64,000 nt of DNA from Paramecium tetraurelia (Eukaryota > Ciliophora > Oligohymenophorea > Peniculida > Parameciidae): positions 1 to 64,000 of the forward strand of contig NW_001799004.1 in NCBI RefSeq assembly GCF_000165425.1. The letters are read 5' to 3'. How positions within the stretch are numbered: position 1 is the first letter of the stretch; each line of letters opens with the position of its first letter. The notes under the pieces were generated by a model. It was not told where the DNA came from, made no database searches, and saw only the letters and a list, made by a program, of their open reading frames with translations. A program made the position numbers and the translations under genes. Shown piece by piece: positions 1 through 64,000 of the stretch.

Positions 1-3000
1 GACATCCACTCTTTTCGAATAAATATTTATTCAAAGATAGTTTAAACTACTATTTCGAAGATTCTTATTCTTATTTATGAACGAATATTATGTACACATC
101 CTTCCTTAACTTATAACTTATAAAGCATTTTGTAAATAACGTTGCAACCATTTCAAACAAATTTCTTGTTCAATAATGTGGCTTTCCTACTCTAAGCTTT
201 CTTAATATAATTTTATGTAGAATAACTCAAGACATAGCAAAAATGGAGATATGCTGGGAAGAAAAGTCAATAATAATTTAATTTATTCTATCTATATCCC
301 TAAAAACCTTAATGTATGGTTAACTATAACTCTTTATGAATTAATATTTGCCTCATGCATTATAATTATTTCTTAAATATTTATCTTAATGCGCAGCTCA
401 GCTCGATAATATATTTAGCTTATGTATATTTGCTTATAGGGTAAATATTATTAAATTATTGGCTACTTGATATTCTGATTAATAATGAACTTGCTTATCA
501 TACATCCAGAAAATGTTTTATTGTTTTTTTCATATGGAGTTAAAAAAGATATATATATATGTGATTTGTATTCAAAATTAGCAAGAAATGCAGTCAGTAG
601 ATTAATTTGCTATTCTGTATCCCACGAGATAATAGATATAAGGAGAGGCAGAGAAGAAAAGTTACAGTTTATTAAAATTATAAAATGACAGATTTTATCC
701 AGATTTAGAATTAAAATTATGCCAAGGCACTTTGTGTCACTTAGATAGAAACCCCATGTGGAGCATTTTCATAATATAACTGTAAGCATTATTTATGAAG
801 GCTTGAATTAGAAGAAGTACATTGAACAAAAGGAAAATGCATAGAGAGTAAACAAGCTTAGAATAAAAGTTGTGATACAAAAGTTTAAATTTTACAAGAG
901 GTAACTTGGATATTGACTTCAAGAGAGATGGAAATATTATGTGCAGCAATCCTAGACTTTTCTAGAGCATTGAGAATGAATAAAGTTGGGATGTATTGGA
1001 TATACTTAACAAAAAGTTGTTGAATGCCGATCTATATTTTTAAGAACTAAAAACAAATTATGCTGCCTTAAGCAGTATTGGCAGAATCGAAAAGTGCTCA
1101 TTAAAAATTTAAATCCATTCTGTAGAATTAAAAATAAGGTCTATATTTTTTAACAACTTCTACTGATCAGCACACTTAAGGGATCATTATATAATACCCT
1201 CATCAAGTTAAAACGACAGCATACACATTGTATTCTTGATATTGCTCCTCAATCCAAAAATAAATTTAACAAATGTTGATACGAAAGTGTTAAAGATCCA
1301 CAGTAGCTGATCACAAGAACATTTTGTAAAGGTGGATATGAATGGATTGCCATAAGATGAAGAAATGAAATAAAGTCACAATAATTGGGAACAATCTAAA
1401 AAAATAGCATATAATTACTACGTATAGTCGCAATAACTCAGGAGATTTAAGAACATTGCTTAAAATAAAGGATTAATTTGCAAATAATGTCAGATCCCAA
1501 ATAGTCATAAGTTAAGACCTAAGATTTACCCAAAAAAAAAAGGATGAAGGACATTAATTTATATTCATGGCCAAGAATTATAAATACGAAATACAGATAA
1601 GTGTGCTTTAATAATATCGTTAACCTTACTTTTAGTAATACGTCAGCATCAGAATAAATTTGCTTTAATTCTATCTTCCCTTGGAAACTTCAACAACTTC
1701 AATAAGAATGCTCATTAAGTGAGGCTTAGTGTGACACAATACATTTAGATGTTCTCATAATATTTTTCTATTAGAGCACAATTGACCAGCATAAAACAAT
1801 TTGGGGGGCGATAGAGCCAGATAATAGGCTAATAAAAACTATACTCATATACTTATAAATTAAACTTAGGATATCCAAACATATTGCCAGTTATAACAAA
1901 TGGAATTAAAGATTGTTGTTTTGTCTCTCAAATTGTAGATTGGCCAATATCAAATTCAGTGTCAATAGTGTGGTGTCTCCTTTTCATAAGCTAACACAAT
2001 TCTCAAGGAGTCAGTTGTTAATTAAGATTTTTGGCTGAATTTGAGAGAACTTATCAACATCATTAAATATGAATCAATCATTAAAATAACTACGTTTAGT
2101 CAATTAAAAGATTGATAAGAGCAATATCAACGTGGCCATGTTATAAGAGAATACTTAGATAAAAGTAGCAGCTGCTATAGTCAGCCAAATTGACACACTA
2201 AACATTAAAATTATCTTCATAATTATATCCAGAAACTTTGAGGCAATGTAGGTTGAGCACAATTTAGCATTATTAAATACACATAGAGTCATATAATCAG
2301 TTAATTCAACTCTATAAGAATTAGATTTAATTGACTCACAGTATCCAATAATGATTTTGTTTTAGCATAGGCGATTGTAAAAGAAAGTTAATAAGTTCCA
2401 AAAGTTAGGACCAAAATCCAACTATACTGATTCTAAATTTTACAGCCGTTGTTTAGATATTCATGTAATGAAATATTCTATATTATATGATACCCCTGTA
2501 GTGGTATAATAGGTATGTTACATCCTCCTTGAACCTAGATTTTAATAGTACCCTTTAATTTATTAGAAGGAATGAAAAGAAACACTAAGCTCTAAATTGC
2601 TATCTATAATATAGCTCATATGTATAACATATATATTAAATATGAAGACAGTACCAGCATCACAATAACTACATTTCTTTCTAAATTATCAGCCTAACCT
2701 ATAATAAATAAAATTTAGGGAAAAGGAAACCATTTATACATGATATACAGGTTGATGAGCAGTCTAAACCAATGTTTAGGATTTGCTAGAAAATCTTATG
2801 GAGTTCATCTTAACAATTATGAATTAGTCACAGTATAATTTTATGCTTTGCACTGTCCAGAAGAATCTAATTAGACATTACGAGTAAGGAAGCATAAGAA
2901 AGGATTATTGTGCTGTAGAATTAAAGTGAGCTTAAGAACATGTTTAAGATTGGTTCCCATTATTGATAATTTACAGAAGAGTCTAATTCTGTTTACAAGA

Positions 3001-6000
3001 TATGAGTCTGATTTTGCAGCAAAAGAATCAGGCGTGCTCAAATCTTAATCATAAGTTTTAGTATCTCAAGTCCAATAATTAGAATAAATAAATAGTAAAA
3101 AATAATTGACATCAGATACCTATTGACTTTAATAAGAATAATAAAATATAGCTTGTACACCAAAGAGTAAAAATGATTCACAATAATATCGCTCACCTAC
3201 ATGACGTCAATTAGATAAATGAATAGTTGGCTTCACAAGTAGTTGTTCGCGCGAGTATCACTATTGTCCTAAAGAGATCATGAATATTGATTAAGATTGC
3301 CAGGTATTGAGGCAAGAGGCAACAACCCTTTGACATTAGTAACCAACAGCATTAATTTGAGACAAAGAGTTTATTGTAAGTGCTTTGATAGTAACATATA
3401 CCACTTCATTCACTTCCAGTCTTGTGCAGAAGTAATATGAGGTTATATAATATATTCTTGACATAGCTTACAAGTATTTTGAATTACATAAAGACATCTT
3501 GATGTCTTACATGCAGCGCAAATAATAAAAACATTGAGTTCCTTATGTCGCATTAACATCTAATGCACAAAGAAGAAAAAGTTGAAATAATCACAATCAG
3601 CAATAGGGGAGATATATATGGAGTTTACATTCAAATAGTTGGCAGATCTTCAGCAAGTATATGCCAGCATATTTATTACAGGTTGCAAACAAATGATTCT
3701 AGTAAATATACTTCGTTGTAACTCAATTATGCATTGTTTCATTCATGCAAGAAAAGAAACCTTTACATAAAGATGAGAAGTAGTAGCCACTTATGCTTGA
3801 TATGCATTGATAGAGCTTTCAATTCATTTCCATAAACATTAAATTATAAAGGAGAGATACGTTTAGGATTATCTAAGAGATATTAAGAGCACTTGATAAA
3901 CTACAATCAATTTCTAGAGTTGTACTCAAGAAAGAGCCAAGGTCTATAGGTATTTAAGTTATGTGGAAAAATTCCATTATATAAGTGATTAACTTATAAT
4001 ATTTCTGGGACTTGAATTCGAATTAGAGTTAGAAGTTACACAAACTTCACTGTTATATAAGCATTTCAGTAAAGATTGTAATTTGGTTAACCTGATTATA
4101 TGCGATATACAAGCTTTACACTGAAAGGTTAAACAAGTAAGCAACAATAAGGGTATTATATCCAGAAATAAGCAAGAATTGGTAGAAATGAATGATGCTA
4201 AATTTAAATGACATAATGCAATGATTAATTGCTTATTTTACAACAGTACAAAGTTTGGTGGGGTATATAAAAAATAATGCTATATTCATAATATAAATGG
4301 TTAATGGGTCTATAATAGGTATTAGATTAATATTGCGTCGCAAAGAGATCTTGAACATTATGATCGGAAGACATTCCAAAAAAATGCAGCCTATCAACGT
4401 AGAACCCAGCAATAAAATTATGAGATAAAACTCTGTAAAGGAAGAATCTGGTTCTTAATACAAGTAGAAAAAAATTGTAACCTGACTTTAAGCAGAGCAT
4501 ATCACAATTACCATGACAACAACAATAAATCCTTATTTGTTTTCATATTGTGGAGTTATTATTGCAATTTTAGACACAATTAATTGAGTTCAAGAGAGTG
4601 GTGCAAGTTAGTTGTACTAACCGAATATGAAGATATTTTTATTGAAACTGAAAAACAGAAGAGATCAGTAGTCAATTGAATTAGGTAAAATATGCGTTTC
4701 CAACTTATAAAACTACAAGGTGAATCCTTTTATAATTTAATAAAACAAAGGAAACTTTGTGTGTACAGTTCTCACAAATGATTGTGGCTCAAGGGTAATA
4801 TCATGGCTTCATAGTAATCATAAGAGATTCTGATCATTTTAAGATATTCTACAATGAAGGTAGATAGTGAACAAATAAGTTTACAATGTCAGTTATCCAG
4901 ATGATTTCAGTGACACAGGGCTTAAATTTGCATTTATTTAGAAAGCACATGTTAGGCAATGCTATTATTTATCTGCTATAAAGTATGATAGGATGAACTC
5001 CATATATTATTATTGGGCTAAACATGCAGCTAGAATATCCAATAACATGCCCTAAGTTATTCTCATAAGAAGAGCATTTAGTGAAAGTATGTATACATAA
5101 ATAGCATGCGTCACAATCTAAATGGCTCGAGAGAAATCTTTGGTTACCCTTATCAATAATATTGATTTAAATATTATGATTATTATCTAGGTTGAAAGAT
5201 TTTAGTTTTACATCAAATTACATAAAGTCTATAAATCTAACATTCTTCTTATCTTCATAAATTCAATTTTATTTAATGGTTGGGTTAGAAAATATATCTT
5301 AAATAGATTTTGCAGTTTAACAAATTTCAAATAGTGAACCTAGAGAGGTATAAAGAACTGCATGGTGTATAATCTTTAGATAATACATCTGATTATATCA
5401 AGCAAATGTCAAGAATGCTAGAGAATATATTGTAAGGATAGATATTTAAGATTGTTAGGACGGTTAATGTATCCATCAAAACAATCTTTAGTAAGTCATC
5501 AACATAGGTAAGGCCATACAAAGTTCTTAAAAATTGCTATGATATAGAATTAGAGTCATCATTTAAAGTTAAATAACTTTGCAGGACTTTTATTAAAATG
5601 TTGTTTGTATGAGGAATTGCATCAATGGCACAAAAATATGATCACTATGATTTGAGAAAGCAACAATGCCAACCTGTATTTGAATTATGTGAACAGAATA
5701 TAGGCTCAAATTTATTTAGGAATAATTTCTAAATATCTTTGAAAGGTACAGATGGTATACAAATTAAAAAATCCTTGAAGAAACTCACATTATTAATCGA
5801 AACCGATATTTGTGCTTAACATATAGAATAATCACAAGATGAGAACTCAACAACACATAATATTATAACTTTGTAACTCCTTATAAGAAGAATTTCAAAA
5901 AGGATTGTGGATGTTTTAGAGGTTTAATAAATCGTCCTTGCTTCAAGGATTATATAGATCTCACAAATAATTTTCAGACATACAAAATGGGTAGAGGTTT

Positions 6001-8260
6001 ATCTGTTTTGGAAATTAGTAGATGCCTAATCAATGTTGTGCATTTCATAGGATAAAAAATTCAATTACTATAGTGACATTTAGTTGTTTTAAGCGCAGAT
6101 ATCGCACAGAATGTAACGTTCGACATTTATTGTTTGGATATCATTTCAGGTGATGGACAGTGAACTACAAGATTTGAAATTGATATTATAAAAGTTGCAT
6201 CCGGCTGAAAATAAGAAGCTGAGTCCAAGGATTATTTTTAAAAGCCTTAAATGCAATAAGTGTAGACATGTGAATTCCAACAAGGTAACCCTGCTTTTGG
6301 CCATTAAATGCGAACATGGCTGTTATTGTGTTGCAGAAGGGCAAATAAAGGTTTGAAAATACTTTATACAAGCAAGACAATGACACTCGTTAGAGGTATT
6401 CTTAAAAGATTCAGAAGAATTTAAAACAGGCAAGTATTTTACCTGATGTTAATTTTTTAGAAATTATAATTTAGGTTGTGGTCATATTTTAATAATTAAT
6501 TCGCGAATTGTTGTATAAGTTAGAACAATTAGTAATGATTCAAGAAAAATTACATTTGGAGCACCATTTGATGAAGAATCATTCAACATAATCATTGGCA
6601 TATAATTCATCAGAGGCAATTCTAATAAATATCACCAAACACAACTATAAAATCTTAAATTGGTTTTCGCATACTGTTGTGCCTTTGTAGATTTCATTTA
6701 TCATACTTTGTCCATCTTCATATACTCATATTTTGATTGATATCGCTACTTCTAAATTAAATAATGAATATTGTGACTGTGTCTAAATTCAACAAACTTT
6801 TTCAGAATGTTACATAATTGGTAGTTGACCCAATTAATTTTATGTATAAAGATTTTATCGAACAATAAAGCTATCCTCAAAATAAGAAAAAAATGAAAAA
6901 GTTGAATAGAGCATTATACATACAATTTATAAGGAATAATTCTACATAAGCGGCATTATTTACCATTTTAAAAATGGTAGCTAAAGAGCAAACCCTAATA
7001 CTGATTATCTGACATTCAGTAGTCTTATCTGGCTTAGGTTTGAAAAAGCCCAAATAATTGCTGCTATCTAGCTATAAGCTAAGTTTTTGAGAAGCTTCTA
7101 ATTTTACTCAAGTATTTTCTGCATCCAAAACTAATAAGACATCAGTCAACTTTTTTCCTTGTGCTCTGCTTCACCTAATCTAGTGCTACATGTTAATGTT
7201 ATTATCAAGTGACATGCAATTTATTAGAAACAATTTTGGCAGTGTTAAACATTGTGTTTTAGCTATTGCATAATCAATACACTGCCTACTATTACAGAAA
7301 TAGCATTAATTTGCCCAATTTTTCTATTCTGTTTGCCCATGAACTTTTTCTGAGATCTAGCAGTTGTTCCACTTTTGATGAGTGATTCTATCTTTATTTT
7401 GCTGTAACAATTCTGTCAGACTTGTTTTGACTGCAGCTAATTTTAAGTGCTGCCTCTATCCATGTTATACGATCAAATTACAGAAATGACCTGTTAAGCA
7501 GCGCAAAACAATGCATAACTATATGTTTTTATGATAAACAAAATTTTTCTCAAAAACCTCAAAAGTAATATTTAATGCCCAGTATCGCTACTCTCATTAG
7601 AACAAAATATTTAGTCTCTGATTTTTGTATACTTGAGGATATACTTTAGATTCCAATAGTGCAGTCAAATTACAACATATTGCATGACATTTGTATGCAA
7701 TAATGGAAGAAGTGAGTAATTTATATCATCTTATTCTATTGGTTGAGGTATCCCACATGTAGAAATAGCGTTGCCTATCCTACTAATATTATTATACATG
7801 TTTATCTTGCAATATCTTTTAGTTGCATGTAGAATAAATGCAATATATGTTGTTTTAGTTTCTCTCCTGATTTTATGATAATATCAGCACATTAAATTAA
7901 ATTAGCAAAACATGTATTACTTCAGAAATTTAGTGAATGCTCTAATTGTATTCTAAGCATTAAACTAGTACAACAAGTATTGAAGTTGCCTATCACGTGT
8001 CCAATTTACTTCGTTAATATACGTCAAGTTGTAATTTTGATACACGCCATCTGTTACAAGCTGAGTAGTTATTCTAAGTATTTTTCTAATAACAAATGTT
8101 TGCTAATCCTGTATTTAAGGATGTTAACCTGAAAAATGATGAATATAATCATTGAAATGATTTGCTTTCAAAGTAGCCTATATTACAATACTGTGTACTG
8201 TTGCCTCTTTTCATAAAGCCCATAAAATAGATAATGTAACACGTTAGACTAACCGAAGGC
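1..8260. other. Gene-poor region, coding-like composition without a supported gene
   Basis: Base composition (roughly 30% GC by eye) is closer to Paramecium coding DNA than to its very AT-rich spacers, yet TGA and its reverse complement occur about equally often and no frame stays open with a convincing protein. The longest TGA-free runs on the plus strand (about 1357-2034, 2190-2575 and 2572-3120) are no longer than expected by chance when TGA is the only stop, and their Asp+Glu content is low (about 6%). A run at about 853-1165 is richer in acidic residues and is the best candidate for a coding relic. No reverse transcriptase, transposase or other motif was recognised. Confidence 0.5.
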
Positions 8261-8469
8261 TTGATAGAAAAAACCCACAAACAATAACCATCATAAATAA
8301 ACTCCGCAAATCTGGGTTTCTGTTACTTTGATTATATCCACATTTTAATAACCATCCTCTCCATCCTCTGGGTATCTAGCGTATTTAAACATAGAAAATT
8401 ATTAATTATCGCAATAATATCCTAATCCTGAGAAATATGCAAATTCCAAATTGAAGACTGAGGAATAGA

Positions 8470-9501
8470 TCAGACTACCCTTTATAATGAAGATACTTTG
8501 GACAGTACAGAGGCCTAATGGCCTTAATTAATTGCTTACCACATGATGGAGAGTTAAAAATATTAGATCACCCACTCCCACACGATCCTTAACTTACTTA
8601 TATGGTTTCCTTTTCCATGTTGGACTACCATTGTCTAGCACCTTAATATTTTAATCATTATATTTTTACTCCAGATAAAATCACTTAAAAATTATCGAGT
8701 ATCTGTTGTACTTAGGTTCATTTTCAGAGGATTCCCATAGACTCCTTCATCATAATTAATATAAAAAGCATATCTCTCCTGCATCTCTTATGTATATTAT
8801 TTAATTAGGCTTAACTCAAAGTCATTGGTTACATTAAAAATTTTAATCTCCAATATTGAACTTTGCAAGGTTTAATATTTACTTCTGTTCGTTAGGTAGC
8901 CTTAAAAATAAGTAAATTTCCTATCTAACATAATTATTTTATCTTGATCACTCAATCTAACTTAATTTCCAGAATATTTCATATTCTTTTATTCTTCTAG
9001 TGACTTAACGATATCTTCTTTGGCTAGAATTATCTATTATAATTCATTAATATCCGCCTCCTTACTTTCAAATTGAATTTCATTCACAAAATCCTTAAGT
9101 TTATTTCTTTCCTCCTTCTACTCCTGGTTCTTCTTGAGTTCATTATTCTCTTTTTAAGTTCCCTCACCTTTAGGCAAAAAGTTTATTCTCTTTATGTATT
9201 CAGGATATTACCTGCTATAGTTGTGGTTTGGAGCAGGTTTTATATAAAAGGGGGAGAGTTAACTATTTCGATTTATTTTTTGTTCTTAATATTATCTCTA
9301 TTAGGGGATTTCTGTCTCAATGATTTTATTCTAAACAAAAATAACATTTATTTGGGTTTCCTTTTTAGCTTTAAAGCACAATTTAGTTTCTCCTTTGTTT
9401 AAGAGTATATCTTCCAAAGTATCCATCACCACCTATTATTAATTATCTTACTCATAAGTTTAGATTGGTTATTTTTTATAGTTAAGTTGTACTATGCTCA
9501 T
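8470..9501 (-). CDS. Coiled-coil protein of unknown function, possibly damaged 3' end
   Basis: With TAA/TAG as Gln, a frame stays open for about 280 codons from the ATG at 9501 (protein start MSIVQLNYKK) and is rich in Glu, Lys, Gln and Asn, unlike its surroundings. The middle, roughly residues 110-175, is a strong coiled-coil candidate (KENNELKKNQEQKEERNKL, then repeated E/K heptads). Near 8654-8670 the frame must shift, by an unrecognised intron or an indel, to continue into a segment reading VLDNGSPTW and DRVGVGDLIF. A 25-nt GTAAG...TTAG intron at 8515-8539 is likely, giving a TGA at 8470; without it the frame would run to 8291. No family was recognised. The nearby plus-strand hydrophobic ORF is its antisense shadow. 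It could be a gene in decay. Confidence 0.5.
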
Positions 9502-12500
9502 TAAAGGATTTTCACAAAAGTGGCCTTAATTCTCATTTTTAGATGAAGAGAAATTCTGTTCTGTATGAAACTTATCTCAAGTATTGGTTGATCAATAAGA
9601 TGGAATGTTCTCCATGCTAAATATATTTTTAAATTCTATTGATAATTGTTACTAGCAAAAAATTCATAAAAACAATAAATACTTACCCTAAAGTTTATTT
9701 AAAATTGGTATTAGGGCAATAGTTCTTGCATCAAAAAGAATAGAGGCTATTTAGTTTTGGAGGTGTGAAATCTAATGATTGTAGCGATGTTACAGTTGAA
9801 AAAGAAGAAAGAAATAGTTATCTCAGCTTGATTAGGAATAAATATATATAACTAATCTTAATTGAAATTGTTGGGCTAAAATGCATATGCTCAATTTACT
9901 ACTATTAAACAAAGGTATTATCAACATAATCAAGCCAAATAATGAAGATAATTCTGATCTGTAATTTATTGGCCCAGAGAAAGAGGCCTTTTAACAATGG
10001 AACTTGTCATATTGAGGTGTATATTGTTTTTGAAATTTTCTGGTGTCATAATTCCACTCTAGAGGTGGGAAGAAACCGATTATGTACTATTAATATATAT
10101 TTGGTACGGCTGGTATTCTCACACCATAGGTTCTTAATTTTATGAATTGACTTCTTTGTGAGTTTGAATATGGTTACAGCTCATTTTTATTCTGGAAATC
10201 AAAATCAATTTAGAGGCTCTGGTTGTAGAAGTCAGATTTATGCTACTTTATAATCTAGCAATTTGCTCTTATTCAAGCAAACTTATGTTCGCTGCTAAAG
10301 TATTATATATTCGGATTGCGGAAGTATGTGATTAGATTCCATGAGGATTTCATGCTTGAATTTAATTTTGTATTACTAATGTGAAATAGGTCGTCAATTT
10401 AGAAGTTAGAATGTAAGGAAGTTGAGAAAAGTTAGATTAGATTTTATATGGTTACTATTTTGTATAACTTCAGTTTGATGATTGTTAAAAGTATTTTTTA
10501 ATAATGTATTGGTCAAAGAAGATAATATTCTGCTTGGATAGCTATCCAGGCTCACTTCTCTTATTGAATGAACGAATCTTTTATCTGAGATTTTGAAAAA
10601 TCTTATATAAAATGCGATTCAGTCCAGAGATGCTATTTTAGCTTAACACTAATTGCGAATTTTAAATGAGCGCTACAAGAGGAATGCTTATTCAAATTTC
10701 TGGAGCTGCCTGCTATCATTTATCATCAAGACCTCTGCATATATGTATCTAGGTTATGCAAAATCAAATGCTCTAATTAGGCAAATACTTTATTAGAGAA
10801 CTTGAGTTTTAATACTCCAAAACGGTGCTTAGTCTTAGTCCTTACACCAAAGGTAATAGTGTTGATAGTAATTGAAAAGTCTGCGAGAATGGGGACAATC
10901 ATATGAAAAGTTTCAAACAAAAGTATTTAATATTTGTCATTCTTTTGAGAATTCCTCCACAATATAAGACTAGAGCAATTTTAATGAATAATTTCCAACA
11001 TCTTTATAGTCACTTTTTGAAAGAAGAATTTCAAGTATTAAAATTGAGGAAACCTTCACTCCACCAATTTGTCGGTCTGTATATAGCTAGCTATTCTTAA
11101 TTAATTTGACCAAAATTGCCTCGATTAAGAATATAAAAAGCCAAACTATAAAAATTGGATCAGAAACGCAAATTTACAATTCATAGATTAAAATCATGTA
11201 ATTACTTTTTTAAAGCCATTATGCAATATTTTCACTAAAGACAATCGTTACAAGTCTGTGATTGCATTTCTGTTTGATGATATCCAAAAGGCAATACTAT
11301 AATCAGCTATAATTGACATAAACAATACGAGGATAAGGTGCAACGAACATTTTAGATCTGATGTCTGATAGAACCTGCAACATTTATTAAAATTAGAAAC
11401 ATTTAATTCAGCTGCACTTACAATCAGCGGAATATTAGGGAGGTTGTTGAATAATTATACAGAAATTTTGCAAACTATAAGGAAGCAATTAAAAATTTTT
11501 AAAAGAAGCATCGAGTTTTGTGTTAGACAAAGTGGTATCCTAGATTATATAGTTTCAAACTCAATAAGCAAGAAAAAGTGTCAGTGTAAAATATTGAAAA
11601 ATGGCTTAGCGCTCTTATTAATAACACATACAAGTGTGGCTCAAGTATCGTTCTACTTAGTAATATTTTATTCACATTCCTACAAAAAAATAACAATTTA
11701 CCTTGAAACAACATGCAGGAAAGATAAATTTTAGAAGTAAGACCAAACACCAACTACTTCAATTTAATTGTAATCAACATCCCATTATCCGTAGTCTCAA
11801 CAAATGCATCCAACTTCAAATTTAGAGAAGAAACTCTTTGTAAACTAAGTATGCAATCTAAAACGCTTCTCAATCACTATGGCAAATATATGAGCGCATA
11901 ATTAGGATTTAACAATTAACACATTTAATGGCGAAAAAAATTTTATATTCATAAATTCCTTATGATTTGGGCTTCAAGTATGTTTTCAACATTAGGCGCT
12001 AGAAGTGCTTTAAGTGGATTAATAAACTTTGCAATTCCCACTAGAGTAAGTGAGGGCATTACAAACTATAGTTCCTAGAAATGCACTTGCACCAGAAACA
12101 TTGTAAAATTACATACTCTCTGAAATAGCCACTAAATTATCGGGTTAAGGGCTAAAATCTTAAAAATGTTAGCAAAAAGCTGTAAATCAATAATATTTAT
12201 GTTTAGGAGCATGTCTGTTGATCATAACTTCGAGATTCGCAATAGAAATATGTAGTGCTAATATTAGATAAACGAAAAATAGTTCAAGGTTTTCTAAAGC
12301 AGCAGAAGTTGAGTGCATAACTTTCAAAACATTTGAAACTTGAAAGATTAAAGGTAGAATAAAGAGGTTTAAATAAGAAGCCAAAGTTTACTTATTTTTT
12401 GGAAACTTCTTGAGGTCAGAAATGCTAGCATAAAGTAAACGTCCACAAACTCTACAATAGATGGTATTTAAATTAAGGATAGAAAGGAATTGATTTATTA

Positions 12501-14578
12501 CATAACATAATTTAAGAACCAGCAACTTACATGGGTGAGATTTAATAGAAAAGCGAATTAAGCAAAAAAGATAATATCTTAATCGAGCAAAGTGGAAGGA
12601 AGATTGCCACTCACTCAGACCCAGTAACATAATGTTAATAGTAGAATGCACCCAGCACAGCTAAAGGAATTAATTTTACCTTAAGAACTATAAAATTTTC
12701 CCTTCAGAAGAACCAATAGCATCAGTATTTACAGTACCAATACCAAAGACAAAGCTACTATATTCTATTTTGGTATACTTTGTTGTTTATCCTTGAAATT
12801 AAAATAAATAGTAGCGGTTGTAGAATTGCTCAAGTGTTGATTGAATGTTGACGAACGCTATGCTCTGAATTTAACCTCTAGAGTATAATGTACAAGTAGG
12901 AGCTTTTAGGCTAAATTCTTAATGGTAGTAGGAAGGCACGTAAAATACAACCAATAGTTAGGTTAGCATAGCTACTCCACTTTTTGAAGATTTAAATGAT
13001 GTTGACTAAAAGAAATAGCTAGAAATACATTAAGGACATGGCTATAATAAACTAAAATGCTGAATCACACTCATAATAAAAACTGAGATGCACAAGGGTT
13101 TTTATTATGTCCTAAGAAATAGAACGACTTAATAATCGTTGCTAAACATTCTACAACTGTGATGGCAGGTATGGCATAGGATGGAGCAAAAAAAATCACA
13201 ACATAAACCAAATAACAATTCAGTGTTGAAGTATTTAAATACTAATGAGAATTTTATATACAAAAGTGATTTATTACTAGTATAGGATATTCAAAAACAA
13301 CATTACAAGATGTCAATTAACAAGTATCACAGATAGATACTTGGGACAACCAAGAGTTGAATTTGTTTACAATTTTGCGACCCCGTTATCAAAAACCATA
13401 TCCACAATCAGCATGATTAGCTTGCTAATTGCAAACATTATCATAATTAGCATCATGTTTGTCATTTAAGCATTGAAAGAAAACTGTTGTTATAATAACA
13501 ATATAAAGGTTTATTGTTACGATTATTAAAGTTCAGTAGACAATCTTTTAATAGCCTATCAAAGCTTATTTGGAATTAGCAAAACATTATTATATATAAT
13601 AATTTACTCAAGTTCCCCATCTTATGCAGGTCATCTAATTCGGTATCATAATTTCAATAAAGGAACCTTTCATATTTACTTGCAGCTTAAGATTTCCGAG
13701 ATGCACATATTGTTGAAGGATTAAAAACAAGTAGAAATTTTTTTGTTGCTTAACTAAATACTCACAAATATTAGTTCAGCCGCAACTAAATATCAGAACC
13801 TTCACAAGTGATGCAGTTTAGAATTGAAGGCAATATGGATTGCGATGTGTTTGTTTAAAAGAGTTATATAGATTGCATTTATTTATCTCCATCAGTATGG
13901 TATTTAGAGCATAAGTTGGGTATTGAAAAATAAGAAATCAAAGTAATGAACTCACTTGCCTGCTTATTTTAAACAGTTAAAACTTTTTAGGAATGCTTAA
14001 AAAATAGTGCAATATACATAATATTAATGAATGATCGGTCCACAAGAGATATTAGCTTGTAAGTTTTTATAAATTAATAATTTTTTTATGTAAATAATCA
14101 TATTCTAGTCTTTTACATTTAATTATACCGTTGCAATTTAATCATTTATATGATTTAGTCTTGCTATTAAAAACTAATGGTTGAGATGGGAGCCTCCATG
14201 TGGGGCAGTGAATTAACTGGGACTCTTGTTACATGAATCAAAAAAGGATGTGTAAACTATTACCTATTATTCGAGCAAGCTTCTTAATTACAATAGGCAA
14301 TTTTTTTTGTGATGTTACTAATAATCAAGATTCAAAATTCCTGTATTTTCAGTTGGTATATTTTTATATCCTACATATTATAAACATATAAGTTATTTTG
14401 AAAATTCCGTGCAATTACTTCTATTCAATAATTACATATAAGTCACAAAAATAGTATTAGGCAGCAGCAATAAGGGCAAAAAGTACATGTAATAGATCAG
14501 AAGTTTGCAACAAATTTGGGATTAACTACATAATAATTGCTTGCTAAACGTGGATAAGTAGTTTTAAATCCTCAAAAC
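9502..14578. other. Gene-poor region, no supported gene
   Basis: Five kilobases of moderately AT-rich sequence without a convincing gene. The longest protein-like run is on the plus strand at about 11369-11908 (180 codons without TGA; it includes LLNNYTEILQTIRKQL), but it turns into low-complexity Ser/Thr/Gln sequence and has no recognised motif. Runs of this length are expected by chance with a single stop codon. Short minus-strand runs near 11523-11753 and 12187-12651 are equally unconvincing. Confidence 0.45.
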
Positions 14579-14908
14579 ATGATGTCAAAAGACATCAATC
14601 AAAGTTTGAACATGATTGATATGCCAATAAAAGATCAATATGTAAACGAAGAATAACAACTATATGCTTCTGCAGAGTCACAAAACCCTTAATCCTTAGT
14701 TGATTCACAGTATGGAGTCAGGATTGTAGTTTTAGACACAATTTTTCATCCATTTCCAAAGAAGGAAAAATCGAGGTCAAGATTTCTCGCAAGTGTTGCC
14801 ACCAGTATTAATTTGCGCTAGCAAATATATCAGCTGTTAATTAAATCAGGTAAAATATATGTCTATATGAAAATGATATTTGGGAATCCTTAAATTATAT
14901 TACTGTGA
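14579..14908 (+). CDS. Small telomere-proximal ORF, possible 5' gene fragment
   Basis: An ATG at 14579 opens a 109-residue frame ending at TGA 14906-14908. The first 90 residues look genuine: acidic/Gln-rich start (IDMPIKDQYVNEEQQ), then a conserved-looking stretch GVRIVVLDTIFHPFPKKEKS, with base composition above the flanking AT-rich DNA. From about residue 91 the composition becomes that of the noncoding flank, so this may be the 5' end of a longer gene cut off before the telomere 1.5 kb downstream. No family was recognised and no short intron restores a longer frame. Confidence 0.35.
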
Positions 14909-16431
14909 TTTTAATTATTTCTATTTCCTATACTCTTTTTAGCGTCAATAAATAAGAAATATTATAGTATCATGTTCTGACTTTAATAGTTATTAATTTT
15001 CTTAATAATAGTATTTCTAATATTACTTCAAGTTTTAGTAATTTTAATTTACTGTGATTAGATCTCAATTAAGGAGTTTTAATCAATTTTGCCAATCTCA
15101 GGATTATCGAACTTTAATGTTCGAATCCTTTTTAATTTTCTCATTAGTACAAAAGGCGTGTCCTAGGCCTTAAAGAATTGCTGTATAAGAAAATTAAGCA
15201 CCCATTCATAATTCAACTTTTTAATCTTAATAAGTGATAAATGCAAATAACCTTCCCTCAATACAATCATAAATTGATAATTAACTCATTTACTTAATAT
15301 TTGAAAAGAGAAGCAGAAAATCAATTTCCTTCTTTAAAATCAAAAATAATTAATTAAATCTGTCTTATTCGTTTCTCATACTAAAGAGATTACCTAAAAA
15401 GTAATTTGAGATTAGATGGTGTTTCAGGATTAAATAATTTTACATATCATATCGTCTTAATATGCTTCGAATCAAGAAATGAGATTCTAGTTATAATAAA
15501 TAAGAGCTCTTAATAGAAAAACTTAAATCGAACATTTAATAAGAGCTATTTGTAAAAAGAATGAAGGAGAGAATTAGTTGATTTCGATTCATTTACATAT
15601 AATAACTTGTATCAGGAGCAAATATATACCATCTGAAACCAATAATGCGTTTTAATATATCAAGATAGAAAGGCCAGTCATTGATTTGGATGAAATTATG
15701 TCTGATTCTAATATCTTTCTTTACCTCAAAGATAAGATGAATATAAATGTAGAAGAGGTTTAAAGCAATATAATTTAGCTGTTTCAAAAAACTCAAGTAC
15801 TCCAGAAAATAGCTTAAGAGAAGAAATTACTCCATATCTAACAGGACTAAGGAATATTATACTCTTTTTGGGATGTAATATACATAAAATGACATATCTT
15901 GGAGTATAGAAAGCCCCTCCCAGAATTGCAATATTGGTGTGTCACTGCTCTTAAGTTTGTGGGATATTATAATTTTAATTGTAATATTTTCCATTAGAAA
16001 GTAAATATTTCCTTGTATGATTACTTGTTTTGCAAAATATCCATTAAAAATGTAATCCTTAAATTTATTTTTACTGTAAAATTAATATTATTTGCATTAA
16101 ATTTTATATTCATACAAAAGAATGTTTTTATATACAATAAAAGAGTTAAATATCAATCTATTACTCTTCACTTATTTTAACCTATTTCATTTTAAGATTC
16201 AATTTTTAAAAAAGCAAAATATCAACTTCAGATTCTCTATTGAATCATAACAACTATCTTATTTCTCTGTTTTTTAAATTTATTTACTCTTGGGAATTAA
16301 TATAATAAATTAAAATATTTCTGTAATATGCTATAAAAGTATTTCAATTAAGCCTTTGCAGAACCATGAAAAATGTAAATGAAAATATTTGTGAAGATCA
16401 ATGTTGTTGGAAATAACAGAGTTACTTGTTA
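14909..16431. other. AT-rich subtelomeric DNA
   Basis: Very AT-rich spacer with homopolymer runs and no TGA-free frame of protein-like composition. A hairpin at 15101-15128 is listed separately. It runs directly into the telomere tract. Confidence 0.6.
15101..15128. repeat. Imperfect hairpin, 10-bp arms
   Basis: The left arm GGATT-AT-CGAAC pairs with the right arm GTTCGAATCC around a 6-nt loop, with a 2-nt bulge in the left arm. The right arm resembles a tRNA T-arm/B box, but no acceptor stem, D arm or anticodon arm can be built around it, so it is annotated only as an inverted repeat. Confidence 0.5.
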
Positions 16432-16517
16432 GGGTTTGGGTTTGGGGTTGGGGTTGGGGTTGGGGTTGGGTTTGGGTTTGGGTTTGGGTTTGGGTTTGGG
16501 TTTGGGGTTGGGTTTGG
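16432..16517 (+). repeat. Telomeric repeat tract, GGGGTT/GGGTTT mixture
   Basis: About 86 bp of uninterrupted hexamers mixing GGGTTT and GGGGTT, the mixture typical of Paramecium telomeres. The G-rich strand reads 5' to 3' toward higher coordinates, so this is a chromosome end capping the DNA on its left. Four GGGGTT units are clustered and are followed by a run of GGGTTT. The junction with unique sequence is at about 16431 (GTTA|GGGTTT). The tract is internal to the scaffold only because another contig was joined beyond it. Confidence 0.95.
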
Positions 16518-16547
16518 ACTCGTCGGCTGAATGACAGATCACAGCTC
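16518..16547. other. Short GC-rich non-telomeric tail after the telomere
   Basis: Thirty bases (ACTCGTCGGCTGAATGACAG then ATCACAGCTC) follow the last telomeric hexamer and stop at the gap. GC content is about 50%, far above anything nearby, and the sequence looks like neither telomere nor Paramecium DNA. A leftover adapter, primer or vector end from telomere cloning or sequencing is the simplest reading. I did not recognise a particular vector. Confidence 0.5.
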
Positions 16548-16697
16548 NNNNNNNNNNNNNNNNNNNNNNNNNNNNNNNNNNNNNNNNNNNNNNNNNNNNN
16601 NNNNNNNNNNNNNNNNNNNNNNNNNNNNNNNNNNNNNNNNNNNNNNNNNNNNNNNNNNNNNNNNNNNNNNNNNNNNNNNNNNNNNNNNNNNNNNNNN
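16548..16697. other. Assembly gap, 150 N
   Basis: Exactly 150 undetermined bases, the same size as the second gap, so the length is probably a placeholder. The left flank is a telomere and the right flank is not, so adjacency of the two sides in the cell is doubtful. Confidence 0.95.
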
Positions 16698-19600
16698 ATC
16701 TCATGGTTCTATTTAGAATCATAATTATCAATGCTCTTTTCTATTCTTCTTAGACCAGTTTTATAAATTAATTATTTAAGATATTCTTAAATGTGACTAT
16801 TGGCAATGAGACAGCTTTCTTAATTGGTCTACCTATACAATTAGGCCACCTTTCAAATAATGTTTAGACTAATTCTTACTTTCAATTATTAAATTGTAAC
16901 TAATAAAAAGTTCTAATATTAATTTTTAACACTCAATTAATTAAAACTCAAAATCAAGAAATTTTACTAATACGGTAATTTATTATTATCGATGAGACTT
17001 GATATTCAATTATTTTTCAAATTCAACTCGACCCTCTATAATCTTGTAAAAAAATCGCAACCATGTGTCTCAAGGTAATGAACACAAAATCAACGTGAAG
17101 TTTATATTATTTCTATTTCTTATATTTTCTTAGGTTCATCATAAAAAGGAATTCAATAGCAAGCCTAAGTTCAAAATATTATCCTTTTCAACTTTACTTG
17201 ACTATATCATATACACTCTTGATAGTCGATTTTATACTATTCTTAACAGACCCCATTTCTAATTTATAGAAATGTAATAGGTGTTAAAGTGGACAATAGG
17301 GTTTTCGACTGATCTTTATTATTTATATAATTCATCTATGCATTTCATATTATGTTAATGCAACTTTTTATCCTACCAGTTTAGCGCAGTTGATTATGAA
17401 CTCCATGCATCTTATTGCTTTCCCTTTTAGTAATTCCAAGTAATGATAAGAATACTATGAAGTTTAGGATTTCAATATCTTAAAATAGAGAGTAATTTTA
17501 CTTCAAGATCGCAGTATCGATTCAATAACCTTAGTAATGAATTACCTGCTAGCATTTTTTGCAAACTTATTAACATCATTTTTTTTTATTCAATTTGCTC
17601 ATATCATTAACTCTTTAATCTATGATTACTCAATTAATGTATTTAGACTAACTATTTATTAAGGAAGAAACTTTAGCATTCAAAAAAGAGTTAGTTCGCA
17701 ATTTTTCATAAAAAACATAACTGTCTTAATTTTAATTCATTTTAATAAGAGATATTGATATATCATTAATAAGAGTTTTTAACTCGTTTAGGCTCTTATA
17801 TGATTGAATATTAAATTTAGATATCTGCGTGCGAATAAATGAATTAATATTGAATCAAGGCTTTACTTTTTCAATTATTGTAAGATTAACTCAATGATTC
17901 TGATGAATCTACTCCAATTGAGTAATATACTTATTAAGAAATTTAGATCCCCTAGATCAATCAGCATGCTTGATCCTATTCTCATTCACCTTTCGAAGTT
18001 GGAAACACATATCCTTTTATCAAAAATTTCTGAAAAGTTTAACACCTAGTTCTAATTTTCTTAAGAGCTAATTTTGCTTTTTTATGAATATTGTCTTTCT
18101 AATTCTGTATCTTAGGAGTATTTGCTGTATTTAATGATCAATTTATTGCATAATTATAATTAAAGTAAGAAACTACCTATTAAACCCTTTTATCTTTAAT
18201 TTTTCTAATAAAAATTACAAACAACTTAACTCAAGCTACTTCCTTGTATATCAATAAGCGTTGGTTTGGTTAAGGTTCCAGCTCCAAAAAATTGATCTCT
18301 ATCAGCCTCAGATTAAAATTCATAAAATTAAATCTGAATGACAAAAGCCAGGTTTTACTGATTTGCAACTCAAACATTTATTGTCCTTCCAATGATAAGA
18401 AAATAAGATTCAATTAAGCAAGTCTCCATAGTTGTCTAAAGGATCCTAATCTATGCAGCCCAAAGCTGTACTTTATTTACAATGGTAAAATCTAGGGCCA
18501 TTTATAGTTTCTTTCGCCCATAAACAACTTGTCCATCCAGTATCTTTGCAGCCTCCGATCATACTTGTACATTATAATTCTTTTCTGTACTTACATCTTA
18601 ATCCTGTTAACTAACATATATCTCTCATCGATATCCTCAAATTTGGTAAATTCTTAATATTTCCTATCTTAAACAACAAAAAGCCCTTCTCTTCCATGCA
18701 AACATGAAGATAATAGTTACTCAGAGCATTTTAAAAGTTTAGATTTATCTTTATAATTCTTAAGTTCATAGTCATAATAACAGCCAGGAAGATACTCTAT
18801 TAAAAAAACTACAATAGATAACTTGTTCATAAATGAACAACTTTTAAATTGACCCCACTTTTTTTCTTTTTGTCCCAAATACATCCACTTGCAATCCAAA
18901 AACTTATTTCTGATTAAACCTCAAAACAAGAAAGTGATATACATTTTCTACCATACTATTAGTTTAGCAACCTCATTAAATTATGAGTGAAAGCTTTTTT
19001 TTTAGCTAAGGTTTAGTGAATTTAAGATCTCCATTTCCAATTTTGATTAGCTAATGGCTAAACTTAATAGCATGATAAGATTGAAGATAATAATTATCAA
19101 AATATAAAAAAAATTTTTGCATTACTGTCTTCCAATATTAGGGTTTCTTCTATATCAAACTTTACTTTTATTAGGTTCTCTCACAAGGAAAATGTATTCA
19201 ACAAAAGTGATTGAAAAATCGTGTGCGAATAGATGAGAGTGTGTAATGAAATCTACATTAGAATAACATGAGGCGATTATTTATTCCAGTTTCTCCTAAA
19301 CAGTTGATGCAATTAAAGTGAAAGTTGCTTATTATCAGAAGGTTAATGATAAAAAAAGCAAGGATTGAATGATATTTTTTGAAGTTTGCCCTAGTTTCCT
19401 CCATCAGTTTAAGCGTTTGCCTAATTATTACTAACTTCTTAAAGGAAATCCATAGTTGAAAGTAATGTAAACACTTAAAATTAATAATTTTAACCCTACA
19501 ATAAAGAAATAATAATTTTAACTAATTCCTTTAGAGATAATTTACAAATTTAGCTTGTGAAGATTTACTTCATCATACATTGAAGGTATTAGTACTAAAA

Positions 19601-20415
19601 TCTGTCTGAATCTCCTTCTAAATAAATGAATTTATTTTTTCGAATTTTATTAAAATCCCTCATTATAAAGTTGTAATTGCAACATCTAGGAGTACATTTA
19701 TTAAATATTTATCTAATATAAATAAATATTTTAATGACTTTGATAATTTTGTTGTTAATTGCGAATTGAAGATAATCCATATTTAGTTGAACCTTATCTA
19801 ATTATATTAGTGAATCATTAATTTTCCAATCGATATAATTTCATTCTTTAAATGATATTAAAAGAAAAATTCAAAAAATAATGAACATAGAAAGCGATTT
19901 ACTCCATATGAATGAGACAGAACGAAAACATGATTATTTGAAAATTGAATATTAAAAACTTAATATTTGCTTATATTGATTTAAGAAAGCTAGAATTCGA
20001 TAATCAAATTAATTTAAAGATTATTTTATGCATCATTCCATTTGCAATTTTAATTGCAAATGCCAATCTCCTTGTCTTTGACAGTAGGTACTAATCTAGG
20101 TCTAACCTTACTAATAGGCATGTTCTGATTCTTGGCCCAATCAAATAATAGCAAGTTTGTTGTTTATATTTTTTTTTCAAAACACCAACATTTTTCACTA
20201 TTAATCACTTTCTTTAAAGTCAAAGGAGTTTCTCATGCCCTTCAAGCCATTCCAAAATCAATTTATTACAGGGATTGCTTTATTAATTAAAATATTTATA
20301 CAACTCATTAATTAGATAATTAGATATGAAATAATGGTGAGAATAGAGATATATAAGGAAATTATAATTAGTTTAATAATTAATAATAAATTCAAATTTT
20401 GTTTATTGGAAATTG
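16698..20415. other. AT-rich gene-poor DNA with one possible relic
   Basis: Mostly very AT-rich spacer. The only stretch with coding-like composition is about 18250-18960 on the minus strand. There a frame rich in Asp, Glu, Lys and Arg (for example KFEDIDERYMLVNRI) runs for about 100 codons, then loses character. Another frame over the same DNA contains several Cys. No start, motif or splice pattern gives a full gene, so a decayed gene is possible but not shown. Confidence 0.4.
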
Positions 20416-21151
20416 ATGCCTGGAGTTTCATTCATAAAAGTTCTATTTTTATATCCAATCTTCTATTATCAAAACTGCATGGATGCTCAAAGTGGTGATT
20501 GTTTTAATAATGATTGGTCAAATTAGGTAGCAGAGTGTGCAGGTATTTTATTTAAAGGTCGATTTTGCTGTGAGGATCAAATATCATTACAAATCAATAA
20601 TATAGTAGGGCTCAAGTTTCGTTTTGGCTTCACAATTGTAAAAATCGATAGTTGGGATCCAGGTGTTGATAATATAAAAGTCATAGCAGAGGATGAAGTT
20701 CTAGATACTTTATCTTTCGGCCCTTATGAAGGAACTTCTATGTGTTTCAATACTGATTATTAAGATTTGTTCGCTTCGTATTCTTATATGTTTAATCTAC
20801 CATAAGGAAAGAACTCCTTGAAAATAACTTTAAAAGGTTACTTTAATGAAAAAGTAGAGAATGGTATTATAATTTCTAAAATTAGAGTCTTGGGGGGCTA
20901 AGAGATTCACTTTAGAAATGTTCATTCCTTGTGTAGAATTTTATAGTGAATGTAATTTTTAAGGATAGGCGTGGAGAATCTGTAATGGATATCAAACAAG
21001 CTAAGTTAGAGATATTCCTTTCGAAATTAAATCAATCATAATCGCAAATGGAATATAAGTCAAAATGAGAAATCCAAAGTACAATAGTGGTCAAACTTAA
21101 ACATTCACGTCAAGTTAATAATGTTTATCAAGCTATTAAGTATATCTTTGA
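20416..21151 (+). CDS. Secreted/surface protein with beta/gamma-crystallin-like domain
   Basis: The spliced product is 237 residues. ATG at 20416 begins a hydrophobic leader (VSFIKVLFLYPIFYY), suggesting a signal peptide. One 22-nt intron, GTATT...ATTAG at 20864-20885, restores the frame across an apparent TAA/TGA-ending alternative. Residues about 45-155 form a beta-rich region with the motif VKIDSWDPG, like the jelly-roll modules seen in many secreted ciliate proteins. Residues about 170-230 contain FYSECNFQG, which fits the crystallin Greek-key pattern Y/F-x4-F-x-G, followed by IPFEIKSIIIANGIQV, as in beta/gamma-crystallin folds. The family assignment rests on motif memory, not a search. 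It is an island of intact coding DNA in a decayed region. Confidence 0.7.
20864..20885 (+). other. 22-nt intron in the crystallin-like gene
   Basis: GTATT donor and TTAG acceptor. Removing it joins AAT-G to AG-TCT and keeps a single frame to the TGA at 21151 (714 nt spliced, 238 codons). Without it the protein would end at 20949, before the crystallin-like motif. Confidence 0.75.
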
Positions 21152-22131
21152 TGTAAATCTTAGTTTCCTAAATATAATCAAAACGGTTGAAAAGAATTAA
21201 AAATATATATAATTTTATATATTAACAATTAATTAAAGTTTATTTATAGTGAATTTTATATATAGCACAGATATTTAAGTAATTAATTGGGTGCTAGTAT
21301 ATTTTCACTTCATTTATATTAAATTAATTTAAGATATAAGTATAATTGCAGAGAGATAAGTAATCCTACTTATCAATGATACTAGTTTGTTTAAAGATAA
21401 ATGGAATAACATTAATTTTACAGCATTCATTTTTTATATTAGTAATAAATAGCCTCTATTACGTATTTTAAATTGCATTTTAAACTCAACTTTTTATTAA
21501 TGAAGACAGATCAAAGCCGAAATTATTGAAGTAGGTGGCTCACTAGGATTGATTTTAATATTCTTTCGTTACTTCATTTAGATAATTAGAATTAATATTT
21601 CAATCAAGCAGCAATAGCATTGTCTTCCTTTTTCAGATCTCGGAAGATAATGCAATTGGGAAAGTTGTAAATCATTCAGTTTGAACCCATTGATTTAGAT
21701 AACTCCAGAATTAAGCCTTTATTTACATTGATGATCACAATAAATTTTATTCATTTATTTGATTATTTTATTTATTATTTAAATATATAAACCCAGTCTT
21801 AACAAATTTTTCATCAAATCGTTTCCAAACTGGAATTATAACTGCAAATCCTATTAGACCATTTATCATCATTAAAACTTACTTTCTCATAGAAAAATAT
21901 TGAAGATGAAGATTTTGATGAAAAAATTAAACATCTCATGATCAAATCCATTAAGAACATGTGTCATTAAATTAAAAACTCAAAATAAATGCACATTAAC
22001 ATTTAAGAATAGAATAGATCAATAGATTTATTTATGACAAAAAGACAAACAACAAGTAAAGATATTCTATGAAAAGTAAAATTAATTAATCAGGCTTGTG
22101 CCTTGTAGCTCAATTATTATTATGTTAAATA
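21152..22131. other. AT-rich intergenic spacer
   Basis: No protein-like frame on either strand; long A/T runs. Nothing else is recognisable. Confidence 0.6.
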
Positions 22132-22650
22132 TTGCAAGAGAGGATTTCCGGTATAATCTATAATCTTCAAAGAAGGAGTTATCAAAAGTCTAAATTTAAA
22201 ACGAAATGGAAAACTACCCAAGGATTTCCCCGTAGATTAAAGAAAACGGAATTTCAAGGATTGTTTATTTCAGTTGCTGACAAATATCTTGCAGAAAAAA
22301 TTGTTTTATTCCTTCGATAAGTGTTCAAATGATATAAAGAACTTATAGTAGGTTTAGAAGTGTTGAAAAATGATATAATATTAAAATATTGAAGAATTAT
22401 TTGTTTAAACCTTAAGTAAAGCTTTTCGATTTGTGTGATGAAGATGGCTTTGGTAAAGTAACTGAAATAGAACTCTTTAACACTTTGAAGTAAAATATCA
22501 TCAATCAAAATGATAAATACTAACTAAAAATGGTCATAAGAAATGAGCAAATAAGTTGATTTAAGATGGAGATGGAGAATTAACTAAAGAAGAAATCTTA
22601 TAAGCTGCCAGCAAAAGTGCAATTCTTTGGTGACTGCTGGGAAAAACATA
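22132..22650 (+). pseudogene. Decayed EF-hand calcium-binding protein gene
   Basis: Pieces of an EF-hand protein lie in order but in different frames. DKYLAEKIV is followed by FDKCSNDI and ELIVGLEVLKND (helix-loop remnants), then KLFDLCDEDGFGKVTEIELF, an EF-hand with a D-x-D-x-F loop start. Last comes DGDGELTKEEILQAAS, an EF loop whose first Asp is out of frame because of one extra A near 22563. A 23-nt intron ending in AAG could rejoin the last piece but would put Ile at loop position 1. The layout resembles NCS/calcineurin-B-type proteins of about 190 residues. At least three frame breaks make a functional product unlikely. Confidence 0.55.
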
Positions 22651-23736
22651 GATGCAATCATTTATATGATTTAGAAGAACCATTTCACCAATTTGTATGT
22701 ACACAACAAATAAATTCACTTTATCATCTTAGCTAATTTAAACTAATAAAAAGAAGGCATATATTTTGCAACTTAATAAAAATGAATTGATGCTTTAGAG
22801 GAAATTGATTTATTAAATTTTTTAGGTCAGAATCAGGTTCCATTTTGGATCTATAATAAAATTATTCTACAAAGTTAAAAGCCCTGTAGAATAAATAATT
22901 TATAATTAATAGAGAAAAGCAAAATAGATAAGTTCTAATGTAGATAATTGATGAATATAAATTGTGCATTAGATTTAATTAAACAGCTATCAGATAAAAT
23001 TCCATTTATTATAAAAATTTATGAAGGATTAAAATTCTGAATAGAACTCTGATCAATTAGTTCAAATAAACAATGCTTATGTACTTAAATCAAGCGTTGT
23101 CTATTTTAAAAGAGATATGTTATATTAATATTATTGGCTATGGTGGAATTATGCAATACAGCAGTTTATGCTACTCGTAATCCTATAGCAGTGGATTTAA
23201 AAACTGGATAATTTAATAAGCTAAGTAGCATCTTGGGGAAGAGCCTCCTGCTCTTTCTTCTACTTTTTATTTATTCATGCATCCATTATTTATATTTTCT
23301 GCTAGCTACTTAATTATTTGCCAGTGAAGTAGCATTTTAGTAAAAAATAGGCTCTGTTTTGACTTTACTAGGAGTCTAGTAAAGGTATTTAGTTAGATAA
23401 TCATAAGAATATAGAAATAAATGTAGTTTCATTTAAGTACTAATTGGCAAGGTATTGAGTTGAATAAGCACTACCTTAATTCTGAATGCTCAATTTCAGT
23501 TTCTGTAGAATGCTCTCTAATCAATCAGAGAATGAAATTAATTATTATGTTGAAATTCATAGTCACATTTAGTGGAATATTGAGATTCATTATCCCTAGA
23601 ACTCGCTTATTCTAATTTCCTAAATTTTTGTAATATTTTTCAAAAGGCTTTGTTACGATGTTTATTAACTTAAAACCTTGCAATTTTTCTCCTAGCCTTT
23701 TCCATCCTTTTTAAAATAAAATGAGTATTTGGTGAT
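22651..23736. other. Coding-like debris, no supported gene
   Basis: A plus-strand frame at about 22797-23040 (EEIDLLNFLGQNQVPFWIYN, then further hydrophobic/Lys-rich sequence) stays open for 81 codons between TGAs and could be a gene fragment. There is no start codon in context and no motif. The rest is AT-rich, with a near inverted repeat TAAGTAGC...GCTACTTA around 23219-23315. Confidence 0.35.
23363..23384. repeat. Perfect 9-bp inverted repeat
   Basis: CTTTACTAG - GAGT - CTAGTAAAG: perfect 9-bp arms around a 4-nt loop. It is not followed by a T run and there is no neighbouring gene whose end it would mark. Function unknown. Confidence 0.6.
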
Positions 23737-24420
23737 TCAGGATATTATCTTTTTTTTACCAATGTACTTTTGTATTCTCCATAACTTTTGAGTACATTCT
23801 AATTATTGCTAAATGGAAAAACTGAATAAATATCTAAATTTTATCAAATCGAGAAAATCTTTAAGGAGTGGTTGGTAAGTAGTTTGTTTATCAATTGTGG
23901 AATTCATGTTCTGATTGCCTTCTGTAGATTCTTAAATTTATTTTGTGTTTGTTTTAGTTGTTGAGTGTTTCTTCCCAGCTTCTCTTTTCATATTAATATT
24001 GTCTTATTATTAGTTTATATTTTAATTTCAGAATGCAACTTATCAATAAAAGAAATTCTTTTGAAGATGTCTTATTATGATCTATTTTTAGTAAGTATTT
24101 CTTCAGATGATTCTTTTCTCAAGAAGTCTTTTCAAAACTGAAAGTAATATAATCTGGCCTTTCTCTTCTGATGAAGATTCTTCAGAATTTGGTTATTCTG
24201 TTTTCAAATCTTTAGTAAATTCAAACTTTTAGTTTTCCCTTAAACTAGCACTTCAGAATCCTGCTTTCTATACTGTTCCTTTTGGATTGACTACCTTTTT
24301 TTTTATAATTTTCATTCATCATCTTCCTCATCGCCTACTTGATTAGGCTTTTGACTAATTTTATTCAAAGTTCTTGAATTAGTCGTTTATTCCTTGTTAA
24401 GGTATAATGCTTAAATGATT
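23737..24420 (-). pseudogene. Low-complexity Ser/Glu/Lys protein gene, probably decayed
   Basis: On the minus strand a piece reading EFTKDLKTEQPNSEESSSEE is preceded by a plausible 27-nt intron (GTAGTC...GTATAG near 24258-24284). It is followed, in another frame, by an 85-codon ORF starting at 23991 (MKREAGKKHSTTKTN, later FLDLIKFRYLF) and ending at 23737. The acidic and Lys-rich composition suggests former coding, but the pieces do not join into one frame with recognisable introns. No family was recognised. The plus-strand reading is Ser/Phe-rich and is a shadow. Confidence 0.3.
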
Positions 24421-27400
24421 TATATCAATAAATTAATTTCAACTAAGAACAATAATTTATTTTGATATTTTTGATTCCTATATGGGAGTGTTAAAAAATT
24501 GAAGTGATTTTTATCCACTAGATAACTAAATTGCAAAGTTAACTTAGATGTGACATAGAATGTTTCTTTTATATATTAGAAAATTTAGAATGTCTCCCAG
24601 ATTTGTTTTCTAAGATCTATAAACTGTAGTTTAGCATAAATCATTTATGATTTATGGCAAGACTTTTCATAAATGATTTTAATTGTAGCTAATGAATTAT
24701 TATGAAAAATATGAAATCTCAAATAAGTTGGTCAAGTACAACATTGAGGCTATTAACTGTTCTACCTTATCATGTTAATTACATAAACACGTATGATGAG
24801 TTGGTGATATTCATTATAGATAACATGACTGAATTTAGTTGATTATAATTATTACAATTGATATTTATACTGAGGATGCCAGGTTCGTGAACCTTATCAT
24901 TGATTGTATCAATTTAATTACTAATTAAATCTTACTACAATCTGGCTCCTATGATGCGTAGGCAACTTCTTATTAGCTCCGGTTATACCAGCTATTCAAT
25001 TGCTTTTATTTCTAAATTTGAAATCTATTGATGAAGGTAAGGATAATTATAGAACTCATGTTTGTTTTTAGTGTATATTTTCATTTCATTCCTGTTATAC
25101 TCATCATAGTCCCCAACTACAATCATCTTTCAATTATGAGGTGGTTAAGGTTATTAAAGATTCAATATTGCATAGATTTTATTGAGTGGATCATACTTGC
25201 AAAAAACATAAATCTTTGATGAGAAGTTAATGATAATCATTGTTGGTGACATAACTTTAAGTATTCTGCTTATTATAATCAGACATCAATGATGAGGGGA
25301 TATCCTCATTTATGGCATTTATTATTTTAAAGCAATTATTCTCTACACTTTTACATACTTAATTTAGCATTCTATCATAAAGGAACATATTTTTCTGGGA
25401 TTAATATTAAAGCTGACAAGCTATCATAAATCAATATGTAAAAATATTGAATGTGGTGCTTGTTGACCTTGTACATTAATGATAATATGTAACTCTATCC
25501 AATAGTTACATTAGATAATTTTATATTACATAGTTTTTATTCTATGAAAAAAAATCGTTAGGAGATAAAAAATAGCAAATTGTTACTGATGCCTGGTAAG
25601 CTGTGAAACCACCAAAAAATTTAGGAATTATGCGCACTGTTGGGCGCAAGAAGGATTAAAACAGGATTCTAATAGCTATTATAACACGTAATGTTTGAAT
25701 TCAGTATGAAGCATGTAAGAAACGAGCTTAACGTTAAGAATATAGTATTGAACGGTTATTGAAAGGGCAAATTGTGCATGAAATTTGAACATCACATATA
25801 ATGCAAGGCGATAGACATTAAAACAAGCAGTGCTAGATCCTAAGAAACTCACTCTTATTCATTCTGCTTAAGTATAATAGCATTAATTAGCAAGGGTAAT
25901 ACACTCCTGAAAGGGAATATCAACATACCCAGTTTTACATAGAAACTAGTTAGAAGAAATGCTATAGAATATATTTTTTGATAAGAATTATCCATCCATA
26001 CCACCCAAATTTATATGTGCATAACTCTAGCATTTAAGAGATGAGTTTATACATTCTAAGCATTTAATCATCTCCAGAGAAAGATGCAGCCATCAAAACA
26101 TGATTTACATCACTAGGATCAGCTTAACACTGTTTTGCAAGGAGTCAGCCCATTGTAGATAACAGGTTACAAATGAAATGTTTAATTTAAAATGATCAAC
26201 ACTAAGAAACAGTGTCTACACAAGTCATGTAGGTAATAAAAAATTAATATAGTATTTAGAATGAATCATGCTTATCTTCATCAATACCAGTATGACATTT
26301 AACGCAAGATTAATTCTAAAAAGGAAAATATAGGGCTGGAGGGTAAATTCATCTGAAAGAACTATGCAAACATTTAAACTGTGGGATACTAATCTATAGA
26401 TTATTCATGAATTTTATTATTTAGGAAGTGTCAATCAGTTGAACAAGAGTACAGTTAGGGCATGGTTCAGCACATCTATCAAAAACTTCAACAATTTTTG
26501 AAAGTAAACATCAATAAGAATGGACATCAAGCTTGTATTTATTGATATTTAGATTGATGGTAATAAAGTAGTTAACAGATACTATATGTGTCAGATTTGG
26601 TAACAAAGCAGCGCATGCAATCTAATATGAATATAGGAGTTGTGCAAATTAAAGATATTTTACACCACCCACAATTTTATAAACAAGGTTGGTGTTAAGA
26701 TTTACCCCTATTACAAATTCACCTGGGGATAGTGTATTTGTAGCATATTACTAATTCTTTAAGAGATATATTGCAATTTTCATAATAGCCATTTGAGCTT
26801 TGCATTTAGTTTATGTTAAACTAAATATTTGGAGTATTCATTATCCTTTTAATCTTTCTTATACAGCTCTACATGTTAACCAAGATGAGATTTGACCATT
26901 AAAATAATTTCAACTACTATCTGCTTAGTTGTAAATGTTGTTGATGATTATGAAATTGGCAACATGTTTTAGTAAAATATATAGATTAACTATCAAAGAT
27001 CGTTTGCGATTATCTACCCTATCGTCAAATTTGACATAATCATTGCAAACACCTTATGTAAAGCATCCATCGCTATAATGGTTACAAATAGCTTAGCTTG
27101 AACAAGTTAAAATTCTAAGCATATCTGGTACATAACATTCATTTAGATGGAATCAAAATTTTGAATATACTCAGTTATGAGAGGATTGGAGGGGATTGTA
27201 TAATTATTACCATCTTTGAAATTTTGATTAAACACATTCATAAAGGCAAAGAGATAAGTTCTAGAACTATCCACCAAACTAAAACTTAAGAGAGTCTCTT
27301 ATCAAGTTGTATCTAAAAGCCATCCTTTACTGAATTTATCTTATATTCATTGTGCAAAATCAAAGACACATAGACAGCATGCTTCTAACAACGATTCCAT

Positions 27401-28318
27401 CAAATTAAAAATAAAAATAAATTTTAAGTTCTTAAACATTCAGTAGTTGTATATCAACTTTACTAGGTCTGCAGCTTACAGAAAGTGTGCTGGGGTGATT
27501 AAGTTTTATTCTGAATCATTACCTTTTCTAAACTCTCTGGCAAAAATTTTCAATACTACCATAAGCATATATATAAAAATAGTTGGTGGTATTGGCTGGT
27601 ACAATAGTGAATACTCATTAATTATAATTATTAACTTAATAAGGATCGATTCCTGATTAGTAGTAGGTTCAAGGAGTGACATTAATTTCGATAGAATTTT
27701 GTAAGGACCTTAAATCTTAATTCTGTTGTCTCTCCTTTAAGGGTACAAATGGGCCTCCAAGGGCAATTAGAAAATAGATGAGAAAGAAGGCCGCTTATAT
27801 CAGAGTAAGTTTCTGTTTAGCTTATCCTTCTAGATTCTTAGTAGTGATTCACATTAGGATAAGCTGTTATTAATAATTACCTTAAAAACGATCATGCAAA
27901 GAGTTATGTTTTATGAACATGAGAAGAAAAACAACATGGCAGCTGATTCTTCAAAGATTTATTCTTTTACCTTTATTAATTCATGAGATTTAATTGAATA
28001 TTAGTAATGAAAATGGTTTGGCCTTATATATTCACAGAAAAAATCTCTCAAAAACAGCTGGATAGAATGCAGACAATTGCAAGAATCTTTTGTTTATTAT
28101 TATAGATTAACTCTATTTACATATATGGCCCCAGTAAATCATCATTCATAACTGTCAAATCCTGATTAAATAGTTTATTGATAGGCAAACGCTATATCAC
28201 CTAATATATGCAACTTAAGAATCCCTTAATCTTATCGCTTCCCAAACTTTAATCCACCAAAGTTTAGCTTCCTGCTAGTATTAAATCAAGTATTTTACAA
28301 AATATTATTTCTAAAATT
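24421..28318. other. Gene-poor region, no supported gene
   Basis: Composition similar to 1-8 kb. Plus-strand TGA-free runs occur at about 24821-25020 (contains IDIYTEDARFVNLIIDC), 25905-26095 and 26555-26943, but none has a start, motif or acidic content that stands out from chance. A short palindrome AGGTTC-GT-GAACCT lies near 24883. Confidence 0.4.
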
Positions 28319-28693
28319 TTTTAAAAAGACTCAAGGCAAAGCAGATTCTATGAATTACACTCAATTAAGCTATAACAGTGTTTTATACCTTTCAACTTCT
28401 ATAATTCATATTCTTAATACAAATTTAATAGTTCTGATTAGACTACAGGAAGATGATGAATCAAAATCCTTTAAGTATTAAGCAAATGCTTATCATTGGA
28501 TTTAAACTCTTTTAAGCTCATCTGGCATTGCTTGATAACTCTCTTCAGGTCCTTAAGATTATTATTAATAAAAGTAGAGTTCTGCGCAAGTAAATTTAGA
28601 GTAGTTTGCAATATCATCCTATTCTATATTCTCTTCTTAATCACATTTACCAATTAAAAATCTTTAAAATTAAATTGAATTAGATCAAAATAA
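28319..28693. repeat. 375-bp direct repeat, copy 1
   Basis: Matches 30567-30941 base for base by eye, except one C/T difference at 28686/30934. The offset is 2,248 bp. Both copies carry the 3' end of a minus-strand reading frame (stop at 28493-28495; end MPDELKRVQIQ) and about 170 bp beyond it. In this copy the single difference creates a TGA that closes the frame upstream. Confidence 0.9.
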
Positions 28694-28947
28694 CCCAAAT
28701 CTAAAATCAATTATCTAAAAAAAATTAGGAACTATCAAAAAAATTGAATGATTAAAAGATAGCCAGAAACTCATCATCCCAAATAATATAAGAAGTTTTT
28801 GAAGAAAAAAAAAAAACAGACATTCTGACTGAATAATCTGATATAATCTTATGACTCTATTTTCATCATCTTTACTTTGTATGTTAAATGGATTCTTATT
28901 ATTTCTAAAATTAATATAAAATATCTATGCAAGCATAAAAGATAGTT

Positions 28948-29588
28948 ATGGACCCTTTTTGTTTATCGATAGTTTGAATAGTATGCTAGCTAGTAAATTC
29001 TTTATGAAAAAGGTAAATTTATTGAAAAGGTAAATGAATAATACAAAGTTGAAGATCTAAGGGATGGGTAGATATGATAGTTTATTTTAGTTATGCTCCA
29101 TTTTGTAAACATTTGTTTCTAGAAAACTTCACAGAGACACCAAACTATACATTAGAAATAACAAAAGAAAATGAGCATCTAATTAGGACAGCATATAAAG
29201 CAAGAAATGAAAAAGAAGTATAAAAATTAATTAAAATGATAAGTTGCCTGTTTTAGCAAGATTTATTCCAATAGAGTCTATTCAATTGCAAAAAGCTAAA
29301 TATTTAGACATAATCCTATACTCAAAAGAATATTTCACTTAAAGAAATGAAATAAGAGGACTCGAGGATGTTAATGAAGCAATTGATTATGATTATGGCA
29401 TCATTGGTATTAAACCACAAGATGGAACAGACTAAACACCAATGCCACCAATGACATGTATGAGAAACGCCCTAGGACAAAATTTTGGAGGATCAGGATT
29501 TGCAATGGACAAAGAAGAGTATTTAAATTGTGTAGACTATTGGTCGAAACACATATATGCCGAGCATTTTTGTTCCCCCCTATTTTGA
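28948..29588 (+). CDS. DUF3228-family protein, 189 residues, intact
   Basis: Three small introns (28972-28993 GTT...TAG, 29068-29090 GTA...TAG, 29218-29243 GTA...AAG) give 570 nt spliced, exactly 190 codons. The joined protein reads GGYAPFCKHLFLENFTET, NEKELPVLARFIPIESIQL, YGIIGIKPQDGTDQTPMPPM, TCMRNALGQ, GGSGFAMDKEEY, VDYWSKH. This follows the family pattern I recall for DUF3228 (APFCKH; EKELPVL-R; I-IK-QD; P-TM-RNALG; GGSG; FWS-HA). The function of this family is unknown to me. The last two introns are strongly supported because they restore conserved joins (DGG-YAPF, NEKE-LPVL). The first is less sure because its donor is GTT. ATG at 28948 is the only start that keeps frame. Confidence 0.75.
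29218..29243 (+). other. 26-nt intron with AAG 3' end
   Basis: GTATAAAA...GATAAG. Its removal joins NEKE to LPVLARF, a join conserved in the protein family as I recall it. Keeping it would put a TGA in frame a few codons later. The 3' end AAG differs from the usual Paramecium TAG. Confidence 0.75.
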
Positions 29589-30416
29589 GAAATAATAATT
29601 ATTGTCAAATTTATATAGATATTTTATTCTTCTCCTTCTCTTGTTCTCAGTAAGCACTTTCTTATCTCTGTAAATTTTATTTTTAAGGATAATTTGGGTG
29701 TATTTAGAGTGCAAGTGTTGCTTTAAAGGTTGATAATTGACAAAATATCTTTGCCTTAAATTCATTTTACTTTAATTTGTTATCTCTAAAATCTCTTTGA
29801 TTTTATATTCAAATTAGGAAATACCATTTTAAATTTTTATGAGATTACTTTTCATCAAAAATTCAACCAGAATATTCATTCCATATTCTTGAGAATTACG
29901 CATTTGATATAATTTGAATTGAATTATCAATTTTCTAGTTTATTCTAGGCATTCTAATAATAATTATTTTTACCTTAATTCAAAAAAAACAAATAAATTT
30001 TTGATAATATATTACAAAGATAATGAAGAGAAATGATTAGAGTAAAGAGTTGTTCAATTTTGCAGAATTAATTGAATTGATTAAATAGAACAAATCATTT
30101 TTTCAAGAAGATTGAGAATTATTAATGCTTTCTTTGTCTCATCTATAAAGTGAGAAAGAGTCAACTTGAAAAATTAGATTTTTCAATTTGAATCTGTTAA
30201 ATCCCCAAAACTTAATCATTGTGAGAACATTCTAACACTTAAAATCGAAATAATTGCCAAAGAATATTTCAAAACTGATAAAATTTTTCCCAAACATTAT
30301 TAACTATAAATATTAAAATCTTATAAAATATTAATTGAAAAATTAAAAAAGCTAAATTTAGAAATAATTTATTCCTTAAAAGTTCGATCTCTTTTTTATG
30401 CCTTGGGGATGAAGGC
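29589..30416. other. AT-rich spacer up to the second gap
   Basis: Very AT-rich, no coding-like frame. It ends in a slightly GC-richer stretch (CCTTGGGGATGAAGGC) immediately before the gap. Confidence 0.6.
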
Positions 30417-30566
30417 NNNNNNNNNNNNNNNNNNNNNNNNNNNNNNNNNNNNNNNNNNNNNNNNNNNNNNNNNNNNNNNNNNNNNNNNNNNNNNNNNNNN
30501 NNNNNNNNNNNNNNNNNNNNNNNNNNNNNNNNNNNNNNNNNNNNNNNNNNNNNNNNNNNNNNNNNN
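30417..30566. other. Assembly gap, 150 N
   Basis: Exactly 150 N. The sequence on its right begins precisely at the first base of the second copy of the 375-bp repeat, so the assembly broke at a repeat boundary. Confidence 0.95.
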
Positions 30567-30941
30567 TTTTAAAAAGACTCAAGGCAAAGCAGATTCTATG
30601 AATTACACTCAATTAAGCTATAACAGTGTTTTATACCTTTCAACTTCTATAATTCATATTCTTAATACAAATTTAATAGTTCTGATTAGACTACAGGAAG
30701 ATGATGAATCAAAATCCTTTAAGTATTAAGCAAATGCTTATCATTGGATTTAAACTCTTTTAAGCTCATCTGGCATTGCTTGATAACTCTCTTCAGGTCC
30801 TTAAGATTATTATTAATAAAAGTAGAGTTCTGCGCAAGTAAATTTAGAGTAGTTTGCAATATCATCCTATTCTATATTCTCTTCTTAATCACATTTACCA
30901 ATTAAAAATCTTTAAAATTAAATTGAATTAGATTAAAATAA
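30567..30941. repeat. 375-bp direct repeat, copy 2
   Basis: Near-identical to 28319-28693. Flanks differ completely on the right (copy 1 continues ACCCAAATC, copy 2 TTAAAATAA) and are hidden by the gap on the left. Either a true segmental duplication or an assembly artefact from overlapping contigs of rearranged molecules. Confidence 0.9.
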
Positions 30942-30992
30942 TTAAAATAATTATGTAATTTTCGAATGAAAAAATCTACCAATCTAAATTTG
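30741..30992 (-). pseudogene. 3' end of an unknown gene inside the duplicated segment
   Basis: On the minus strand a frame is open for 84 codons to TGA 30741-30743. Its last ~55 residues are acidic and protein-like (GKCDQEENIEQDDIANYSKF, TCAELYFYQQQ, SQGPEESYQAMPDELKRVQ). The same C-terminal sequence occurs in copy 1, where it is closed after about 65 codons. No start codon or family was found in either copy, so both are probably remnants of a 3' gene end. Confidence 0.4.
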
Positions 30993-31436
30993 TCACAGTA
31001 ACAATATAATCAATACAAGGCTAAATTTTCGTTTTTCCCTATTATATATTTAAATGAAAAAAAAAAATCTTTTTACAATAAACCTAAAATTTAACAATAT
31101 GCTTGAAAAAATTTGCAATTTTTGTCTGCATAATATTACTCTCTATTTGTTTTAGTACTTTAGGCCATTACGTTTTACTAGCAAAACTAATTACTTAAGA
31201 ATTTCATCTATGACTGCAGCACTAATCATAAAAATGCAATACAAAGGACAAAAATCTTAAGTCTTAACATTGAATATCTTTATGTTTAATGTTGGGAAGA
31301 TGTTTTAAAAAAATAAAGGAAAAGAGAATATTGATTTATTCTTTTAATAAGGATTCCAAAATTAAACAAATTACCAGCTGAAAGTCAGAGAAGTAAAAAG
31401 CCTGGGATTCACCATCCTGAAACTATCTGACAAAAA

Positions 31437-32407
31437 ATGGCTCACTAATGCCATATTTACACTTAACCAATAAAGGTAGATTTTATTCACTATTCTGATG
31501 CAACAAATAGTAGCCTAACTAAAAATTATGCAGTAACATATAATTTTCAAAAAATACTTATTAAAATCATTGGTTACAACTATTTTAAGAGAATAATTGA
31601 AGGCTTTTTCTAAAAAGAAGAGTTGGGTAATATTAAAAATAAAAATTACAGAAATAACTTGGTCTTAGTATGAATAGAAGTTATCAGCATATTCAAAAAA
31701 ACAGGGATAATAATGATATAATTTCAAAAATTATCATTATAGAAGGAATATAAATTCTATTTAAAGAAGCTTTGCCAAAAAGCTTTTGGCCATTAAGTGA
31801 TTTCATCGAAATGCAAAAATCTAAGAAGAAAACTAAACATTTGATTGATATAAATCAGAAAATAAAGAATACCATCCTTAGCATCCTATCCGAAAATTTG
31901 ATATATCATTATTAAGAATAGGAATTTTTGTGTTGATAATAGTATGTCCACAGAAGAGAAAGAGTTATCAAAATGATGATTGCTTTTTAAGATTTATTTC
32001 TCTCCAACATTCTCAATTTAGATCAATCTGATTAAGAAGGTTTGAGATAACTAAAAGAAATTTTTTATACCAAAATAGAAATTTTTAATCTTCAAATGTT
32101 CATTGCAAGATGCAATAATTATTTATTTGATGAAAACGCGATTGTAAAATATATAATAAAGTATTTGACCAAATCAGTTACCAAAGTTGATTTATTTAAT
32201 GTATTACTAGTTGAAGAAAAGTCGTCCAGATTGCCATTATTTTTTTTGATTGATAATACTCTTAAGGTGTTATCAAAAGAAAATTTAATCAATTTATTTA
32301 TAACCAAAAATAAGAAATATTTGTTTTAAATTTAAGATAATTTTTCCCTATATAAATTTATAAAATCATTCTCATCAGAACATGAGATATCCCAAAACGA
32401 TTGTTGA
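31437..32407 (+). CDS. Helical protein of unknown function
   Basis: ATG at 31437 follows an in-frame TGA. Three short GT...AG segments must be removed to keep one frame: about 31629-31653 (GTAATA...ACAG, 25 nt), about 31680-31704 (GTTATC...ACAG, 25 nt) and a 24-27 nt GTG...AG segment starting near 31930 that covers the in-frame TGA at 31934. The product would be about 300 residues, mostly helix-forming (LPKSFWPLSDFIEMQKSKKK; FYTKIEIFNLQMFIARCNN; LLVEEKSSRLPLFFLIDN). No motif or family was recognised. Two of the donors are not GTA, so a pseudogene with an in-frame TGA is an alternative. The stop at 32405-32407 lies 33 bp inside the end of the antigen gene on the other strand. Confidence 0.4.
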
Positions 32408-35400
32408 TAATCCAAGAATATATCCTGAATCAGTTGTTGTTTCATTATTTGTGTTGTTGTTTGTATTATTATCTGTATTATTTGGTTAAACAACAACAGC
32501 AGTGCAGACTCCGCACTTGCTTGTAGATGCATTCCAAGTATAAGTATATCCAGAAACCTAGAAGCAATCATTTAATGACAAAGTTGATGGGTCTGTTGCT
32601 GTGCATGCTCCACTAACAAGAGTACAAATTTATTAAGTCTTTTTATCCCAATTCAAGAATCTTGTGCAAGCACCATTTGTAGCTTAGTTTGTAGCACAAG
32701 TGTGAGTGGCACATTTACTAGCAACTGCTGTTGTTCCAGTTCCTGATGCTGCAGTCCATGAACATCTATCCTTAGCAGCTTAACAGGCAACTTAATCACT
32801 GTTTGCAGTGGTACATGCTGTCATTAATGCACAAGTTCCGGTACCAGCAGCAGCTCCTGTAGCAGTTGATTGAGTGAAGACGCAAATTCCATCTAATCCA
32901 CCTGAGTTACATGCTGTCTTAGTTGTATATGTTGAACAGTTAGCTTTTGCAATGCAAGCCGGGTTCCATTTGAAACGCATGATGACAAGGCAACTGCGCA
33001 AACATTGGTTGATGTACCATTTTGAATATCAGCACAAGCAAGTAATCTACATTTGGCTGTGTTGTTATTTGTAGAAGAAGCAAGTTCCCAATAGCAAATA
33101 CCATCTGATCCAACTGCTGTTGTGCAGGCAGTTTAAGTAGTGTATGATGTGCATGCTCCTTTGACTAAGCAACTTGTACCATCTGATGTGCATGTTGATA
33201 ATTATGAAGAACATGTTGCATGGGTTGTTCCAGTCAAATCAGCACATGATTAATCTCTGCAACTACTAGCAGTGGTATCCCAAGTACAAATACCTGTTGA
33301 AGTAATGGCTCCTGATGTTAAAAGAGCTCCTTTATCATTGAAATAACATCCTGCTTATGTAGTGTAGGATGAGCAAGCACCTAAGGCAATGCAACCAGTT
33401 GTTCCGTTTGTTGTACACTTCTTACTAGCAGTTTAACAATCTGAATGAGTTGTGTAGAAAGCATCAGCACAAGATGTATATGGTTTGCAAACCTTTGGAT
33501 CTGAAGAATTCAAGGCTGGGACTGATTGAATACAAGCTCCATCATATCCTGAAACACATCCACCATCAGTATTAGTTTCAGAGCACAAAGTAATTCCAAT
33601 ACAATTGGATCCATTAGTTGTACATTAATTACTAATCCATTTACATGATGTATCTGAATTCCAAGCCAAACTCTTGCATGATGTATATCTGAAACAAGCT
33701 CCTTTAGATCCGTCAGAGTTAACATAATTGTTTATCCATAAACATGGTCCATTTGTTCCTTCAATACAAGCACTTCTGATAGTAGTTTATTCACAATTTT
33801 AAACTCTAGCACATTTTCCATTGGCACCAGCGGTACATCCAGCTCTTTAGGTTTGGCATGCAGCATGAGTAGTTCCGCTGAAATCTTAGCAATCTTTATC
33901 TCTGCATTTATTTTATGCACTATCCCAAGCACAAACAGTTCCGTTAAGAGCTGTTGTACAAGCAACATCAATAGTAACAGCAGAACATGTTGACTTAGTA
34001 ACGCATCCACCACCATTCTTTGTTGTGCAATTTGTGAAATAACTTGCACAAGCTGATTCAGAGGTTAATGTTGCTGGGGCTGTATTACAAGTCTTAACAG
34101 TACAATATGCTTAGTTAGTTCCTACAGCTGGCATCCATTCACATTATACATTTGCTGATGAAGTAACGCATCCAGCCTAGTTCTAAGCTTAGAAGCAAGT
34201 TCCTCTTGTGACACAATTTGTTCCATTTGTTGTACATGTGCTTAAGGCTGATTTACACAAGGCATCAGTGGCAAAAGCAAAATCTTCACAAACCTTTGTC
34301 TTGCATTTTACTGAATCTAAAGTACATCCAGCAAGATAGGTATTACAGTCTTCAGCCGAAGCTGTTGAATCTGGGGCATTTTCACAAGTTCTTGTGATAC
34401 AAGCTGTTCCATTCCAATAGCATGATCTGCCAGTCTTATCAGAAACACATTACTTTTATGTCATAGATTCACATGTATCTGGAATATCAACACATCCTTG
34501 TCCTGAGCTTGCAACTGTACATTTATTATTGAAGTAAGCTCTGCATTTATCATTATCATCATAATCAGTAGTTGCAGGTGCAGTAGCGCATGACTTATCT
34601 GCACATTAAGTTCCATTCCACCCACAAAGATCTCCTGTAGCATTGAATCTGCATTATTCTTAATGGATATAAGATGAACAAGCTGCTGTCTATTGACAAC
34701 CTCCTAGGACTGCGGCACCTCCATTTGTATCTGGTGTAGCAACAACTGTGCATTTAATAGTAGCTGTGGAGAAATAGGAATCACAATCAGCATGGGTTGC
34801 TGTTGCAGTTGGAGCAGTAGTGCATGATTTATCTTAACATACTGGTGTGGTTAAATTTGTGTTCCAAACACAGACACCGCCACTTGGATTAGTTTTGCAT
34901 TAATCTTCTATTGAATAGGAACTGCAGGCTCCTCTAGCCATACAACCAGGAACAGCAGCTCCATTTGTAGCTCTAACTGTACAAAGGAGTTATGTATCAA
35001 CTGCTACACATTCAGCATGAGTATCGTAAGTTGTTGTGGCTTCAATGTTACCACAATTTAAATCAACGCATGTCTTATTATTTGGATTCCAGAAACACTT
35101 TCCACCAGTTGAATTGAATTTACATTATTAACTTGATTTGTATGAAGCACAAGTAGCTCTTGCTTAGCAACCTCCTGTTCTTGCAACTGTGCATGTAGAT
35201 AGATATGCAATACATTCAGCATGTGAGTCGAAACTTGTATCTGCTGAAGCTGTATCACAAGTCTTTCGGACACAAGATGTTCCTGAGACAACACATTCAC
35301 CTTCAACTGCGTAAACACATGTTGATGTAGTCAAACTAGCGCATGTGGCTGCCATAGTTGTGCATGCAGTTGGTGAAGAAACAGCATTTGAGGTACATGT

Positions 35401-38400
35401 ACTTAACCAAGTATTACAATCTGAATGAGCAAATGGTGTTGTTTTATTAGCACATGTCTTGGTTTAACATCCTGATGTACCTAATGCTATGCAACCAGTT
35501 TTGAAAGTATTACATTTTGTGTCATCAAAAGCAAATGATGATCCTAATTTTATTTATTCACAAGTAGTTGAAGCTGATATAGCTTAACAGGCAGAATCAC
35601 CACTATTAGCGGTACAATATCCAGCAGTTGATCTATAACAATTAGCAATTGTTGTGTATCCAGTGCATGCAGATTAAATTGTTACGCAACCAGTTCCATC
35701 TCTCTTAACACTGCAAGTAGTACTAAACGCTTAACAAATAGTCCAAGTTAGATTTGAACCTGTTAGTGCTTCACATGTGCTAAATGCTTAGCAAGCATTT
35801 CCAGCTATATTAAGATAACAAGCAGTGCTATATGCTTAACATGTGGCATGAGTTGCACTTGATAATCCTGTGATTAAAGAGCAATTTGCTGAAGTAATAT
35901 CTTGACAAGCAGCAGCTGGGGTAGCAGCAGTATTCCAAAAACATTTTAAGCCATCAGTTCTTTATGTACAAGCAGTTTATGCTGAGTAACTAGAGCAAGC
36001 TGCTTATAATGCTTAGCATGCTGTTCCATCAGAAATAGAAGTACAAGCAGTACTATAAGCTTAACATGAGGCATGAGTTGCTCCTGTTAAGGATGCAAGA
36101 GCATTACAATTTGCTGATGTTATATCTTGACAAGCAGCAGCAGGGGTAGCACCAGTATTCCAGAAGCATTTTAAGCCGTCTGTTCTTTAAGTACAAGCAG
36201 TTAACGCTGAATAACTAGAGCAAGCTGCTTATATTGCTTAGCATGCTGTTCCATCAGAAATGGAAGTACAAGCAGTGCTATATGCTTAACATGTAGCGTG
36301 AGTTGCGCCTGTTAATGATGCGAGTGCATTACAATTTGTTGAAGTAATATCCTGGCAAGCAGCAGCAGGAGTAGCACCAGTATTCCAAAAGCATTTTAAG
36401 CCGTCTGTTCTTTTAGTACAAGCAGTTAATGCTGAGTAACTAGAGCAAGCTGCTTATATAGCTTAGCATGCTGTTCCATCAGAAATAGAAGTACAAGCAG
36501 TACTATATGCTTAACATGAGGCATGGGTTGCACCTGTTAATGATGCAAGAGCATTACAATTTGTTGAAGTAATATCTTAACAAGCAGCAGGAGAAGCACC
36601 AGCATTCCAAAAGCATGATAAACCATCTGTTCTTCTCACGCAATCACCTTAAGCTGTATAAGTACTGCAGGCTGCTGCTAATGTAAGACAAGCAGTTCCA
36701 CCTGAATTAGCAGTGCATGTAGTACTGTATCCTTAACAACCTGCATGAGTTAAACTTGTTCCTGTTACAACAGCACAAGAGAATGTGCAAGTATCTGTTT
36801 CCACAGCGCCCACTGCATTAGTGCAGCCGGTTTTAATAGCTTCACATAAAGTTTTTGTACCTTAAAAGGTTGAGCATGCACCTGAAAGATAAGTATTAGA
36901 AAAGCATTTGCTATGAGAGGATTTCCAGGTACAATCATCTGAAGCTGCTGTTAATGTTCTTACGCATTAAGCTTATGATACATAGTCACTGCAATTAGCT
37001 GATCTTGTCACACATCCGACTGCTCCAGTTTTGTATAGAACTGTACAAGTATCACTTGGTGTTGGATAAGCTGAGCACTCTCCATCTGAATCGAAAGAAT
37101 TAGTATCTGATGCATCTAAACAAGTTGCATTTCTACAAGCTGTTCCTGTCCATATGCAAGTTTTTCCAGCAGAGGTTTACTTACAATTTTCACTTGACCC
37201 ATAAGAAGTACAAGCTGTAGCCAAACTCTAACAAATTGTTTTTGCATTATTCACTGTGCATGTATTCAAAACACCATTACAACCAGAGTGAGTAGATAAT
37301 GAAATGTTTGAGCATGTTCTATCAACACAAGTAGTTCCATTCCAATAACAATCTCCATTTGCTTTTGAACCAACTCCGCAATTAGCTGAAGTAGTCAAAG
37401 AACCACAACTTGATGGCTTTGGAATGCAACCATCTGCTGTGTTATTTGCAATACAAGCAGAATTTGACAAATAAGCTAAACAATTTGTATTGCTGAAAAC
37501 TGTCAAAAATCCTGTTGTTGTTGTAACGCTTGCAGTAGAGCAAGATTTTTCAACACAAGCTGATGTAGCACTATTCCATAAGCATGTTGGGAATCCAGTT
37601 CTTGTGATTTCACAATTTTCAGTTGATTTTCTCGCTGCACAAGTTGTTGGTAAATCTTAACATCCTTAAATTGATCCATTAACAGGGTTATTTGCTACAC
37701 AACCTGATTTGTAAGTACCACAATCAGATGTTGTTGCTGTTGTTTTTGGAGCAGTGGAGCAAGCTTTATCAATACAAGATGAACCATTCCAACCACATAA
37801 TGGGTAGGATTTAACTCCACTTGTAACTTATAATCTAATATTACAGGCAGCTTCAATTGTAATGGCTTCACATTTAAGGGGTAGAGGAACACATCCAGTA
37901 CCAGTATTACTCAAAGTACAACCTACATCATAAGTTTAGCAATCTGCATGAGTTGCTGTGGTTGATGAAGCTAAAACGCATTCTCTTTTATAGCATTTTC
38001 CTTTCCAAATACAAGCTTTATTGTTGAGATCTTTATCACAAATTGTTTATGCCAATGAGTTTTCGCATGTTTTATCAACACAACCAGCATTGGTTGAGTT
38101 TACTGTACAAGATGATAAAAAGGCAACACATAAATCATTAGTAGTATTAGTTGATGGAGCATTAGCACAAGTTTTATCCTTGCAAGTTGAACTGGCTGAA
38201 TCCCAGAAACAAGTAGCTCCAGAAGAGTTTTTAACACAAGCAGCTTCTAAGGTAATTACTGCACATGTAGTATTTGGTACACATCCACCTCCACTCTTTG
38301 TTATACAGTTATTAGCTGGTAAATATGCTTCGCATGCATCATTAGTTGTTATTGTTGTTGGGGCATTTGCACAAGTTCTAGGTTAGCATCCGCCTCCTGA

Positions 38401-39566
38401 TTTAACAGTACATGTTGATAAATATGATGTACATAAGTCATGAGTGTTATTGGTAGTTGGTGCATTTGCGCAGGTCTTTTCTTTGCATGTTGTATCCCAA
38501 ATGCAATCAGTTCCAGATGTATTTTTCACACAAGCTGCTTAGACATTTGCTGCTGAACATGCTCCATTGGAAACACAACCACCTCCAGATTTGGTGATAC
38601 ATCCTGTTACGAATCCAGCACAAGCTGAATTGGTTGTCATAGTTGCTGGTGCATTTGTACATGTCTTATCGACACATGCAGTTCCTGTCCAGTAGCAATC
38701 TCCATTTGAACTATTTTTAACGCAGGCAGCTTAGATAGTAGCAGCTGCACAAGTGGTTCTAGTAACACATCCTCCGTTGGCTTTTGTTGTACATGTTCCG
38801 TCAGTTCTAAAAGACTTACAAGTATCATCGGGTTTGTTAATGATGTTGGTGCATTATCACAAATTCTGTCTTTGCAGGCAGCTCCATCCCAATAACATGC
38901 AACTGATTTTAATTTATTCCATACACATTGAATTTCTAATGTTTAATCACTGCAATTATTTCCACTATCAACACATCCACCTCCAGTCTTTGTTGTGCAA
39001 GTTGAAATGACATCTCTGCAATCTTTGTCTGTAGCGAATGTTGCAGGCAATTTATCACAAGTGTTAGCATCTACACAAGTGTTATTTGTTGTATCCCAAT
39101 AGCATAAGCTACCAGCTGCATTTTTCACGCAAGGAAGTTATTTCTTGTATGTGCTGCAAGCATCGACTTCAACACAATGAGTTCCATCTGTAATACATCT
39201 ATTACTTATTGCTTAACAGTCACCGTCTGTTGTTTTTGCAAAGGCTGTACATCCTGTGAAGAAGGTACATTTTTTATCAACCCATGCGCAGGCAGCATAA
39301 CTTCCACAATCTGTACAAGGTTTTGCCTTTGGACAATCTGTTTCAGCAAAGGTATCACAATATGCAGCATAGGTCACTGTTGGAGTGACGGGTGTTGTAG
39401 AAACTGCACAAGCCTTTTTTGTGCTGTCCCATGCACAACCAAGTGTAGTATTTTTTAAACAATCTCCTTCTGATAACAATTATGCACATGTGCATGATGT
39501 TATACTATAGGTTTGACTTGCTGCTAAAGTTAGCAACAATGCAAATATCATGAATTATTTATTCAT
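32375..39566 (-). CDS. Giant GPI-anchored surface antigen (i-antigen type)
   Basis: The frame runs from ATG 39566 to TGA 32375 and encodes about 2,397 residues once two single-base slips are allowed for. It starts with a signal peptide (MNKQFMIFALLLTLAASQTYS). It continues with dozens of Cys-periodic units (pattern C-x-A-P-x-T, C-x4-L-x-T-C-T, GGGC, C-x3-TC, W-x6-C) as in Paramecium variable surface antigens. It ends in an Asn/Thr-rich linker and a hydrophobic tail (GYILGLSTIVLGYLMF) typical of a GPI signal. The centre has near-identical 75-residue tandem repeats. In Paramecium such proteins coat cell and cilia and are expressed in mutually exclusive fashion; that role is family knowledge. 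Frame slips lie at 38830-38832 and 32961-32963. Whether these are sequence errors or make it a pseudogene cannot be told here. Confidence 0.93.
35815..36640 (-). repeat. Tandem 225-bp repeats inside the antigen gene
   Basis: About 3.6 units of 225 bp (75 residues); anchor positions are 35906, 36131, 36356 and 36581, spaced exactly 225. Units read CNALASLTGATHA, CQAYSTACTSISDGTACQA, CSSYSALTAC, RTDGLKCFWNTGATPAAACQ. The two middle units are nearly identical at DNA level; the outer ones have diverged. Central tandem repeats are a known trait of several Paramecium surface antigens. Confidence 0.9.
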
Positions 39567-41828
39567 TAAAAGTATTAACTTTAGGTTTACATTCTAATCA
39601 AGCTAAATTATGAATAAAATTTAATTTTTACAAAACTTAATTAAACATCAGTTTTTAGTAATTGTTTATTTTGCAGAATTAAAATTTCAACATAATTGAC
39701 CTCAATTTATGTTAATATTTAAAATAATGTAAATTGGATTAGTATGGAAGGCTTAAAGTGATGAAATTGAAGGAAGACAATCTGAATGTGTTCTTCATTT
39801 CTACTTTTTTGATTTTTCAAAATTTTAAGTTATTGTTTACTTTAGCATTCAAAGATCATTATGGCACAGCAAAGTCATTCCATTTACCCAAACTTAGAAT
39901 ATTTTGTTTATCTAATAAAATGCTTCCGTATCCCAAGGAAAAAAATGAAAAATAGAAGAAACAATGAAAGAAAGAAAATGAAAAAATAAGTTGGAAATTG
40001 ATAGTACCTTCCCTTATTTGTTAAAAAGACAAATTAGAACTTTAATTATATTTGTTTTTGCATTCTTTATTTTGCATGATGTTTTTCTCGTTCGAAAAGC
40101 ATGAAAGTGATTTCTTACACAATGATATGAATAATATATATATAAGCTTTCACCCAGAAATAAATTACTAAATGATAATAAGAAATTTTGAAATATTAAG
40201 ATCCTACACACAATAATTGTAACAAGAAAGTGGGTGAAGATGACTTCAATTTCAGATTAGTATTCCTTATTTAAATTTTTATTTTTTTATAATTGTAGTA
40301 AAAATTAATTAAAAATTTATTTTGAATTATTTTATTTTTTCAAACTGAATATTCCTTTGAATGACAATAACCTAAAAATAGAATTGCCTTAATGATTATA
40401 TTAAAATGAATTGGGTAGATTATTCTTAGTACTAAGCTTGAATTTAGCTTTGTATTTATCAGATTAATAAAATTTGTTTTAAAACTCAATCAACAAATAA
40501 TCTCATTTTTTCGATATTTGGTAAACTGTAACATGTTATTTTCCTTTTTATATATTATTTAGCTAAATCATAAAGGGTTCATAGACATAAGGTTTGACGT
40601 AATAGAAGTGAATATTTGTAACATTTAATTGGCTTGGTCTTCAGATTCTAAAATTATTTTTTTAATTAATTGATTCGTATATATATTATCAACTCATAAT
40701 TTAATTAATTAATTAAAAATGAAATGAAATGAAAACAAAATGCTCTTAAAAATTAATAGAGGATAAAGAAGAAGTGAGTTTGAATAATACATTATATTTC
40801 TAATCTTCTGAATCAGTTTTTAACCCTTATTAACTTATGATAAATTATATGAATATGTCAGATGAATCTTTCTTTCTCCTGCTTTGATTTAAAGATGAAT
40901 CATAATTGATTGTGTACCTAATGGGTAAATATTAAGGCATTCACTAAACTAGAGTAGCGTATAGAATACAAGAATTATTTTAACGTGTGATTTTTAATTT
41001 ACTTGCCATCTTATTATATTTAGAGAAAAATGTCGATGAAGCTACTATTTCAAGTCTAAAAAGGATTCTCAAACATAAAATAATAAAGAATCTTTGGACA
41101 ATTTAGACTCATTTTAATTTTCATTTATTTTTCCATTATTCAGACAACTTATGATAGAACTCATATAATAGTTTGGCTTTTTTTAAATCTCTATGTATTG
41201 TTAATGATTTTTCTAAGAACGAAAAAATCATAAATTTACAATCCTATTCATTTAATAATAATTTTTATACAATTTATTATTATGATAAGTCTTCAAGCAT
41301 TTTAACATTCTAAATTATATATTTCTTAACCTTTCTATATCAATGAAGTATTGTACTTTGAAAAGCTATCCTTGAATTTTTTATGTATTATGGAAAACCT
41401 TTTGATGCCTTTTATAAAATACATTGGAACATCAAACATGTAATATTGATTTATAATTAAATTTTTATGCTCCACACAAATTTTGTAAACAATATTAATA
41501 TTTCTACTCTGTTGATCAAAGCTAAGTTTATTATTGTTTCATCCTTATTCTCAATATCAAATAAGCATTCCAAAAGAATTGTTAGGTTTGCTAACTTTTA
41601 ATAATTTTCTAGTAAGGAAGGAATTTTAACAGAAATATCAGAAACAATAAAATATAAACCAAAGTAAGTTATTCAAAAATCATTTCATTTACATCTATTC
41701 AGCACTTAATCCTAATTTTAGAGGAAACTTAAGAATAACTAGTATATATGAATATACATTATCAAATATTTTATATGATATTTAATTTAATAATGTTTTT
41801 ATATATTATCAATTTTCATTCATTTTAT
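39567..41828. other. Long AT-rich upstream region of the antigen gene
   Basis: 2.26 kb without a coding frame between the antigen start and the end of the neighbouring macro-domain gene, both on the minus strand. This is far longer than the tens to hundreds of bases usual between Paramecium genes. Antigen expression control is known to depend on upstream sequence in some cases, so this is a plausible regulatory region, but no specific element was seen. Confidence 0.5.
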
Positions 41829-44800
41829 TCAATTTTTATCTTGGAGTGGCTATCTTTTTGCTGCAACTACTATTCTATTAGGAGAACGAACTTAGAATAT
41901 CTATTCTTTATTTCTATTCAATAATTAAATTTTGGATTTTAATTTAGGTGTATTTTCCAACAATTCCAATATTTTACATTCAGGCATATTTTCATCATCA
42001 TTTGTAGTATGAACAAGTACCTGATCATATTTCACTTATTTCTGTTAATTAACCTCAAAGAAGATGACTTTAGATCCATATTCCACCTTATATGATGCCT
42101 CAATAAGTTTCTAAATCTTAAACTGAGAACTTTGCCTAATCAAAACATTTTCCACATTCTGTTTCTCATATGGAATAAACTATATTGGCCTAATATTTTC
42201 ATATTACAAATTTTTTTAAAAGAGTCCTTCTTTAGTCATGTAAATTTCATAGAATTTATAGAATATATCAAATTTTCTTTTTCCTTAGATTTCCTATTGT
42301 ATCAAATATCTATTTAAATCATCAGAAACTTATTTTCCATTTATATAGTATTTTCTCTCTCCAAAGTTATCTATGGAAATGATACTTTGCTCAGAATTGT
42401 TGTGAGTTTTATCCCAAATTCGTTGTTTGTCTAAATCTATTAAATGTGTTCCAGGGTATTTACTGTAAGGATAGAATATATTAAATCGTTAATCTTAGCC
42501 TTTCTCGAATTCAGTGTAAAATTTGCACATTTTTCTATTAATTTCATAATCGTCATAATCCTCAAAATGATCTTACTCAAACCATTACCATTATTATTTT
42601 ATATAATCTTCAGTCTTTTATTATGGGTTATCAGATAAAAGATTATTTAAATGATAGAGCAATTTTTTACATCTTAAATCATCGTTTTCAAGTATGAAAA
42701 TCTATTTTATATCACAATCACCTTGAAACAAACAATTTATAATTTCTTTCAAAAGAATTTAGCTGGCCATGTTCATATAAAAACCAAAAATTTCAACACT
42801 AATCACAGGAAAAGCGATTTATTTGATATTCTTCTCTTTGGCCAATTAAAAAATATTCTAAATCAATTACTCTATGATTTTTTTGTCACGAGCAAGAGTC
42901 TTTGCTTGCCTATAAGTAGGAGGATAAATATTAAAAATATGATCTACATGGGAGTCAGTATTAACTTTGTAATAAAATAATTCTCCAGGATTTAAGGATG
43001 ATTTACCCTTCATTATTTCTTTGAAAAATTTTTATATATCATTATTAGTAATTGATAATATATTTTTGACTTATTGATTTTACAAACCGATTTCTCCAAG
43101 TTCACACTTATCATTCATTATTTAATATACGATTGCCTCACACTTAATTTGGGTGATGTCTCCCTTAACAATACATAATTCTTTTCCTTCAAATGTTAGC
43201 TTCTCCAAAATAGATTCTTCAGGATTGAAACTAATAATATTTTTGAATTCAAAATAACTAGATGTCTTTTCTTAAATTTATTGCAATTACTGAGAATTAG
43301 CAGTTAATTATTCTATTTGTTAATTATTAAGGGGTAGACTTTTAACCGTACAAAAATTTTTAAATATGTTTTCTACTATAGATAATTATTATAATAAATC
43401 AACTACCTAGTTTTAAAACCCTGCTATTACAATCTTACCTAAATTAGTATAAGGTTCTTGAGGAAAATCAATGGTTGTCCCTAGCTTTAATTCAATTTCT
43501 TTTAAACGATATTTAGATTGAAACAAGTTATAAATTAACTTATTTTCAACTATAAATTCTTATGTAATCCATGCATTTTGATATTTACATTTTAAATCTT
43601 TTAAAAAAATCGTCTATTTCTAGAAGTTGCTAATTTAGACCAAAAAAGAATGTTTGATGTTTATTTCCTTGATTTAAATTTCCTTGATGTACAAAAATGT
43701 CATTTTTTAATATTTACTCCGGAACTTTAATTTAAAAATATTGAAGACTCTCTTTATAAAGAAATTTCCCTACTTTCACATTCAACTTAGATATAAACTG
43801 TGTTTCTAATATCTCCTTTACTTTTTTAATATCACAATTTTGTTTATCAAAAACAGCTATAAATACAACATTTTTCTCTTCTACTTCTTTAATAGTAATA
43901 TTAACTTTATCTTGAAAATCTGAGAGTAAGTTTTTAAAAACATATTTAAATAATGTATTTTTTTCCTTACAATTTTTTATCTAATTTAATATTGAAGATT
44001 TGGCTTCTAACTTAATAATTTGCTATGTGAATGATTATAATTTAACTTTAAGTTATTTATCTAACTCCTTCCATTTTTCTTAATTTGTTTTCAATACTAT
44101 TTCTATATCATCGCCTTAGAATGTACTGAAAAACAAGATGAATAATTTTAAAAGTATTCCGAAAGATAGTTTTCCCAAATAATCTTTTGATTTTGGGAGA
44201 TTGTAATAATTTTGCATGGCAACTGAATTTCTTCAATTTAAGATTTAATTTATCTGGCTTATTTTACGAATTCTGTTTTGTCTTGATCTTTAGTTAACCA
44301 AGTAGTTGTAGTAATTTGTAGCTAAAGTTTTTAGTCTTACAAAGTTTGACAATTGGATATTTCAATATTTATCTCCGGATACTATCTTCTAAGGTGATTG
44401 ATTTTTATCTCAGTTTAATCTTCATCCTCAGGTAAATCATAAAATATAATACTGTCTGTTATACTTTCCTTTTTTATAATGTCTTTTGATTTAAGAATTT
44501 CATTCAATTTATTTTATTATTCTACTATGCTTTTTCCATTATTGTTACTTAAGAAATAAAGTTGATTATGTTTAAATAATAAATTAAAATCCATATAGGA
44601 CTAATATTCCATTTTTGATCTTTCCAAATTCAAAATTACAACATCATAACATCCAACATTTAAAGTTCTCTCAATTTATTGAAGAACCTCTTATTTCTTT
44701 AGGATATTATATTTTATTAATGCTTCTGCATTAGATGAACACTCAATTTGAAGGATTACAGTGTTTTCTAAATATTAACAAATAGTATCAAAACAACAAT

Positions 44801-45449
44801 TAAAATCGTTAATTTTAGTTTATTTAATTGATGGAGGAGGTATCCATAAATAACATCCTCCATAATTAATTTCTACTTTGCCTCCCACTTTCTAAACAAT
44901 TTATTAAAAATATGGAAAATAAGAATTACTATATATGATCATTTCTATAAGAGGTAATAGATTATTCTCTTATTTTCCTTTAAATTGGTATATTCTCTAT
45001 TAGTATAATTTATCTTCATCATCAATTTCGGTTGATTTTATAGATAAATTCAATAAATTATACTTTTATTTTTCTATTTTCTAAAGATTCTCTCCAAACA
45101 TAGAATCAAAAGTCACTGTAATTTTAATTTTACCTTGGGCATAATAATTTTCTATAAATTATAATAGTTATTAATTGCAATTCTTTTATCTCCACTCTCT
45201 TTGATTTAATGATATCATTATTTCTGTTCCTAAGGAGGATTATTCATTATTAAAATTTGTTTAAGTCCTTTACTCATCTAATTTAATAATTAACTTACTT
45301 CTGAAATTTTTATATCCATTCATTTCATTTTCATCTTTGTAAAAAGATCTTGCGAAATTTACATTGGATCTGCCCAATGAATGATACGAGGATTAAAATG
45401 TTCTTGGAGTTTAATCAAGTTTTGGTAAATTTTGCGAGTGATTATTCAT
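41829..45449 (-). CDS. Macro-domain protein A, ~1,206 residues
   Basis: ATG 45449 (MNNHSQNLPKLDQTPRTF) to TGA 41829. Residues 1-750 are Lys/Gln/Ile-rich with alternating strand/helix segments resembling the RRM- or KH-like repeats that precede macro domains in PARP14-like proteins (inference). Residues about 755-935 form a macro domain: VKGDITQIKCEAIV, then HIFNIYPPTYRQAKTLA, then IAFPVISVEIFGFYMNMAS. The ADP-ribose loop lacks the usual G-x-G before FG, so binding may be weak. The last 200 residues contain NIFYPYSKYPGTHLIDLDKQ, shared with the paralogue at 49499. No PARP catalytic domain is visible. Two single-base slips (A5 at 44131-44135 short by one, A7 at 43603-43609 long by one) cancel, so total length is a multiple of three. 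No introns are needed. Confidence 0.8.
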
Positions 45450-46211
45450 TCTTAACGAATTTTTAAAATTAAATTTATAATTGATCGTAATCAATTGATA
45501 TAGGTAGATTATTTCAATTATTATTAATTCTATTTTATAATTAATAGAAGAATGACATTTAATGAAGCTTAAACAAGCAAATAAGAGAATCAAGATCTAA
45601 CTTTAGAATTTGAATATTGATTTCATTATTTCTGATAATAATTAAAAATTGTTTAAACACAAATAATTATTCGATTTATAATTAAAGGTTTTTAAGAGTA
45701 TTAAAACACCATACAGATTTTCAAAAAGCATTAATTTATATATTTTGATAATTATTTATAGTAACAGAAAACACAATTGATAATTAAGAAAAAATAATTA
45801 ATATAACAGTTGAAGAAGAGTAATGAATAAGTTAAAAAAGCTTTCATCTTATAAATTTCTTGATATAATCCACTTAATTAATCTAAATCTCAATTTTTTT
45901 TTGTTCATGTTTGAATTTCCTTTTTTTATATTCTCTATTTTGAGTCGGTAAGTCTTTTATATTATCTTTTATCTTTTCGTAGTTTTCTCTATTCACAAGT
46001 TCTCCTGATCAGAATGGTTATTGAATTAGGTTATCAACGATAGTTGAAATTTATAGAAATCCATCATTGATCAATTAATATGTCAATTATTTTGGAAGGT
46101 TAAAGTATTATAATTTATATTTAAGGATAAGTTAGTCTTTTTGTTCGTGCAGATTAAGCAATTGTGAATTAATTAAATATATATAAAAAAATTTAAATCT
46201 TTTTTAATATT
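45450..46211. promoter_or_regulatory. Divergent intergenic region, macro A / eS21
   Basis: 762 bp of AT-rich sequence between two start codons facing apart, so it must hold both promoters. No defined element is recognisable. Confidence 0.4.
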
Positions 46212-46515
46212 ATGGCTCACAGAATTCAAGAAAATGCAGGAATGATCAATGATGAAAAATAAGTTGTTGATATTTATGTTCCAAGAAAGTGCCAATATAC
46301 AAATATGATTCTGAATAGCAGCGATTACTCAAGTGTATAAATTAATGTTGGATAAGTATTGATTGTTAATAACAAAAAAGGTTGATGAGAATGGAGTTTA
46401 CAATAAAAAGAATAACACAGTGATCTTGGCTGGATATTTGAGATAAAAGGGATAGAGTGCTTCAGCTTTGGAAGCAATTCTTAGACAAAGAGGAGTATTA
46501 CCATTCACATAATGA
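46212..46515 (+). CDS. RPS21: 40S ribosomal protein eS21
   Basis: 92 residues from exons 46212-46355 and 46381-46515. Matches the eS21 family: VVDIYVPRKCQYTNMIL, then DYSSVQINVGQVDENGVY, and a C-terminal half with YLRQKGQSASALEAILRQRG. Length is slightly above the usual 82-87 residues because of an N-terminal extension (MAHRIQENAGMINDEK). A 25-nt intron (46356-46380, GTATTG...AAAAAAG) interrupts between GQ and VDENG; without it the frame hits TGA. Its 3' end is AAG. A component of the small ribosomal subunit; a housekeeping gene among fast-evolving neighbours. Confidence 0.95.
46356..46380 (+). other. 25-nt intron with AAG 3' end in RPS21
   Basis: GTATTGATT...CAAAAAAG. The join INVGQ-VDENGVY is the conserved eS21 order, so both boundaries are well fixed. 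The AAG end is atypical for Paramecium. Confidence 0.85.
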
Positions 46516-46719
46516 GAAATATATGATATATGAATATATAGTACATTAATAGATTACATCAACAGATTGCAAATACTATTTCTATAAAATTGTCAAATCT
46601 GATAAAGCATGCACTTTTTCTTCTTGCATAATTTATTTGATTAATTAATCAAAAAAATTTAGGTTTGTTTAGAAATATTAATTCATTAATGGATTAACTC
46701 TGTCCTATTTAGATTTATG

Positions 46720-47740
46720 GATGAGAGGGTTTTTGTAACTGAAAGTTATAATTATTGATGTGAGAATTATTTCATAATCAACATTTTTGAATAGAATTTT
46801 GTTATCTTGGAGATTGATTTGGATTTAACAATGAATTTATAGGATTGTGATAGAATCTACTCACAATTCTGTATTTGTAAATGATATTCAAACTATGTTT
46901 CTTCATAATGCTACAAAATAAGTTTTTGTTTTCAATTGAATTGTATTTTTTCAATCCTATATGACCTCTAATTGATTTCACAAGGTATGATTTGAACAAT
47001 GTAAACATATATTGGTTAACTTCATTTTTTAAGGGATTTTCTCAAAAATTCTAAATATATTCAACATTGCTTTTCCAACCCATTACTTGACTAACTATCT
47101 AAACCGATTCTTGGTTTTTTAATCCATTCAAATTTTATTGAAGCAATCATTAAATTTGAATTTCTTGGATGTTTGACATTTGGTCTAACTTCAATTTCTA
47201 TGTATTTAATTGATTGATGAATAAAAATTCTTAGATGATGTTGAATTTACTGAAGAAACATCTAAGCATTTATTCCTATTGTCTCTTCCCCATCTCATTT
47301 AATCATGTAACCATCCTACAAACTTACTTCAAATGTAATCTTTTAAAGAAGCACTCTTAAATGTGAATGGAAATCATTTCAAGGCTTTGCCAATTCTCTG
47401 ATTCTCAAATTAATTGAGCATTGCATCTTAGAGTAGTGATGATTCCCCTTAACATTTTCAATGCACAAAATTTTTGGTAATGATCAAAAGAAATATTATT
47501 TGTTCTTCTAAAATTTCAAGATCAAGGCTCAAGTTTGGAAATAATTGGAGACTTTTTTAATTTTATCAGTGCGTTGACTACGATCTTTATTTGTATTAGT
47601 TCTTGAAGAATATAAACAGAGAATTATTAGATCGATTTGTTTCTATATTTATCAAATATATTATTCAAGTTAACAAAGAAATCGTATTACTTAAATAAAA
47701 ATAGGCAATTCTGCTGAAACAATTGATTCATATTAAATAT
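46720..47740 (-). pseudogene. Degenerate coding-like region between eS21 and the kinase
   Basis: Minus-strand frames with moderately protein-like content follow one another. These include SRTNTNKDRSQRTDKIKKVS, then ISFDHYQKFCALKMLRG, then ESENWQSLEMISIHIQE after a TGA, then GKRQQEQMLRCFFSKFN and MSNIQEIQIQ to a TGA near 47112. Short introns could join a few pieces, but I could not build one consistent frame. No family was recognised. It may be a small real gene whose splicing I failed to resolve, or a relic. Confidence 0.3.
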
Positions 47741-47759
47741 TAATAACTTTATCAAATAG

Positions 47760-49345
<1,586 letters not shown>

Positions 49346-49498
49346 TATATAAAATATAGATATAAATGAAAGACTTTAAATTTATTAAAAAATAGAAGGT
49401 AACCCTCTGTATGATTTCAGTTTAAAGGAGGGAGGATTGTACCTTCAAAGCCTCTCAAATAGATTTTAATTTTATTTATATTAAGAATATATTTTTAC
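49346..49498. promoter_or_regulatory. Short divergent promoter region, CDPK / macro B
   Basis: 153 bp between two divergent start codons, AT-rich, with a GGAGGGAGGATTG patch near 49427. It must serve both genes. No specific motif was recognised. Confidence 0.4.
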
Positions 49499-52400
49499 AT
49501 GATCATTGATCCTATGAGAAAAACACATAGCAACGGATTTACTTTAAATCGAAGAAAATAAATAAATGGAAAAAAACTAGAAAATGGTACCCAATAAGAG
49601 GATATTGTCTTAAATGAAGGAGAAAAATAAGTAAATTCAAATCCTATCCCAAAATTTAAATATCAGTTGACCAAATAAGTTGCCAATGACAAAGTAGAAA
49701 TAGTAGAGGCATAAGATACATAACCAGGATATGAAATGATTGCAAGAATAACAAAAGAGAATTCATTTGATTTAGCCTATAAAGCTAAGTTAATTGATTT
49801 CATTGAGAAATTTTATCTTAATGGTTATTTCTAATTATGTCTTTATTTTCCTCATAGATTGGGAGAAAAATAAAAAAATGAATTAGAATATAAATATAAA
49901 GATCTATAACTTTCGATTAAAGAAACATAGTTTGAGAAAGCAGATTATTTGTTTTATAAATAGATTTATTAATTCAAAGGTTAGGAAAAGTTTGGAATCA
50001 CTCCTGCTTTATAGATGCTTATATTTGATTAAGTCATATTGAAGGACATGGCTGATGAAGCATAATAATCTGGATTTGATTTTGTATGTAATTTTAACAA
50101 ATTATAATGCTCCATCCCACCTCCTACTAACACAATACAAGGTGTCATGGATAACATATAGTATTTTGTGAATAATATATAAAAAAAATTAGATGAATAT
50201 TATATACTTAATATTGAAACTCAAACAAAATAGGAATCTAACATAATCTATAATTTGGTGAAATAATATCAATCAAAGTTTACAGATATTTTAGGTACAA
50301 ATTTTGACCCTGTCATCATTAATCTCAAAGAATTAAAAGATGGAAATGGAACAAAATACCCTGATGATTTTATTTCTTAAATCAAATAAACATTAAAATA
50401 TGACAAATTCTATTTAGTTATAGAAAAAAAGGATAAAGACTTAAGTTTATTTCAATAAGAATTCATAAAACTTATCTATAAAAATAATTTTGTTTAATAT
50501 GATTCTAAGGAAATATCTATTCAATTTAGTGAATGTTTAGAAACTGAAATTCTTGCTTAATAATTGGAAGATTTGTAAGAAAAGTTTAAGAATATAAGTA
50601 TCACAGCATCACAACCAAAGTAAATTAAGTAGAATTAATTTGAAATTAAATTTAGTTTTGAAACCTGGCTAAGTAATAAGGAAAAAACTTATAATGTTGA
50701 GGAACTCTATGCCAAAATACATACCTTATTATATTAAATTTATAATCCTTATGTTCAAATCAACATAGAAGAATCAAAAATATGTATTTGGTAGCAATAT
50801 TTGAAAGGAGAAATTAATAAATCATTGAATGAATATATAGAAGAAGAGGATAAGAGGATGAAAAAGAATGACAATCAAAATGTTTTTATTGTAAAAATAT
50901 CCACAAAATTTACAAAATTTAAAGAAGAAATACAAAAAATTAAATAGTAGTTGGACGAATTGTCTATAGAAACTATCGAAATATAGAATGACAATATCTA
51001 ACTACAAAGTTTAATTTATTAAATTGATTTAAAAAAAATTTTAAATAATTTCCAATAACAAGAAAAGGAAAAAATAGCATAAATTAATTACTTAGGGGGA
51101 GGAGGGGGGGGGGGTCAGTAATGGAAATATTAATTTGCAGTCATTTATTATAATAAATACACAGTAAATTCTATTTAAAATTAAATAAAAAATAACTTCA
51201 TTAATGACCTAAAATACATTACTATTTAAACTCCTTTCATCTAAATTATGAAACATCTTCATTTAGAAATTCCAAGGTTGATTTTGGAAAAAGATATTAT
51301 TCCTATAATCCCACAAGAAAATAAATAATAAGTCATTCTTGTAGGAAGAAGCCTAGATTTAGAGCAAGTTCAAAACATTAATGAAGAAATGAAGGAATTA
51401 TTTGAGAAATATAAAATGGAAATAAGACTTACTATCAATTAAAAATCTCTTGCAGATCAAATAAAATAGAAGTTACAAGAGCAGTAATTTTGTACATCAA
51501 TTTACGATCCAAAAAAGTATATGTTAAAAATCGAAATTTATAAGCAAGACTTCCAGAATATCATTAAAAGCTTAAAAGAATTAGAAAAATCTTATGAGAT
51601 TTGGAAGGTATATCATTTTGATTCTAATTAAATCGAACCCAAATCTATAAAAGAGATAGAGAAAAAAGAATAAGTTATTATTGATGTTAAAAATATATCT
51701 ATCATTGATCCTATTTCTGCTGAAGGGTTTCTTATAAATACAGTAAATACTGCAAAAATAAAATTCATTTAAGGAAATATCTCATAAATTTAATGTTAAG
51801 CAATTGTTCTAGAATTTGTGAAAAATGTTGACTTTAGTAAAGAGATAATTTAAAACGATTAAGTTAAAACTCTAATAAACTTCATCGAAGGAGAAAATGA
51901 TAAAGATACGCTATTTTTATAATGGAGATATTTAAGTAAAGCAAAAGATCTAGAAGATGTTACTTATATAGAATTCCATCATCAAAAGCATTTAAAATAC
52001 TTAATTCAAGTATACCCAAAATTTTATAGAAAAGCTGCAAATTTAGAAAATTATTAATGCCATGTTTACTCTTTGATCGCATAAGTTTTTGAAACATGCA
52101 AATTTTTGAATATAACATAAATTGCATTTCCGCTCATTGGATCTGGTGTATTCGGAAACGATGTGAAGCAAACATAAGAAGTTTTAATTTAGGGAATTAT
52201 ATCCTAACTCTCATTATAAAATTGCATCTCTTAGGTATTTGTAGTGATATAGAATGAATCAGATTACAAATAAGTATAAGAATATTGTAAAAGCGGTTAA
52301 TTTTCGAAGAAGACTACCAAGCTTGATTTTTTTCGAGAAACTATGAGTAGTTCAAAGAATTCATGTTGCTAAATTGAAATGGATGGTGATTTCATGGATA

Positions 52401-52981
52401 TTGAAGGTTCTGATGCTAATGAACTCATTTTTAATTCACATTAACAACTAAATCAGGGAGAAGAAATTGATAATTTTAATGTTACTTACCCTTACTCAAA
52501 ATGTCCCTTCACTCATTCAATTGATTTGAAAAATAATAAAATGATAGACATAACTACTAAATTGTAATAGACAATTTAGTTTATAGATTTGTTTAAACAA
52601 AGAATATACTTCATTGATTTTAAATAAGTCTCAAAGAGTTTAAATCAATATTTAATAATAAAGCATGAATTATGCAAATAGAATGAATTTGAAATATATT
52701 ATACTTAAGACTAAGTGATAATTAAGAATAAAGAACTTTACATCAAAACCAATGGTTTTAATGATTTAAAAAAAGTCATTATTACATAAAGGCCATCTTC
52801 ATCAAGATAAACAAATAGATAATCTTCTTAATATTTTTAACTAACAGAATCTCCAGCTTTTTAACCGCTGAAAAACGACCCTAAATTACAAAAGTTGTAA
52901 ATAGAGATACTATCTGATAATGAGTAAAAAATTTTGAGAGCATATCATTTATTAAAATAGGCTTTTATACGAAGGACATGA
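49499..52981 (+). CDS. Macro-domain protein B, 1,160 residues, paralogue of A
   Basis: Continuous frame from ATG 49499 (MIIDPMRKTHSNGF) to TGA 52979-52981, no introns. The N-terminal two thirds match protein A in layout (IYQFKG, then a CSIPPP motif against WIPPP in A, then repeated strand/helix units). Residues about 530-540 are a run of Gly (LGGGGGGGQQ) encoded by GGGGGAGGA then eleven G in a row. A macro domain occupies about 750-930: FIQGNISQIQCQAIV, YPKFYRKAANLENY, IAFPLIGSGVFGNDVKQTQ. The G-S-G-V-F-G loop is intact, so ADP-ribose binding is plausible. The C-terminal NVTYPYSKCPFTHSIDLKNN matches the module in A. No PARP catalytic domain is seen. Role in ADP-ribose signalling is inferred from the family only. 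Confidence 0.85.
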
Positions 52982-53591
52982 AAAGGATTTCATATTTTAT
53001 CATATTTATAATAATTTATTAAAAATTTGAAATATTAAAAAAAGTTCTATTAGAACCCTTTATAAATTATTTAAGTATTATAAAACTTTGTGTTAAAAAT
53101 TTGTTTTTTGACAGCAAAATGTGTATTATTTGGGGTCAATTATCAAAGATTCTAAATGTCTAGGGTTCTAGTAATTTTAAAATTTTGAAATTTTGTTCTT
53201 TTTATGATAAAAACATAATTTCTGATTGAATAATTTGCAAAATAGAATTGATCTTGATTAAAGAGATGGTTTTAATTGAACTAAAACATAATTATCAGAT
53301 AGTTTAGGAGTTCTATTATTTTAAGAGATTAATTTATAAGTCTCCTCACTTAAATTTAAGAATAAGCAATATAGATTAGTTTTTGGTATCATAATATGAA
53401 AGCTGGTCTTTAAATTTTAGTCATCAAAGTTATATGTTTTTGATACAAACTAAATTATTTGCTTCTGAAATATATTAGTGCAAAGTTGATATTAGAAATT
53501 AAAATTAAGAGATATATAAATTTATCCACTAATTAATAAAATAAAAAGATCTGAGTATACATAGTAATAAATAAATAATTAATTAAATTAT
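52982..53591. other. Convergent intergenic region
   Basis: 610 bp between the 3' ends of macro B and the downstream membrane-protein gene. AT-rich, no protein-like frame, no clear terminator structure. Confidence 0.5.
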
Positions 53592-56500
53592 TCAATTAAT
53601 TTATTCTGTTAATATTATCTTTCTAAGATCTCTTTCCAAATAATCATTTAAAAATATCGTATCTTATGGAAATATTTCAGTAATCTTTTTCACATATTTT
53701 AATTTGTTCTTCATTCTTGGATAAACCCTAACATAAACTATGAAGCATCCAAAAACAAGTAATATAAAAGATGATGTCAGGATCCACTAGAAGAATATTA
53801 AAATAGATTAATTACATTTAAAATGTTATCTAATTTATTGATTTGGTTCACAATGTCTTACAACATTTAATCGCATAATTAACTTATTACTTCCGAACAG
53901 AGGTACACTGCTTCTAATTCCTCAATCGGTATTATGGTTCTATTAATTAATCCAGCATCTAATTCATATTTCAATTAATAGTTAAAATCGCTCAAAGTTG
54001 GTAATAGACCTCTTTTCAGAATGCCATTTTTTGAATTTTCACAAAAGTAATCAAACTCAACATAATTGCTCTTTATTATAAATTATAAGTTATTACTTCA
54101 TTTAATAATGGACATAGGTTGCTTTATCCAATATTTTGGAAATAAGTTAAAAAATCATTGGAAAACTGAAACTCATTGAAATACACATCAGTTGAAATGA
54201 ATGAATTAATCTTCTCGATACCTATTGAAACTTATTCCATGAATTAGACTCTGTCTTAAGGAGTGAAGAATTGAAATCTGCTCCAAAAATACAAAATTTC
54301 CTTTTGCGAGAAGGCTGCTGGTACATAGACACCGACATCAGAGAACAACTTAAAATAATTGAATGTCTTTGGGAATAGCTAATAGAATGATATTACGACG
54401 AAAGTTAAGGTAAGTATCATTCCTGCACATGCAATGAATATGAGTATATAAATTTGAATCAGCTTAATGATGGATGTCTATTTATTATAGAGGGCATCAT
54501 CCTTAACTGTATTTTTCCCCCTTTTATTTTCCATAATTATTGATTCTTTTGCATTTAAATTAAATCTATATTTATAGATCATGTCTGAATCGGATTTAAG
54601 ATGATTGATCAAAAAGGAAAGCCTCTTGAGATCTTTACTCACACTTTATAAATCTGTAAATGATCTTAAGTTAATGAATTTATCAATAATCCTTTTGAAA
54701 TGTCTCATATATAGAAGGGATCCTAACAGAAAAAGTGTTGAAATTAATTGAGTTGGAAAACTTAGGAATACCCACAGTTTTTCAGTTGTTTCCATCTAAT
54801 TTATGAATTCGGATTAAATCTAATTGGATATATCGTCAAAGATAGTGATGAATTTGATGTAATTTATGTATTAGAATGTTTGATGAGGTGTTACACCTAA
54901 GATGTTTACATTAAATTAATTCAAATAGATTAATTCTTATTTGTAGAATGCATCTAATAATAAAGCAAATGCTGATTACACTGTAATGTTATAATCTGAA
55001 GTATTAATCGGAGTGTAGTGGATTGTTTATTATTTTACAACCATGTATTAACTATATAAGAATTCCTGAAATTTCTGTTCCTAAAAATGCTCTTAAAAAT
55101 TAAGCCGCATCACTGAATATTCTCTAATAATATTCGCTAAAGAAAATGGTTAATAGAATTGATCCTAAGCTTAACTAATCTGATTTGTATATCTGAGGTA
55201 AAAGTAATCTTAAACAGTCAATCTAGCCAAGAAGAATTTATGGATGGGTTCAATGAAAAAGTGATTAATCTGAATTTGATCATAGCACAATATAATTTTT
55301 TGGAGATCATATGCTTTAAAAATGGAAAACTAAAATTTAATTCAAATATCATACCAATACGATAAATATAAAAATAATTAGCAAGAGTAGAAATAGGTTG
55401 ATTGTTGATTTAAGAATATAGGGTTGTATGCCATCAGAATTGATTATAGTGTGATATAGGCAGTACTTTTTATAGAAGTGAGATTTCCTTAATTCTTCAT
55501 AAGAGGCACTTGATTATGCATCCTATTAGAAGGAGACAGTGTCATCTTCTTATTCGTTTTAATAGATATTCCCTAGCATTTTAATTGTTTATTATTCATT
55601 TTCAACTAATTAGGATAAACTATTCTAAAGATTTGATTCCATCAAAAGGATTTTCTTGGTAATCTGCTTTTAGGTAGATCTTAGAAAGTATTGATTTGAT
55701 TAGTTTTATTGATTTTCATTAAGAGGGGAAAAGAACTAGAAGCATTCATCGTATGGAGTGATTACAGCATCTTCATCATTAATCAAGGATGGAAATTCGC
55801 CTGAATTATAATACTCAATTTGCTTTTATGTTTAGATTGATGGTTCACATTCCATCATTCTGTAGATTCTAATGATATTATATGAATTTCTTATTTGGAT
55901 ATCTCCTTGCACTTCAAATAGATTTTATTAGTGTCTTTGTTTACACATAGTTATCTTTTGGTTTATACTTTAACTTTGCATTAATAGACACTGCTCTTCA
56001 TTAGGGAAGGTGATGACTGACTTTGTAGTAGATTCAATAGCGAACTAAGACAAAGAGAAAAACAAATAGGATGGCAATCCATACAATAATTTTTGCACTG
56101 CTATTGAATCAATCGCTAATTAAGAGAAATTCATCATCTTAAAGAAATCCCTACTTACTCCTTGGATTTTCGCCTATTAATCTACAATCAAGATGGCTAG
56201 AGGAGTTTCTAGTTTTTAGATGAAGGAGATGAATTGAAAAAAGGATTATTAGTCAAATTGGATATCATAAAAAAAGTGAATAGGTTACAAATATCCAGTT
56301 TTGCATTGACAAAAATTGATGCCCTTTGTTCTAAAATACAATCCTTTTCCCGTCTATAAGAATTTATCAATCTCTTAGTCATGAGTATCTCGTATGCAAT
56401 TGGGAAGAAGGACATTAGCATCTCTCAATTAAGAGAATTATACTTAATCCCAGCCGAATATTTCGCAAGCCTTTTTAGAAATACCTGACAAGTATAATTT

Positions 56501-58291
56501 CTGATTTTCATACACAAATACTAGGTAAGTCATTTTATTTGAGATACTATTAATGTCACTTGAGATGAATTGCTAGTATGCCTTATTGTCAAATGAGCTA
56601 AAGTTGTTGAATTCATAGGCCCTATACCAATCATTCACTACTTCTCCCATGTAAAACATTAGAATGGATTAATTTTTGGAACTTGGAAATTTCAAGAATA
56701 TTTATTTCAATTATTTTTCTCTTTTCAGACTTTCTAAAGCAAATGTCTCAATGTATTCATATAATGCCTCATTGTCTAATATCAAAAGGGAGGATAGAAT
56801 TTGGATTTTTAATTGAATTATTGAGATTAGATTGTTCCTAATTTACAAATTAAATGATTCCGAATGTAGAAACGCTGTTATTTTTGCTGATAATTCTAGA
56901 CATTCTTTATTATCTGTTTCTAATTGCTGGGCAAATTTATTGTACATCTGTTTTTTAATGATGAATGTGAACACAATCCAATTTATTTGTTAGACAAAGG
57001 TTAACAAGTTTTTGTACTTCTAATCTTCAATGTGATAATAGATTTCCTAATGATGTCCCAATTGATGCAAGGCTGATAGGAGATGACACATCTTATAGAA
57101 GTGCTTGCCTTTCTTATGTAGATTGTGTAGTTTGAATTATTGAACAATTGTATTTTGAAACTATTAGAATATATCCAATTAAATTAGATTCAATTCCAAT
57201 GGATCATTGACTTTGTATTTGTTTTTGCATGAGCAATTAGTTGATTGACAATTTAGGATGTGCTTGCTAAATTTAATTCCATTGAGGAGACAATTTTTTT
57301 ATTTTGAAAATTGATTGTCTGCAAAGATGAAACAAACTAAAAAATGTAGCTTGTCTATCGATAACTTTTGGGGGTCGTTGAGTATGATGCATTCGATTTA
57401 ATAGCTGAGAGAATTCCATAGACAGAATATCAGTAAGGGATTCAACAACATCAAATATGCTAAATTCAAATTCTATTCTCCAAATATACAGATTGACATA
57501 ATCATTCCTGAGGAGGAAAAAAATAACAGAATGAAGCAATGATTGAAATCACAATACTTCATTTAAAGTAATATGGTGTATATTCTGATTAGGCTAATAG
57601 AGAGGTAAATTGCACCTTATAAATAAGCTGTAAGATGAGTGTCCATTAAAATGAATAGATAGGATTGAAGTATTCTGAGGATATAGATTATAAAATCTAA
57701 ATAGTCATCTTCGATTTTCTTATCCATCTTGTCTGTTAGTAGTAAAGTAGTATTATTTAAGATATAATAGCCTATTGAAAATATATGAACAAACAGGAGA
57801 AACACTAGATTTTAGATAATATAGTAGATATTATTATTATTAGATTAGAAATTAGTCTGCAAGTTAAACAATCCCAAACAAAGCAAAGGTTGGAGTAACA
57901 TATAATTTATGGCTTTAGAAGTGAGCATCAAATAATATATTGGAATTGATTATAATTATTGCGCTTCAAATGTTTTCATCTGACTAATTTTTTATTTCTA
58001 ATTTTCAAAGAATAAGGATATTAACAATATGATTATCCAAGCATTCATGATCAAAACTGAATACTCAGCCACATATTCTTACTCTAAGAATTCAAGGAGA
58101 ATCACTTTTGGTATTTCCATTATAGATTCAAATTGATTCTGCCTCCCTCTAATTGATACAAAAGGGTGGATCAGAAAAAATATACTCAATATTTGACTCA
58201 AGATCACATAGAAGAGAGTATGTTTCGATTTCAGTTTGTTCTCCTAGAAATTTAATTGAATCAACAAATATTCGAGCATCTCCAATTTCAT
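53592..58291 (-). CDS. Large multi-pass membrane protein with PAS-like domain, copy 1
   Basis: 1,537 residues after removing three introns (55330-55360, 31 nt; 54071-54096, 26 nt, AAG end; 53787-53815, 29 nt), total 1,538 codons. Layout: about six hydrophobic segments in the first 330 residues, then a Cys cluster (CQSTNCSC). A PAS-like domain follows (YLSGISKKACEIFGW, LLPNCIRDTHDQEIDKFL), then four further membrane segments separated by loops. One loop contains SDVGVYVPAAFSQKEILYF. The C-terminus is FPQDTIFLNDYLERDLRK. It resembles the ciliate family of giant membrane proteins annotated as TmcB-like/PAS proteins (from memory, not searched). ATG 58291 follows an in-frame TGA and lies 59 bp after the stop of copy 2. 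Confidence 0.8.
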
Positions 58292-58350
58292 ATTGAATAC
58301 TTTAATATATGTTGTAAACTTATAATAAATCAATTCATATCAAAATATTC

Positions 58351-61300
58351 TCAAATCAATTTCTCACTAGTAACCATCCTCCTAAGTTCCCTTTCAAAGT
58401 GATCATTTAAGAAAATAGTTTCGAGTGGGAAGATTAGTGAGATCATCTTCGTTCTATTAAGTTTCACTTTAAATAATTAGAAAACTGTAAATTAAACAAC
58501 GAGTATTAGGATGATGGTATATGTCAAGCTTATCGAATTTATGATCTATCAAAATAATCAAATTTAAATACATTATACAATTCCTCGATAGTCTAAGTTT
58601 CTGATTAAATATCCTATTCCATCTTGGCAGTAATCTCAGAAATTATATCCGAACACAAATAAACAGCTTCCAACTCCTCTTTTGGAGGCAATTTCCGAGT
58701 GCTTGGGAAATTAATACTCAATTCCGTCTTTAGAATATTATTAAAATTGGTCAAAGCTGCTGTCAAACCCAATTTCAATACTCCATTTTGAGAGTTAGGA
58801 CAAAAGTAATCAAAATCATAATACTTTGAACTATTCAACAATGGACATAGATTATTTTGTTATAAATATTCATAATTGTCTAAGAATTATGTAGAAAATT
58901 GTAATTTTGAACTTTCGATATCCATTTTCAAAAAAGTATCAATTTTTGTGACTGCTTTTTAAATTTAATCCACAAAAAATGCTCTATCATCGTTTGTATA
59001 GTAAGTGAAGTACGAGAAAAAATACAAGATTTCTTTTTATGAAAATGATGCTGGGACATAAACGCCAATGTCGGATATCGATTTGAAAAAGTGAATGCTT
59101 TCTGAGAACTTACTCATGTAATCAGTTCCAATCAAAGTTAAAGATCCAGATATTAATACATATTATATTATGAATGCGAAGACAGTGGATAATAACGGCA
59201 ATTTCGAAATCTTAATGGAGTATCTAAATTCTTTTACTTCATTATTGACATTTTTAATCTCCTTTAAGGACTCCTTCACTTTAACCTTAGCCAACATTTC
59301 TTCCTTTCCAATCATGTTAAATTTATACAAGTGAATCAATTCGGATCCTTGTTTTAAACTTTACAGAATAAATTACTGTCTGTTTTAATCAGCATCAAGT
59401 GCTATCTAGTCTATGTGTGCATTAAGATCAAAGAACTTCTCTAAATAATTGTTGAAGTAGTTGTAATAGTACCCAAGAAGCAATAAGGAAAGTATTACAA
59501 TAATTGATATTGGAACTACCATTATTATCCATTTATCTACAACTAATTTCGTTTTTGAGATTGACTCTTGATACATTAAATCAGATATATTGTCAAATAT
59601 AGTAACAAATAAGATGTAGTTCTTATATTAGTAGGTGTTGTGAGGATTTGTGCCTTTTGTTGTTTAAGGCTTAATGTAAATTTACTCTTGTTTGTAAAAG
59701 GCATCAAGTAATATGCTAAATGCATTGAATAATGTTACGTTGTATTCTTGTAATTACAGAGGAGCATAATGATAAGTTTGCTATTAGATGAGAACGTATT
59801 AGTCTTCAATGAATGTTGAGAATGTTTCATCCTGGAAATGATCCTAAAAGTTTAATTTGAATTCATCATATGAACCAATCAATAAAGGATTAATAAACTG
59901 CAAATAATAGTTAAGTTTGTCTTTGGATATACTTTAATATAAGTTTAATATTTAGTAATCTTATAACATGTAACGAGCCAAGAAGAACTTCTGCATAGGT
60001 TCGATAAAATAATGGTTGATTTAAATTGATTAGTAATAATAATTGAGAGAATGAAAGTCATTTCTTGAGAAAGTCACATTCTAAAATAAACTAAATAAAT
60101 ACTATTGATAGAAATATCACTTAATTGATCAGAGCAAAAATTAAATATCCAAATATCTTGTTTAACAGTGGTATGACTGGAGTTAACTCATTCAGTTAAT
60201 TTACAAGAGTGTACTTTCTATAATAGACAGACTTTCTCAATCCTGCCATTGAAGATGCTTGAGATCCTTCCAAAACGATATTCTCCTAATTCTTTGCATC
60301 GTTTTCATAAACATTCCCCAATATCTTAATAGTCTTATTGTCAACATCGATTGCATTTGATTCACTATAATGATATACTTTTATTTGATCGATCTCTTCT
60401 TGATAATGATGATTCTCCTCTTATTCACTTAAGATTCTGACATCAGTCTTTCTTTGTGTTTGGATCATTTGGTATGAAGATAGTTCTTTTAAGAGAGAAT
60501 ACTCATATGGAACTACAATTAATTCCTCTTCATTTATAGGTAGATGTTAATTTAGAGTAAAGGTCAATTCCATTGATGATGTTAAATTGTTTTTGCAATT
60601 TTCCTATATCTTCTTTAGCTTTATTATTTTATAGGTTTTTCTCCTTAGTATTTCGCAATTCACTTCATAGGTTTATAATTTCTAATAATTTTTTAAATTG
60701 GTGGTTTTCTATGAATTAGTGGAGAACTCCTTTGAAAAAAAGGATTCTTTTGGAAAATAGAACTAGAATGAATATTGATCTTGGCTGCCATTTAATACAT
60801 CTTGCTGAATAAATAAATCAGCAGATAAATTATAAAGTGATTTTTCAATAGTTAATTATTCCACTATTTTAGGATGGAAATTCAATTTTTTGAATAATTC
60901 CTTATTAATTCCCTAGATTTTATTCTGCGAATCAACCAAGATCATAGGATCTGCTTGTTCGTGACAACTCAGGAAAGTGATAAAGCGAAAAGATTGATTG
61001 CTATCGAAGTAGAGATCAAAAAAGAATTCTATGTTTTGCATAAACCCTGATTTAAGTTAACAAAAATTTTAGCCTACCTATCTGAAGTAATTGCCTTTCC
61101 CATTTTATAAAAAATCTATTATGTATTGATCATGAATATCTCTTACAACTGATGGAATTAAGATGTCGGGAGTTAAGATTAGTTCAAATTATTTTAATTA
61201 AAATCCAAAAATGGCTGGTGCCTTTTTAGAATATGAGATAATCTTAAGTTTTCGATCATCGTAAGAATAAATTAAATAGGCCATTTTGTTGGCTAATCTA

Positions 61301-63102
61301 TTAAAATCTACATCAGCCACTATGTTCAATATGGAATTATCAATAGCATTGATCTACAATTAATCAAATGCCTTTTTCCAGTCATATTTGATCTCGGCAT
61401 AAAAGAACATTAATTAGGATTGATTTCTTTAACTTGGAAATGAATCATAGATTGATTTCAGTATCTTCTCTTATTTTTCAACATTCTCCATCAAGTTATA
61501 ATAAGAAGATGTAAAATCTATCTTACTCTGCTATTTGACTAGGAGTTATTGCAATTGCAGTTTTTATTGTATTATGTTAATTAATCCATCCTTGATACTT
61601 TAATTAAAACTTTCAGATTGAACAAACTAATTGATTTTTATAGATAATTTTGTTTTATCCAAATGATTTCCATTTAGTTTTGCATTCAAACTGGTGTACA
61701 AATTTTATTTAATCATCATAATGAAGAATTTCCATTTAATTCTCTACAAATATGATAGATTGTTCAAAATTAGCTTATTCTCAACTTTGCTGTATATCTC
61801 ATACACTTCTCCGTGATACTGTTGAGCATATAAGAAATGGATGAGAAAATAGAAGCAATCCTGAGGTTCTTGATTTTGAAGCAGTCTTTTCATTCTCCCT
61901 AACAACCCGCAGTAAAGTTCTTCTTCAATGATATCTGGGATGATGATCATTTTATTAGTGTTACTTGAGCAATGATCATTTAACTGGCATTAGCACTTGA
62001 CATTTTGACACTATTAAGAATGTCTAGATTTGTAGATAGAATTGAGAATACAAATTTACTTAAAAGTCTATTGTTAAGCAGATAGTGATGAACATATCAA
62101 ATTATTGACTTCAAACAAATTCAATTTCTAAAAGTTTGATGTTAATATCTAAAATTCCAAATAGTTATGTACAAACATTCCTATATAAAGTAATAACGGT
62201 GATAACAATATCATGTATACCATGGGTTATTAAATCTGCGTGATTGCACTAATGGCAATTATAATCCCACAGGAATGGATTATTAGCAAAAATAATTTTT
62301 GTAACTTGTTCGAGTATTATTAATAGATGTAGATGGAAATGAGTTCCAAGAAAGTTACGAGTAAATAGATGATTGATTGGCCATAGATTGCCACGGTTGG
62401 AGAACTCAATACAAAAATATAGGGTTGGATCATTTGTAATAGGAATGTTACGTAGTCTTGGAAGTTTACTTATAACTTTTTGCTTATTCCTTACTTCACA
62501 ATCAAAGTGCCTTCGAGGAGGACGAAATAAAATAGGGATACCAAATGGATCATCGTCACATACACGATATCATTGACCAGCCAAGCATAGTCCTATGTTT
62601 GGCTTGATCTTTTTAAATTTTGTAGAGCAATTATCAATAAAGGTAATGAAAATGCTACTGAAATACAAATGAAGAAAAAAGTAATTAACTTCATTATGAT
62701 GTTTTTAAAATTTGATTTCCTAATGTTCTTTTCAATGGTATCTTTAGTGATGTGGTTAGCAATTAGAACTATACTGATTCCGAGGAACATTGCCAAATTA
62801 AACACAAACTGTACGTAATTTTAAAATGAAGGATTAGACAATATCTAACTGATTGGATCTATTAGCAACTGCAATACAGAATAAAATCGATTTTCAACTA
62901 CTTCGTAATTATATGTTTCAAACTCCCTGTTTATATCATATGAATAGGGATAAATAACTAATAATAATGAAAATAATCTTCCTAGAGCATAAAAACCTGG
63001 AAGCGATGTGATTTTAGATTGACAGTCAAAATATCCAAGTTGAATGCAAAACAATTCCAGAGCCAAGGCAAACATTCTAAATTATTTATAAATATTATAC
63101 AT
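58351..63102 (-). CDS. Large multi-pass membrane protein with PAS-like domain, copy 2
   Basis: 1,567 residues after removing two introns (60081-60102, 22 nt; 58546-58571, 26 nt), total 1,568 codons. Same layout as copy 1: N-terminal membrane segments (ALELFCIQLGYFDCQS onward), Cys cluster CQNVKCQCQLNDHC, and a helical region EEELYCGLLGRMKRLLQNQE. The PAS-like domain reads ISYSKKAPAIFGF, LIPSVVRDIHDQYIIDFLQ. Four C-terminal membrane segments follow, including WIIMVVPISIIVILSLLLL, with the loop SDIGVYVPASFSQKEILYF. Both introns sit at the same places as two of copy 1. ATG 63102 is directly preceded by TGA in frame and aligns with the start of copy 1. Probably a tandem duplicate. Ligand and partner are unknown. 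Confidence 0.82.
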
Positions 63103-63274
63103 TCATACAATTTTTACAAACTGCTTTATCAATTACAGCGTATAATAAAATACTAAAGAATTTATTCTTGACTTTTAATCCATTCACAACCCTAGATACG
63201 ACATCTTCCTTTCTCAACTCGTGAATTGGCTGTGCATGATAAGAAGTATATTGATTAACCGATATTCTTGACAT
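63026..63274 (-). CDS. Short ORF overlapping the 5' end of the membrane-protein gene
   Basis: ATG 63274 opens 82 residues (MSRISVNQYTSYHAQPIHEL, then RKEDVVSRVVNGLKVKNKF) to TGA 63026-63028, overlapping the start of copy 2 in another frame. The first 55 residues are charged and protein-like. It could be a 5' exon of copy 2, but none of the GT...TAG segments I tried gives the right phase, and copy 1 has no counterpart. It could also be a chance frame. Confidence 0.25.
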
Positions 63275-64000
63275 TTATAAAGTGCAATCAATATAAACAG
63301 ATATCAATAATATTCACAACTTAAAGAAGTAATTTATAAAGTGATATTTCACAAAAACTCAACATTAATAATTAATAAACAATTAAAATTATACTCAAAA
63401 CCTTCAAAAAAAACAAGAAATTATGGATATTATTAAATATTGTATTTGAGTTTGCGTATATAGTAATAGTAATTGAATTGAATTGAAAATATATTAAGGG
63501 GATCATTCTGTTGAAATTCGGCAAAAATCAAGAAACAACACAAAAAGGGAGTTTTAAAGGTTTTTCTGATACTGGCATAATTACCAAAATGGTAGACAAC
63601 TTAAATCAAATCTGTTGTATTGAAAGTAAACAATATTTCAAATTCAATTTTTTAAATTAAGTTTAATTAAGATCTAAATTTTTAATAAATAAATCTGTTA
63701 TTTTAGAATTGACATAATATTTTTTAATTAACAATTAATAAATTACTATTGCCAATTCTAAAAGAAGTAAAAATAAAGATTCCCTAAACCTTCCTCCTTA
63801 AATAGAACAATTACACAATAATACAAATAATTCAAAAGTTAGAAATATCTTTCCTCTTTGCAATAAATGATCAATTGAGAAGGACTAATAATGTTGGCGT
63901 CAATAATCACAAGGTGGATAGGTAAGTAAATACAAGAGTTTATTGCAAATTCATAATTACAAAAGAAAAAAAAATTAAATGAACATCAAATTTCTTCTGT
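63275..64000. other. AT-rich spacer to the window end
   Basis: No coding-like frame on either strand. It presumably includes the promoter of the membrane-protein gene. Nothing further is recognisable. Confidence 0.5.

Follow-up and report, generated by a model that had tools for sequence, protein, structure and literature searches.

An inward-facing telomere near one end of a Paramecium tetraurelia scaffold: a possible variable macronuclear chromosome end

Why does a Paramecium telomere lie 16.4 kb inside a scaffold and point toward a gap, on the far side of which the scaffold goes on? The window analysed here is a stretch of 64,000 nucleotides at the left end of a Paramecium tetraurelia scaffold. 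This scaffold is called C51 below, and other C-numbers denote other scaffolds of the same assembly, which we take to be the Sanger P. tetraurelia one, in keeping with its size of 69 Mb. The following features of the window enter the argument.

1..16431, no strand: left (outer) contig, gene-poor and subtelomere-type, with the telomere at its right end (open reading frame shuffles, paralogues)
16432..16516, plus strand: Paramecium-type telomere repeat tract of 14 GGGTTT/GGGGTT units (exact-unit count, TRF, shuffles)
16517..16547, no strand: 31-base non-telomeric tail, 17/31 G+C, one copy in the genome
16548..16697, no strand: 150-N gap and contig break (N run)
16698..30416, no strand: middle contig, gene-poor, with diverged paralogues (open reading frame shuffles, paralogues)
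28319..28693, plus strand: first copy of a repeated block (375 bp, 99.7%), the branch point of two assembled versions
30417..30566, no strand: second 150-N gap (N run)
30567..30941, plus strand: the block again, opening the contig to the right of the second gap and continuing toward the surface antigen gene
32824..39647, minus strand: subtelomeric Paramecium surface antigen gene (PF01508; ORF 32824-38856 plus ORF 38640-39647)

The repeat tract itself leaves little room for doubt. A pattern search of the window counts 14 exact units from 16432 (nine GGGTTT and five GGGGTT), and their G strand points right, toward the end of the capped piece. Such a tandem mixture of GGGGTT and GGGTTT is given as the Paramecium telomere repeat in the available part of PMC7599177. 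TRF assigns the tract to 16428-16517, and thus the point of telomere addition is exact only to a few bases. When up to two mismatches are allowed, a 24-letter telomere motif gives 11 overlapping matches in the window, all within the tract, and none in 100 shuffles of the window. The pattern search finds no further tract of at least two telomere units elsewhere in the 64 kb. These counts bear out the first-pass annotation in its reading of a true, rightward-pointing Paramecium telomere. That annotation extended the telomere to 16697, but the repeat occupies only 16432-16516, and the rest is the 31-base tail and the 150 N. The tract thus stands at a contig end and is most likely a real macronuclear (somatic) chromosome end that was captured there, as far as sequence can tell.

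What is the short tail that separates the repeat from the gap? Its G+C content is 17/31 compared with 28% for the window (binomial chance 0.0018), and of the 30,089 windows of this length in the first 30 kb, 38 are equally G+C-rich. The tail occurs once in the 69.07-Mb genome with up to three mismatches allowed. The telomere tracts that end C3, C35 and C64 carry unrelated tails of 48-53 bases with 48-62% G+C; the tails of the C50 and C28 tracts are shorter, and many other tips have tails of a few bases. An adapter or vector source is rejected because the tails differ between scaffolds and share no adapter. No match was obtained when six pieces of the tail were searched in papers and a 27-base piece in viral contigs, or when E. 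coli genomes were searched. Plasmid comparisons returned six records at chance level for the tail (E 7) and one match for the C3 tail (E 1). The tail is most likely the low-quality end of a read past the repeat, and the tails on C3, C35, C64, C50 and C28 would have the same origin.

The tail and the N run, together with the similar tails at telomeric contigs of other scaffolds, indicate that a contig ends here. Runs of exactly 150 N are found at 16548-16697, at 30417-30566 and once in C28 (the C174 gap has at least 441 N), and this recurrence in three gaps makes 150 look like an arbitrary gap size. The earlier statement that the scaffold continues past the telomere therefore holds only across the N run, as the telomere and 16698 are not connected by sequenced DNA. 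Sequences of separate DNA molecules were probably put together by the assembler, with an artificial gap between them. The piece that the telomere caps is the left or outer one (1 to ~16431) and not the scaffold body. Because the telomere faces inward, it is not the end of a shortened C51 body, and the left contig is instead the end of a germline-adjacent neighbour, a tip contig placed in the wrong orientation or the product of a false join.

Inward-facing telomeres recur elsewhere in the assembly. Two pattern searches, for which about 100 of 231 and about 100 of 121 matches were listed, reach C120 and C190, and beyond C120 only tracts of at least about six exact units are counted. Reversed-pattern controls gave 51 and 45 matches in the first search and 13 and 15 in the second; these are taken to be the same telomere tracts because GGGTTT runs also fit the reversed pattern. 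Among the matches listed, there are 28 telomere tracts on 27 scaffolds: 20 lie at scaffold tips and point outward, three lie behind a leading N run (C40, C101 and C120), and four face an internal N gap (two on C28 and one each on C51 and C174). The gap-facing tracts are 16.4 kb (C51), 16.7 kb (C174) and ~21 kb (C28) from the tip. Among the matches listed, all three of these scaffolds have an outer piece whose telomere sits at its inner end, and C28 has a telomere on its inner piece too.

Several further observations concern these scaffolds. On C28, two telomeres stand head to head over a 150-N gap (252024-252516), with a 3.1-kb open frame in the inner 4.7 kb and none longer than 1.1 kb in the outer 4.7 kb. 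At the starts of C40, C101, C120, C214, C57 and C225 stand N runs of 1.7-5.2 kb, which may be sequence that was withheld, and three of these six have a telomere tract within ~20 bases after the N run. C1 carries the remaining one of the 28 tracts, a 48-base left-facing tract (C1:1214-1261) that differs from the gap-facing cases in having 1.2 kb of non-telomeric DNA outside it and no gap, which shows that a tract and the DNA outside it can form one unbroken sequence.

What kind of DNA lies on the two sides of the first gap? The longest stop-free frame (code 6) is reached by 32 of 100 shuffles in 1-16431 and by 72 of 100 in 16698-30416; for 30567-40900 and 41000-64000, it is reached by none of 100 each. 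No open reading frame in 1-30416 exceeds chance. Pfam yields nothing convincing in the first 30 kb, as judged from nine open reading frames and from six-frame scans of 1-14851 and 19100-29001; transposon or gene content is rejected on this basis. The single hits were also discarded: SPT16 in ORF 8473-9576 (E 0.0063) is below the cut-off and absent from the six-frame scan at E 0.01, and Crystall (E 0.0056) is below the cut-off. The minus-strand interval 8473-9576 is a long open frame, glutamine-rich by eye and perhaps a gene remnant. The scores of a codon model are not relied on because the surface antigen gene weighed too heavily in it, although the open reading frame list is kept; ordinary genes at 42-64 kb also score 0/20 or 0/18 windows.

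Both contigs have diverged relatives, many of them at scaffold tips. The left contig gives at least nine matches on at least eight other scaffolds at 67-80% identity, a lower bound drawn from nine first candidates, eight of them scored. All eight listed paralogues (C190, C225, C72, C198, C57, C22, C108 and C8) lie within ~12 kb of a tip, a zone that by arithmetic covers at most ~8% of the genome. The tip lies toward the window's left in six of the eight and toward its right in C198 and C57. The middle contig matches 10 listed scaffolds, of which six are less than 20 kb from a tip (C202, C214, C209, C25, C62 and C128) and four are not (C191, C36, C38 and C230). The nearer tip is on the left for C202, C209, C191, C38 and most of C214, on the right for C25, C36, C128 and C230, and on both sides for C62. 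C202 and C209 terminate no more than 0.2 kb from their outermost match. Paralogues of both contigs are 66-86% identical, with a single 53-bp exception at 94%.

With long queries, scores are given for the best candidates only, and even the self match was missed; short queries at the contig ends were therefore added. No scaffold is common to the hit lists of the left and middle contigs among the matches listed. C191, which holds the closest paralogue of the sequence that begins the right contig, has no window match in the 10 kb beyond it (C191:23300-33299). Synteny of both sides of the first gap on a third scaffold is therefore rejected as far as the listed matches go. A synteny search with the scaffold body (44000-63900) found its best pieces on C21, C174 and C40 and has no bearing on the gap. 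A query of 15000-16431 matches only itself in the assembly, indicating that the sequence up to 16431 was not also assembled there in an uncapped version.

The second gap adds a different kind of evidence. The intervals 28319-28693 and 30567-30941 share 99.7% identity over 375 bp: 367 identical bases (28319-28685 and 30567-30933) are followed by one mismatch, seven matching A/T positions and then divergence. The second copy starts exactly on the first base past the gap. One assembled version runs 1.7 kb on from the block to 30416, and the other enters the surface antigen side. This arrangement, a shared flank and then divergence, resembles that of an internal-deletion junction. In the simplest readings of the second gap, either the locus really exists in two versions, one of them internally deleted, or the left end of the contig derives from a chimeric clone; the former would fit imprecise elimination with rejoining. 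The putative alternative junction is separate from the first gap and adjoins the surface antigen gene. A reading of the first gap as a similar branch is rejected, as a search for a duplicated block there found none.

The surface antigen gene is the first gene from the scaffold's left tip, and it reads toward that tip. PF01508 matches 26 stretches of ORF 32824-38856 (E 1.6e-264), and ORF 38640-39647 has a signal-peptide-like start by eye. C51 has three further copies at ~176-182, 189-195 and 202-208 kb, 92-93% identical over the ~590 bp compared (at ~182, 195 and 202 kb), and thus carries four copies of the same family, one near the tip and three farther in. C179 and C10 have 84% identical relatives near their right ends. 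The C51 copies probably belong to the 51B family.

From these data, we propose, with about even confidence, that the locus is a variable macronuclear chromosome end, that the outer piece is a healed fragment and that the scaffold strings together contigs of different molecules. As the macronucleus develops, the germline DNA that separates MAC-destined segments would be eliminated imprecisely, and the broken ends would be healed by telomere addition at variable positions. Other copies would retain more DNA or have their flanks rejoined. The outer piece from 1 to ~16431 would be one such healed fragment, and contigs from different molecules of the variable end would have been strung together with arbitrary 150-N gaps. 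The pieces that flank the first gap would then be germline neighbours, some copies would read through ~16431, and the first 31 kb, by its sequence, looks like a variable subtelomere. Five observations speak against this proposal: 15000-16431 has no assembled uncapped version, the telomere faces inward, C191 has no left-contig match in the 10 kb beyond its paralogue of the right contig, no scaffold appears in both hit lists, and the tip lies to the left in six of eight left-contig paralogues whereas the telomere here is on the right. The first-pass annotation had offered either joined ends or an alternative fragmentation site. The join across a gap, the gene-poor subtelomere-type DNA and the alternative junction at the second gap agree with it, and the read-through copies that it suggested have no counterpart in the assembly; its two options also leave out a flipped terminal contig and the capping of the outer piece.

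Could the left contig be the true chromosome tip placed in the wrong orientation? In that case, base 1 would lie next to 16698 and the left tip would carry the telomere, as tips of other scaffolds do. We consider this unlikely but the strongest of the alternatives. It would account for the absence of a telomere at base 1 of C51, and the inner-side capping in all three listed gap-facing scaffolds is equally compatible with a flip and with healed neighbours. However, the leftward tips of six of the eight paralogues agree with the present orientation, a weak argument (two-sided sign test ~0.3), and no listed paralogue joins base-1-like to 16698-like sequence. Next in rank, and doubtful, is a false join, in which the left contig comes from the end of another, unrelated chromosome and was linked via chimeric clones or repeat-driven mate pairs. 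Diverged paralogues of both contigs, many of which lie at scaffold tips, would invite false links, and the two hit lists are without a common scaffold among the matches listed. Identities of 66-86%, the 53-bp piece at 94% apart, are nevertheless low for read misplacement, and assemblies usually require several links for a join.

We regard it as highly improbable that the outer piece (at least 16.4 kb, with its inner-side cap) persists in the macronucleus as a small non-coding molecule of its own, detached from the surface antigen chromosome at a recurrent break. If it did, C28 and C174, with their similar inward-capped pieces, would suggest a class of capped subtelomere fragments, perhaps comparable to the non-maintained chromosomes of Tetrahymena. 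A germline-encoded interstitial tract within a continuous chromosome is the least probable reading of all, very unlikely despite the tract's position inside the scaffold and the contiguous tract on C1, because 16432-16516 is followed by a junk tail and then by N, and junk tails also terminate the telomeric contigs found at scaffold tips.

If the locus is a variable chromosome end, it illustrates what an assembly that follows a single path makes of such ends in a polyploid somatic nucleus, namely inward telomeres at fixed-size gaps and, where versions branch, a duplicated block. Claims on synteny or gene position near the surface antigen gene are unsafe within the first 31 kb of the scaffold. 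Beyond assembly curation, the finding represents an ordinary and known phenomenon.

Variable chromosome ends, imprecise elimination and telomere healing are already known in Paramecium, and the first-pass annotation was right to point to heterogeneous ends of this origin: they are described in the available parts of PMC7599177, PMC8354472 and PMC4535620. As far as the text of PMC7599177 was available, imprecise elimination ends in telomere addition or rejoining, telomere sites vary within 1-2 kb, and the distance between alternative sites is 2-13 kb. The same choice between addition and rejoining was the subject of Amar 1994, Caron 1992 and Le Mouel 2003, as cited there; the second gap looks like the internal-deletion junctions of those studies, here known from an assembly and not from molecules. 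According to the available part of PMC9788069, published scaffolds are the longest forms. The MAC-variable regions of PMC8354472, in the portion available, lie at scaffold extremities and were defined with telomerisation sites. They share with our locus a scaffold end with internal telomere sites and would likewise be DNA present in part of the MAC copies, but they were delimited in four other species by read coverage, and ours is seen in the assembly alone. The C51 stretch begins at scaffold base 1, has no open reading frame above chance and contains one internal telomere addition site, at ~16431/16432, if the left contig is correctly placed. The C51 copies and their C179 and C10 relatives resemble the P. 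tetraurelia 51B isogene family with its relatives 51G and 51A, as presented in the part of PMC9788069 available. A close parallel is found in the P. tetraurelia surface antigen subtelomeres of PMC4535620 (section 3.9 and the Fig. 7 legend, the parts available), to whose scaffold 143, with 51B, C51 perhaps corresponds. There, as here, an internal telomere site lies near a subtelomeric surface antigen gene, and the marked internal sites are attributed to chromosome forms that differ in length through imprecise elimination.
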